Shown: piece by piece, positions 1 to 64,000 of the stretch
How the letters are laid out: every line of letters begins with the position of its first letter
How positions within the stretch are numbered: position 1 is the first letter of the stretch
DNA from: Sipunculus nudus
Taxonomy: Eukaryota > Annelida > Sipuncula > Golfingiida > Sipunculidae
DNA: 64,000 bases
Assembly: GCA_026874595.1 (NCBI GenBank)
Contig: CM049306.1
Coordinates: 45,012,019 to 45,076,018 of the forward strand
Direction of reading: 5' to 3'
The notes under the pieces: model-generated
The model's database searches: none
The model's input: the letters and a program-made list of their open reading frames with translations, nothing else
What the model was told of the DNA's origin: nothing
Made by a program: the position numbers and the translations under genes

Positions 1-1140
1 TTGCGCTTGTGTAATTTGTAAAACGACAAGTCTCCAATTCGCCACTGCAGCTGACGCGATCCCAGAGGCATGGGCATTCACAACATGTCGTCCTTCACCT
101 TAAAGTTCAAAGCCTCGTTCTTACTCTAGGGACTGGCGTTGGATTCCATCATCTTCAGCCTTTATTATAAACGGGGATTTGAAATTTAACTCTTGACAAT
201 ATGTATATTCCAAAGCCTGACCACGTATTACCGGGGCGAAAACCATTTTATTTAATTTATAAAACGAGATGTTATTAAATTGTGTCTACAAAAGCTGACT
301 TAGACCGTATTGTTGTCGATATTACTAGAATTGAAACATAATCGATTAACATTTAAAATACACATGCATACAAGGCATGCAGACAAAAGAAATAATGGCC
401 AAATATCAAATGTTAAGACTGGAATCTTAAGCATCACAGTTTCTTGGTATCCAACACAAAAATGAAACCATCTCAGTACCGGATTCTGACTTTGGTGAGG
501 TGGTTAACAGTGTTTTTATTTTATTTTATTTTTTTTTTATTTATTTTTTTTTTAAATACTATTGTGGAAAATTGTGGTCATTGAAAAGAGTTATTGTTAT
601 TTTAGGTATAAAAGATTTAAGTCAAATATAGAAATGATATCCAATTCAAAACAGAATACTGGCGTCTGTCTCACAGGGTTATGCTTACGCCAAGAAGTAA
701 TAGAGAGTTATTTGTTATGGATATCCGGTTGATCCACTGCAGCATTAGTTTAACTTCCGTATTCAATGCGGAATTATAGCATTTAATTACATTTTCTTTA
801 CATTTCAAATGTTTTCAACACTTAAAATGAATCATAAGCAAATTATATTAAATATCGCTGAATGTGTAGCAACTGCCGGGAACAATCTAAACAAGGGTAC
901 CTATTCGGACAACTTACAATAAGGACACTTTAGCCGTCTTAATTGCAGCCGTCTTCCTTGTTGATTCTTTGCACAGTTTGTAAAGGAATAGATCTCCAAA
1001 CATTACCGAACTAAACATTCAATAATATCCACATAGAGAGAGAAAGAGTAGTGGGGGGGGACTTTAAACATGGATAATCGATGTTTAATTCCAGTTTATA
1101 GACTAAGAGAAAGCACTAGCACACACCGTTAACATCAGTT
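1..1140. other. Non-coding, no recognised feature
   Basis: AT-rich sequence with a T-rich tract near 515-555. I see no open frame with family-like residues, no tRNA-like fold and no repeat boundary. Confidence 0.5.
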
Positions 1141-1142
1141 AA

Positions 1143-1260
1143 TGTGTGCAACAGGGGCGTATCCATGGGGTGCCGAAGGGGGCCACGCCCTCCCCCTCCA
1201 TCTGATTTTGCCTGTAATACTCGGGAAAAACTTTCCGGACACTAATATCTGCTAGGAAAA
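1143..1260 (+). mobile_element. MITE-like fragment with CAGGGGCG end
   Basis: The stretch opens with CAGGGGCG followed by a G/C-rich segment, then returns to AT-rich sequence. CAGGGGCG-type ends recur at 16,900, 48,803 and 53,702 (inverted). Such ends are typical of hAT-like non-autonomous elements, but the other end and a target-site duplication were not found here. Family placement is inference. Confidence 0.35.
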
Positions 1261-1835
1261 TAAGTGTAAGCAAGTAATTTTACATATATGGCGACACCAG
1301 TCATGTTTACGTCACGTTTCTTTACTGTATTCTTTCATATGCAGGTACACACTTTTCCTCATGTTTTCAGTCTTAAATGATACAAGGATATTGAAGTAGG
1401 ATGATTCTATATACATTCTATGAATGCACTCCTTTATCCTTATTTATTTTGTTGAGAAATACAGGAAAGTTTTGTTTTGAATGTTTGCTGATATAGTGAG
1501 AAAATTAAGAATAGTTTTAGTTCAGCACTTCCTGTCTGATCTATATCGTTTATGGACGTCGGAATTTGTTTCCTGTCAGAGTTCGATAGGAGCATAAGAA
1601 AATTTCATGACGGTTAAAGCACACTAAGGCAGCAAAAGTGATTGACAGTCAGTGTAAACTGAAGTTTTATAGGTTGCAAAGTACACATATGGTCATACGA
1701 AAATAAGGGGTATATCTACAAGAGATTTATTTTGAAGAATCATGTTGAATATCCATATGATAGGACTATAACTGAGGCAAAACTGAGGAAAGAATTTAGT
1801 ACTTCCTAGTCTGAGTATACTCAGAATGGACCCTA

Positions 1836-1853
1836 CCCCCCCCCCCCCCCCCC
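1836..1853. repeat. Poly-C homopolymer
   Basis: A run of about 17 C, the first of many G/C homopolymers in the window (2,519; 2,720; 4,311; 14,518; 15,421; 21,727; 41,063; 53,660; 59,618). Exact lengths are prone to sequencing error. Confidence 0.8.
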
Positions 1854-2531
1854 GATGCATTTAAATTACCCAAGAAATAATTGAAAATGCGTCTAATACA
1901 GGTGAGGGGAAATCCTCTCTTAAGCTCCCCCTCTGCACCCCTAGTCTCAAATTCTTGAACGGCCCCTAAAAATACTATTATAAAAATGAAAATAAGAAAT
2001 TAATTTTTAAAAAAAATGAAAGTATTGAGCTCATGATAAAGAAAGCCTCAATGCAACTGGCTAAAGATAAAAGGTATCAAATGTTTTTCATTGTGATGAA
2101 AGCGTAATTTTTGACTGTAGAAAATATATAAAATTTTGATTCCAAGCTGCAAAGAGAAAATAAAAATGGTTACATTATACGATACGGCCAAGGTTGGCGG
2201 GCATATTTATTGGCATAGCCCAAAGGACGATTAGGCTCATTGCACTTAGCCGCAGAAGCTGTGAATGCATTGGCTGATGTAAAGAAAATTTGGATTAATG
2301 TCCCGCCTCGAGCGTTAACGCGTTAAAATGTCAGGGGGCTCTGGAGAGTGAGTATTCAATTTTCAGATAAAACCGGAAATACAAAAAACATGACGGGCAA
2401 AAAGTAAATGATACAGAATATAAAGTTTTACGAATCATTTATGGTCTTATTTTTTCTGCGAGATAAAGACAAGTGTTCAATGGCTCGAGATCCAGTTCTT
2501 CCCAAATGGCCGCAAATGGGGGGGGGGGGGG

Positions 2532-2755
2532 TATCGCGGATTTAGGAAAGAAGGGGTGCAACTGACCAGGACTAATAAAAAATAAAACATAAAGAAAAGT
2601 CCCCAGGTCCGGAGAAAAGGGGGGCCAAGCCGCAAAATTGGTCTGAAACACTTAAAAAATATTGCGACGGCTGAAAAAGTGGGGGCCAGGACCTAAGGAC
2701 ACCCCCGAGACCCAGCAGCCCCCCCCCCCCCCCCCCCCCCGGCCTTTGGATCCGC
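2532..2755 (+). mobile_element. MITE-like element, G/C-run family, copy 1
   Basis: The segment is bounded by GCGGATTT on the left and GGATCCGC on the right, a short inverted pair. Inside it shares the order of motifs CCAGGTCCGG, a G run, TCTGAAAC..TTAAAAA and GGACCT with the segment at 40,965-41,164 read in reverse. A weaker match lies at 16,900-17,070. The two long homopolymers (12 G before it, about 21 C within it) belong to the family. No coding capacity. Confidence 0.5.
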
Positions 2756-3201
2756 TTCCGACAATGCTGCCATATAGTCATGAGAGGGAAAAGATTTCAG
2801 AAACCGGTGGACAAATCGAATATTGAAGAAAATTCTTTCTTACGATCTCTGCAGTAATTGAGTGAAAACTCAAAATTAACTGCCTAATTGGCTGGCTGAA
2901 AGAACCCTTATGGTTTGGCAATAAAAGCTCTTTGTTGAAACATTATTCACCTTCAAAAGACCGATCGTGCCAAAAATAGCAAGCGGTCCCTGTTATTGAA
3001 AAGGCATTTACTACGGGTTGTACTCGATCAATTTGTTGTATTTAGAGTCGGCCGGGAACCTGATTACTATAATATCTCTGTGATAACGTCACACTAGGCT
3101 CTCTGCCCGAAGCCCCAGTTTATAAAATTTATGCTTAACGGTGGAACATTTCACTCAGTCATGAAATAATTTCCTTTTAATCTTCCATATATTTAAAAAC
3201 A

Positions 3202-3204
<3 letters not shown>

Positions 3205-3266
<62 letters not shown>

Positions 3267-3268
3267 GT
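3205..3268. repeat. (AT)n microsatellite
   Basis: An uninterrupted TA dinucleotide run of roughly 25 units in non-coding sequence, preceded by a short GT run. Confidence 0.9.
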
Positions 3269-3733
3269 CCTATTCTCATTATTTAAAATCTATTTAGGAT
3301 AGACATGCAAAGCGGCTTACTGCAAAGCCCGACAGCCATGTGAAAATATGTGACACATTTTACTCAGTGACAGAGTAATATATTTCCTTTTATTCTTTCG
3401 TGTATATTAAGAGATTGCCGCCCCGTAAAAAAAAGATGAAATTATGCAAAGCTGGTTGAAATTGTTGCAAATTTAAACTCGTCGAACGCCCGCCAGATAA
3501 GTTTACCTCCATAATTGTTTATGTGGAGAGCCAATATGTGTGTATAGATAGATAATGTTTATTGCAGACTCACGGTCCATATACATACATATATCAGTCA
3601 ATATACACATAATATGCATACACATATAAAGAAATAAAAAAATATAGATACACATAGGTATACAATTATATACACATCCACACATACATGTATACATACA
3701 TATACATACATACACTCACCTACCTGCGCATAA

Positions 3734-4430
3734 TGTTGCGGAACCTAATATCAACAGATCACGCAGTCGTGACGAGCACAATTTCTGTTATGGAGAAAAA
3801 AAATCAGATTCTGTAACACTCGGCAGCGTGAAATGTCTAGGGGAATGAACAAAGAATACAACTATACAGTATAATAACAGTATAACAGTAAATCAATACA
3901 ATCACACAGTATAATTAACAAAGTGTACAGTACCTGGATACCACCACTGTCACAGCGACAGCAAGTCCTTTAAAACCAATAATCCACGTAACAGTTCAAA
4001 TAGTCCAAAGTAAAGCTCTTGTAATAATTTCGAAAGCAAACTGGAGACAGGCCGCACTTAATCTGCATAGAGTTCGTAGAATCTCTGGCACTACTGCATT
4101 TATCAGATAGGTCCAAAAACTGACTCACACTTTCGTGTCAGCTGGATTATTTCTCTCCTCGGCTCTAAAACACAGCCCCTATTTATAACTTTTCATCCGA
4201 AAATTCTAGAAACAATTAATCCACGAACAATTGCGAGAACCCGAAAATACATAATAAACACGCCCAAAGAACATACTAGAACAAAGAACGCTGTGTTTCT
4301 ACACATCAGACCCCCCCCCCCCCCACGCGGGCCGGCCCGGCTAGCGCGTCTACCACGGCAACGGACAATGCTAGCCCTACAAAGACACTTGTAAGACTGC
4401 TGCACACAATAAAAAGGGACACCTGTAACG
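3734..4430 (-). mobile_element. LTR-like repeat (solo LTR candidate), inverted copy
   Basis: Read on the minus strand this begins CGTTACAGGTG and ends GGTTCCGCAACA. It matches the plus-strand segment at 7,397-8,201 over several blocks: TTTTTATTGTGTG near the start, AGGGGCTGTGTTT.GAGCC in the middle, and TATTAGGTTCCG at the end. A TATAAATA motif sits just before the AGGGGCTG block. Internal gene regions, a primer-binding site and a clear target duplication are absent, so a solo LTR is the best reading. A non-LTR MITE is the alternative. Confidence 0.55.
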
Positions 4431-4501
4431 ATTAACATATATAAATACACACACATATATATATACATACATATACACATCATACACGCATGCATATATA
4501 C

Positions 4502-4604
4502 ATAAATTTTATATATATATATATATATATATATCGTAACATGTAAAACCGGTTGATGATATGTATATATATATATATATCGTAACATGTAAAACCGGTT
4601 GATG

Positions 4605-4648
<44 letters not shown>

Positions 4649-4670
4649 TAACATGTAAAACCGGTTGATG
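4502..4670. repeat. AT microsatellite interleaved with a 26-bp unit, three copies
   Basis: A 24-26-bp unit starting CGTAACATGTAAAACCGG occurs at 4,535, 4,581 and 4,647, separated by TA runs of different length. Unit spacing is 46 then 66 bases, so the copies differ mainly by dinucleotide expansion. Confidence 0.85.
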
Positions 4671-5289
4671 ACCGGTCAATACAATTTAACCCTAGACGTT
4701 TACCCAGACATGTACGCAGAACTTCAAAACAGGAACTGTACACTAAGGACCTATTCGTGGTAACGGCGAACATGCAAATTCTGCAGCATAGTATAAATGC
4801 TGTAAGGTCTTCTTATTAAAAGTAACAAGGAAACTTTAAATAGTACATGTGGTACGTCGGCTGTGGCGTGCCTGACCTGCTAAGGTGTGAGTTCCGTCCA
4901 AACAATGATATAAGTGTCTGCCCATGCTGGACTGTCACCCAGACTCAGACAATAATGTGTAAGATACCCGGGGGTCATGTTTTCTGGTATTGACCAGGCC
5001 CTAATTTAAACGGGTAACGGCGGACCAGTAAAACAGTGCTGGCTGGCTCAAGTTTGACACCTGGGTTGGCGTGGGGCTCAAGACCCGCACTTCTTACAAA
5101 TGAGCCCGTAAGACTTAAATTTTAGAGTTGACTTTATTATGTCTATTTTATATGCAATATCTAAGTATGTTTAGTTTAAAAACAATGACAGTATTCGGAA
5201 CTATTCAAGGTTACGTCAAATAAAACTTTTAATTAAAATTATGCTATTATATATCGAGAAAAAGATTACATTCTAGCATCGAATGGAGC

Positions 5290-5580
5290 TCTAGAGAACT
5301 CTAGAGAACAAGCGAGAGAGAAGGAGAGATCGAGACAGAGACAGAGAGATAGACAGACAGAGAAAAAACAACAGACGGTCAAGAGAGAGATAGTAAAAAA
5401 AGGTAAGAGAGAGTAAGGAAGAGAGCAACAGGTTTTAAAAGAGAGTGAGATGGAAAGGGAAACACCCCAAGAGAAACACAGAAAAAAAACCGCGAGAGAT
5501 GTCAGAGCAAGGAAGAAAGAAAATAGAAAGAAAAAAGAATGAGGGCAACGATTAGCCTAAGGGAGAAGATATGTGTGCGT

Positions 5581-5639
<59 letters not shown>

Positions 5640-5665
5640 GGAGAGAGAGATACAGAGAGAGAGAG

Positions 5666-5705
<40 letters not shown>

Positions 5706-5760
5706 CACAAAAAGTAAGAGAAAGAAAGAAGAAAGACAGAGAACAACAGTCAGCCCATCA
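5290..5760. repeat. (GA)n-rich tract
   Basis: Purine-rich sequence with near-pure GA from 5,578 to 5,702. It gives open frames in several phases on both strands (Arg-Glu or Leu-Ser repeats), which are artefacts of the dinucleotide. Confidence 0.9.
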
Positions 5761-6504
5761 TAGACGTCGGTCATACAAATTAATATTCAGAGAGAAAGTT
5801 CTCAGAGAGAACTCAAATTTCAGCTCATACTCTGATTTGTTAGTTTATTTCTTTAATCCGAATGCGAGCTCTTACAGTCATTGTACTCGGTCATATTTTG
5901 GAATTCCTTATCTGAGCTGAGTTTCTTATTAGCTGGGCGGCTGTTCTCCATATAAAAAATCAGAAATAAATAATTCGTTATGTTCGGAGAGAGTTGTTGA
6001 ATATTTAACAGCTTCCTCAGAAATAAAGAACACGGGCTGTCACCCATAACGTGACAGAATTAATAAAGAGTGTGTGTCCAAAGAAACGCCTGCCAACCAG
6101 AGAGTGGGATGTCAGTATGAAATTCCCTGAATGTGTCAAACGGCAGCTGAATGGAAAGGCGATCGATTTCCCTGTCACGGCACGCGGGGCCTGCGTAGCT
6201 TCGGGAAGAAAACATTTAAGGGTGCCGTGATAAAGAGATCAATATATTTATGCCATCCGCAAATTTCCATACGGCACATCCTGCACGTTTGAAGATACGG
6301 CGCCATGATTTGAAATACCGGATGATGTGATTAAGCGGGGGATTAGTAAAATCGATTGTGTTCATACACCCAGGAAACGTTTAATGTACTCGTAAAAAGC
6401 ATTAACCACCGTTTTGTTAATTACCTTCCCGGGTGTCATTTGATCCTCTGCACTGCTGATACGTGCTCAAAATAGAACTTAATTTTGTCCGTTAGAAAGC
6501 GTAC

Positions 6505-6506
<2 letters not shown>

Positions 6507-6555
<49 letters not shown>

Positions 6556-6672
6556 GAACAGATAGACAAACAGACAGAGAGACAGAGACAGAGAGCGAGA
6601 CAGAGAGAAGAGAGAGAGAGAGAGAAAGAGAGAGAGTGTGTGTGTGTGTGTGTGAGTGAGAGAGAGAAAGGG
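6507..6672. repeat. (GA)n and (GT)n compound microsatellite
   Basis: Long GA run with a short GT block at about 6,637-6,652. Open frames here are repeat-driven. Confidence 0.9.
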
Positions 6673-7334
6673 AGAGAGAGGGAAGGGGGATTCTGCGTTA
6701 TCTGTTAGTGGGTAAAAGCAAGTGCTTAGGACTGTTGAGCCATAAAGAAGGTGATATGAAATAAAAACAAACAAGCAGTTTCACACAAGGCCATATAAAA
6801 AAAAATAAGTCAGTCCCATGCACTGTTTTTGGATAAGTTTTCTCTCTCTATTTTTGGTGAATTATCCCCAATCCTTTATTATTATTGCTTTTTTTCTGCC
6901 CTTGCCTTACATCCCTCCAAATAATTCATAAACATATGAGAAAATGAACTTAATCTTGTGTTTTTAAATAAATTACTTCATGAATTAATGAGCATTGTAT
7001 ATATATAAAACGAAGCGCTCAGTCATATTCGTCAGGTTCCCACCTAACACCTGACGAAATAGCCTGTGCACTTAGAAAGCTTTTGTTATAATATATGTGC
7101 TAGTCATTCTAGCAAGTCAACTCTTAACCTACACTTCGACTACAGACCAACACGGCTAAGACCTGGCCGTTAGCTTGATATTTCAAGCTTGAATTCACAT
7201 GGTCAATATTTTTGGTAAAATTCTAAAAGGCAGATACGTAATTTAAGGTAAATCAGTTATCAATTAATATTAGATCATCGGTCGTTTTCATTTTTCAATC
7301 ACGGAACATTGAACATTTTACAACCAAAACCTAC

Positions 7335-7336
<2 letters not shown>

Positions 7337-7396
<60 letters not shown>
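7337..7396. repeat. (AT)n microsatellite abutting an LTR-like repeat
   Basis: TA run of about 30 units that ends exactly where the LTR-like repeat starts. It either marks the insertion target or grew from it. Confidence 0.9.
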
Positions 7397-7400
<4 letters not shown>

Positions 7401-8201
7401 ACAGGTGCTCTTTTTATTGTGTGACACGGGCGTGGCTCGTGTTGTGACACCCTCGCCGGGCCGTTTGTTACATTCGCAGTTTAATCCGTACTGGTTCAAC
7501 TCTCGTTGTCATGCTAGCTTGGGGCGAGGTCACATGTGAACCCTGGTATGTAGAGACACACACAGCGATGTTCTTCTAGATGATTCCTGTAACGCGTGTT
7601 TACTGTGTTGTGTAAGATCTTTTAGACTGTTCGAGAAGTGGAAAATTCTCGGCTTGGGGTGAAGAGTATACAAAGGGGCTGTGTTTGAGAGCCGGGGGAG
7701 AGCAGCAGAGAAGATTTCCAGCGGACGCAGAAGCTTGTGTGTCAGTTTCTGGGACCTTATCCGGCAATTACAGAGTTTTTCAGACTTTCTCCTGGATTTT
7801 ATGACGAGTCTTGTTTGGACTTAAGTTTACTTTTTGGATTGTTGCAAGATCTTTACATGGGACTGTCATTCTCCGAGAGTATACATTTAAAGAACTTATA
7901 TTACCGTTGTGACGGTTATGGTATCCAGGTACTGTGCACTTTGTGTATTTTATTGTGTGATTGTATTGATTTGTTGTTATACCGCTGTTTTACTGCATAA
8001 TTGTAATGATTTAGTGTATTGTAATCTTAGGGTTGTTTTAAGAGTAAATTATAGTTATTTGTTACCAAATACGACTGACTTCTTTATTCATTCCCTAGAC
8101 ATTTCACGCTGCCTAGTGTTACAGAATCTGATTTTTTATCTCCATTACAAAATTTGTGTTCATCACGCATACGTTATCTGTTTATATTAGGTTCCGTAAC
8201 A
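7397..8201 (+). mobile_element. LTR-like repeat (solo LTR candidate)
   Basis: An 805-bp element starting TGTTACAGG and ending TCCGTAACA, so it has the TG..CA ends and a 6-bp terminal inversion (TGTTAC/GTAACA) usual for LTRs. The central part holds a TATA-like TATACAAAG before GGGGCTGTGTTT. The 697-bp minus-strand copy at 3,734-4,430 shares these blocks in order. No gag-pol sequence flanks it and no convincing 4-6-bp target duplication is visible because the left flank is an AT microsatellite. Short open frames inside (for example 7,737-8,000) show no recognisable domain. Confidence 0.6.
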
Positions 8202-9237
8202 ATAAATTTATTTATATATATTATTTTATTATTCTTGGCCCCATGTTCCGTTGAACGATTTACATTTTAGTGTTGCATAACGTTGTAATTTAAAATATGA
8301 AAAAAAAGATGAATATTTGTGTTTCATACAAAACCCCGTTCACTAAGCTTTCTACACAGGTATCGTTTGGAGATATGTCCTCTCATATTCAACCGTTAAA
8401 ATGCCGGGGGTTCCTGTCAAGCATACCAGTGTTTATGGCAATACGGGGCTGGTTCCGGTTTAAAATAAACGCCGAGTTATGAAAGTTGACAGGCGCCCCA
8501 GATCATAGTGTGCCACCAACCAAAACTGACAGGCTTCCTACAACCCCGTCCTTAGTTAAATTGACATTACTCTTCAAGCACGCTCTGACCCCTTCGCTAT
8601 TGTCTTAATTGATGCTCTGAGCCTATTGATTACCAGCACACTAGTCGATGTAAGGGTAGTGGGAATATAACAGTAGGCCAGAAATACATTAACTTGCGGC
8701 AGCGACCAAGTGTTCCTCGCCCATCTTCCCGCGGCTACACAATGATCGTGAATTAGTATCTCTAGGTTGAATGGCATGGCTAATACCCGATCTTCCTTTG
8801 TAATTGGTTCAGGCATTTAATCAGCTTACCGTACAGTATATAAAAAGCTAACCTTGATTATTCATCACCATTACTGTAAGGAATGTAAAGGTATTATTAT
8901 CTGCTGCTCTAATATTTGCCGTTTCAGAAAAAGTACCAATAAGTGTCTTATAACTAGTGTTTTTAAGCTGTTTTAGTTCAAATGTGTCGATACACATATT
9001 AAATTTGTGCAGGTCCAATCTTTTGCATCTTTTCACTTTTAATCACTTCCTCTGGCGATAAACCAACCTATTATCGTTTACATCAAAGTCAAGGGAAAAA
9101 TATATCCACGATGTTTTTAAATATTTTCTTTCACAAGCCCGATAATTTGATATTATGAGCTCATATATTGTATGAACTTACCAGCACCATTCGTTCATAA
9201 TAAATCTAATCTAACATTTATTTCCTTTTTATAAATA

Positions 9238-9550
9238 TTCATTTTTGTGTGGAGCGTGGTGGGTAATGGTTAGTGCGCCGGATTCGTGACAGTCAGGCTG
9301 TGGTCTGACCGCCTTCTGCGCTAAGACACCGCGCCGAGGTCTTCACCATTAAGGTGCGCCCTTTCCACCCAGGAGTGAATGGGTAATGGTCAAGCAAGGG
9401 CGGCAGGCTAAATGTAGAACGAGAAAACCCTTCGAGCGGGCCTATGTGGCTGCTTGGTTGTATGTTCCCTTGGGAGCTGAGGAAAGCTACAAAAATCAAC
9501 AGGCCAGAAAGACCAGGAAGGCAAAATGTCAAGTCGGATGAGAGTGACGT
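9238..9550 (+). mobile_element. tRNA-derived SINE-like element
   Basis: The 5' part contains GGTTAGTGCGCCGGATT, which resembles a tRNA D-arm/A-box, followed about 30 bases on by GTGGTCTGACC, a degraded B-box. Further on CCACCCAGG..GAATGGGTAA resembles a body motif common in invertebrate tRNA-SINEs. The segment is more GC-rich than its flanks. No intact cloverleaf is present, so this is not a functional tRNA gene. Confidence 0.5.
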
Positions 9551-9969
9551 CACTGATATAAGATGTAAACCCCCAAATTTTACCCTGAACCTTTTCTTAA
9601 TTAATTTATACCTTTGTAATTTAATGATTATTTATAAATGTTTTCTTCAGCCTACAACAGAAATGCCCATTTGACATAAGTGTACATATGTTACCTGGGG
9701 TCGTCAGCAAGATAATCAAAGTGAGTCTACAGGAAAACCTATATTTAGTATTTAGGACAGCTACAAGTGTTCGGACATAAACTGAGCTAATAAATACTTG
9801 GTCCTCAAAGAGATCAGCTTGAGTCACAACAACGGCCATAACAAATAATGTCTGATACAGTGAAGCTGTCATGTGTTACTCAGCAACTGAACCCATGCCC
9901 CTCAGCACAAAACCACTAGGACTGGTGTGATATATTGATATATCAAGTGATAGAAGTTTAAACCTCTGA

Positions 9970-10390
9970 ATACCGGTGGCTCTGATAAGAATCAATATCA
10001 TTATCGATAGATCTGACAAGAGATATGAAACAATACTATAACTGATGGCCATTGCAAGGACAATGTGCTTTTTAGGAGCCTCTGACAAAAAAAAACGATT
10101 TTGGATGGCTCTGACAAGAATAAATGAAATTTAAATGGTTCTGAAAAGAATTAATACAATTATTGATGGCTTTGAGAAGGAAGAATACCTATGGGTCTAA
10201 TAAAAACCTATTGCTATAATTGATAGCAATCGCGAGGGCAGTGAGATTTTAGGTGGCTGTGACAAGGAACAATACGACTACCGATGGCTCTGACAAGAAT
10301 CAATACCAATACCGGTGACTCAGTCAATAATCAATATGAATACCGATGGCTTTGACAAGAATCATTCGATTACCGATGAATTTGATAATC
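9970..10390. repeat. Degenerate tandem repeat (GGCTCTGACAAGAATCAATA-like)
   Basis: A loosely conserved unit with core TGGCTCTGACAAGAATCAA recurs about ten times with irregular spacing of roughly 35-60 bases. Copies are diverged by substitution and indels. Confidence 0.6.
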
Positions 10391-10399
10391 CTGTACAAT

Positions 10400-13300
10400 A
10401 TCATCATGTTACAAAAACACCAATTTGAGAACTTCGGTTACAACTTCGCTGCCAATAGCGGTTATTTAAATAAATTGTGCAGAATATCTTGTCATCAAAA
10501 TATCGAAATGTTCTTATTAACAATCTAGGGTCGAATATTGACATTGATGTTTCTCACGATAGTTAGCCCTTATAGGAATTCAGAAGGGCAGTGAATTTAT
10601 ATAGTGATTAACCAATATTGACACCCTCCTCTATAAAATAAAAGAAAAAACATGTCGATCTGTCAGAGAATTGAGGAGCACGATGTATTGAACAGGTCGC
10701 TGATATAACAAAGTCACAGACTCGATCTGGATGAGTTTATTTATTATATTCAGATGAATTTAAGAAATACAGAAAGTTTCTTTAACATTGCCATCTTTGG
10801 ATTAGCGCTTGTTTTATTGCAGTATATTGTTAGATATTAATGTCTGAATTCGTAAAATGATCGACCGTATGAGATGGAAACATAGAGCTCTTGACCATTT
10901 TAGGAGTGTGTATGGGCTTTCATCGTAAATTCTATGGTGAAATTAAGTTTCCAAATGTTCCTTTTTGTGCCAAACAGACCTCCTGTTTAGAAAATATTAA
11001 ACAAGACATAGCATAGATTAGGAACTGCTTGAAACAGGAAAAGATCCGAATATTGGGGTTGAGTCACTGATGATCGAAGAGACTCTTTTGCTTTTCCCCC
11101 ACAAAAACGACGAAGAACCACTCAACAAAATTAGCTGTGATTGCCTGTGGTTTAAAAACTGACTAATGAACCAATAAAGAGTTCACAGAAAAGAAGCCGC
11201 TACTGTCTTTGTCAAAAAGAACTGATAGCACGTGTGGGACTCAGAGACTCAGAACAGGCCAGGAAGGACCAAATATACAGCCTGATTATTGAGGAACCTG
11301 ACTTTGAAAAAAGGCTTCGATTCCATTTTTATGCCAGCTGCGGATGATGACTTTTAAAAATATGAATTCGCTCCCGCGCAAACGCTAAGTCACTTATTAT
11401 CACATGCCTTTTATATTAACTGCCGGAGGATATGATAACTATTAATATATATTGGAAACAGATGGCAAAGCGACTGAACTACCTAACTATTAGCAATTCA
11501 AATACGATTATACATAGCTTTTCTTAGCGACGTTATTAAATGCTTCTCGTAATTGACATCAGTGGTTCTTGACCAACCCACTCACAATACGCAATTTTAC
11601 ATAGCACTTCAAATTTTCCACTTTTCCCTTACGAAATCCACCACCTCGGGAGGTAAACTGGGTGCCAATCTTCCGCAAAATGTTTCGTATTGTTAAAGAA
11701 GAAAAATCTAGTTGGGTAACAATTTACTTACATACGAAGATGTCATGAATCGCTTGAAATCTAAGAAATAATCCCTCCGCCCAGCCAATTTCGGTCGCAG
11801 GTGCTCAACTGGCCAAATAATGCACGAATGTGGTATGTTTTTGCTTTGGACGCAACGCAAGTAATCTGTAGTTTACAAACACAGCAACACTTCTTGCATG
11901 ATCAGCTAGGTCGTGGCTTATACAATCGCACTTGAAAACGACTAAATAACCGACTAATGACGACGTTTTTTACCGAAGCCATTTATCCTGTTGCCACACC
12001 ATGTTATGAAAATAGCGTTCAGGCCGAACTGTCATGACTAATATTTCAGATACAAGATTTACTAGGGAATATAAACTGAATAAGATGGAAAAAATTACGC
12101 ACGTGATGGGTACAGCTGATTTTTATGCAGCTAGGGAATGCTTCTTTAAACGGCAGGAACTGCTTGTCTCAACTACAAACTTAAAAATCAAAATTTGAAA
12201 CAGTTCCAGGAAAAACCTTCTGTTTTAAATTTTATTTTATTCCTATAAGCCCTCCCCACCAAACAATCATTTTCATGTACTTTGACTTGAAACAATTCTT
12301 TTCCAATGTATATTTCAATGATCTACATCTTTACAACATTTATTTCTACAACAATGGTATATACCTACACCATTGTGCATTGCGGGGAAAGGATTACTTT
12401 ATCAACAATGGTGTAAGTATAGCTCTATGTAAAAAGCGTAATATTTAATGTTTTCTGTTGTAAAAAAAAGTAAATCATTAAACTTTGCAACACATCATCA
12501 GACTCATGCCAGTCACTACAGAGGAATATTACATTTGACCTGAACAGTAAATGAATTTTAGTGCCACAGAAATATGTCGATAGTTCACGAAGTGGTTGAC
12601 TTATGTTACATTCAATACACCATCTTTATACATGCATCCGGAACAGAATCTATGGTATTCAGCCTAAACTTGAACAGAACAGCATAACCGTAGGATCCTA
12701 ATGGCTAGAGTGAGCCGTTCACTTGGGAATCCCTTAGCAAAATAAATACTCAATTCAAACTCGATTTCTTAGAATTCATAAAAGAAATAAGTACACAACA
12801 CATATTGTGTATTGATTTATTTCAGGTAAATAAATGTAAACGTTGATCGTCTAACTTGTAACGTATTGAAATTGTCAGTTAATAGATAACAGTCCTACAG
12901 GATAAAATCATACCTATTGGTACAATCGAAACATGCCTCTATAATCTTTAACTTTAACAGAAAATCGAAGTATCCGATATAACATGATGGCGATGTGCCA
13001 TATTTTTTTTATCAGGAACCATCACTGAAACCAAAAAGTTTATATAAACTTCTTATTGAATGAAAAAAGTACAACTAAAACTAAAATAAAAGGCATCATT
13101 GCTAACTTAAACAAGCTTGAGGGACCATTGAAACCCCATGTTATTAACACCACAGAAACCCATCAGAGAGAGAAAAACGCCATTTTACCGTGTATGGTGA
13201 CGAATCAGTTTAAGTTGGGTACTTTTTTTCTGGAGAAAATGCACGAACGTGGGTTGGATAATATAGAATTAAAGACGTGTGAAATTAAAAGTATTAAATC

Positions 13301-14330
13301 ATTCAACAATAGGCGAATGGGGTTGAAAGGTGACAGGATTCTCTAATCTGCCGGCAACAATGACTACATATCATCGCCAGAGTGGGTGCGATTAAAAAAG
13401 GGAACATACCATATAATAAGGTCACCAAAAAACCCAAAAGCTTGTGCATAATCTCAGCTGAGAACATAACGTTCTGTGGGTAGTAATCAATGCTTTTTAG
13501 AAATGTAATTATCGTAATATTATAGATTAATATCCATATCTTAGCATGTAAACAGACAGGTTTACATATATAATTAAACCGTCCGCGGAATGACAATGGC
13601 CATATTCATTTAGCCTCCGGAGCTATCGAGTATTATCGCCCTAGCTAAAAAATAAGGCATCACAATTAATTAATGTCTTATACTGTATCATCCTCTGTAT
13701 ATCATCTGGTTAGTATTGTCAATATAAAGTGGGAAATAATCTTATTAAAGAATGCGAGAGTTTTTATTAAATAAATCTCATTAAACATGTATTTTTTACT
13801 ATACTTCGGCTCAACCAGTGGTTGATTGACAGTTATCATTTAAACTCTTCGTAAACAGACCTAGCTTAAAGTCAGATTTCTTTGTATGCAAGCGAGCTTT
13901 AGATCAGTACTACTGATACTGCAGTTAGAGCATGAGAAAAAAATCCAAAAAGTTTTAAAGAATAATCTTTAAAAGATTTTATTTTCCCATCATGTATATT
14001 CATGTATATGAATTACACGTATAACATTTTGTACAATATATCATCAATTACCTTGATAATATTGTTTTTCTCAATGTTTAATCTAGGTCTCAGTGTTTAG
14101 TGTACGCAGTTCAGTAGTGCACAAGTAAGTTATTTCATTCTCAAACCCATTATACAACTGACATAATTACTTTAGCCATTATTACCATTGTTTTTATATA
14201 TCATCACACAGTTGTTTTATAGAGTAACAACTGTACATTTTATTCCATATGTTTTTATTAAGATCATTCAGAAGAATTATTAAGTGTGAAAATAACTGTA
14301 TGACATTCTTTATTAATAGTTGGAACTTAC
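10400..14330. other. Non-coding, no recognised feature
   Basis: AT-rich unique-looking sequence. The 96-codon open frame at 13,056-13,346 shows no domain motif and no splice context, and I do not call it a gene. Confidence 0.5.
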
Positions 14331-14471
14331 CGGCGCAGGGCATGCTGGGATCTACCAGGTAACCCGGGTGATGATCCATTTCATTTGATCGGAGGGCTAA
14401 TCCGGAGCAAACATCGAGCATCACGGAGGCATCATCTTGACAAACGAGCCAGAAGCTAGTCCGATCAATGA
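14331..14471 (-). CDS. Candidate internal exon of an unrecognised gene
   Basis: A 141-bp stretch, more GC-rich than its surroundings, lies between a possible acceptor (GTGTGCGGAG, minus strand) and a consensus donor, CGCCG/GTAAGT, at its lower end. The frame that stays open reads a protein-like sequence with four cysteines and aromatic residues, for example SFWLVCQDDASVMLDVC and ending PGYLVDPSMPCAG. I do not recognise the family. No neighbouring exon was found in either direction. It could be an isolated exon of a gene with long introns, a pseudo-exon, or chance. Confidence 0.3.
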
Positions 14472-14536
14472 CTCCGCACACAGGTGTAGAGATTTCAGAT
14501 TTACCCCTTGCCAGATACCCCCCCCCCCCCCACCCT

Positions 14537-14783
14537 TCCACCCCCACCCCCTCCCCAACCAGGAGCTTAACGTCAAATTTGTTGAGATAGGATGAAAGTT
14601 AATTTTACAAGATGAAAAGAATTTCAACTTACACCTTTCGGTAACTTAACCCCCACCCCCTCCCCAACCAGGAGCTTAACGTCAAATTTGTTGAGATAGG
14701 ATGAAAGTTAATTTTATAAGATGAAAAGAATTTCAACTTACACCTTTCGGTAACTTAACCCCACCCCCTCCCAATCCAGGAGC
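14537..14783. repeat. 109-bp tandem repeat, just over two copies
   Basis: The motif AGGAGCTTAACG recurs at 14,561 and 14,670, and AGGAGC again at 14,778 where the third copy breaks off in a C run. The two full copies are almost identical, so the duplication is young. Confidence 0.9.
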
Positions 14784-14829
14784 CCCCCCCCCCCCCACAC
14801 ACACACGTTTTAAGGTTACCCTTCAAAAC

Positions 14830-16890
14830 AATCGTCCATTCACTGATTGTGAGTGTAATCTCTCTCCTGAATTCCCAAATTAGTTCTTTAAACATCTTGC
14901 ATTCGTATGTAACGTGTCATGCGGTTTGGTTCAGGTATGAGTCAATATTCTACTTATATTTGCGGATGAGGGCGAGGTGACCCTTGAGCGTTCTTTCGGC
15001 TTCTACTCGGAAGATACGGGTCTCATAGTAAAAAGAAAAAAATTCTTTTTGTGGATAGATTCCAACCTTCAGTTTGTCCTAGGTCCTATATACGCCCTGT
15101 GTCGCATGTATATCCGCGTCCTTGTGAAATCCTGACCTCCCAAACATTTTGACACCGCTTTCGATTGATTCTTTATTTTCTTCAATAGTGAAGAGTACAA
15201 ATATCCATTTGAAAATTTACACAAATGAAATATAAAGAGAGAATATTAGTACAGATATAATTATATCAATATATGTACTGTATTAAATATTATGAATGTT
15301 TCATCATTTGGACAGTTCATATAAAATAGTGCTGCATTATGGAACAACAAAAAATTGTCAGTCGGTGAAATCAGGTTCTAGCTTCTAATCGGAATATTTC
15401 GCAATTGATTTCAGATTATTGGGGGGGGGGGGTACCTGAAAGGGGGGTAACATGAAGTCCTTTACACAATCACCGGTACACAATGAGTGCCTTGTCTATT
15501 AATAATATCTGCTTTTTGCAGAGTTGTTTGAGGACCGGCCATATATGCATGCAGATTTGTCAGGAAATTATACCGTATATCATAAATCATATTCACGGAA
15601 GGCGCACGCTGATATAAATATGGAATATTAGCAAATAACAACGATAGGGCAGACCTGTCGAGTGCCAATGGTTTTCATAAAGCACGGCTCCCTGTGAATT
15701 ATTGAACAAAAAGAGCAGGTCCGGTGATTAATAAGAAAAACGAGTACAGCTCGTTTTTTTTATCCTTGTGTTAAATTTCATTTTGCGAAGGTATCAATAT
15801 GTAATTCAGTTTTCTGCAGGAGTTAATTTATTTTTATTTCACCAATCAGCCGATTGGTGGCGCTCTTTTCTCCGCGCTTTCTTCCCGCCATGCATCAATC
15901 CCCATTGTCACTGGAAAAATGAATAAGCCCACAGATTGTTATAAATTTGTTACAATATTGAATAAAATAGAGGAAATCGATCTTGTCCGACTGCTCAAAT
16001 AATATATTCCTAATCGAGACCATTCCCAATACAATGGCGAAACCTGTCGACGATGACTGAGTGTTTAGGTCAATTGCCTCAAAAGACTAAGATAATATTT
16101 AGTTATATCTCAAAATCCCCCATTTAATAGCCTACAATATCTATTATTATTTATTTTATATAAAACGTACTGCGTGTCTATATCTGTAGTTTACGCCGAA
16201 ACTTGCTAAAACAAAATGCGCATGCTCGATGGTAATAATGTTGTGTGTATTTTTTACTTAATTGAAATCTTAATATAAAATGGAAATCAATAAGTAAAGA
16301 ATACTTGTATTAAGGGTTTACCAGAAAATAATGTATAAATATTTATATTAGGTATGTACTGTTTTAAGGATATAACTGACAACGTTTGATTTATTCTGTT
16401 ACCTTTTTTTTCAGCCGCAAAAACCGGTCTCTATTTTAAAACAATAATATTGTGGTCAAACAAAATCTGAGTTACGGCTGTGCGTGTTTAGCCCCCGGGC
16501 GGCCCACTCGCTCTCTGGTACGCGTGTTCTTCCGACCCTTGCAGGATTTCCGGGTATCTTGGTCAGTACTACTTGGCAGCTTTCCGCTTGGGCAGGAAAC
16601 AGGGCTCGTAAAGTATCTAATATTTCCCCCTAACCGCCAATTGCTCTAGTCCCATACTTTATTTGTAACAGGTTTGTGAGAAATAAGACGGCTAGGTTGT
16701 GGCAACAGATAGACATGTTGGTTAATTTACTGCCGGGCGAGGTTTCAGACCGTGTTTGTTCGGTTTTGATTGTTTGGGTGTCGGAGACTTGGCACCGTCT
16801 GTGTCTAACCCAGTAACCGGCCTTAGATAACGTTATCATTAACACATGAACAAAAGCCCTTGAGCCTTCGTCACAAGTAGTTAACGATAT
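14830..16890. other. Non-coding, no recognised feature
   Basis: Mostly AT-rich. A G run of 12 at 15,421 and a GC-rich island at about 16,470-16,620 stand out. The island has open frames on the plus strand but no recognisable domain or convincing splice pair. Confidence 0.45.
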
Positions 16891-16899
16891 TTAACTATC

Positions 16900-17070
16900 C
16901 AGGGGTGGATCCAGAAAAATGAGGGGTCCAACCCAGAATGATTATTGAAAAATATTAAAAAGGTTCCGAGGTCAGGAATAGGGAAGGGAGGGAGGCCTAG
17001 GCCGCCAGAATCTGTCTAAACTCATGAAAAAGGTTGCGGCGGGTGAAAAAAGGGCACCTCTTTGTATCCG
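16900..17070 (+). mobile_element. MITE-like element, copy 2 (fragment)
   Basis: It starts CAGGGGTGGATCCAG, a variant of the CAGGGGCGGATCCAGG end. It continues with ATTAAAAAGGTTCCGAGGTCAGGAA and later CTGTCTAAACTCATGAAAAAGGTTGCGGCGG, which loosely follow the order seen in the elements at 2,532-2,755 and 40,965-41,164. The right end is unclear. Confidence 0.4.
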
Positions 17071-17285
17071 AAATTGCGACTCGGCTAAACGTCAGATGAT
17101 TATCGTACGTATTGACATGTTCATCTCTTTTTTCTCTGTAAAATATATACTAGTGCGACCAGGTGAAATTACATATTACAGCCGTGTTCTCACTAATTTT
17201 ATCGAAACGGCAAATAACGCATTTGCTCATTAGGGCCTATTTTTTTATTGTATTTAACGCATTAGGGCCCGAAGCCCTAAGGGGC

Positions 17286-17288
<3 letters not shown>

Positions 17289-17340
<52 letters not shown>
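17289..17340. repeat. (AT)n microsatellite
   Basis: A pure TA run of about 25 units. Confidence 0.9.
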
Positions 17341-17342
<2 letters not shown>

Positions 17343-17790
17343 TCCTCGGAATTATGACCAACAACGGAACCTTGCTACAGTGGTCGCATTTTTATAGTTA
17401 TCGTTTAGGTGAGGTTTCCTTGAGGAGACCGTACTTTGTTAATTTATAGGTGCCCATTTACATACTTTTTTAAATAATTTATATGATTTCTGGCTCCCTC
17501 TGTGTATATATTAATTATCTAAGGGTAATTTGGTTGTGAAAAATTCTTATGAGGCCTTCGTGAAGGATGTATGAACTTGTTTAACAACGACGTGTTTGTC
17601 AACACAGCAATGTTGACAAATGGGAAAAACATGTAACCTAAGATGGAAGGTTGCATATATGCGGAGGTAAAAAGGTCACTTGTTGCAAAAGCCGTATGCA
17701 AAGCTCTGGCTTATCTGACTTGTTGCCAGATGCCCTTGTTGAATTATTAAGCATGTTGGTCAGTTGCGTATGTCTATTTGTGTGTTTGTT

Positions 17791-17918
17791 GCTTGCCGGA
17801 AATCTTCGATTTTCGCAAGCTGGTTGGTCAGTCGCGGATGTCTGTCTGTTTGTTGCTTGCCGGAAATCTTCGATTTTCGCAAGCTGGTTGGTCAGTCGCG
17901 GATGTCTGTCTGTTTGTC
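17791..17918 (+). repeat. 64-bp tandem repeat carrying a hairpin
   Basis: Two copies, starting at 17,791 and 17,855, are essentially identical. Each opens with a 30-nt near-perfect hairpin whose arms are GCTTGCCGGAAATC and GATTTTCGCAAGC around a TTC loop. A third hairpin copy is at 19,266-19,295. The outer arm (GCTTGCCGGAAA) is the inverse of a motif at the other side of the block (24,233; 27,116). Confidence 0.85.
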
Positions 17919-18020
17919 TGTCATCTCTCTACAGGTCTCAATTTTGCACCAATCACTTTCAAACTAACACACTTTATAGATAATCAAAAATGCAAGAAGC
18001 CTATTGTTTTTGGTCAATAT

Positions 18021-18045
18021 AGGTCAAAGGTCAAGGTCAAGGTCA
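18021..18045 (+). promoter_or_regulatory. Four AGGTCA half-sites (DR1 plus DR0 array)
   Basis: AGGTCA occurs at 18,021, 18,028, 18,034 and 18,040. The first pair is a perfect direct repeat with one spacer base, the DR1 arrangement bound by RXR, HNF4 and COUP-TF-type nuclear receptors. The same DR1 recurs at 22,671-22,683 and 24,379-24,391, with weaker versions near 24,091, 25,831 and 26,953. It sits in a repeat module, so any regulatory role is inference. Confidence 0.35.
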
Positions 18046-21000
18046 TCAAAAGTTCCTAAAGTGCTCTTTTCTTCATATCTCCATTACCATTTGTCATAGC
18101 CACTTCAAACATGGCTCATTTTAATCGGCATTCCAAGGCCTTTCTTTTGACACGTAGCTCACTTAAATTTGCCGTTACCATGGTTACATTTTTTGGGGGG
18201 AGGAATCATGGGATTTCGTGATATTTTTCAAATTTGCAGCAATCGTACTGATTCTGAAACTGTTTTTCCAGATTTTGGAAATGGCCGCCAGGGGGCGTTG
18301 CAGATGAAAAAACATGAAAATTTGTTTTGGTGCTATACCTCCAGAACTATTAAACATTGGGCCATTTCCATCGCAGCACCTTCAACTGGGGTCCATGGGC
18401 TTATTTTGGCGCATAGGTGCCAAAGTGCGCTATTGCCAGATTTCTCTATTTTCGGGGTAAAACTTTTGAATTTTGAAAATATGCAGTTTTCAGCTTCTAA
18501 CTCTGTCAGTTTTTATGCTGGAGAGGTCAATTTTTTTGCATCTTGTAGCCCTTGGTGAGTTCTCGGTGATCCAATCAAAAATCTTGCAAAATCTCGCACC
18601 GTTTCTCGTCAAACGAGAGTTTTCGATATTTCATTAAATATGACCTGCAAGTTGCATTTTTTTAACAATGGCTTTGAAATTGATATATTTAGTGTTATTT
18701 ATAAATATCTCGAAATCAGTTTTTCATTTTTTGGAAATAGCCACCAGGGGGCGTGGTACCTGAAACACTGACACATATCATTTTTCTGCAATATCTCAAA
18801 AAATATTAAACGTGACACCATTTTTTTTTTGGTCGTATCTGAAACTAGGAACATTGGCTTATCCCTTCGCACATGTTGCTTCGTGCTGCCGTTACCATGG
18901 TTACCAAATTTTGGGGTAAAACTTGACAATCTGAAAATTCGGAGTTTTCCGGCTTCTATCTCTGTTGATATTTGCGATAGACAGGTCTGGTTTTTGCCGT
19001 TAGACAGCATCCCTCTAGTTCTAAGCCATTCAATCGAAAGTCTCGTCATATCTCCCACCGTTTCTCGTGAAACGAGAACACGTGACCATTCAAAGAAATG
19101 CCTATAATTCTGTCATTTTTTACGCTACAGACACATGGTTTGCAGCGCTGGATAGCGGCTGACACTCGCAGTCACATTCAGGGGTCACATTGTTAGTCTC
19201 GTCAAATCTCGCGCCGTTTTTCGCCATACCACGATACATGTTGGAGGCACAGTCACAACTTTATTGCTTGCCGGAAATCTTCGATTTTCGCAAGCATGTT
19301 CGTGACCCGCGTATGTTTGTTCCTTCATCTTATCTTTTACATGAATATCTCAAAAGTTCTTTTTCATTTTCCCGGATATGGCTGCTAGGGGGCGCTGCAC
19401 TAGACCCATCCAAACAAATCAGTTTTTGCACATATTTCCGTAAGAGTAAACCTATATTACACAAACTGTAGCTTATTTTCTTTCTCTTGGCCTTCTGCAA
19501 AACATGGTAACGTCATCTGGTGTCCATCTTGTGTTACTTAGTCAGTATGTCCGTCTGTTTGTCAATTATCTTCAAATTCGCCTACTTGCTGGTTCTTGCA
19601 TCTCACATATAGCAATCAACAAGCCAGATATTTGGAGGAATCCTTTTGAAACGATTACATCTCATGCCATTCACTAATATCACAAAACGCATTCATCATC
19701 TTCAGGATATGTCCACTAGATGGTGCTGTGGTCGAACATCCCCAATATATCATTATTTGGCCATATCTCCAAAACTAGAAACCTCAATTACATAAACTAT
19801 AGCTTATTTTCTTCCTCTGAGTCTTCCCCATAACCTGGTTAAGTCATCTTGTCTTCATCTAGTGTCCCTTTGTCACTATGTCTGTTTGTTTGTCATTTGT
19901 CCTCAAATTCGCCTGCTTGTTGGTTCTTCCGTCTCACTAATAGAATTCTACAGGACACAGTTTTGAAATAATCTTTTTTAAACTATTAAATCTAATGTCC
20001 TACAGTAATATCTCGAAACAGATTATTAGCGAACCAGTGAGCTTATGCTATGGTGCAGCATCGTCCGTCGTCTGTAGGTTAACCATAGCTATCTCAAAAA
20101 CGTCAGGAACAAGCATCACCAATTTTTTTTGTAAATAAACAGTCATCTGAAAAGCTCTATCGGATTTTGTTTATTTTTTGGCTATCTGCATTTACTGGGA
20201 TTTTAAAGGGAAAAAGCTAAAAAAAGCTTTAAAAACCTTCTTCTGCGAAACTGTCCAGCCAAATTGTCCAATATTGCTAAGAAATGATCTCTGGAACAAT
20301 CTATCTCAAGTTTGTTCGAATGGTTTCAGTTTGGAGATTGAACACGAGGTGGAACTTAGTCATCTGTCCAAAAAAGCAAACTAACATTAAAATCTCAGAA
20401 ACGGCTAGAGCTGTCATTACCAGACTAGAGTTAGAGAGCTCTAGTTTTATGCATTGTCTAGCATTTTATACGCTCTGTGCTAAATTAATGCAAGTCTCGC
20501 AAAATCTTGTGCCATTTGTCGTCACATGAGACTTTTCGAGATTTCATGAAATACCATTTAGAGGTTGCAGTTTTACAGCTGAGGTTCTGAAAGTGACATA
20601 TTTTCTGTTGTTCTGCATTATCTCGAACATGTTTTTCATTTTTCGGAAATAGCCACCAGGGGGCGTGGCACTGGAAACACTACAACTTATCATTTTTCCG
20701 CAATATCTTAAAAACTATTAAGCAAATAAAAAATTTTTTGGTCGCATCTTAAACTAGGATCATTGCCTTATTCCTTCCTACATATAGCCTTGTGGTGCCG
20801 TTACCATGGTTACCAAATTTTGGGGTTAAACTTGACGATCTGAAAATATGTAGTTTTTGGCTTCTATCTCGGTTAATATTTATGTTTTAAGGGTCTAGTT
20901 TTTTTTCATAAGGCTGCTTTCTCTTGGTTCTAAGCTATTCAATTGCAAGTCTCCTCAAATCTCGCTCGGTTTATTGCCAAACGAGAAATTACGAGATTTC

Positions 21001-21417
21001 ACAGAAATGCTTATAACTTGATCACGTTAAAGCTAAATTGGAGCAGTTTTCAGCATTTAGTAGCATTTCAGAAGCTTGACATGATTACACTGCAAATCTC
21101 GTATCATCTCCCGCCAAACGAGAATATTTTAGATTTTAAACAAATGTCTTTATCTCGGTCATTTTCATGCTAGATATTTTATTTTTCTATTGTTCAAGAA
21201 TCATTTGACTAGTTTTAAGTGACACAAGTGAATATCTCGTCCTATCTGGCACTATTTATCGTCAAACAAGAACATGGAACCATTCAAAGAAATGCCTATA
21301 ATGCTGTCATTTTTTACACTACAGACATATAGTTTTTAGCATATGACAGCGTCTGACACTCTCAGCTAAATTATGTGATTATATTGGAATTCTCGTTAAA
21401 TCTCGCCTCGTTTTTTA

Positions 21418-21621
21418 TCAAATGATGAAGATACACCCAATTGCTGTGAGCACAAGTGGCTTCAGGGTTGACCGGTAAGTGCCGGCAAGGCCATTACAGT
21501 TGCAAGTTGGCGTGCGCGGTCGTCCATGAATTTCACAAAGCAGCATTGAAAAGAGGACAAAAGCCGCTAAATTTGAATTGAACACACCTGTTATTTTCAT
21601 TGTGCCCCCTTGTGGTGCCAC
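21418..21621 (-). CDS. Open frame with a signal-peptide-like start (doubtful)
   Basis: Read on the minus strand, an ATG at about 21,600 opens MKITGVFNSNLAAFVLF, then a hydrophobic stretch and RPRTPTCNCNGLAG, which resembles a secretory leader followed by a cysteine-containing start. The sequence is more complex than the repeat block around it. There is no good donor in the right place and no downstream exon, so chance is the simpler reading. Confidence 0.15.
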   Translation of the reverse strand: MAPQGGTMKITGVFNSNLAAFVLFSMLLCEIHGRPRTPTCNCNGLAGTYRSTLKPLVLTAIGCIFII

Positions 21622-21726
21622 TTGTGTTGCCAGGAACCACTGGCAAATCTTTCAAACCAGAGACGGATCCCGGATTTTGAAGTTGGGTGTGTCAAAATAT
21701 GGGCGGATCCCTGGTTTAGCAATTGC

Positions 21727-21742
21727 GGGGGGGGGGGGGGGG
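21727..21742. repeat. Poly-G run next to a GGCGGATCC motif
   Basis: A G run of about 16 follows ATGGGCGGATCCCTGG, which resembles the end motif of the MITE-like family. It is probably a fragment of that family inside the larger repeat block. Confidence 0.5.
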
Positions 21743-21820
21743 CAGGGGATTTAATTTTAATTATACATCAAATATTTATAATAAAAAATATAATATTTCG
21801 ACACTAATTTTTTTCTTTTA

Positions 21821-22003
21821 GAAAATAGCCGCCAGATGGTGCTGCAGCAATCATTATTGTGCCATATCTCCAAAACTATACACACTGTCACAACATTGAT
21901 TGCAGAATCTGATACTAGATTTAATGCGTTTATCCTCCTGGGGACTCTGTCATATTCTACAGGGGTTAAATTTTAATTATAAATATAATATATATATTTA
22001 TAT

Positions 22004-22039
<36 letters not shown>

Positions 22040-22216
22040 ATAAAAAAATATCTGGGAACTTATTTTTTTTCCTTTTAGAAATAAGCCGCCAGATGGCGCT
22101 GCAGCAATCATTATTGTGCCATATCTCGAAAACTATAGACAGTGTCACAACATTGATTGCAGCATTTGAAACAAGATTTAATGCGTTTATCCTCGTGGGG
22201 ACTCTGTCATATTCTT
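21821..22216 (+). repeat. ~140-bp direct repeat pair around an AT microsatellite
   Basis: The segment beginning GAAAATAGCCGCCAGATGG at about 21,820 recurs at about 22,076. Both continue through GCTGCAGCAATCATTATTG and AATGCGTTTATCCTC to CTCTGTCATATTCT. The two copies lie about 255 bases apart with TA-rich sequence (about 21,985-22,041) between them. Confidence 0.85.
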
Positions 22217-22554
22217 CCATTACCATGGGGACCTAATATACGTTCAATTATATTCTTCTTTTTCTTAAAATTCAAAATATGGAGTTTTATTCTAATAGAC
22301 GGTTTTCTATTCTCCATGACAGGAGTACATGGCCTTCACATGGCGTTTTTTCCCGTATGTCTGTCTGTTTGTCTGTCTACTCATCTGCGACTTTTGAAAA
22401 TCAGCATAACCACACAAAATTGTGCTTCTGTTTCCGCCATAATTGGGGTAATTCATTTTGCCAGTTCCAAACGTAAACTGACTGTCTGCTGTATGTTGTA
22501 TCCTAGTTTGACTTTCTTATTTCCGCTTCCGGCAAGCGTTCGACCTCTGGTCGT

Positions 22555-25500
22555 CTAGTCTGTTTGTCTGTCATCTCTCTACAGGTCTCAATTTTGCACC
22601 AATCACTTTCAAACTTACACACTTTATAGATAATCAAAAATGCAAGAAGCCTATTGTTTTTGGTCAATATAGGTCAAAGGTCAAACGGTGTTTTCTTCAT
22701 ATCTTTGTCACTATTAGTCGTATCTACTTCAAACATAGCTCATTTTAAACGTCATTCCAAGGCCAGTCATCTGGTGTGTAGCTGACTCAAATTTGCCGTA
22801 ACCATGGTTACGAATTTTTGGGAAAAAGTCATGATATTCGAAAATAAGGGGCCTTATTTTTCCAACTATGGCAGTTTTACAGCTAGAGAGGTCTAGTTTT
22901 TTTAATCAGGTAGCATTTAACAAGTACTGCAAGATTTTATTACAGGTCTCGCGATATCTCGTATAATGTCTCGTCAAACGAGATGTTTCGAGATTTCAGT
23001 AATCTTGCCCTGGAGGTCACAGTTTTGCAGGAATCTTTTTGAAACTGACACATCGTAAGTCCTACATTATTATCTCGAAATTGTTTTTCCATTTTTTTGG
23101 ATGCAGGCGCTAGGTGGCGCTGTATGCAAACCTCCACAACATATCATGTTTTGGCCATATCTCCAAATCTGTGAGCCCCAATTACATAAACTATAGCTTA
23201 TTTTCTTCCTCTGAGTCTTTTCTAAATCCTGGTGTAGTCATTTCGACTCAATCTTGAGTCACTTTGTCAGTGTTTCCGTCTGTTTCTCAGTTGTCCTCAA
23301 ATTTGCCTGCTTACCGGTTCTGGCGTCTCACATATAGCATTCTACAGGCGACAGTTTTGAAAGAATCCTTTTAAAACTATTACATCTTATGTCTTACACT
23401 AATATCTCGAAACCCATTTTTCATTTTCCAGAATTGGCCACTAGGGGGCGGTGCACTCAAATTTGCACAACATATCATTTTTTGGCCATATCTCCAAAAT
23501 TATAAACCCCATTTACATAAAACTGTAGCTTATTTTTTTCCTGTGGGTCTTTCCAAAAACCTGGTGTATTCATTTGGTCTCAATCTTGAGTCACTTTGTC
23601 TGTGTGTCAGTCTGTTTCTCAGTTGTCCTCAAATTCGCTTGCTCAGCGGTTTTTGCGTCTCACATATAGCATTCTACAGGCCACAGTTTTGAAAGAATCC
23701 TTTCCAAACTATTACATCTTATGTCTTACACTAATATCTTGAAATCAATTTTTCATTTTCCATAATTGGCCACTAGGGGGCGGTGCACTCAAACTTGCAC
23801 ACATATCATTTTTTGGCTATATCTCCAAAACTATAAACCTCATTTACATAAACTATAGCTTATTTTCTTCCTTTGGGTCTTTCCTAAAGCCTGGTGTATT
23901 CATTTGGTCTCAATCTTGAGTCACTTTGTCTGTGTGTCCGTCTGTCTCTTAGTTGTTCTCAAATTCGCTTGCTTGCCGGTTCTTGCGTCTCACATATACC
24001 GTTCTACTGGCCACAATTTTGCAGGAGTCGCTTTGTAACTTACACTTGTCGTAACGATATCTGGAAGCCCTATGTTTATTATTCAAATAAGTCAAAGGTC
24101 AAGGTCAAGGTGATCAAAACATATCAACATTTTTTTTCTTCAGAACTTTGTTAATATTGATCCTATCTTTACAAACTAGGGATTATTTTCTTTCACTTTG
24201 ACATTGATCGTTTATCTGACTAACTTTACTTCATTTCCGGCAAGCGCGTGACCTCTGGTCATCTAGTCTGTTTGTCTGTCATCTCTCTACAGGTCTCAAT
24301 TTTGCACCAATCACTTTCAAACTTACACACTTTATAGATAATCAAAAATGCAAGAAGCCTATTGTTTTTGGTCAATATAGGTCAAAGGTCAAAGTCAAGG
24401 TCATCAAAACTTCTCAAAACGGTGTTTTCTTCATATCTTTGTCACTATTAGTCGTATCTTCTTCAAACATAGCTCATTTTAAACGTCATTCCAAGGCCAG
24501 TCATCTGGTGTGTAGCTGACTCAAATTTGCCGTAACCATGGTTACGAATTTTTGGGAAAAAGTCATGATATTCGAAAATAAGGGGCCTTATTTTTCTAAC
24601 TTTGGCAGTTTTACAGCTAGAGAGGTCTAGTTTTTTTAATCAGGTAGCATTTAACAAGTACTGCAAGATTTTATTACAGGTCTCGCGATATCTCGTATAA
24701 TGTCTCGTCAAACGAGATGTTTCGAGATTTCAGTAATCTTGCCCTGGAGGTCACAGTTTTGCAGGAATCTTTTTGAAACTGACATAGCGTAAGTCCTACA
24801 TTATTATCTCGAAATTGTTTTTCCATTTTTTGAATGCAGCCGCTAGGTGGCGCTGTATGCAAACCTCCCCAACATATCATGTTTTGGCCATATCTCCAAA
24901 ACTGTGAGCCTCAATTACATAAACTATAGCTCATTTTCTTCCTCTGAGTCTTTTCTAAATCCTGGTGGAGTCATTTTGACTCAATCTTGAGTCACTTTGT
25001 CAGTGTGTCCGTCTGTTTCTCAGTTTTCATCAAACTCGCCTGCTTACCTGTTATGGCGTCTCACATATAGCATTCTACAGCTCACAGTTTTGAAAGAATC
25101 CTTTTAAAACTATTACATCTTATGTCTTACACTAATATCTCGAAACGGATTTTTCCTTTTCCAGAATTGGCCGCTAGGGGGCGGTGCACTCAAACTTGCA
25201 CAACATATCATTTTTTGGCCATATCTCCAAAACTATAAACCTCATTTACATAAAATATAGCTTATTTTCTTCCTCTGGGTCTTTCCAAAAACCTGGTGTA
25301 TTCATTTGGTCTCAATCTTGAGTCACTTTGTCTGTGTGTCCGTCTGTTTCTCAGTTGTCCTCAAATTCGCCTGCTTGCCGGTTCTTGCGTCTCACATATA
25401 GCATTCTACAGGCCACAGTTTTGAAAGAATCCTTTTAAAACTATTACATCTTATGTCTTACACTAATATCTCGAAACGGATTTTTCATTTTCCAGATAAG

Positions 25501-25990
25501 GCCGCTAGGGGGCGGTGCACTCAAACGTCCACAACATATCATTTTTTGGCCATATCTCCAAAAGTATAAACCTCATTTACATAAACTATAGCTTATTATC
25601 TTCCTCTGAGGTTTCTCCATCACATGATTAAGTCAACTGGTCTCAATCTTGGGTCAGTTTGTCAGTATGTTTGTCTGTTTGTCAGTTGTCCTCAATTTCG
25701 CCTGCTTCCAGGTGCTAGCTTCTCACATGTAGCATTCTACTGGACAGTTTTGAAGGAATCGTTTTGTAAATTACACTTGTCATATATCATGATGATATCT
25801 GGAAGTCCTATGTTTATTATTCAAATAAGTCAAAGGTCAAGGACAAGGTGATCAAAATATATCAAAATCTTATTTTCTTTAGAACTTTGTTAATATTGGT
25901 TCTTTCTTCACAAACTATGGATTATTTTCTTTCACTTTTATACTGCTCGTTCATCTGACTAACTTTACATCATTTCCAGCAAGCGCGTGA
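22555..25990 (+). repeat. 1.7-kb higher-order direct duplication
   Basis: CTAGTCTGTTTGTCTGTC starts a unit at 22,555 and again at 24,263, an offset of 1,708 bases, and a diverged third start lies at 26,002. The first ~650 bases of the two full units are nearly identical, including a 16-bp perfect palindrome CGTAACCATGGTTACG at 22,797 and 24,531 and the stem TCTCGT-CAA-ACGAGA at 22,968 and 24,703. The first unit lacks about 30 bases after its AGGTCA pair, a deletion between short direct repeats. Each unit contains several of the ~330-bp modules. Confidence 0.85.
24233..24262 (-). repeat. Inverted boundary motif ATTTCCGGCAAGC
   Basis: ATTTCCGGCAAGCGCGTGACC closes a unit here, and close relatives close units at about 22,526, 25,972 and 27,116. 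It is the inverse of the GCTTGCCGGAAAT hairpin arm that opens the block at 17,791, so units are bounded by an inverted pair of about 13 bases. Confidence 0.7.
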
Positions 25991-27169
25991 CCTCAGGTCA
26001 TCTAGTTTGTTTGTCCCAATGTTTGTTTGTTTGTTTGCTTCTGTCTTACATATAGCATTCTACAGGCCACAGTTTTGCAAGAATCCTTTTGAAATTGGTG
26101 AATCTTATGTCTAACACTCATATCTCAAAATTGATGTTTCATTTTCGGGATATGGCCGCTAGGGGGCGGTGCAATTAAACTTCATCAACGTATAATTTTT
26201 TGACAATATCTCCAAAACTATACACCTGAATTACATAAACTATAGCTTAATTTCTTCCCCTGAGTCTTCTCCATAACTTAGTTAAGTCATCTGGCCTTAG
26301 CTTTGTGTCGCTTTGACAGTATGTCTATCTGTCAGTTGTCATCAATTTCGCCTTCTTGCTTGTTCCTTTGTCTAACATATAGCATTCTACAGGCAGGAAT
26401 CCTTTTGAAACTGATACATCTTATGTCCTACACTAATATCTCGAAAGTGATTTTTCAGTTTCCGAAAATAGCTGCTAGGGGGCGCTGCACTTGAAAGCCT
26501 ACAACATATCATTTTTTGCCCATATCTCCAAGACTTTAAACCTAAATTTTATAAACTGTAGCTTGTTTTCTTCCTCTGTCTTCTTCACAACATAGTTTAG
26601 TCTTTTTGTCTATACTTTGTGCCGCTTTGTGAGTATGTCGGTCACTTCAAAACACTTCGAAATGTTATTTTCCTCATAAATTCGTCCATTCTGGTCCTAT
26701 CTTCACAAACTTTTGCTCATTTTTTTCACCTTCGTCTTCTACATAGCTTAGTCTAGTCAACTGGTCTCAATTTGTGTCACTTTGTCAATATGTCTGTCTG
26801 TTTGCAAGTTGTCCCAAATGTTGCCTTCTTGCTGGTTCTTGCCTCTGTTATAATAGCATTCTATAGGCCACAGTTTACAAGGAATCACTTTGCAACTTTC
26901 ACCTATCGTATATTGAAACGATTTCTTGAAGCTGTATATGTATTTTTAAATAGGTCAAAGTTCAAGGTCAAAGTCATGAAAACATGTCAGATTATTATTA
27001 TCATTGTAACTTTGTCAATATTGGTCCAGCCTTTACAAACAATGGCTCATTTTCTTCCTCTTTGTCTTCTTTATGACATGTTCAGGTTATCTGTCTTCCA
27101 ATCTGGGTCAGAGTGTTTCCGGCAAGCGCGTGACCTCTGGTCGTCTTGTTTTGATTATTTAGGCGAACT

Positions 27170-28950
27170 CCCGCATATTATAAACATGTTGATATAAACA
27201 AAACAAGCAGCCTGTGTGAGGTGCTATCAACGTTTTCTGGCCTATTTTTATGAAAGTTTCAAGGGATAACCTTTAGTTTCTAACCGTTATAAGATAGGTG
27301 ATTGGGTCCCTTTAAGGGCTCTGTGACGAAAATGTACCCATTCACTATAATTTAGAATAATTGATTATGTTTTCCACCAAAATCCATGATAAAACAGGAG
27401 GTTAAAACAATACGTTTCATTGTGTTCTAACCATTCAGATCATATTAATCTCACATTCCACTTAATCATAACAAATATTTTAGCTGGCAAAAACGAGTAC
27501 ATAAATGAAATCGGTAATGCATAAAACATATGTATACATGTTAATATTCTCAATGGATGAACATTAAGATAAGGATATCTTATCTGTAGAAAATTAATTG
27601 AAAAATGATGTTAGTGTACTGAAAATTTGTTGTAAACCACATTCCTACTAAAAATCTGCATTTTAAGGAATGCAAGCCTCCGCCATGTTTGAGGTTACCC
27701 TTTCGTGGGATGCTCCTGAAACTTTGTTGCTTTAACTTATTTGGCCCATATTCCCAAGTTCATTCGAGCATAAGTTGACTTTACAACTGTGAATATTCCG
27801 TGAATCACTGAATCCGGATAATGTGCCGGACCCACACTAAAATCTAATCGATTCTGTTTAGGCCCATTCCCGAAATGCCTTGACATTTTCATGAGATTCC
27901 GTTCAAGATTACGTGAGTCATGTTGTGAACAAACATACACACACGCACACGAACGGGGATGAACGCATACCCTCCTGGGGAGGCAATAAACAGTCCTCCT
28001 GGTAGTCTGACTACGATATGGTCTTTCTCTATAGTTGGCATGATTATAAATGTATATATGACAAGGGGGGCCATTTAACATATGTTTCAGCGTGGGTAAA
28101 GTCTGTGGACCAAGGTACAGCAAGCTAATTTGTCCCAGCTGGTCTTACAGCAAGCGATTGATGACGCAAAAACAGTCAAAACACGGAGCTTGTGAGCAAT
28201 AAAACAAAGCATATTGATATTAAACAAGAAACATGACATGTTGTTAAATCTTACTAGTTATTCCTGAGGGCAGACTGTTATCACGCCATGTGATACTAAA
28301 TGGCATGTATCACCCAGAAAAATCGCTGATAACATTTCCCCCTTCTGAAATATTATCAGACAGATACGGCCGGGTCTGTTATTGGTGTCTTTGAATAGGT
28401 CTAGACCTTTCAGAGCTAAAAGTAAGTAAAAAACATCGTGTACTTTGGCCCGGGTGTACAAAAACACAAGGGATAAAATCAATATCAGTCATCGTATTTG
28501 ACATTTCACGATTTTCCAAATAATGCCGTTGAAACCATAAAAACCTGAGGTGTATATTTACGCACACGGGAGTATCAACTTTATGTCTGGGAATTTGTAA
28601 ATAGAAGAAGGATCAAGTTGTGTATTAAAATTCTCTGGATTCATTCCCTTTAATACAAATTGTATGAGCATATGTGATAGGAAGAAAAGAAAATAAAACA
28701 CGTATTAACAATTTCCATGTGGTTGGATGGAAATTAAAATTAATCTATAAAGGTATTTGAAATTTAGAATTTAAATTTAAAAAATACATATGTTTCTCTT
28801 TTAAATATTCATATTAAATCGATACTTGACCGTAAAAATTGTCTATGAACGTAACTCCCTCGGTACACTTCGAAATGAATTCATAACCTGCGCGTATTAC
28901 TATGGAATAGACTTTTTTTCTGATTTGACTCAAAGAATAATAATGCTAGG
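27170..28950. other. Non-coding, no recognised feature
   Basis: Unique-looking AT-rich sequence. ATAGGTGATTGGGTCCCTTTAAG near 27,294 resembles, in reverse, a segment at about 37,441, probably a dispersed repeat. Open frames at 27,737-28,123 overlap in two phases and look accidental. Confidence 0.5.
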
Positions 28951-28984
28951 GGTTGGCGTTTTATAGATACTCTTTGTTTCTGCA

Positions 28985-29048
28985 GTCTGTCTGCCTGTTA
29001 ATCTGTCATTCTCTGTCGGTTCGTCTTTCTGTCTGTTTGTCTCTCTCG

Positions 29049-29100
<52 letters not shown>
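28985..29100. repeat. (CT)n and CTGT-rich microsatellite
   Basis: Degenerate CTGT repeats run into a pure CT run from about 29,055 to 29,099. Confidence 0.9.
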
Positions 29101-29102
<2 letters not shown>

Positions 29103-29819
29103 TTGTCCTGTAATAACGTAATTGGTTTGGTAACAAGCCGGGTTAACAGCACGTGGAAAGTCTCTATTCACAGGTGCCTATCTGCTACAGCGAAACATGC
29201 AAAGCGCTCATGAGAAGGGTAATTGATTTCTCCAGAATCTGCCCTGAATTATTTACAAAAATATTGGGAACCCAACTCAGGCCTTGTCAAAATACCACGC
29301 AAACAGAGAGAGTTATGTCGCTTCACGTCTCTGCATTAATCAGATATCATGCATTATCCTGTGACCAAAGCACTTTTTCCGTCTAACGTTCAATTCATGC
29401 ATTATCTAGATCCTTACAATTTCATTCGCTAAAACAATATATTCAATATATAGATCTTGGTCACACCCGTTCCATTTCAAACAATTTTAGTGAAGGTTTT
29501 AGAAGTATTGAAAATAAGTTCACCGGTACCTTTCGGCAAAATTAACCTCATGATTAACCTGAATGTTATCTCTGCCTTGTTAATTTAAATTAATTCTGCA
29601 TTTACGTACTCTGCAATATCAGATACTGTTTGTTGGAACCCCGAATTTATTAATGGTAAAATATGCGTTGTATAGTAACATTAAAGGCCGACGTACATAA
29701 ATACAATAAAGACAAACATAGATAAAGCCAAATATAGATTTACAGAATGACCGGAATTAAGACAGTTATAAACAAAGACAGTAATATACAGGGATAAAGA
29801 CTAACATAAACAAGGGTAT

Positions 29820-30735
29820 ATTTACAGACAGGGATAAAGACTAACATAGACAGTGGTATACTTACAGACAGCAATAAAGAATAACATAGACAATGGTATA
29901 CTTACAGACAGGGATAAAGACTGACATAGACAATGGTATACTAACAGACAGGGATAAAGACTGACATAGACAATGGTAAACTTACAGACAGGGATAAAGA
30001 CTAACATAGACAATGATGTGCTTACAGACAGAGATAAAAACTAACATATACAATGGTGTACTTACAGACAAGGATAAAGACTAACATAGACAATGGTATA
30101 CTTACAGACAGAGATAAAGACTAACATAGACAATGGTGTACTTACAGACAGGGATAAAGACTAACATAGACAATGGTGCACTTATAGGACAGGGATTAAG
30201 ACTAACATAGACAATGGTGTACTTACAGACAGGGATTAAGACTAACATAGACAATGGTGTACTTACAGACAAGGATAAAGATTTACATAGACAATGGTGT
30301 ACTTGCAGACAGGGATAAAGACTAACATAGGCAATGGTATACTTACAGACAGAGATAAAGACTAACATAGACAATGGTGTACTTACAGACAGGGATTAAG
30401 ACTAACATACACAATGGTGTACTTACAGACAGGGATTAAGACTAACATAGACAATGGTGTACTTACAGACAGGGATTAAGACTAACATAGAAAAGGGTAT
30501 ACTTACAGACAAGGGATAAAGACTAACATAGCCGAAGGAATACCTACAGACAGGGATAAAGACTTACATAGACAATGGTGTACTTACAGACAGGAATTAA
30601 GACCAACATCGACAATGGTATACTTACAGACAAGGATAAAGATTTACATAGACAATGGTGTACTTACAGACAGGGATTAAGACTAACATAGAAAATGGTG
30701 TACTGACAGACAGGAATAAAGACTAACATATAGAA
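29820..30735. repeat. 40-bp minisatellite, about 23 copies
   Basis: The unit has cores CTTACAGACAGGGATAAAGA and CTAACATAGACAATGG and a period of 40 bases, with diverged edges reaching to about 29,700 and 30,960. Because no phase of the minus strand contains a stop within the unit, long minus-strand frames run through it (29,822-30,013; 30,102-30,374; 30,683-30,928). These are not genes. Confidence 0.95.
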
Positions 30736-30959
30736 AAATATTGTTACCTATATAGGGATTAACATTATCATAGACAAAGAAAACAAAGAGATAGACATAG
30801 AGTTCTGGATAAAAATTAGCATAGACAAAGATAAAAAGAGAGATAAACTTACAGACAAAGATAAAGACTATCCGAAATATAGATAAACACAGGGATACAG
30901 AGGGATAAAGAATACTATAGACAAACACACAGATTAACTTAGAGACAGAAGAAAAGACT

Positions 30960-32140
30960 AAAGAAAACCAAAAACAGTGAAAGTGAGAGATACAGGAACA
31001 CGGTTATAGACAGGACAGGGACTAGGGGATGTAAAGTATTTGTATGTATATGTAATTGTATATACATGTATAAACTTTGTTGGATTATTATATTTTGATG
31101 TAAAGCGGACGGTGGTCAGTTCTGGTTCATATCGGTCATGAAACAAGCTGGGCTGAGTGAAGCATGGGCCACTGACACAAACCGCGGCGACAAATCCAAT
31201 TTAATCTGTAATAATGATCTTGTCGCTGGAGGGGACGTAACTTCAGACAGAAAATAAATGACACTATATTACCCAAGCAGCCTCCCTCAAGTACACCACA
31301 CGTGTGGAGGGTGCAGTGCAGGGTTCTTATAAGGCTGTCCGGGGCGGACCTGACTCAGCCTGAAGGCAGGTCTTTCAGCCAACTTAGTGCTGTAACGGCC
31401 AGTGATAAACTATCCTTTAGTTGTCATACCCGCCATACTATATTCAATTCGCTCCTGGCCTCAGCGGCCTGGTTTTAGACATCTGGCCTATAAAGTACTT
31501 TTTTCTGGACATCGGGTTAAGGTGTCATCTGATAATATTCCCCCGGTGAATGAAACAATCTTATAAAAAACGAGAATGGACAGACCTTTAGATGTTCTTA
31601 TAGATATGAGTGCCTTGTATAAAGAGACAACCTTCTAACAGAACGTGAGACTTCACTTCGCTGTCAGAAATTTGGGTAAAATCCCAAAGAAGTCATAATT
31701 CTGGTTTGTAGGGCAATCGATGGATCGCCGGGGTTGTGTATACTCTGTATATATATAATTTAGCTGGTCACGGCGAGTTGCTCCTTTCGGTAGCAGATAA
31801 AGCATTTCTTTTAATAATTTATTGCCGCCATGGTATTTTCCGCGGCATCTATGTTAAATTTGTCCAGAAATCAGAATAAGAACATGTATGTATATAAATT
31901 AATTAACTAAATTCCGGACAAATTACCTTGATAAAAACGATTACTACGGAAATTATTTAGAAGGAAACCAACACGACGCCTATCAGAAGAATCAATTTAA
32001 ATTAATATTTCTGTATTTCAGAAAAAAAAGAATCACACACGTTGGTTCCAGTGACGAGGTCAAAATAACAATCACTTCATAACTAGTCAATGTAATGTTA
32101 GTCAATCAAACTTTTTTTCAAATTTCATTATATTATCATA
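30960..32140. other. Non-coding, no recognised feature
   Basis: No repeats, RNA folds or domain-like frames seen. Short GC-richer stretches at 31,140-31,400 show no splice-bounded open frame I can support. Confidence 0.5.
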
Positions 32141-32144
32141 TAAA

Positions 32145-32172
32145 GTGCATAAAGCTCCAAACCTTGAACATG
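32145..32172 (+). repeat. Left inverted arm bounding the 32-bp minisatellite
   Basis: GTGCATAAAGCTC, nine bases, then AACATG. The right arm at 35,760-35,787 is CATGTT, nine bases, GAGCTTTATGCAC: the exact reverse complement with the same nine-base gap. Inside the arm one array unit lies in the opposite orientation (CTCTCGATGGTCTGAT). Confidence 0.85.
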
Positions 32173-32224
32173 CTCTCGATGGTCTGATAAAACCGATTCT
32201 AGCACAGGGCAAAGAATCAGACAA

Positions 32225-35200
32225 GCGAGAGCTGGTGTCCCGGTGTAATCAGACCAACGAGAGCTGGTGTGCCGGTGTAATCGGACCAACGAGAGCTGGT
32301 GTGCCGGTGTAATCAGACCAACGAGAGCTGGTGTGCCGGTGTAATCAGACCAACGAGAGCTGGTGTGCCGGTGTAATCAGACCAACGAGAGCTGGTGTGC
32401 CGGTGTAATCAGACCAACGAGAGCTGTTGTCCTAGTGTTATCAGACCAACGAGAGCTTGTGTCCTGATGTAATCAGACCAACGAGAGCTGGTGTCCCGGT
32501 GTAATCAGACCAACGAGAGCAGTTGTCCTAGTGTAATCAGACCAACGAGAACTGGTGTGCCGGTGTAATCAGACCAACGAGAGCTGTTATCCTAGTGTTA
32601 TCAGATCAACGACAGCTTGTGTCCTGGTGTAATCAGACCAACGAGAGCTGTTGTCCCGGTGTAATCAGACCAACAAGAGCAGTTGTCCTAGTGTAATCAG
32701 ACCAACGAGAGCTGTTGTCCTAGTGTTATCAGACCAACGACAGCTTGTGTCCTGGTGTAATCAGACCAACGAGAGCTGTTGTCCCGGTGTAATCAGACCA
32801 ACAAGAGCAGTTGTCCTAGTGTAATCAGACCAACGAGAGCTGTTATCCTAGTGTTATCAGACCAACGACAGCTTGTGTCCTGGTGTAATCAGACCAACGA
32901 GAGCTGTTGTCCCGGTGTAATCAGACCAACAAGAGCAGTTGTCCTAGTGTAATCAGACCAACGAGAGCTGTTGTCCTAGTGTAATCAAACCAAAGAGAGC
33001 TGTTGTCCCAGTGTAATCAGACCAACGAGAGCTGTTGTCCTAGTGTAATCAGACCAACGAGAGCTGTTGTCCTAGTGTAATCAGACCAGCGAGAGCTGGT
33101 GTCCCAGTGTAATCAGACCAACGAGAACTGTGGTCCTAGTGTAATCACACCAACGAGAGCTGTTGTCCTGGTGTAATCAGACCAATGAGAGCTGGTGTCC
33201 CGGTGTAATCAGACCAACGAGAGCTGGTGTGCCGGTGTAATCAGACCAACGAGAGCTGTTGTCCTAGTGTTATCAGACCAACGACAGCTTGTGTCCTGGT
33301 GTAATCAGACCAACGAGAGCTGGTGTCCCGGTGTAATCAGACCAACGAGAGCAGTTGTCCTAGTGTAATCAGACCAACGAGAGCTGTTGTCCTAGTGTAA
33401 TCAGACCAACGAGAGCTGTTGTCCAAGTGTAATCAGACCAACGAGAGCTGTTGTCCTAGTGTATTCAGACCAACGAGAGCTGTTGTCCTAGTGTAATCAG
33501 ACCAGCGAGAGCTGGTGTCCCGGTGTAATCAGACCAACGAGAACTGTGGTCCTGGTGTAATCACACCAACGAGAGCTGTTGTCCTGGTGTAATCAGACCA
33601 ATGAGAGCTGGTGTCCTGGTGTCATCAGACCAATGATAGCTGGTGTCCTAGTGTAATCAGACCAATGAGAGCTGTTGTCCTAGTGTAATCAGACCAGCGA
33701 GAGCTGGTGTCCCCGTGTAATCAGACCAACGAGAGCTGGTGTGCCGGTGTAATCGGACCAACGAGAGCTGGTGTGCCGGTGTAATCAGACCAACGAGAGC
33801 TGGTGTGCCGGTGTAATCAGACCAACGAGAGCTGTTGTCCAAGTGTAATCAGACCAACGAGAGCTGGTGTGCCGGTGTATTCAGACCAACGAGAGCTGTT
33901 GTCCTAGTGTAATCAGACCAGCGAGAGCTGGTGTCCCGGTGTAATCAGACCAACGAGAACTGTGGTCCTGGTGTAATAATACCAACGAGAGCAGTTGTCC
34001 TAGTGTAATCAGACCAACGAGAGCTGTTGTCCTAGTGTAATCAGACCAACGAGAGCTGTTGTCCCAGTGTAATCAGACCAACGAGAGCTGTTGTCCTAGT
34101 GTAATCAGACCAACGAGAGCTGTTGTCCTAGTGTAATCAGACCAGCGAGAGCTGGTGTCCCGGTGTGATCAGACCAACGAGAACTGTGGTCCTAGTGTAA
34201 TCATACCAACGAGAGCTGTTGTCCTGGTGTAATCAGACCAATGAGAGCTGGTGTCCTGGTGTAATCAGACCAACAAGAGCTGGTGTCCCGGTGTAATAAT
34301 ACCAACGAGAGCAGTTGTCCTAGTGTAATCAGACCAACGAGAGCTGTTGTCCTAGTGTAATCAGACCAACGAGAGCTGTTGTCCCAGTGTAATCAGACCA
34401 ACGAGAGCTGTTGTCCTAGTGTAATCAGACCAACGAGAGCTGTTGTCCTAGTGTAATCAGACCAGCGAGAGCTGGTGTCCCGATGTAATCAGACCAACGA
34501 GAACTGTGGTCCTAGTGTAATCATACCAACGAGAGCTGTTGTCCTAGTGTAATCAGACCAACGAGAGCTGGTGTCCCGATGTAATCAGACCAACGAGAAC
34601 TGTGGTCCTAGTGTAATCATACCAACGAGAGCTGTTGTCCTAGTGTAATCAGACCAACGAGAGCTGGTGTCCCGGTGTAATCAGACCAACGAGAGCAGTT
34701 GTCCTAGTGTAATCAGACCAACGAGAGCTGTTGTCCTAGTGTAATCAGACCAACGAGAGCTGTTGTCCCAGTGTAATCAGACCAACGAGAGCTGTTGTCC
34801 TAGTGTCATCAGACCAATGAGAGCTGTTGTCCTAGTGTAATCAGACCAGCGAGAGCTGGTGTCCCGGTGTAATCAGACCAACGAGAACTGTGGTCCTAGT
34901 GTAATCACACCAACGAGAGCTGTTGTCTTTGTGTAATCAGACCAATAAGTGCTGGTGTCCCGGTGTAATCAGACCAACGAGAGCTGTTGTCCTAGTGTAA
35001 TCAGACCAACGAGAGCTGTTGTCCCAGTGTAATCAGACCAACAAGAGCTGTTGTCCTAGTGTAATCAGACCATCGAGAGCTGGTGTCCCGGTGTAATCTG
35101 ACCAACGAGAACTGTGGTCCTAGTGTAATCACACCAACGAGAGCTGTTGTCCTGGTGTAATCAGACCAATGAGAGCTGTTGTCCTAGTGTAATCAGACCA

Positions 35201-35757
35201 GCGAGAGCTGGTGTCCCGGTGTAATCTGACCAACGAGAGCTGTTGTCCTAATGTAATCAGACCAACGAGAGCTGTTTACTGGTGTAATCAGACCAATGAG
35301 CGCTGTTGTCCTAGTGTAATCAGACCAGCGAGAGCTGGTGTCCCGGTGTAATCAGACCAACGAGAACTGTGGTCCTAGTGTAATCACACCAACGGGAGCT
35401 GGTGTCCTTGTGTAATCAGACCAATGAGAGCTGTTGTCCTAGTGTAATCAGACCAGCGAGAGCTGGTGTCCCGGTGTAATCTGACCAACGAGAACTGTGG
35501 TCCTAGTGTAATCACACCAACGAGAGCTGTTGTCCTGGTGTAATCAGACCAATGAGAGCTGTTGTCCTAGTGTAATCAGACCAGCGAGAGCTGGTGTCCC
35601 GGTGTAATCAGACCAAAGAGAACTGTGGTCCTAGTGTAATCACACCAACAAGAGCTGTTGTCCTGGTGTAATCAGACCAATGAGAGCTGTTGTCCTAGTG
35701 TAATCAGACCAGCGAGAGCTGGTGTCCTGGTGTAATCTGACCAACGAGTGCTGGTGT
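32225..35757. repeat. 32-bp minisatellite, about 110 copies, with higher-order structure
   Basis: The unit is about 32 bases with cores ATCAGACCAACGAGAGCTGG and TGTCCCGGTGTA. Variants differ at GAGAGC/GAGAAC, CCAACG/CCAGCG/CCAATG and GGTGTCCCGG/GTTGTCCTAG. In the distal part four variants form a 128-bp higher-order repeat: the CCAGCGAGAG variant starts at 35,195, 35,322, 35,450, 35,578 and 35,706. The period is not a multiple of three. There are no unique spacers between units, so it is not a CRISPR array. The reverse of the unit aligns with the SINE body at 35,788-35,845. Confidence 0.95.
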
Positions 35758-35774
35758 TGCATGTTTAGAATTAT

Positions 35775-35845
35775 GAGCTTTATGCACAAAGCGATACCAC
35801 GCTCGCATTGGTCGTATTACACTTCTTTGCTCTTTGCTCACCTTG
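35775..35845 (-). mobile_element. SINE body fragment at the minisatellite edge
   Basis: GAGCTTTATGCACAAAGC, ACCACGCTCGCATTGGTCG and TTTGCTCTTTGCTCACC match in order the SINE at 54,709-54,780 (GAGCTGGATGCACAATGC, ACCACGCCCTCATTGGTA, TTTGCTCTGTGCTCACC). This identifies the right flank of the array as part of the same SINE family. Confidence 0.7.
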
Positions 35846-35849
35846 CGTG

Positions 35850-38800
35850 TCATATAACATTCCTATAAAAATATTAATATAGATTTACATAAACCTGACC
35901 CAATTCCTCTAAGAAAAAGTTTTTCTATTTATTTTTCCACAAAACACATTAAGTCGTTGATCGGTTTAAAGCTATCAGCACAGCTAAGAGCACTCTCAAC
36001 TTTTCAGTGACGTCAGCAACAGGGAAACCTTTCGTGACTAAAAATTCTAGATCTCAACAAAAGCCTAGCATTTCTGACACATGTAACCCGAAATTTCAGG
36101 GAAGAATAGAAACAAAATGTATTGCTAGAAATAAGTCAGTAATAATTTTGTCCGTGACGTCAGACTTTGCAACGGTCAATCACATCAGGGCCAAGTCTCT
36201 GATCTGCATGCAACATTAACACGTTAACGTAACCTATATCCTGATCAGATCTTGGTACCGTAAATACTCTATAAACCCGTCACTTAGCGCCGTCATTTCA
36301 CACAGAGGCCTAAAAAAAGACTAAGGTTAAAATATTAAAGTAACAGATTGGTTCTTTATCATCCGAGTAATAAGATTGAACAGAAACATAAATTTTCTTC
36401 TTTCATGCTACTTCTTCCTGTTTGCACATGTGCAAGATTGGGCACTGGTCATGTTATCTTGTTATGATACACATGCACTCGTGGACTGCGTTTACTCAAA
36501 CACAGAAACATAAAAACGTATAAAACGGATGAATTGAGATAGTAAGTACGTATAATGGGACTGTTTTGTTAGTAAGCTTAGCTTTCAGCCAAAATGAATT
36601 AATGGCGTGAGATACTGTATAAATTATTGCAAATGTTAATGTACCTTTAAGGAAAAGGGTGCGATCTTTCTTTGTCGATATAACGACCCCGAAAACTTAG
36701 AGTCAGTTGTCGCCAACAGAAGCTGGTGGTGTGCTGAAAAAAAGGTCTGTGATACCGGAACACATGCGCACCCTATATATATAACAGTTAATACCTATAT
36801 ACATGTGTGCGTTTTAAGCGTAGTCAGGTTTGGGGCAAAACCTGTTAAGGGCAAGGAGTTCGCAAAGAGGGGTCATGGAGCATCATCGGGTCTAAAAAAT
36901 ACAATAACACATACAGGTAGACGGACTGGGCCACCGGGAGGCCGATACGAAAAAAAAATATCTTAATGCCTGTTGACCGATGGTATGAACTAAATGTTGA
37001 TGCCGGTTGGCTGATTGTATTAAATTTGAGGCGCTTTCACTTACATTTCCGGGGTTTATTTCCCCACCCCAGTCCGCCCCTGAACACAGACGCATACAAA
37101 GCTGCACTTTAATTCATACCAACTTCGTGGTTTTAACAGCATTTTTTTAAAGGCAAAAGGCTCGGTGCAGTAAGTTTAAATCTACTTTTGAGATACTCTC
37201 TGCATATTAACAACATCTAACATTTTAAACCAGTAATTAATAAAAATTTCATTAAAATAAAAAAAACCTAGAATAGTAAAAAAAGTTAATGAAATAATGT
37301 CACAAAGTTTCCTATTTAATTAGCCCATTAAGCATCTTCCTCTTGTTGATGGGTTAATAAAACAGCACACTTGTGAAAAAATATTAATAACATTAAAATA
37401 TCCTATGAAAATGAAAATTGGTTATTGCCAGGGATGGTGCCTTAAAGGGGCCTAATCACCTATAAAGCATGTTGAATTAAAACGAATAACATCGTCTTCT
37501 CTTTGAAATAAATTTGTGCCTGCCAAAATATTGCCCTTAAACCGTTGGCTTAATCTTGTACACGAGTGTTAAATACAGAGGAAGGGCACGATCACAGGCG
37601 TCAGCATAAAGTACATCAGCCAGAGGGTTCATCGGTACCAAACAGGTGACAATTGCTATCAATGGTTTTTTTTAAGATGTATGTTTGTAGATAATAAAAA
37701 TGCCTGAAAACAGTATGAAAGTGGTAGCTTTCTGTAAAATATCAGCCTGTTTTGAAATGTACTAGCAACGAAATGGCAATTTTGCGGTACATTCTGTTAT
37801 ATATATATATTATTTAGGTATAACATTTTATATAATGCTTATTTAAAAACAAATTTGATGTCAGTTGATAGTAGACATTTATGGCTTTCATCTGGTGTGT
37901 TATTCATGTATATAGCTTTCCAAATTCCACAGATATGAATACTTTTCCTCACCCTGTATCATAGCAATTAGTGTAATTAAAGCTCATTTATTAAAAAGAC
38001 GAGGTGCATTTCTAATTAGACCTACAGTGACCAGTTTGGTTTAAATGAAATGATTAATGAAGTCTGAAGTCTTTTAGCTGAAAAAAAAACATGTCTGGCA
38101 CCCAACTACAGTTTGAGGTTTTGGGCGTGGTCATAGAATGATGTTATTCCGTTCTTCAGTTAGCCGATACATGTCCCATTGCCACCAAATGTCCGCAGAA
38201 ACAATTAATGCCTGGTTGATGTTTTTGAGTACTTTTATACCCACGCACTAAGTGAACCATGATTGGTTAATCTTCCAAATTATTCCACTCGGCTGCTATC
38301 GTTGGCCGATATATAGACTAAAACTCGGATGTCGCAAGCCGAATGTCACACATGACAGGTATGCAGGCCGGGTACTCGGCTAGTTGTTTAAATATATGTT
38401 TTTGCATGTCTCCGCTTAAAAAAAGGGCGACAAGTCATTTTGACTTGTATATTTATATATTTATAAGTATATTTTTATTTGTAAGTTTTTATTATATATT
38501 TATGCCTAAATCACTTGTGATATCGTTCAAACTTTGCCGCCGTATCTGCACTTCTGGCCAAATTCGCTTTCTTACACGAAATATAAAAGAGCCTTCGGCT
38601 GAGAGAGGGCTTTGTTGTCTGCTGAAATATTTCCATGCAAATATTTCCTACAAACTTAACATAAACAATCAAGGCAAGAGCAGTTAATGTACCTACAACA
38701 TTTTGCTTAGGTTGCACCATAAGTAAATGATAGATATTGCAGTTTGCCTTTGTGTCAGGACTTACTGTGAATGTGAAGCAGAGCTGTAAGTTATTCATTC

Positions 38801-40960
38801 TGAGTTGTCTCTGTTTATACTGTTAACATTTCTTACAGGAGAGAGATTTCTAAATAAATACCACTTTCTTTAACGGAAACTGGATGTTCATTTGAACCGT
38901 GGGGCAAACAGAGTTTAACCTTGAATATATACCAGTTTGCTATATTGCCAGTAAGTGCAATGACTCATCCTGTTCCGGTTTTATGATAAGACAAAGTCTA
39001 ATAAATGCTAGTGATAAGCCCAAATTAATAAAATCAGTTGTTGAACAAATCTAATTTAATTCTAACCTGCTTTTGACTCAGGAGTTCAGGGTTTATGTCT
39101 CAAACGAAACCCTAGCAGTCCAGTATCAGCGAACTTTTCCGGATTGGAAGGCATACATGGTTCGCCTTGGGCTATGTACTTGCACCATAGAGTTTTGTTT
39201 TTCTCTTTAAAATGCAATTTTTCACTTAACGGTCAGAGCAAAATGTGGCCCTGTCATTCCCCAGGTTTAAGGGAGATCATGATAATCACACTTACTGTTG
39301 TACTGGCCTAACAATTATAATATCAATGAGGTTTATGGTTTTGCCCTTAAAAATGTATCATCTCTCGCTTACTAGGATATAATTGTAACTGTTAGAGATG
39401 TAGATACATATTCTAAATGTTTTGTTTTCATATTATTTTCTTTTATTTAAACGTTTCACTAGAAACACACATGATAATAAATATGAAAATAACTGATTAG
39501 TCATTCTTCTGGTGATTTCTATTTTAATTCCTTGCAAGTGCTAACTTTCTCATGACTTCATTTGGCAAGACAGCCGGGCTTGAAATAACTAAAAAATATA
39601 ATAGACTTATGAAAGCCCCGGTTATAATCCAAAATAAAAAATGACACAATGATTTCCATATTCTACTCGATATAATCTTTCCAACCATGTAAAAAAGAAC
39701 TCACAGATCTGATGTTTTTCTGTCAGAGAGCGATTCCATATTTATATGATTATGATCTTATAAACTGATATTGCTTATTTTCCCTTGAAACCTAACACTG
39801 AATATTACTTGGATAGTTTTCTTTTTGAATATGAAAGTTCAAAATACAAAAAGGGCCTAATTGTGAAATAATCAATGTAACAAACAATTCTTTAAAGAGT
39901 CTTTATCACACAGCGAAAATTCACCCTGAATAGTGAAACTTTACATAAGTAAACAAATTATCTATGTTTAATACATTATAATCTGTTACTTCTTCTGTTG
40001 ATTTTAAATGTTTAACTTTACTAAGTGTCCCACTGGTCATAACGCTCAGCTGAATCTATATTGGTCAGTGATCTAATTCTTATCTACTCAGGAGAGTTTA
40101 AGAGAACCTGTTTTCACAATTTCTGAACATCCAAGTTCAAGCGATTACTAGTTGTGCCTAGGTATATATCACACTGATACTTGTAGTCTGTCATTCACAA
40201 AACAAACTTCAGTCTTACATTATCTTTTTGCATTGTTTAGGATCGCGAATAATGATGGAACAATAGAGAGTGAAAATAAGAAATACCATTTCAGCTCTAG
40301 TCCATTATAATCGGTCAGCTGCTACATAGGCCTGTAGATTTAATTTTCTTATCATTCAGAAAAAAACACCTAAAAATGTAATGGTTTTGCTCGCAGAAGA
40401 AAGGTAAACATAAATGGTGCCTTCTGTAGTTTATATACTCGTAAAGTCACATAATCAATATTTGGTAAAGCACATTACATATTGTAGGTAAAATCAAATT
40501 TCAAATACAACAATAAGCGAATATAAGCGTAACTAAGCTAAGGTAACGCTATCCCTCACATACAGCTATTTTTCTTTTATATCCTTATTTGAGTAGAAAG
40601 AACTGAAAAAGATCATATTGACTCAGATCAGCATAAGTGGCGATACTTGCAACTAACGCTGACATCCAAGTCATGTGATCAATATGCTGGGTACTGGTCA
40701 TAATATTATGAATACTTGTAAACACTTGTGATCAGCAAAGGTAAAATAAAGTAAAGCCAAAAGTTATACAAGAGTTATATCTTTTGGCTTGCACAAGTTA
40801 GGACAACCTTTAGCTTACAAACAAAATACCAGTCCAATAAAATAATCAATATTTCAACAGAACTTGGAGCTGACAGTTGCGGCAGTTCCTGCTGTTTTCG
40901 GTTACCGACAAAACGTTATATCTGTTGATGTATTCTATATATGGAGTATTTTTTAAGGGT
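35850..40960. other. Non-coding, no recognised feature
   Basis: Long AT-rich stretch without tandem repeats. Open frames at 36,007, 38,343 and 38,511 show no family signature. A segment at about 37,438-37,465 (TTAAAGGGGCCTAATCACCT) resembles the inverse of one near 27,294. Confidence 0.5.
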
Positions 40961-40964
40961 ATGG

Positions 40965-41164
40965 CAGAAGGGGGGGGGGAGGGTCCAGGAGGTCCGAATC
41001 CCCCTTTTCAAGTCACTATCCCTTTTTTTAAGGGTTTCAAACTTAGTTTTGTGTCCTGGAACCCCCCCCCCCCCCCATCTTTTCCGGACCTGGTGACCTT
41101 TTTTCTAGGTTTTGTCATTATTCCTGACGTGGACCCCGCCCTTCTTAAATCCTGGATCTGCCCA
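40965..41164 (-). mobile_element. MITE-like element, G/C-run family, copy 3
   Basis: Read on the minus strand it starts GGGCAGATCCAGG and follows the motif order of the copy at 2,532-2,755 (CCAGGTCCGG, G run, TTTGAAACCCTTAAAAAA, GGACCTCC). It contains a 10-base G run at about 40,972 and a C run of about 15 at about 41,063. The proline/glycine-rich open frame over it (40,877-41,254) is a by-product of these runs. Confidence 0.5.
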
Positions 41165-41169
41165 TGTGA

Positions 41170-42940
41170 GGGCATAAGAAAGTATAACTGTAGGTGCATA
41201 CACCTATTGATCATAAATGATACATCATTGAAAAGATTAATTCGCTTGATATAAGTTTGGCATATAAAGTTTTATACAGTAAATTTATATAACCACTCCT
41301 TTGTCGTTTATCCTAGGGGTGGGTATAAGTATAAGAATGTATTACTTAAGCAGTATATACCAAGGGGTCATAAACGGCATGTCATACTGAAGCGGATGAT
41401 TTTAGCTATCATTTGAGACCAAATTTGACTGGATACGTTTTGCATATCAAGTAGAATGGGCCTTATAACCACTCTGAAGTCGATTTCCTTGAAATAAAAA
41501 AATATATATATACGTCATCCGACATAAAACATCCATTTATTTATTGAAAGCTACCACTTTTATACTGCTATCAGGCATTTTTATTACCTACACATGTATA
41601 CCTATCGAGCACACATGGTGAAAATTTGTTACCAAAATGGTACCAATGATCCAAATTTTGGGGTCTGGCTGAAGTACTACACAACGCATGGGACACCGTG
41701 CACCGCTTGGGCCAAAAACCTATCAATCGGGCGATACCATGACAAACTTGGCCCATAATATGTCATTCTTGTTCTGCTAGCTGAAACATCGCATGTTACG
41801 GTGGCCTGGGACTCGATACAAGACCTGCGCTACCTACGTCATTTCCGCCCCTGAACCTATCGTATAAATCTGTTTGGACAGCCTTTAGAATGAATTTACA
41901 TTAGGTCCATGGACCGTAAAGTCCATCCAGTAGAGATATATCAGAGAACATGAAGGTCCATGTAAGAACTAAATTGAATAACTCCCTGTTTGGGATCTGT
42001 CGCGCATGCGCAAAATCGGACCCCGGCATCGCGGCCTTGGATCATAAAAAGACACTCGTGGACTGTGTTTACAAACACGCTAACCATGACAAGGTTGTAA
42101 ACAGCTCAAAGGGAGGTGCTGAGACCGTGTGCTAGGGAGGTTTTGCCTGGAAACCTTTGTATAAAGCAAAAGTAAACTGATAGTATGAAAGAACAGGCAT
42201 AACATTGCTCTTGATTATGTTCCTTAAAGTAAGGATATATGCGCAGGCGACGAAAATGTCGACCATCATTACGTGAGACGTATTGTCACTGAATCCGTGG
42301 GTGGCACGACCATTTCCGTCCAACTTTACCTCTGACATAGAATTTTCGGTGAGCGAAAGCTAATGGCCTTGAAATTTCCGACGGTTTCACAATTTTAACA
42401 TAACCATAGCACAGCTGAGTCCAGAGTTGCTTTGACAACAGTGTACTAATCATCGCCATATTTTCGCGATATCAAAGTAAAGGAATTTATCTTATAACCC
42501 CTTGCTGTGCGTAATTTCCGGTCTTTTCGCCTATTGCTTCAGGTACAACAGATGAGAGTCTTTAAAAGTTCCTCAAACTGTAACTTCAGCATGGCCTAGG
42601 ATCTTTGCAATCTGAATCAACCAAGACACAATAGAACTGTGAATCCCGCAGAGCCAATTAACATAGGAATATTTATTGTTTGTAGTACTCATGGCCTGAC
42701 TACACAGTCGCTATTGGTCCGTTCCTTTTTTAAACATAGCCTAAAGATCTCAAATTGATTTCATAAATTTTATGCCAGAAAGTATGGCATCGCTCGAAGT
42801 AAGATTACAAGTTATCTTTATAGGCAGCCCCCATGTGTAAATGCTAATGTCATCCCCGTTTAATCAATTTAATTTTGGTCGATATAACACACCACTGTTA
42901 TAGCTTACTTAACTAATGCCAACCATACAACATCTCACTA
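41170..42940. other. Non-coding, no recognised feature
   Basis: Moderately complex sequence with small GC-rich patches (41,640-41,760; 41,995-42,130). Open frames on both strands there have no recognisable motif or splice context. Confidence 0.45.
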
Positions 42941-42954
42941 TCTCCAGGCGTGAG

Positions 42955-42995
42955 TCCCATGCTCTACCTCTTGACCACAAAAGTCCGTAGTATTT
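42955..42995 (-). mobile_element. tRNA-SINE head remnant in the duplicated flank of gene A
   Basis: On the minus strand TGGTCAAGAGGTAGAGCATGG resembles a tRNA A-box region. It corresponds to TGGTCAAGGGGTGGAGTATAGG in the SINE at 55,015-55,045, at the same place relative to the paralogous gene. The B-box side is eroded. Confidence 0.5.
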
Positions 42996-43028
42996 CAAAT
43001 GTTTATTGTTAAACTTACACAACTTTTA

Positions 43029-43075
43029 TATCAAAGATGTATAAAACAGACACATTGTTTACTGATAAGAATTTT
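43029..43075. repeat. Single ancestral unit of the 33-bp repeat seen at 55.1 kb
   Basis: ATGTATAAAACAGACACATTG and TTTACTGATAAG followed by TTTATTTGGGTAA aligns with one unit plus the right flank of the tandem repeat at 55,090-55,290. The position relative to gene A matches that of the array relative to gene B. Confidence 0.65.
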
Positions 43076-43998
43076 ATTTGGGTAAAGATGCGTTTCCATT
43101 TTCCATGGATACGTTTAGTGTGTTTCTACTTATAAGTTCGTCGTACGTACGGCTAAAGATATAGTCTCATAAGGTTTATTATGTTTATTTGTTTATTTGT
43201 ATATATGGTCATATAGTAAAGGAGTACTGATATACATTTGAGAGCACGTGTCTGTGGGCTTTTTCCGAAATATTACGTCATTGCGGCAGTGCCCGAACAG
43301 GAAGAGTTCTGAAAACGCCGTATGGCGCCGCATACGGCAAGTAGACACACTCCTTTTATTTTATCATATTATAGTGCCAACCGTACCCGTATCCGTGTCC
43401 GGACAAGCTGAACACAGCTTACTGCTACTCTGCAATCACAGATGACGATAACATAAAATCCTTCTTGCTTCCTGTCGCAGCGATCATTTACAGAATTATT
43501 GTGTGTTTCATCAGTCTGTATCTATGTTTTGAGAACATATTGTTTATTTCATCTGGAAAGCTTCTTTAAAAAATAAAGGTTGAAAAACAATCAGGGGAAA
43601 TTACCCTTATTTTGCCACGGAAATACATTCCCTAACTTCCACGATATTTAAGGACTCATATAAATAAAAGCCGGAGAAAATAAGCAGGACAAAATCACAA
43701 GCACACTTCAGTGTTAATGTCATTGACCAATGTTTTGCCGCAGACCCAATGATACCTTTCCCTTTTACATGTAGCGACATTTGATCTATCAGATGATGTG
43801 ATAGAGTCCAAACTATAGTAAAACGTAAATTCTTGAATATTAGATAGTCACCTCCATCTGTTGTTTTTAATAAAATTAAACAAACATATAAGCTTTAAGA
43901 AAGGTAACGTAAAAATTACATGAGTAACTGGAAAAAGAGTACATTAGTTTGATAATAAGTGTGTTAGTTTTATAACATGCAGTGTATATCATCGCAGG

Positions 43999-44141
43999 TT
44001 AATCCACGTTGAGTTTCCTGAACGAGGCCTCCATACCAGTGTCTGCGGGACGAAGTTTATCATTGACTCCATAACGTCCATCTGTCCAACGCAGCAAGCG
44101 GTTACGGAACTCAGACTCCGTCACATGGTCACGAAACTTCG
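43999..44141 (-). CDS. Gene A exon 7 (C-terminus and stop)
   Basis: 143 bp, beginning with two bases that complete the split codon after the previous exon's final G (phase 1), preceded by an AG acceptor. It encodes KFRDHVTESEFRNRLLRW through YGVNDKLRP to SFRKLNVD and stops with TAA. The ending is typical of invertebrate members of the family. 37 of 47 residues match copy B. Confidence 0.9.
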
Positions 44142-44341
44142 CTATGAACGGAAATTCAGTACAATGAAAGTTACGATTTCTAATGAAAATTTGAAAAAAA
44201 ATGTAAATATTCGTTTAGCGCAGTAACAACACAATCCCTCTCGGAGTAAATTAAAAGATCTCTTACGATCATTATTTTGACTGAACATGTTTTATTTTGT
44301 TAAAATCATGTGTAATGATGTAAAGGCAAAATAAATTACAT

Positions 44342-44389
<48 letters not shown>

Positions 44390-44671
44390 GTTTTACCTGT
44401 AATTTCTTTGATGTTGCCCGCGTGTGGTCCCGTGTATTCATCTGGAAGATATTCCTCTGGCAATAGGTCCATTGGTACGTGTTTATACAGGCCATCAAGC
44501 GAATGTCCATGCAGAAAGATCTTGGAAATCATAATTATAATAATATATCATAATATTAATGATAATAAAAGTGTTAATTTTTGTAAATAACAAAAGTTAT
44601 TTTGAAAACAAAAATAAAACAAGATAAATGAAAAAGAAAAGGGAAGAAGGAGTAATATATGTAATATTAAT

Positions 44672-44726
<55 letters not shown>

Positions 44727-44742
44727 TATAATAATTATACAT

Positions 44743-44796
<54 letters not shown>

Positions 44797-47700
44797 TCTT
44801 ATATGAAAATTTCATCTACCTTATCAATCATTTGCATAATCATTACTATACCATTAACCTTCTGGCTGGCGCAGGGCTGACCATAACAATATTCACTAGA
44901 CTGGTATCTAACGTATTTACAAAGGTCTCCAAATTTCTGACACTCTAGCTTCGACACTTACCCGGCTCTTCAGTTTACCGGTCATCAAGCTCAGCATGAA
45001 GCTGAAAATAGCTTCCATGCCAGCTCCCATATTGTAGAAATGAAATGCTTTGTATCGGCCAGGAAAGTTACCCTACAACGTTTGATAATATTGATATAAT
45101 TTCATTAATTTAAACAAACTGTTGGTAAACTTTTACCTCTTTAAAGCAAGACACTCAACTGGTTGTTTGGATGCCAGAGTAGATTGCGCAAGAAAATATT
45201 TAAAGCAAGGGCACCTAAAGTGTTCTTGCTACTGGAAAAAAATAATTGCAGGCATGCCAAATCATTTTTTTTTAAAGAGTGAATGTTTTTGTTTAAGATT
45301 TACTAAAAAGACGCTAATAACTATTTTTCATCCCTTTCTTCAGCAGCTCTCTTTTTCTCTTCTTTTTTCAGTAAAGGGTCCCGACATCGATAATTTCCCT
45401 TTTACTATGACTGTCCATTGAGTAGAAAGTTTGTGTAAGCATTTGTCTGGCGTGTGCCACCACATTTGGAAAAATGTCCTAATCTTCAGACTAGAGCATG
45501 AACAGCATGCATGCTTCTGACTTTAAGAGTTATATATATACGTATATATATATTCGTACTATGTGAAGCAGATCTATCTTCAGATTATTATGAAAATGGG
45601 GAATTATCGCTGATTTTACTTCCTTTTGGCCCTTTTTCCCAGAGCACCTATTATTTCTGTCATTTACCTTTGGCAGGCGTGAATTGATTAGTGTAAATTT
45701 TGTAATATTTAATATAAAACATACAAAATAATGCTCTTAATGAGGGGCCGCTATTGTTATATTTAACATGATTAACAAAGTAGCCGAGAACCAATAATTT
45801 TTATTAAGTTCTCCTACAACCATTTAAAACAAAGCACGTTCAATGACAATGACAATATACATAGTGAAATATGTAGACGGATGTCAGCACAATATATTAA
45901 TATGTTTATGCATATAAATTATGCATGAGTTTAACATAATGGTTATTCATAAGCTGCTTCTGTGCAACGTGAAGGTAAGCACCAGTGTTTTAAGTCCAGC
46001 CTATCTGAGTCTGCGTGCAAGTACGATTCAAAGTCTAAGGTCCTTAAGCTTATAGTCAAAGTACGATTCCAAGTATTTTGAATGCGATTCCAGGTCCGAG
46101 TCCATTTTTTTATTAAAACAATCAGGTTACAAGTTAAGCTAAAAGAGTCAGAATTTAATCACCATATTTTTATTTTTATTTATTTGAAATTCACATGCAG
46201 GATTAGAAATCTTTATCCCCGTCTGGAAATGTTTAAAAAAGGCACGTGCCTTATGAAAATGTGATGGGGGCGTTTTCATTTAGGTGATCATATGTACCTA
46301 TCTCATTTACTTTGACGGGCTTCATCTTAATAACACCTATAAATATCAACAGAAGTGGGTTTACTGTTGTGTAGGTTGCAGGTCGTCGTGAAATGTGAAT
46401 TCTGAAATACATCTGACAAAGTAAGTGCAAGGTACCAGGCTACACACCTGCCAGCAGTTGACCCACTTCCGGATGTTTTCAAGGCTCCACCTGGTGTTAT
46501 GTTTCAGCGTTGTTCCCGTCATATCAAAAATAAACACAAGTCCGTTAACCTGGATGGCCTCGTCCCATCCGTTCTCGGCTGTGACTATGGTGTTAAGTCT
46601 GACTTCGATATCCACTGATAGATCAGGCTTGATAGCTCCTGAAAGCGACCAAAAGTAACGTCCAGAGGTTATATTTAAATGTAATTGAACGTTTTTATTG
46701 GCATTATCTTCATAAAAGTCACAAGCATATTGATTCATAAAAACTAATTTATTAAACGACGACACATTATATCAACCACCGTGAAACCGGAAACATTTGC
46801 GGGCATGTAATTTTCACGATTTTTTTGCAAAGAAATCTAGAAAATCGCACCATGGGATTGGGAGGCCTGCATGCAGCCGGGTATGTATATATATAACGCT
46901 TCGCCTGCGATATGTCAATGGGGCGTGTACCGAAAAACTATAGATCGGCATAACGCATTTCTGCGACCACGCCCAAACCAACTGACTATAGTAGGATGTA
47001 GACCTAGCTTTATGACAACACCCAGTCAAAGGATTGCCTGTTATTGTGACTTACCATAGCGGAAGAGAAGGATTCTGCAGCCGTCCTTCGTCCTCTTTGG
47101 TAGAGGCAGTATAAACCTAAAATAACGCAAAAAAAGAAGGCTTTAAAGCCACAGCCAGCAACGCCACACAGGCTTAATATAACCTATATGTAAATGTACG
47201 CTGTGGGCGTCCAAAAGGACATAAGAATATTTTCTATTTCGTCCATAATAGTAATTAAATGTTACATGTCATATACTATTTATATACCGTAGTTCATGTT
47301 TGCTTATTTCAAGGGTAATTAAATTTATATAAACTAAGTTGTGCGTTATGCACACTGTATTTCAAATTATTGTAAGATTATAGTAGTTGATGTTTAATAT
47401 GAATATATGCTAACAAGTGAGGAAAGCCTAGAAATATCGACACCAAATGCGCCAGGTATATTGATGGTAAAATTGGCAGTCAGATATATTCTGTATGTTT
47501 CACCACATATATCTAATTGCTTCCAGTTAACAAAATATGTAATTATAACCAGCTATCTTAGTAAATGCCTGAGTCACTGGGTCTCTTTTTTTCTATAATA
47601 GCCTTTAACTTTTTTACACATGTAGGAATTTATATAAACTGCTTCATATCAACCAAACGAAGTAATCTTGTAATGGCTAAACGTATGCAATTACAGGCCA

Positions 47701-48568
47701 AACATTTACTTGACAGGAAACATCAGGAACTCTTCTTTCTAAGAGGAACCGCTGTATTAATACTGGACTTCATTAATGGCATGTTTGAGAGAACACATCC
47801 TTACTATTTTGACAATTGAAATGAAATACGTACTAGACTGGCGTAGTCGATGCAATGATTAACATTTAATTCCTCCCACAAACACAGCCATCACACTTAC
47901 TCTTGCTGTGTCGCGGTGCTGCCACCTCGCGGCAGTTTATACGACGAAATTACGGCTCTCTATTTACGACTACCGGTTTATGGAATTCATGGAATTACGT
48001 TTTATTTTACGTATTTTTTGTAGCAATACTATATACGCACCCGCTATCTAGAACTTTGAGAAGTTTTGGTTCTTTCGTGTCCACATGTGGGTTATTTGTG
48101 TATACCCTGTACATTTTTCTTGCTTTCAGTTGACTGAACTTGGCTGCTCTCAGGAACAGCAATAGATGAAGCGTATCTAGGTGAATATAATAATAATAAT
48201 AATAATAATATAATAATAATAATATATAATCATAAATAACAAAAATTATGATAACAAAATGGCAAAATTGAATATGACAATAAGAAGGAGAAAAATGTAA
48301 GAAGTTGAAAGAAGAAGAAGAAAAAAGGAGAAGAAAAGGGGGAAGGAAAGCAAATAGTAAGAAGATCAATTTAAGATGAAGAAAATTCTCGTGCAGAAAG
48401 AATATGAGACCCACGTGACTATCACCTGTTCTGCATTTGATATGAGGCTGCTGTTGAACCCATTCTCTGAGGGTCCTCGTTCAGTTCTTTCTTCGCCTTG
48501 TCCAGGGAGGCCTTGTCCAGTTTACACTTGTACTCACTGTCCTGGATCTCCACTTTGGAATGACTCAT
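43999..48568 (-). CDS. CRAL-TRIO domain lipid-transfer protein, copy A (alpha-tocopherol-transfer-protein-like), seven exons
   Basis: Proteins of this family bind a small lipophilic ligand (tocopherol or retinoid in known members) in a closed pocket and move it between membranes in the cytosol. Seven exons with GT-AG borders and matching phases give 291 residues, close to the ~280 of the vertebrate tocopherol carrier. Visible in order: an N-terminal helix with KASLDKAKKELNEDP; the CRAL-TRIO-N end with FLRAAKFSQLKARKM; the lipid-binding lobe with DEAIQVNGLVFIFDMTG, KWVNCWQ and GNFPGRYKAFHFYNM; a basic KLKSR before FLHGHSLDGLYKHVP, the place of the phosphoinositide-contacting KIKER in the vertebrate tocopherol carrier; LLPEEY; and the C-terminus ASFRKLNVD. 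The ATG has A at -3. Compared with copy B it lacks LEGT and WFRY-like residues in exon 2, and the link between exons 1 and 2 is about 20 residues shorter than usual. The ligand is not deducible. Confidence 0.88.
44350..44386. repeat. (AT)n microsatellite in gene A intron 6
   Basis: TA run that ends about 10 bases past the donor of exon 6. The equivalent intron of gene B has no such run. Confidence 0.85.
44397..44520 (-). CDS. Gene A exon 6
   Basis: 124 bp, in phase 0 and out phase 1, donor ACAG/GTAAAA, acceptor CCAAG. It encodes IFLHGHSLDGLYKHVP, LLPEEYLPDEYTGP and NIKEIT. HGHSLDGLYKHVP..LLP is the strand and loop closing the CRAL-TRIO pocket. Confidence 0.92.
44668..44793. repeat. (TAA)n and (AT)n compound microsatellite in gene A intron 5
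   Basis: About 18 TAA-type units followed by a TA run. The equivalent intron of gene B (56,690-56,870) has a diverged ATAATG/AAT-rich tract at the same place. Confidence 0.9.
44962..45072 (-). CDS. Gene A exon 5
   Basis: 111 bp, phase 0 at both ends, acceptor TTGTAG, donor CCGG/GTAAGT. It encodes GNFPGRYKAFHFYNM through the amphipathic segment MEAIFSFMLSLMTGKLKSR. FPGRYKAFHFYNM is the hallmark strand of CRAL-TRIO domains. Confidence 0.93.
46448..46638 (-). CDS. Gene A exon 4
   Basis: 191 bp, acceptor TTTCAG, donor CAG/GTGTGT, in phase 1 and out phase 0. It encodes AIKPDLSVDIEVRLNTI, WDEAIQVNGLVFIFDMTG and NIRKWVNCWQ. NGLVFIFDMTG is the central strand of the lipid-binding fold. The open frame continues past both splice sites for a short way, which is chance. 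Confidence 0.93.
47055..47116 (-). CDS. Gene A exon 3
   Basis: 62 bp small exon, acceptor TTTTAG, donor TATG/GTAAGT, in phase 2 and out phase 1. It encodes FILPLPKRTKDGCRILLFRY, the first strand of the CRAL-TRIO lobe with the usual R at its end. Confidence 0.9.
48041..48176 (-). CDS. Gene A exon 2 (CRAL-TRIO-N)
   Basis: 136 bp, acceptor ACCTAG, donor AGCGG/GTGCGT, in phase 1 and out phase 2. It encodes TLHLLLFLRAAKFSQLKARK, then MYRVYTNNPHVDTKEPKLL and KVLDS. It is 24 bp shorter than the copy B exon because two blocks of four residues are missing, one of them covering the family's conserved P-x-W-F. Confidence 0.88.
48186..48224. repeat. (ATA)n microsatellite in gene A intron 1
   Basis: AAT-type repeat ten bases upstream (minus-strand sense) of exon 2. 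Gene B has an (ATA)n run at 61,764-61,794 in the same intron position. Confidence 0.85.
48460..48568 (-). CDS. Gene A exon 1 (start of protein)
   Basis: ATG at 48,568 opens MSHSKVEIQDSEYKCKLDK and KASLDKAKKELNEDPQRM. LDKAKKELNEDP is the recognised N-terminal helix of CRAL-TRIO-N proteins. The 3' border is uncertain. The donor ATGG/GTTCAA gives the phase needed for exon 2 but is a weak site. A stronger-looking AACAG/GTGATA at 48,426 gives the wrong phase unless an unseen small exon follows. Confidence 0.72.
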
Positions 48569-48802
48569 TGTGCTTGGATTAATGAACTGTCCGTGATGTA
48601 ATAAACGTTATAACAATATAAAATAGTTTAGAACCTGATGAAGAAACGATAGAATTTTATATCTTTATTCATATACGTTGGTTTGTGTGTGTTTATGAAT
48701 GTGTCACTGTGTGATTGTATGTAAAGATAGATATTCAAATTAATTCTTGCTTTAACAAGAAAACAGACCTACACTTTCGTCAATTCATCCAAAGCGGACA
48801 CA

Positions 48803-49039
48803 CAGGGGCGTCAATATAGGGGGGGGGGTATATATATTTTTGGCAAAGGGGGGATGGTCAATGTAATCATCCCCCCACTTTTCAGAGAATAATGTTATAA
48901 CATTGCAAATGAAATATATTAATAAATAGAATTAAAGACTTTGGGCCCATTTACTAAAAAATGTTATATCTAAACCTTGCTTAGAATTCACAAAATAACA
49001 TATTTTATAAAACATTATAATTCTTTGAAATATGATTAA

Positions 49040-49040
<1 letters not shown>
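48803..49040 (+). mobile_element. ~250-bp CAGGGGCG element, plus-strand copy
   Basis: It begins CAGGGGCGTCAATATAGG, then a G run. Later CACTTTTCAGAGAATAATG, ATTGCAAATGAAA, AGACTTTGGGCCCATTTA and TATATCTAAACC all recur in order in the inverted copy ending at 53,702. The tail merges into an AT microsatellite. Non-coding. Confidence 0.75.

Positions 49041-49100
<60 letters not shown>
49041..49100. repeat. (AT)n microsatellite
   Basis: TA run of about 30 units at the 3' tail of the preceding element. Confidence 0.9.
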
Positions 49101-49102
<2 letters not shown>

Positions 49103-49661
49103 TATATATATAAATGTAGAAATGCTTTGTAGATAATAATATAGATATTAGATGCATCCTGAAATTTGAAATGACTTACCCACAAGAAACCCCTTGGTAC
49201 ACCGCTGTATCAGGCAATGTGTATATTTTAAGGTTTTCATGCGTGTCGCAAAGGCCGTGACCTGAACTCAGGGCACTACCCGTATGCATGGTCTGTCATG
49301 CGGGGAAGGCTGGTCACCACAATACAAATGGTGTGGCCTCGGACTTGGGTAACAGTGAATGGCTGATGTACTCAATGTGATATAATAAACACAGTTCATA
49401 AACATACCGATACCTGTTTAGAAATTTCCATATTTCCTCATAAATCCTGAGGAATTTTTCATTATTTGGCAAGTGTCTATCGTAAGGGTGAATCACTTAT
49501 ATGTCTATCAAACACTATATATTGGGACCTGTCGGAATGCATGCTTGTGTAGTATGCTATTAATAATAATCATCATCAATATATTAATGATAATTATAAA
49601 GTTAAAAGGAAAATTGCAGGTTTTAAGTCCCCTTTCCAATAACTTGCACAGCTGGCTTTAC

Positions 49662-49743
<82 letters not shown>

Positions 49744-49800
49744 TTAATAATAATAATAATGATGATGATAACAACAACAACAATAATAATTATTATTATT
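49662..49800. repeat. (AAT)n microsatellite
   Basis: About 30 ATA units grading into GATGAT, ACAACA and TTATTA blocks. Long Asn or Ile open frames across it are artefacts. Confidence 0.95.
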
Positions 49801-49809
49801 ATACACAAC

Positions 49810-51600
49810 ATTAAATCAGGCGTACTCTAAACACTTCAGATGTATACGAAATAACGGTAAACCCTTCCTTTCGACTCGCAGCTTGTGACACCTTGGTTTT
49901 AATCTGGCGGCACTTGGACTTAATATGCTTCCGTCATGGATTGATAAGGGCAAAGGAAGTATGACAGGAAGATACTTGGTGGACAATCTAAAGGCGTGAA
50001 CCTATTCTTTGGTGGTGATTTATTTTATCACTAGGGGCATAGAAGACGCATGAGTAATGTTTGTTGATGATCAATTATGGTAGAATACTGTGAAGTATTC
50101 TTTAAACATAAATCCCCCCATAGATTTTATGGTTTTGTGACAATACAAATGTAGGTTTTCTGTATCACAAACACTTGCCCCACCCGGCACTTTTTTACTG
50201 TCTACGATGAAAATATGAAAAGGAGACCGAAAGTGGGACGAAAGTGGGCCGGAAGTGAGCGATAATGGGCCCATTATGACTGGATTTTCGATTGGTACTA
50301 TCTGGCGATGGATTTCCTGAAGGAGAAAATGCTTAATACAGAAAAGGCTAACATTTATAGTTTACGTAATAAAGCCCAGAACTGCCCCGCCCCCATTGAT
50401 TTGTTGTTTTATCAGTAAACAAATGTAGCTTTTTGTATTACAAACATTCATCAATACAGAAAAGGATAACATTTACAATTTACGTAATAAATCATTAAGT
50501 AAACAGGAGTAAATCTGACATTTTAAAACAGAAAATTGTAGTCTAGAGCCCCAATATTAGGTAATATTTTATACCGAAATTTTAAAGCACTTTAACTATA
50601 CAGTGTCCCGTGAACAGAGACTTAAAAATTGTCAGATCTAATTGTATATTCTGACGGAACGTACGTAAAATATGTTGGGCCGATATTCTTAATATATTGA
50701 TTTTGAATTGGGATATACGTGTGGATGAATATTTCATTTTTGCGGTTGGTAGTAAAATGACCTCCTAAAATACTATGTTAAACACACCGACGCATAAAAA
50801 TATTCAAAAATTATAGATTACGATACCAGATTTGGTTAGCGGAGGACTTGCCCGACAAAGCATTGGTATAAGGTTTTGGGGGAATTCGCTCAGTATTTTC
50901 TGAAAAAAACTTTCATGTTATTTATACATTAAATCTTAAATTAGATGTCAGTAATGTTTATTGCCATGGAACACATGGATAACCGGAAGGTTTCTAGCAG
51001 GCACATATACAACTATTTTTCCAAACACATAGCTTCTTTTGAAAAGGTTCGGGGCTAATCTTATAATCTTATATTATATTTATATAATATAAATAATAAA
51101 TAAAATAATATTACTAACATTTTATTCACAAAATTATACTCTATACATCCTTCCATCGTCATCGCCCGTTTCTGTTTAGAAAACACCCTTAATTAAGTTT
51201 TTAAGCGTGTAATTCTACACAAGAAAGTCTGCGATCGTTTTAAGTAAGATAACAAATTACGTTCGTGGGCGCACACACAGACCGGGGGATAACTGCCCAC
51301 CCCTGCACTAAGTCCCTGCCGGGTCAGTCCCGATTTATTTGATTTTGGTCGAGATAACCACTTCCATTATGCATATGTATAGTCGAGTCCACATGCACCA
51401 TTCGAGTCCGAGTGCAAGTCTGAGCCCGTGAAGTTCTAATCCAAGTCCAACTTCCTCGAACCGAGCCAATTGGAACCCGAGTCCGTGTCTGAGTCCGAGT
51501 TAAATACAAACCTACTATCAAAATATATTGAAAATGGAATTCGAGACTGTCATCTATATTTTTATCTTAGCTTATACACGTGCTTTTTATTTGACTAGTT
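49810..51600. other. Non-coding, no recognised gene
   Basis: AT-rich, with a short GAAAGTGGG-type repetition at 50,225-50,265 and a run of CGAGTCC/GAGTCCGAGT-like words at 51,380-51,500, related in composition to the 52-bp minisatellite just downstream. Confidence 0.5.
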
Positions 51601-51621
51601 CCCGATGCACAGCAATAGCTT

Positions 51622-51623
<2 letters not shown>

Positions 51624-51666
<43 letters not shown>
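51624..51666. repeat. (AT)n microsatellite
   Basis: TA run of about 20 units shortly before the 52-bp minisatellite. Confidence 0.9.
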
Positions 51667-51669
<3 letters not shown>

Positions 51670-51714
51670 AATACTTTGTGAGTATTTGGGACATGTATAT
51701 AGAATTTTTTAATG

Positions 51715-52345
51715 CTGGTCTCGGGATGACGTCCCTCTGATATCTCGAGTCCTTTCCTCCGAGTCAGAGTCCTCGGAATGGACTCCGTCTGATATCACAG
51801 TCCTTTCCTCCGAGTCAGAGTCCTCGGGATGGACTCCGTCTGGTTTCTCGAGTCCTTTCCTCCGAGTCAGAGTCCTCGGGATGGACTACGTCTGATATCT
51901 CGAGTCCTTTCCTCCGAGTCAGAGTTTTGGGGATGGACTCCGTCTGGTTTCTCGAGTCCTTTCCTCCGAGTCAGAGTCCTCGGGATGAAATCCGTCTGAT
52001 ATCTCGAGTCCTTTCCTCCTAGTCAGAGTCCTCAGGTTGGACTACGTCTGATATCTCGAGTCCTTTCCTCCGAGTCAGAGTCCTCGGGATGGACTCCGTC
52101 TGGTTTCTCGAGTCCTGTCCCCCGAGTCAGAGTCCTCGGGATGGACTCCGTCTGGTTTCTCGAGTCCTTTCCTTCGAGTCAGAGTCCTCGGGATGGACTC
52201 CGTATGATTTCTTGAGTCCTTTCCTTCGAGTCAGAGTCCTCGGGATGGACTCCGTATGATTTCTTGAGTCCTTTCCTTCGAGTCAATAACCTCGGGATGG
52301 ACTCGGTCTGGTTTCTCGAGTCCTTTCCTTCGAGTCAGAGTCCGT
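51715..52345. repeat. 52-bp minisatellite, about 12 copies
   Basis: The unit contains TCTCGAGTCCTTTCCTCCGA, GTCAGAGTCCTCGGGATGG and ACTCCGTCTG, with period 52. Most units carry a CTCGAG palindrome. Copies differ by a few substitutions (GGTTTC/GATATC; CCTCCG/CCTTCG). Confidence 0.95.
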
Positions 52346-52544
52346 AAAAAAATTAGACTCGGGTCCGGACTCGTGTCCTTCGTACATCACTAATCGCCTC
52401 CATTTTAATGCTCACTTAACTAATCCTAAATTTTTTTTGAATATTTTTTGGTTGGAGGTAACCGCCTCCATGTTTTAAACTGGCTTAATTAAGTATGTGT
52501 ACATTTGCAGAATTCCATTACGGTTACTGACTACGTGACAGGGC

Positions 52545-52845
52545 AGTATCACACGCTTCCTCTCATTATATATCCTGTTAACCAGGCCCGATGAGTACTG
52601 CACCTGCGGGTCCTGGGTGTAAAATCCTTCCCACTACTGGGTTATACCACAGAGGAATCCCCTAAAGGCGCACTCGTTTTGTGAATGATGCACGGCCGTT
52701 GGGTATGGCCTTCCCATTAAGCATGCAAAGCGCCCACCCTGGACGGGACCCTGAAAATCTCACCGTCCTGGATGAGATTCGAACTCATGATCTCCCGGCT
52801 TTGGGTCCAGAGCTCTACCTCTGAGCCTCAGAAGCCGGTACTAAC
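52545..52845 (-). mobile_element. tRNA-derived SINE, copy a (uninterrupted)
   Basis: On the minus strand the head reads GCTCAGAGGTAGAGCTCTGG (A-box region) and GAGTTCGAATCTC (B-box) about 40 bases on, a clear tRNA-like promoter. The body includes CCAGGACCCGCAGGTGCAG and ends near GTGATACTGCCCTGTC. Copy b just downstream shares the body words CTGCGGGTCCTGG, GGGC.GTAT and GATGCAC. An anticodon-bearing intact cloverleaf is not present. Confidence 0.75.
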
Positions 52846-52914
52846 CTTAAACTTTATGTACATCTGCATTTCAATTTGCAAACTACAATTATGTTTCGCT
52901 TTTAAACTGAGTGA

Positions 52915-52996
52915 AAGGGCGGTATAGCACACAATTCCACTTTCTTATATCCCAGTGGCACCCGGGCCGGGTAACCAACGCAACTGCGGGTCCTGG
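52915..52996 (-). mobile_element. tRNA-derived SINE, copy b, distal part (split by insertion)
   Basis: GAAAGGGCGGTATAGCACAC to AACTGCGGGTCCTGG matches the equivalent end of copy a. The SINE stops at CTGG (52,993-52,996), where a TIR element begins, and resumes at 54,595. Confidence 0.7.
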
Positions 52997-54594
52997 GGGT
53001 GTTTCAATAACATTGTAAATGACTTAAGTCCAGACCCGGGACTAAAGCCCGGAAACCGACTTGCCTAAGTCCAAGAGTTAAGTCCGATTCAATAACGCTG
53101 GTTTAACAAAGCCCGACTTAAGCCTGGGAAATCCCCTTTTCAGCGCCCCCTTACGGCCGGCAGAACGCGGGGAATGGGCCATGCTTTCGGAACAGAAGTG
53201 AACACATTAACACATAGTGTCACTTCTTTTATGTGAATACAGGATTTTAACTTCAATGGTTGTGGATCAGAAAAATTAGGCTACGTAACATTTGTCTGAC
53301 TAGATGTTTCAAGTGACATGTTATGGAAACTTGTACAACCACGTACTATTAATAGTATTATTATATGTAATTATAATTCCTTTTAATAGTTTTATACCAA
53401 GCTTTTAGCTCACGAGTACGAGTGCGTCTTTTTTCTATCAAGGGGGAGGGGGGGGGGTGACTTTCACACAAACACACACATATTACAATGAATTATAAGG
53501 TTTTAGAAAATAAGGTATTAATAATACCTTAAATTAATAAAACATACCGGGTTTAGATATATATTTCATAGTAAATTCATAAATGGTACCAAAGTCTATA
53601 AATATATTTTTTTAGATGTTTTTCCTTTGCAATATATAAATATTATTCTCTGAATAGTGCCCCCCCCCCCCCCCCCCCATCCCCCCTATATTGACGCCCC
53701 TGTTCTATGAAGTATGATGTTAAATGTTAAAGTCTAAGATTCTAGAGAATTCATTTCAATGAAAGCTGTTGATTTTTTATTTTAATTCACATGGATTTAT
53801 ATTCGTGACAGAGACCATGCAGTAGCTAACAAAATATCAAAAACTTGTTTTTAAACTTTTTCTCCATTTGGGATGTACTTAATTAATTTCACTTTATTGT
53901 TATATTCAATATTATTTGCCAGTCAGGATGGATAGTCATATCAAAGATATTAGTACAGTGAAATATTTATAATAATCAGTAAGATAATTATTGTAAGATA
54001 TAAATCATCTGTATATCGATCATTATGTAGCTATAAAAATGCTAACTATGACAGCTCAGAAAAAAATTTGTTTCGTTCAGGTTTTCACACGAATGTCAAG
54101 GACGCTACACTTTTATTTAGCAACCTGCCTCTGTAAAAACAACTGTCAGTTTCGCTAAATCAGTAGACATTTGGAACTGTTTTAAGTGCTGATTTACGCC
54201 TCTTTAGTATCTAGTTTGTACCTCGCCCGCTCCGCCCCGCATCGAGGGGATGAGTACCGATGCCAGCTGCACAACGAGCATCAGAGTGACCGTTCTGGGA
54301 AACCAGCGACAGGCAGTCACCTCACTGTTAACAAATATGCCGAAAGGCTTGCTAGGTTTCCTTAAAATGCGCCAATCAAGTTGAATTTTGCGCCGGATAT
54401 GCCTCAAAACAGTGTGTCATGTGGCCATGTTTTCTGGACTTAAGCCTGCTACCTGACAGGCTTGGGGCTTAAGCCCCCAAAACGGACTTAAGTCATTTTT
54501 GGTATTTTTATTGAATCGGGCTTAACTCTTCAGCTTGGTGGCTTAAGTCAAAATCGGTCATTTTCGGGCTTAAGTCAGTTTATTGAAACAACCC
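52997..54594. mobile_element. 1.6-kb non-autonomous TIR DNA transposon
   Basis: Ends are GGGTGTTTCAATAA on the left and TTATTGAAACAACCC on the right, an inverted pair with one indel, flanked by the direct repeat CTGG (52,993-52,996 and 54,595-54,598). Both subterminal zones are packed with variants of CTTAAGTC, including the palindrome GACTTAAGTC, probable transposase-binding repeats. The TIR resembles those of PIF/Harbinger elements, but the 4-bp target duplication does not fit cleanly, so the superfamily is open. The inner frame at 54,204-54,407 (minus) has no recognised domain. An inverted ~250-bp element (53,446-53,702) is nested inside. Confidence 0.8.
53446..53702 (-). mobile_element. 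~250-bp CAGGGGCG element, minus-strand copy
   Basis: Its plus-strand right end CCCCCCTATATTGACGCCCC is the exact inverse of the start of the copy at 48,803. Internal blocks follow in the same order, with a C run of about 18 in place of the G-rich part, and a GT-rich tail (in minus sense) at about 53,465-53,480. It lies inside the TIR transposon, so it inserted after that element arrived or was carried with it. Confidence 0.75.
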
Positions 54595-55050
54595 CTGGTG
54601 TGGTAACCTCCCCCAATGCTGGGAATTAATAACTAGGAACCCCCTGTTCTCCTCAGGCAGCAGTAACACACTGCAATTGTCCCAGGGCGTCCGCAGGGTA
54701 AACACTTTGAGCTGGATGCACAATGCAGAAACCACGCCCTCATTGGTATGATCACACTTATTTGCTCTGTGCTCACCCTGGTGGTCAAACCCAGAGAATG
54801 TTACCATACAAAGCAGAAGTTGCATGAAAAGAGATCTGGGACGACTGCACAGTATAACCGCTGCGTGATTAGCGTGGGGTGGTTCTTGGCAGTGGGGCAC
54901 AGCGTTGTCATTACGTCTACAGATCGCTGACTCTTGGTAGTAAAAGACGGTGAAATATCACATCGCATCTCGGTACAGATTCGAACTGTTGATCTTCCGG
55001 TTCTAAGTCCTATACTCCACCCCTTGACCACCGAAGCCGGTGTTAATTCA
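54595..55050 (-). mobile_element. tRNA-derived SINE, copy b, proximal part with tRNA-like head
   Basis: After the CTGG duplication the SINE resumes. The minus-strand head has TGGTCAAGGGGTGGAGTATAG (A-box region) and CAGTTCGAATCTGT (B-box). The body words at 54,709-54,780 match the fragment beside the 32-bp minisatellite. Open frames across it (54,580-54,900; 54,801-55,184) are not conserved in copy a. Confidence 0.7.
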
Positions 55051-55089
55051 TGTTTGAATGTAAAATTATACGTTAAAGCTCTACTATCA

Positions 55090-55290
55090 AAGACATACGA
55101 AAAAGACACATCATTCACTGAAGAGACATACGAAAAAGACACATCATTCAGTGAAGAGACATACGAAAAAGACACATCATTCAATGAAGAGACATACGAA
55201 AAGACACATCATTCACTGAAGAGACATACGAAAAAGACACATCATTCACTGAAGAGACATACGAAAAAGACACATCATTCACTGAAGAGA
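55090..55290. repeat. 33-bp tandem repeat, about six copies
   Basis: Unit cores GAGACATACGAAAAAGACAC and ATCATTCACTGAA. The period of 33 keeps a frame open on the plus strand (repeating TYEKDTSF), but one unit has lost an A (near 55,200) and shifts it. The homologous flank of gene A has a single unit, so the array grew after duplication. Confidence 0.95.
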
Positions 55291-56016
55291 AATTTATTTG
55301 GGTAATGCAATCCTGCAATCACATACGACAAATAAAATCATAAAATCCTCCTACTTCCGGTTACTGAAATTCATTCACATAATTCGTGCACGATACAATG
55401 CAAAGTATATATTATTATTGTATAATATTGTTGTATGTTACATCAACCTGTGTCTACGTTTTAGATCATATATTTTTCTAATGGAAAGTTTACTTTCAAA
55501 ACAAAGTGTGCATGGAAAAAAATACCTATCTTACACAATATTAAGTGATCAATTTAATAAAACCTATGTAGCACAATATCGTAAGCATATTTCAGTGTCA
55601 ATATCAATAGTCACATGCAAAAAAGCTGCAGATCCGATGACTAACGTGAACAATTTTAAAAGCATGACCAGACAAAAAGTCAGTTACTCGTTTAGAGATT
55701 CATATGAATTGTCAGACCATGGGAAAGAGTCTTAAATGTAGTTAAACGTCAACTTCAATTTTTTTTAATTCTTCAGTTCCATTTGTCGTTTCCAATCAAA
55801 TTAATTAAACACTTCATCAGATCATGAGATGGAGTCGAAATTGTAGTGTATACACAAATTATTGAATTAACCTTATAAGATGACACAACGCCGATCTGTT
55901 GTTTCAAAAGATTAAACATACACGTAAGGGGGTTATGACAATATTGTAAAAATACACGGTTTAGTGGAACAGAGTTTTACTATATTAGTTCAACTTTCAC
56001 AGGAAAACAGATCAAG

Positions 56017-56159
56017 TTAATCCACATTGAGTTTCCTGAACGAGGCCTCCATACCAGTGGATCCGGGACTAAGTTTGTCGTTGACTCCATAACGTCCATC
56101 TGTCCAGCGCATCAAGCGTTCACGGTACTCGGGCGCAGTAACATGCTCACGGTACTTAG
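56017..56159 (-). CDS. Gene B last exon (C-terminus and stop)
   Basis: 143 bp, AG acceptor after TTTAA, two bases completing the split codon. It encodes KYREHVTAPEYRERLMRW, YGVNDKLSPGSTGMEASF and RKLNVD then TAA. Same length and border as the copy A exon. Confidence 0.9.
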
Positions 56160-59100
56160 CTTTAAATTAAAATTTAAATTCAGTAAAACTAAAGTAAAAT
56201 ATATTGTTATCTTTTGACAATACATGTATAAAACGAATCATTTGTATTGCACAATAAGACACAATCATGATAGAAGAAATTCAAATATATCAATTATGAT
56301 CACTATTTTGACTGAACAGATTTGTTTTTTTTTGTTCTAACCTTTTAAAAAATACGCTACGCAAGGGCATGTCTAATGATGTAAAGGCAAAATCAAATGA
56401 ATTCGTATGAAGTTGTGCAGAAGTTATCGAAACGGTCACTACCCTGTCTTTAGTATTCTTGGAACTTCACGAACATTGATTTCTATATAACGTGGTGCAA
56501 ACGTTATATTTGCTTAGACGTTTTTCACCATTGTCTAGTATGTTGCTGTACCTGTTATTTCTTTGACGGTACCCACGTGTGGTCCCGTGTAGTCATCTGG
56601 CAGATAATCGTCTGGCAAAAGTTCCATTGGCACGTGTTTATATAGACCGTCAAGCGAGTGTCCATGCATATGGACCTAGGAATTGATAATGATATTAATA
56701 ATAATGAGTATAATAGTGATGATTTAGATAAATAACGGTCATAACGATAATGAACGTGATAATGTAAATAAAATAAAGAGAAGAAAAGGAAAAGAAGAAA
56801 AAAAAGAAGTAATACTAAAGTAATAAAAATAACAACAACAACAAAAGCACTAAACTACTGCTACTTATACTACTTTTACCTTTATTACCATACCAATTTT
56901 ATTTGTATAGTCATATTCTTCAAATAAGTTTCCTTTATATCATAAAATATCTTGCAGCTAACTTACATAATGCCTGAGAATTCTGGCTGATGCAAGCTTG
57001 TCCAACAAGACATATTAGACTGATACCCCATGTCTTTTCTATTATATGGTGTTATTATATAACAGATTTTGATACTTGCAGAGTTTTGCCACTTACCCTG
57101 CTTTTCAGTTTGCTGGTCATCATGCTCAGCAATAATCTGATTAGGGCTTCAAAAGCAGTATTCATGTTATAGATGTGAAATGATTTGTACCGACCAGGGA
57201 AGTTACCCTACAAAACATAAACAAAATGATATAGCGAAAGGTATTAAAACAGATTTATTGTTTCTTGTTTCGAGATTGTTTCAAGTGACACTGTGACCCC
57301 TCCTTATCTGCAAAAGTGTTCTTTTTCAATCCTGTTATAATGCCTATCTAGTCATCTTTCTACGAGCAGGATGCATCTTAAAAAGTTATTGGGGTTATTA
57401 GTATTCTTTAGCTTTCAATTAGGGCAAGGGTAAGAGAAAAACTAGAAAATGATAGAAAACACTAAGAGAGCGCAGACCGCCGCCAAGGCAGCTCATTAAC
57501 CCAATATGGCGTTGTCAGAAATGTACCATTTTTCCTTTAAAATAATCAGGATCTAGATGGTGATCCGGATCACCCACAAAATTTAATCGTTTCTTTTTCA
57601 TTACCGAGCTATAATGAATTTTTTTTAACGAAAATCCTTTTAATAACTGTTTGAGTAATGTTACTAACAGACCAACAAACAGAAAAAAACAATCAAACCA
57701 TGCAACGCCGGCAAAAACATAACTCCTGCACCTTGGAGGAGGAAATAAGTGAGTGTGAACACTCCTAATCAGTTTTAAACTTATGACCATATATATAGTA
57801 AAATATATATGACTGGCCAATAATGGGGTGGAGGTGCAATCAACCCGTGTGTCCCCGGTAAATCCATTATTATTTTAAAACGACAGAGACTCTGCACCTT
57901 TATAAGTTGTCCACAATACAACGTCTCCGTACGTTCCCTTTTGAAATGAACTTGTGTGGAAAGATTGACAGTAGGCACCTGTATCAAATTCCATGTATGT
58001 TAATAAGCGATATTACTGAAAACCTGTGAATTAATGTGGAATGTCGGGAGAGTGGGTTGATTTAATTCTTAGGAGGGATTGGAAACGGAGGTATGCATGC
58101 CCTCTTTAATACCATCTAGTTTATACAGTTTATTTCTGAGCAAAAATAATCATCAATGTTGTAAGCGGGTTTGGGTCTGAGTCCGAATCTATGGTAGCCA
58201 GGTCCAAATCAAAATCCATGAACTGATAGCCTCAGGGCACTTCCTTCAAGTCCGTATCTTTTGAAAAACGATTAGATTTAATTAAGTTTTTTGTAATTAA
58301 AACAAGCGGGTTACAATAGAGACTAACATATAAGTTTACAATTCACATATTTTTATTTTATCTATTTATCTATATGCTTGCTGATTGATCCTTCCACCCC
58401 GTTTGTAAATACTTTCAAATCTGTGAGTGCCTTGATGATAATGTTTTTTTGTTTTTTTGTTTTTTTTTTTTTTTTGTGGGGGGGGGGAGGGGTTACTTTA
58501 TTTTGAAGATCATATTCACATAACTATTTTATACATAATCTGAGGGATACATCTTAATAACACACTTGAATTACTTGTTTATCACAAAACAAAGAAATTG
58601 TTTTAGCTTTGGTGGAACGTCATGTCTTCATGAAACGTAAATGATGAAAATTATTTTGACAATTTAGAGCAAGGTACCAGACTACACACCTGCCAGCAGT
58701 TGACCCACTTCTTTAGGGCATCAGGGCTCCACCTGGTGTTGTGTTTCAGAGTCGTTCCCGTGAAATCGACAATAAACACAATTCCGTTAACCTGAACAGC
58801 TTCGTCCCATTCTTCGTCAAGTCTGGCGATTGTGTTCAGTCTGACTTCGAAGTCCGTTGAAAGATCAGGTGGGATTGCTCCTGAAAGCGACAAAAAGTCC
58901 CCTGCTAGAATTTGGGAATAACGGCCTTTCAGTATTGATTTAATATATACAGGGTATTTTTATATTTATTGACAGTCGACGCGTGTTACCAAATGGACAT
59001 ATCGCTGCCCAGCTGGGTCACATGGTACTTTGACAAAGTGGCGTCATTGATTTATATGATAAGGAATGAATTTCTTGACCAGAAATAAACCCATGTATAA

Positions 59101-61711
59101 AAATAAAAGCTGCCCATATTTGACCTTGTGACCTTGAAATTTGTCCTTGAAGGTCACATGTTACTTTGGCTACAAGGCGTTACTGATATAATGTGCTAAT
59201 ATTCACTTTAATGTCGAAGATTGAATTTCTTGACACAAAAAAAACTAAGAATTCATGTGACACACATACATGTTTTTATATCCACACATTTGTTGGATTG
59301 TCTTTACGTAAACGCAAAATTGCAGCCACTAAAACTAAAATACTGAAACCCAAAATATGACACAACAACATTTTAAAGTTAAATGTTGAATGCCCTCTTA
59401 GAACCAAGTTTTTTTTTTCATTTCAAATAAATCTAGAAAGGGATGCTGACAAACAAACTGCTGAAATAGCACTTTTGATATAGCAAATTAATACGGACCT
59501 TGAAATGACCTTGAAGGTCGCTAGAAAAATGTCCATCACACCTTTATAGGAAGTGAATGGCCCAGGAATTATGAATCTACATATACATTAAGTACATTCA
59601 CATATTTTTTACAGTCCCCCCCCCCCCCACCGAGACCCCTCCCCCACCCCCACCCCCCGTATTATTGTAATGTTAAATAAGCCCTAGTGCTCTGCGCGTT
59701 TGACCCGTGTGTCCTAAAGCGGGCGATATAGACACCAGCCGGGCTGATATTACCTGTATTATTCAGTACCGACACTAATCTGCCATTTCGCTTCGAATCA
59801 GTTAATGACATACATGGTCGGTTACCGTATTTCCTTGATCACGTGCCGGGTCATTAAATATACATCTGCTTAACATAAAGGCCGTGTCAAAACATCATCC
59901 TCAAAAAATAAACATAAATTAACGAAGGGTACAAGAGACAGGGTACCAGCGTAGGTTCTTGTTAATTGTAATACGTATTTATATGTTTTCTCCGACCACT
60001 CGACCAAATACGCTTTTATTACCTTCTTATATTTATACATTTTTTTTAGGGCTGAGGCGAGAGGCAGTGTCAACACTAGATTGCATCACGAAACAACATT
60101 TTCGTATCAGCAAAGTAGTACTTAGCTTAATAGCCTGCCAGGAGCCAAATAACAGTGTACTGCTGCATATTCCTAGGTTCCAAACGAACACTTCGTGTCC
60201 GTCTTGACAAAACTGCACTGTTCCACTCTCGTCTATACAGCGTCTCCAGTAGACTTGTACCTCCTCAAACTTAAACGCTTACCCCAAATGTACTACTCAA
60301 ATTGATACGGTTATCCCAAATTAATAACATCTATGAACATGCAAAAAACACGTTTTCTTGCAATTCCCTGCGATTTTATTCCACTGACTCCTAACTCAGA
60401 GAATCGTAAAATACCGCAGGGGGAAAAAACACTGTGCCAGGCCCGCCTTATGGTAACACATGTGCGGCCCTCACATTTTAGCATTTTGCGAAACCGTCTA
60501 AAATCGTTTGACGAAATGGAATGTCAATTAACGCATCACATTGCTCACAAACGCATGGAAATAGTGCGTGATATCGTGGGGAGAGACGCAGTGTGTTCAA
60601 AATATTTCGTGTAATGGCACGTGAAACGCAAGGAATCGCAACATATTCCACAATAAGGCATAGAAATGTAAAGAAACGTAAGGAAACGCACACGAATATA
60701 CAGCAAAATGTAAACACACATTATTCTGCAGCAAACATGGGCCACAAGAACGCTTCCGGGCGCCTATTTCGCAACTTCCGGTTATTTCGCTAAAAAAGAG
60801 AACGTTAAAAATAAACACACAAGATCACATAGGAAAAAGTAAAGGAAAGCGGACAGCCGTGTCTTGAAAATGTGGTCTATATCGCCCCCAAATCGCTTGC
60901 ACAACGCTCAAGTGTTAGAGGGCTGTAAGCCTCAGATTGACTGAAGCTTACCATAGCGGTAGAGGATGATTCTACTACCGTCCTTCGTTCTCTTCGGAAG
61001 TGGAATTATGAACCTGTAATAAAGCAAGAAAATAGAAATCACTTTCAAAGCGCATGTACCTCCGCTAAACAGGATTTTGTTTATTCAGTTCACCGTCAAG
61101 ACTTCATTTATTTTACTTTCCCTTAAACAACAGCTCACAACAAAATTACATATACGTTCATCGATGAATATTATTAGGCGTTATTTAAACATTTCTAAGT
61201 ACATTTTTTAGTTTGAGAAAAATAAATAAACCTTAGATGAGCTAAATGCCTTCTATATAGAAGCAAAATGTTAAGATATTATGTCTCCATACATAACATT
61301 TTGTCTGTTCTAAAGTATCTAAAGAATTAACAAGTGAAGCTAGTAATGGAATATTTTAAGGGCACTCAATTAACTCATTAAACACATTCAAAATTGCGCG
61401 AATTGCTAGATATCTGATATGCATGTGTAGAGAAAGCTAAAGTTCACTTGGCAGAAATAAATAATTGCTTCATACACGACCTGTTTGACCTAACACATGC
61501 TTTTTAATATGCACGTTAAAGCGATATTATACGGTATTTAGTAAGACGCACCCGGAATCCAAAATCTTCAGAAGTTTTGGTTCTGTCGTATCAATATAAC
61601 GAAACCATTGTGGGAGATTTGTATGCACTCTGTACGTTCCTTCCAACATTTTTCTTGCCTTCAGTTGACTGAACTTGGCTCCTCTCAGGAACATCAAAAG
61701 GTGCAGGGTAT
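56017..61711 (-). CDS. CRAL-TRIO domain lipid-transfer protein, copy B (alpha-tocopherol-transfer-protein-like), six exons seen, 5' incomplete
   Basis: A paralogue of the gene at 43,999-48,568 with the same six downstream exons, identical splice phases and five of six exon lengths identical (exon 2 is 24 bp longer). Coding total is 791 bp. Key words: FLRGAKFSQLKARKMLEGTY, LPQWF, FIIPLPKRTKDG, WDEAVQVNGIVFIVDFTG, KWVNCWQ, GNFPGRYKSFHIYNM, KLKSR, HMHGHSLDGLYKHVP, LLPDDY, SFRKLNVD. The family moves small lipophilic molecules between membranes. It keeps the P-x-W-F region that copy A lost. An exon 1 like that of copy A was not found between 61,712 and 64,000, so it lies beyond the window, has diverged, or is lost. 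Ligand unknown. Confidence 0.86.
56552..56675 (-). CDS. Gene B exon 6 equivalent
   Basis: 124 bp, acceptor CCTAG, donor ACAG/GTACAG. It encodes VHMHGHSLDGLYKHVP, LLPDDYLPDDYTGP and VKEIT. 31 of 41 residues match copy A, with D/E swaps in the acidic loop. Confidence 0.92.
57097..57207 (-). CDS. Gene B exon 5 equivalent
   Basis: 111 bp, acceptor TTGTAG, donor CAGG/GTAAGT. It encodes GNFPGRYKSFHIYNM and FEALIRLLLSMMTSKLKSR. It is the least conserved of the four exons compared (24 of 37), with the changes in the helix that lines the pocket entrance. Confidence 0.92.
58690..58880 (-). CDS. Gene B exon 4 equivalent
   Basis: 191 bp, acceptor TTTCAG, donor CAG/GTGTGT, both identical in sequence to copy A. 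It encodes AIPPDLSTDFEVRLNTI, WDEAVQVNGIVFIVDFTG and ALKKWVNCWQ. 45 of 63 residues match copy A. Confidence 0.93.
59480..60950. other. Extra sequence in gene B intron 3
   Basis: The intron between exons 3 and 4 is about 2.07 kb in B but 416 bp in A, so over 1.5 kb was gained or lost. It contains a C run at about 59,618-59,626 and, at 60,500-60,720, sequence rich in AAACGCAAGG/AAACGTAAGG-like words that leaves three overlapping open frames on the minus strand. No gene is recognised. Confidence 0.6.
60952..61013 (-). CDS. Gene B exon 3 equivalent
   Basis: 62 bp, acceptor TTACAG, donor TATG/GTAAGC. It encodes FIIPLPKRTKDGSRIILYRY, differing from copy A by four residues. Confidence 0.9.
61552..61711 (-). 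CDS. Gene B exon 2 equivalent (CRAL-TRIO-N)
   Basis: 160 bp, acceptor AACTAG, donor TCCGG/GTGCGT. It encodes TLHLLMFLRGAKFSQLKARK, MLEGTYRVHTNLPQWFRY and TTEPKLLKILDS. It carries the LEGT and WFRY-like blocks absent from copy A and looks like the family norm. Confidence 0.9.
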
Positions 61712-61763
61712 CTAGTTCAAGAATAAGAAGATGATGGTAAAGATAAAATTGATGATGATGGTG

Positions 61764-61794
<31 letters not shown>
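61764..61794. repeat. (ATA)n microsatellite upstream of gene B exon 2
   Basis: About ten ATA units in the same intron position as the run at 48,186 in gene A. Confidence 0.9.
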
Positions 61795-61797
<3 letters not shown>

Positions 61798-61799
61798 AA

Positions 61800-62500
61800 A
61801 TAATAATAATTATATATATAACTTTTTTCCAGATTTTGTTAAGACTGTAATTTTTTTCTATATTTAGTGCTTTATTAGGCAGTCCAGGGCAAAGTTCATT
61901 ATTGCTAGGCAATAATGAAAAAACAGAAGACTAGATCCACCGCAAAACGGGAACGTGAGAAATGTGTATACAGACTTTCACACACACATACACCCTCACA
62001 GTCACAGATCTGACCAAAGTCAATAACGGTCCACTTTATGCAAGCAAAATTAGAGAGCCTAATCTGCTTCCAATACGGAAAGGACTTATGTGAGATATGT
62101 GTACTTTGCTTTGTAATCGAATCTGAAATATGACAAAGATTCATCGGAAAAAAAATCACAAAATATACTAAGAATGCACCTAAACCTAATCAAGCGAGGA
62201 TAACGATTAAATATGGTAAATATGAAATGGGTTTTAGTTACACATTTAAAGACACTGCATTGCATATTTATGTTTGAATGAAAAGTATGAAAATTCTTAA
62301 AAAAACTCCCACAATCCATATAACTGTGACCTTGACCTGTTCAGGTAAATAGACCTTTAACATATGCCCGTCATTTAAATGAAAGATGCTTTTGAGAGAT
62401 TTTTTTAAATCTTGCATTGCATATGAATTGGTAAGGATTTCAAAATTATACAGAAAATAATTTTAGAATTTATTTAAATATCCCAAAAGGAAACAAGTAT
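61800..62500. other. Non-coding, searched for gene B exon 1
   Basis: I looked on the minus strand for a homologue of the LDKASLDKAKKELNEDP exon and found none here or further to 64,000. No other feature seen. Confidence 0.5.
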
Positions 62501-62524
62501 GAACAAGACTTGATCAGCTCGGGA

Positions 62525-63895
62525 GACCCATAAGATGCACCTGCTATTATAATTAGAAGTAGATACCTGTAAAACTATTTAGAAGTAGTTTTTCATGTGA
62601 AATGATAAAAAAAATTGTACAAAACAGATCATGACAAGAGCACTGCAAACATGTATAATACGCCCGTTGTGTATCTGGTGACCTCTGATGTCATTAAATA
62701 TACGTGAATTTTGATGAGAAGGTAATTCAGGTGAGGAACTCTATTGGTAAATATGTATATTGAGTTTCATGAAAATCCACCAGTTTTTGGTAAGTAACCA
62801 AGGTGCAGCAAGTTTGGTGACCTCTGGCCTTATAACATGTGCGTGGATTTTGCTGGAAATCAAAATTAGGCGAGGAATTATATTGATTAATATTTCTGCC
62901 GAGTTTGATCAAAATCCATCGTATTCCTCGTTGTTTTTATCATGGCGACACCAAAAAGTAGCCTTGTGACCTCTGACCTCATTAAATATGTTGGGATTTT
63001 GCCTATAAATGAGATAATCTATTGGAAGGTAGTAATGGTGAGTTTCGTGAGAAAAAATCATCAAACCTTGGTTGGGATTTTGCCTATAAATGAGATAATC
63101 TATTGGAAGGTAGTAATGGTCAAATCATCAAACCTTGGTTGGGATTTTGCCTATAAATGAGATAATCTATTGGAAGGTAGTAATGGTCAAATCATCAAAC
63201 CTTGGTTGGGATTTTGCCTATAAATGAGATAATCTATTGGAAGGTAGTAATGGTGAGTTTCGTGAGAAAAAATCATCAAACCTTGGTAAGTTATCGCGGC
63301 GATACTAAAAGTTATCGGACGGATGGACGACAGGTAGACGGACTGACGGACTTTGGATTTACCAAAATACGTCCCGTCATAGCCAGGCGTATAAAAATCC
63401 AAAATGCATTCAAGTGTAACCAAAACCCAAACAACTCTGGAGACCCTTAAGATGCACTTGCTACTATAATTAGAATTAGATCCATGCAGTCAAACTTTTT
63501 GAGAAATAGTCACATATGGTATGTAAAATATTTGTATTAAAAAAATCATAAAAAAATCATAAAATCATTCAAGTGTGACCAAATCCTAATCAGCTCTTGA
63601 CACCTATAAGGTACACCCGCTACTACAATTAGAAGTAAATCTGAGTAAAACCTTTCGAGATATCGCGTCGCATATGAAATGTTATGATATTGCATAAAAA
63701 TTCTAAATTTAAAAACAAAAATAAAAAAAAAATCATTCAAGTATGACAAAAAAACCTAATCAACTATTGAGACCCGTGAGATGCACCTTCTCCTGCAATT
63801 TAGATCCGAGTAAAACTTTTCGAGACATCGCGTCGCATATAATAATTGTTTACCGACGGACGGACGGACAGACTTAAGTCGAAGACGTGGTTATA
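62525..63895. repeat. Complex repeat with ~165-bp and 67-bp periodicities
   Basis: AAGATGCACCTGCTATTATA-like words start units at about 62,532, 63,450, 63,611 and 63,779 (the last three spaced 161 and 168). Between them TTGGGATTTTGCCTATAAAT starts tandem units at 62,991, 63,072, 63,139 and 63,206 (81, 67 and 67 apart). GACGGACGGACGGACAG-type words occur at about 63,853-63,871 and a degenerate version at 63,318-63,350. Repeated open-frame words such as GWDFAYK come from the 67-bp unit, not from a gene. Confidence 0.75.
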
Positions 63896-64000
63896 CTTAA
63901 AATGAACCTCTCCCAGTTAGTAAGTATGGATCGCCTGGACTAGAATGGCTTAGCTGTTACACTTAAAAATCAAAATCCGTTACATTTCAAGGAAACACTT

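What the first reader, a model, noticed from the sequence alone, without database searches (positions are those of the whole stretch)
32145..35845. A ~110-copy minisatellite that seems to be made from a SINE body
The reverse of the 32-bp unit (GACACCAGCTCTCGTTGGTC, TGATTACAC) aligns with the SINE body directly beyond the array (GATACCACGCTCGCATTGGT, CGTATTACAC) and with the SINE at 54.7 kb (GAAACCACGCCCTCATTGGT, ATGATCACAC). The array's right edge is itself SINE sequence. This suggests a transposon fragment turned into a satellite in place.
Basis: partly seen in the sequence, partly recalled or inferred. Interest (0 to 1): 0.72.

Follow-up and report, generated by a model that had tools for sequence, protein, structure and literature searches.

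The report
Minisatellite grown inside hairpin DNA transposon
A block of about 111 copies of a 32-letter repeat sits in the middle of a degraded hairpin-shaped jumping element; sister copies elsewhere in the same genome carry one, two, three, about eight or more than a hundred units, so early stages of minisatellite growth can be compared side by side.

Summary
The array is real: 32215-35757, 111 units of 32 bp. The element is not a SINE. Copies from the host genome (1.43 Gb) show a long-inverted-repeat ("foldback") DNA transposon: inverted arms of about 190-210 bp, termini TACGCTCCTC..GAGGAGCGTA, and 9-bp target duplications; the complete copy that I folded forms one long hairpin. Its centre reads: one antisense unit, a loop, then sense units. 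Of 42 short copies fetched, 24 could be counted: 4 have about one sense unit, 18 about two, two have 2.4 and 2.9. At 23 other places, and in this window, the sense units form arrays of about 10 to 148. The window locus is a truncated copy; the "SINE" at 54.7 kb is another copy with its centre deleted. Two copies of one insertion, about 70 kb apart, carry about 8 and 111 units, so array length changes in place. Whether the arrays arose several times or spread from one master is not settled. Related systems are known (Tetris, Tm1, Galileo). Partner transposase and species were not identified.

The parts
32145..32173 (+). inner end of the truncated left arm (model positions 181-209)
   Evidence: Arm-profile hit, E 0.0016 in a short search; inverted repeat of 35759-35787, 79% over 29 bp. 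The outer part of this arm and its terminus were not found.
32171..32195 (-). single antisense (inner left) unit
   Evidence: Unit-profile hit E=0.0012 at 32189-32171; inverted repeat 88% over 24 bp with the first array units.
32197..32220 (+). central loop of the element, TTCTAGCACAGGGCAAAGAATCAG (in other copies typically TTCTGGCACAGGGCCAAGAATCAG); its last 6 bases are the start of array unit 1
   Evidence: Located; loop at the left array edge in 11 of 24 array loci in this orientation and in 1 inverted.
32215..35757 (+). array of 111 sense units, 110 of 32 bp and one of 31 bp
   Evidence: 93 of 112 hits of the two-repeat profile lie here, all on this strand.
35756..35870 (-). inner part of the right arm (model positions 92-210), truncated; outer terminus not found
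   Evidence: Arm profile, built without this copy, E=1.3e-18; alignment.
   Evidence: This copy was one of the 10 arms used to build the profile, so its profile hit is by construction; as a BLAST query the region finds other genomic copies, the best at E 1.2e-41.
54649..54688 (+). outer part (model 31-70) of the opposite arm of the same second copy
   Evidence: Arm-profile hit in inverted orientation, E=0.002, 6.6e-6 in the short search.

Best explanation
The array is the expanded centre of a truncated copy of a hairpin-shaped (foldback, long-TIR) cut-and-paste DNA transposon that is abundant in this genome and too short to be autonomous. The full element is about 450-520 bp: a left arm of about 190-210 bp, one antisense unit, a loop, one to three sense units, and a right arm that is the reverse complement of the left. 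Each arm carries a further, outer copy of the unit motif, which is why the unit resembles the '54.7 kb SINE'. SHOWN: arms, hairpin in one folded copy, termini, 9-bp target duplications, the unit-number ladder, local similarity of units, and one insertion present in two paralogous copies with about 8 and about 111 units. INFERRED: the usual two-unit tandem on one side of the loop is the seed from which replication slippage or unequal exchange at individual insertions grew the long arrays, probably more than once; a Mutator-like transposase in trans moved the element, from the target-duplication length; the array has no selected function.
For: Arrays at 23 further places, on 12 contigs counting the window's (clusters read from the rows listed; fetched; measured). 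An arm adjoins the array in 19 of 24 array loci; 9 of these 19 gave an arm to the profile, 10 did not. Complete short copies with 1, 2 and 3 units; of 42 short loci 24 could be counted: 4 near 1 unit, 18 with 1.5-2.1, one 2.4, one 2.9. Arm pairs 74-86% identical over 178-217 bp in the 9 elements measured. L065 folds as one hairpin, z -15.7, 0 of 100 shuffles as good. Target duplications: with 15 automatically placed elements and no offset, 9-bp flanks match 4.87/9 for own ends against 2.51/9 for ends of other elements, 0 of 5000 permutations, while 8, 10 and 11 bp give no signal (863, 2281 and 758 of 5000). Terminus pattern: 949 places, control 0. Nearest unit lies in the same locus for 1180.6 of 1329 units, 79.6 expected. 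L026 (111.5 units) and L057 (7.7 units) share flanks on both sides at 72-78%.
Against: In 5 of 24 array loci (L013, L015, L017, L021, L024) no arm was detected, though L015 and L021 keep the loop. The number of independent expansions is open: the arm tree is poorly resolved, array-bearing copies cluster more than chance, and with L057 correctly labelled a single array clade is not rejected (p-AU 0.063; 0.013 with L057 wrongly labelled short). Individual target duplications are often imperfect (with offsets up to 2: L054 3/9; L014, L027, L060, L070 5/9). The 54.7-kb copy itself, its centre missing, folds no better than shuffles (22 of 100 as good). No autonomous partner: the one MULE locus read has no similar arm and no inverted repeat. 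Loci were chosen by similarity to the queries, so frequencies are biased.
Confidence: 0.83

Rival explanations
1. One array-bearing master element transposed and spread the long array to the array loci; later changes only altered lengths.
For: Shared junctions: loop at the left edge in 11 of 24 loci, tail at the right edge in 13 of 24. Array-bearing arms cluster on the tree (10 changes against 15.0 in shuffles, 1 of 500 as low), and with L057 labelled as an array the single clade is not rejected (p-AU 0.063). Three locus consensus units are identical (L021, L022, L027).
Against: Array-bearing arms are the least alike (mean identity 0.69, against 0.735 array-short and 0.787 short-short, L057 counted as short there, and short loci chosen by similarity). 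The loop and tail junctions are already present in 1-3-unit copies, so shared junctions do not require a master. The best tree needs 10 changes, and 0 of 200 bootstrap trees make the array loci one clade. Units group by locus.
Confidence: 0.3
2. One reading: a SINE body fragment was amplified into a satellite in place.
For: Unit, right flank and 54.7-kb repeat are related. A stretch at 54977-55046 is 71% similar to one at 52775-52844, which overlaps an Rfam tRNA match of 23.9 bits, E 0.017, below its gathering score of 29.
Against: Long inverted arms, inverted termini and 9-bp target duplications. The tRNA-like stretch is outside the element, gave no tRNA match itself at E up to 5, and none was found beside the right-flank copy. 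None of the first 10 non-array hits of the two-repeat profile lies at 52.8 or 43.0 kb.
Confidence: 0.03
3. The array is an independent minisatellite into or beside which an element inserted by chance.
For: 5 of 24 array loci show no arm.
Against: The same junctions at many loci, and the unit sequence present in 1-3 copies at the same position inside short elements.
Confidence: 0.02

Closest known systems
Tetris foldback transposon and TIR-220 satellite of Drosophila virilis (PMC4079207; abstract and part 1 of 2 of the Discussion read)
   Same: Foldback element without a gene whose internal tandem repeats seeded kb-size arrays; authors infer Mutator affinity from 8-10 bp target duplications; the repeat shares a 37-bp stretch with the outer domain of the terminal repeat.
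   Different: About 220-bp units inside the terminal repeats; here 32-bp units beside the central loop, mostly on one side.
Tm1 Mutator/foldback elements of root-knot nematodes (PMC3169594; passages, one of them from the abstract)
   Same: Composite inverted repeats with variable numbers of tandem units, mostly 9-bp target duplications, MITE-like forms.
   Different: 13-15 bp motif arrays in the arms; transposase-coding members were found there, none here.
Galileo (PMC3573991; passages, one of them from the abstract)
   Same: Long internally repetitive terminal repeats; copy number of the internal repeat differs between the two arms; such repeats are said to hold secondary transposase-binding sites.
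   Different: P superfamily, about 210-bp repeats, at most three copies in the passages seen.
Tandem-repeat MITEs and Helentrons of bivalves: pearl/DTC84 (passages in PMC5139131), Cg_HINE (abstract of PMC7492417)
   Same: Dispersed elements with central tandem repeats related to satellites.
   Different: Cg_HINE are classed as Helentrons; pearl-family arrays are up to six monomers in the passage seen; what I read does not describe a nested palindrome with a one-sided array.
SINE-derived satellites of squamates (PMC10702118; abstract read)
   Same: Tandem arrays made from parts of dispersed repeats.
   Different: The parent there is a SINE; here it is a terminal-inverted-repeat DNA transposon.

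Membership tests
SINE | tRNA-, 7SL- or 5S-like pol III head at the 5' end of the repeat | tested here: not met
   No such match in 35700-36300 or 54500-55100 at E up to 5; the tRNA-like stretch known by similarity lies outside the 54.7-kb copy.
SINE | Not built of terminal inverted repeats | tested here: not met
   Long inverted arms and inverted termini.
SINE | Retrotransposon-type 3' tail | not tested
   No computation was made; none was noticed by eye in complete copies.
Foldback / long-TIR DNA transposon without a gene (MITE) | Long inverted arms making most of the element | tested here: met
   9 of 9 elements measured: 178-217 bp aligned, 74-86% identity; one copy folded, z -15.7; the centre-deleted 54.7-kb copy does not fold better than shuffles.
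Foldback / long-TIR DNA transposon without a gene (MITE) | Conserved termini with target-site duplication | tested here: met
   949 termini, control 0; exactly 9-bp flanks, 0 of 5000 permutations, 15 automatically placed elements.
Foldback / long-TIR DNA transposon without a gene (MITE) | No coding capacity | not tested
   Complete short copies are about 310-520 bp between placed ends; open frames were not searched in them.
Mutator (MULE) superfamily | 8-11 bp (commonly 9 bp) target duplications (range recalled) | tested here: met
   9 bp; several individual copies are poor.
Mutator (MULE) superfamily | Termini shared with an autonomous element coding a MULE transposase | tested here: inconclusive
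   131 MULE-domain matches at E 0.001 or better, 150 of 252 candidates scored; one locus read, no shared arm.
Minisatellite / satellite-like array | Head-to-tail units, locally homogenised | tested here: met

The most novel reading that the evidence does not exclude
The tip of this nested palindrome is a standing minisatellite nursery: copies usually carry a ready-made one- or two-unit seed beside the hairpin loop, and the same 32-bp seed has expanded repeatedly and independently, in place, at many insertions of one genome, giving arrays of 10 to about 148 units without spread of a master array.
Probability: 0.45. Interest if true: 0.55.

Novelty: new member of a known kind. Interest (0 to 1): 0.42.

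Why it matters
How a tandem array starts is hard to see, because intermediates are rarely preserved. Here one genome holds insertions of one element with about 1, 2, 3, 8, 11, 12, 19, 33, 44, 102 and 111 units at the same position in the element, and a pair of paralogous insertions that differ by about 100 units. That makes onset, rate and homogenisation of array growth measurable, and lets one test whether hairpin tips favour it.

Tried and rejected
Searches of viral contigs with a unit word found nothing; with an arm word they found one contig, L001, whose only shared stretch with the arm is 21 bp and which I judge a chance match in a phage-like contig. Rfam on the whole window: no match at gathering scores. 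Early idea that the 54.7-kb repeat was an 87-95 bp element with its own short ends: folds of it and of the right-flank copy were no better than shuffles; given up once genome copies showed the full arms. Early idea that a 3.6-kb transposon ran from 32145 to 35787: rejected, because its right end lies inside an unbroken arm. Gappy unit matches at 15.7 and 27.9 kb judged chance. Counts of 1- and 2-unit centres by exact pattern did not complete; the 3-unit pattern gave 0 exact places, which says little because the copies are diverged.

Rows dropped: the inverted-loop matches in L047, L063, L064, L069, L070 and L073 (two), L054 (near tail not matched, a farther one taken), and L027 (88 units; its loop lies near another arm); 17 other short loci gave no count (no loop, or no tail; L057 was counted apart). 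From the target-duplication test: five elements with a weak end (L067, L073, L068, L042, L028); and L041 and L047 had been added by hand there after I had seen L041's duplication, so repeats the test without them (and with all 20 automatic elements: own 6.20, other 4.73, 0 of 5000, offsets allowed). From the arm tree: 8 of 24 array loci without a long enough arm; one arm per locus, left or right.

Full report
OBSERVATION. The array runs from 32215 to 35757: TRF reports period 32, 110.8 copies, 88% matches. Cutting it in register gives 111 units, 110 of 32 bp and one of 31 bp, with 47 distinct sequences among the 110 and mean identity 0.92 to the consensus AATCAGACCAACGAGAGCTGTTGTCCTAGTGT. The stretch beyond the right edge (35759-35852) and the stretch at 54693-54787 are related at 75% over 95 bp, E about 1e-13.

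IS THE UNIT RELATED TO THAT REPEAT? Pairwise local scores of the consensus unit beat most shuffles (54.7 kb: 1 and 6 of 2000; right flank: 0 and 1 of 2000), but a scan of the whole window gives an equal or better plain score at 15701, a gappy alignment judged chance. The stronger test is a profile made only from the two repeat stretches. In the window it finds those two, then array units: 93 of 112 hits, every one on the + strand. The best remaining hits are two pieces of the left flank, weak by themselves (E 0.61 and 1.1), followed by a chance-level hit (E 1.5). Of 1000 arrays with permuted unit columns, none reached the true score. So the relation is real.

THE GENOME. After four unanswered tries the host genome could be searched: 1.43 Gb in 153 contigs, window at C1:45012019-45076018. 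The same 32-bp array is dispersed. From the rows listed (the list is cut) I read 23 array clusters besides the window, on 12 contigs counting the window's; all 23 were fetched (20, 3). Main arrays run from about 10 to 148 copies by TRF; L030-L032 have 12, 109 and 32 unit hits, the second reaching the end of the stretch. Only 40 of 247 first-look candidates were scored, so these are lower bounds.

WHAT THE ARRAYS SIT IN. With units on the + strand, the flanks share a plan. A profile of 10 arms finds an arm next to the array in 19 of 24 array loci; 9 of these 19 supplied an arm to the profile and 10, the window among them, did not. The window's right flank matches model positions 92-210 (E 1.3e-18); the left flank keeps the inner end of the other arm, an antisense unit and the loop. 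Neither outer terminus was found, so the window copy is truncated. The 54.7-kb repeat is an arm (54693-54878, -) plus the outer part of the opposite arm (54649-54688, +): a copy with its centre deleted. The tRNA-like stretch at 54977-55046 lies outside it.

THE ELEMENT. The 54.7-kb region as query gave 2017 first-look candidates, and a complete copy (L053) gave 4757; 40 were scored in each case, so these are not counts of copies. Complete copies read TACGCTCCTC - arm - antisense unit - TTCTGGCACAGGGCCAAG - one to three sense units - inverted arm - GAGGAGCGTA, with variation. In the nine elements measured the arms are 74-86% identical over 178-217 bp, and L065 folds as one hairpin with z -15.7 (0 of 100 shuffles as good); the centre-deleted 54.7-kb copy does not stand out. 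The terminus pattern with up to 3 mismatches occurs 949 times, its backward control 0 times. Target duplications: in 17 elements, with offsets up to 2 allowed, 9-bp flanks of the same element match 6.65/9 against 4.75/9 between different elements (0 of 5000 permutations). Two of the 17 had been added by hand; the 15 automatic ones without any offset give 4.87/9 against 2.51/9 (0 of 5000) at exactly 9 bp, and no signal at 8, 10 or 11 bp (863, 2281 and 758 of 5000). This is a cut-and-paste DNA transposon, probably moved by a Mutator-like transposase (inferred from duplication length). The genome holds 131 MULE-domain matches, but the single MULE locus I could read shares no arm.

INTERMEDIATES. 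By loop-to-tail distance, 24 of the 42 short loci could be counted: 4 with about one unit, 18 with 1.5-2.1, one with 2.4 and one with 2.9. Eight of the 24 array loci counted the same way have 11, 12, 19, 33, 44, 102, 111 and 111 or 112 units (L028, L030, L011, L016, L020, L023, window, L026). L057, one of the 42, has 7.7.

IN PLACE OR SPREAD? L026 and L057 lie on the same contig about 70 kb apart. Their flanks align on both sides at 72-78%, so they descend from one insertion, with about 111 and about 8 units: array length changes in place. Across 24 array loci the nearest relative of a unit lies in its own locus for 1180.6 of 1329 units (79.6 expected), with identity 0.869 within loci and 0.779 between. 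Arms of array-bearing copies are the least alike (0.69), with the caution that short loci were picked by similarity. A tree of 58 arms (16 of the 24 array loci, 42 short) needs 10 changes. It is poorly resolved and the array label is clustered. I had labelled L057 as short; with it as an array, a single array clade is no longer rejected (p-AU 0.063 against 0.013 before; 10 changes against 15.0 in shuffles, 1 of 500 as low). Repeated independent expansion is therefore plausible but not shown.

MECHANISM. Most likely the ready-made two-unit tandem beside the loop, inside a sequence that folds on itself, expands by slippage or unequal exchange at single insertions; multi-unit duplications such as the identical five-unit block at 33975 and 34295 fit this. 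The growth mechanism is inferred. A role of the units as transposase-binding sites, as reported for Galileo repeats (passages in PMC3573991), is possible but untested.

KNOWN KINDS. Tetris (PMC4079207, abstract and part 1 of the Discussion read) is a foldback element whose internal repeats seeded satellite arrays. Tm1 (PMC3169594, passages) is a Mutator/foldback family with variable tandem units and mostly 9-bp duplications. Bivalve tandem-repeat MITEs and Helentrons appear in PMC5139131 (passages), PMC7492417 and PMC8268682 (abstracts). SINE-derived satellites exist (PMC10702118, abstract). My paper searches (listings) did not show this family, but they cannot exclude it: most subscription journals are not held and no repeat database was available. 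I file it as a new family of a known kind, unusual for its unit-number ladder.

Noticed in passing
55091-55290 and about 43035-43085: A 33-bp minisatellite of 6 copies has a single-unit counterpart in the paralogous segment near 43.04 kb, with matching flanks: a second, unrelated case of one-to-several expansion.
   Followed up: partly
about 43995-48254 and 56013-61809: Collinear pieces of a tandem duplication that includes a gene with a CRAL_TRIO domain (exon pieces at 46361-46771 and 58651-58959, - strand).
   Followed up: partly
22527-26015: A 1.75-kb tandem duplication at 91% that contains about 331-bp satellite-like units.
   Followed up: no
52771-52829 (-) and about 52920-53000: tRNA-derived SINE-like stretch; tRNA model 23.9 bits, below its gathering score; a second similar stretch lies beside it by eye.
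   Followed up: partly
29788-30730 and 51720-52343: Two further minisatellites, 40-bp x 23.5 and 52-bp x 12.
   Followed up: no
G000, many contigs: Several dozen MULE-domain places with the same score (47.6 bits) and mostly the same open-frame length (607 aa), which looks like a recent burst of one Mutator-like transposon.
   Followed up: no
L018:1617-2063: A second, unrelated 32-bp array (13.9 copies) about 0.7 kb from an array of this family.
   Followed up: no
L021 left array edge: The loop is inverted relative to the array, so here the array seems to have grown on the other side of the loop.
   Followed up: partly
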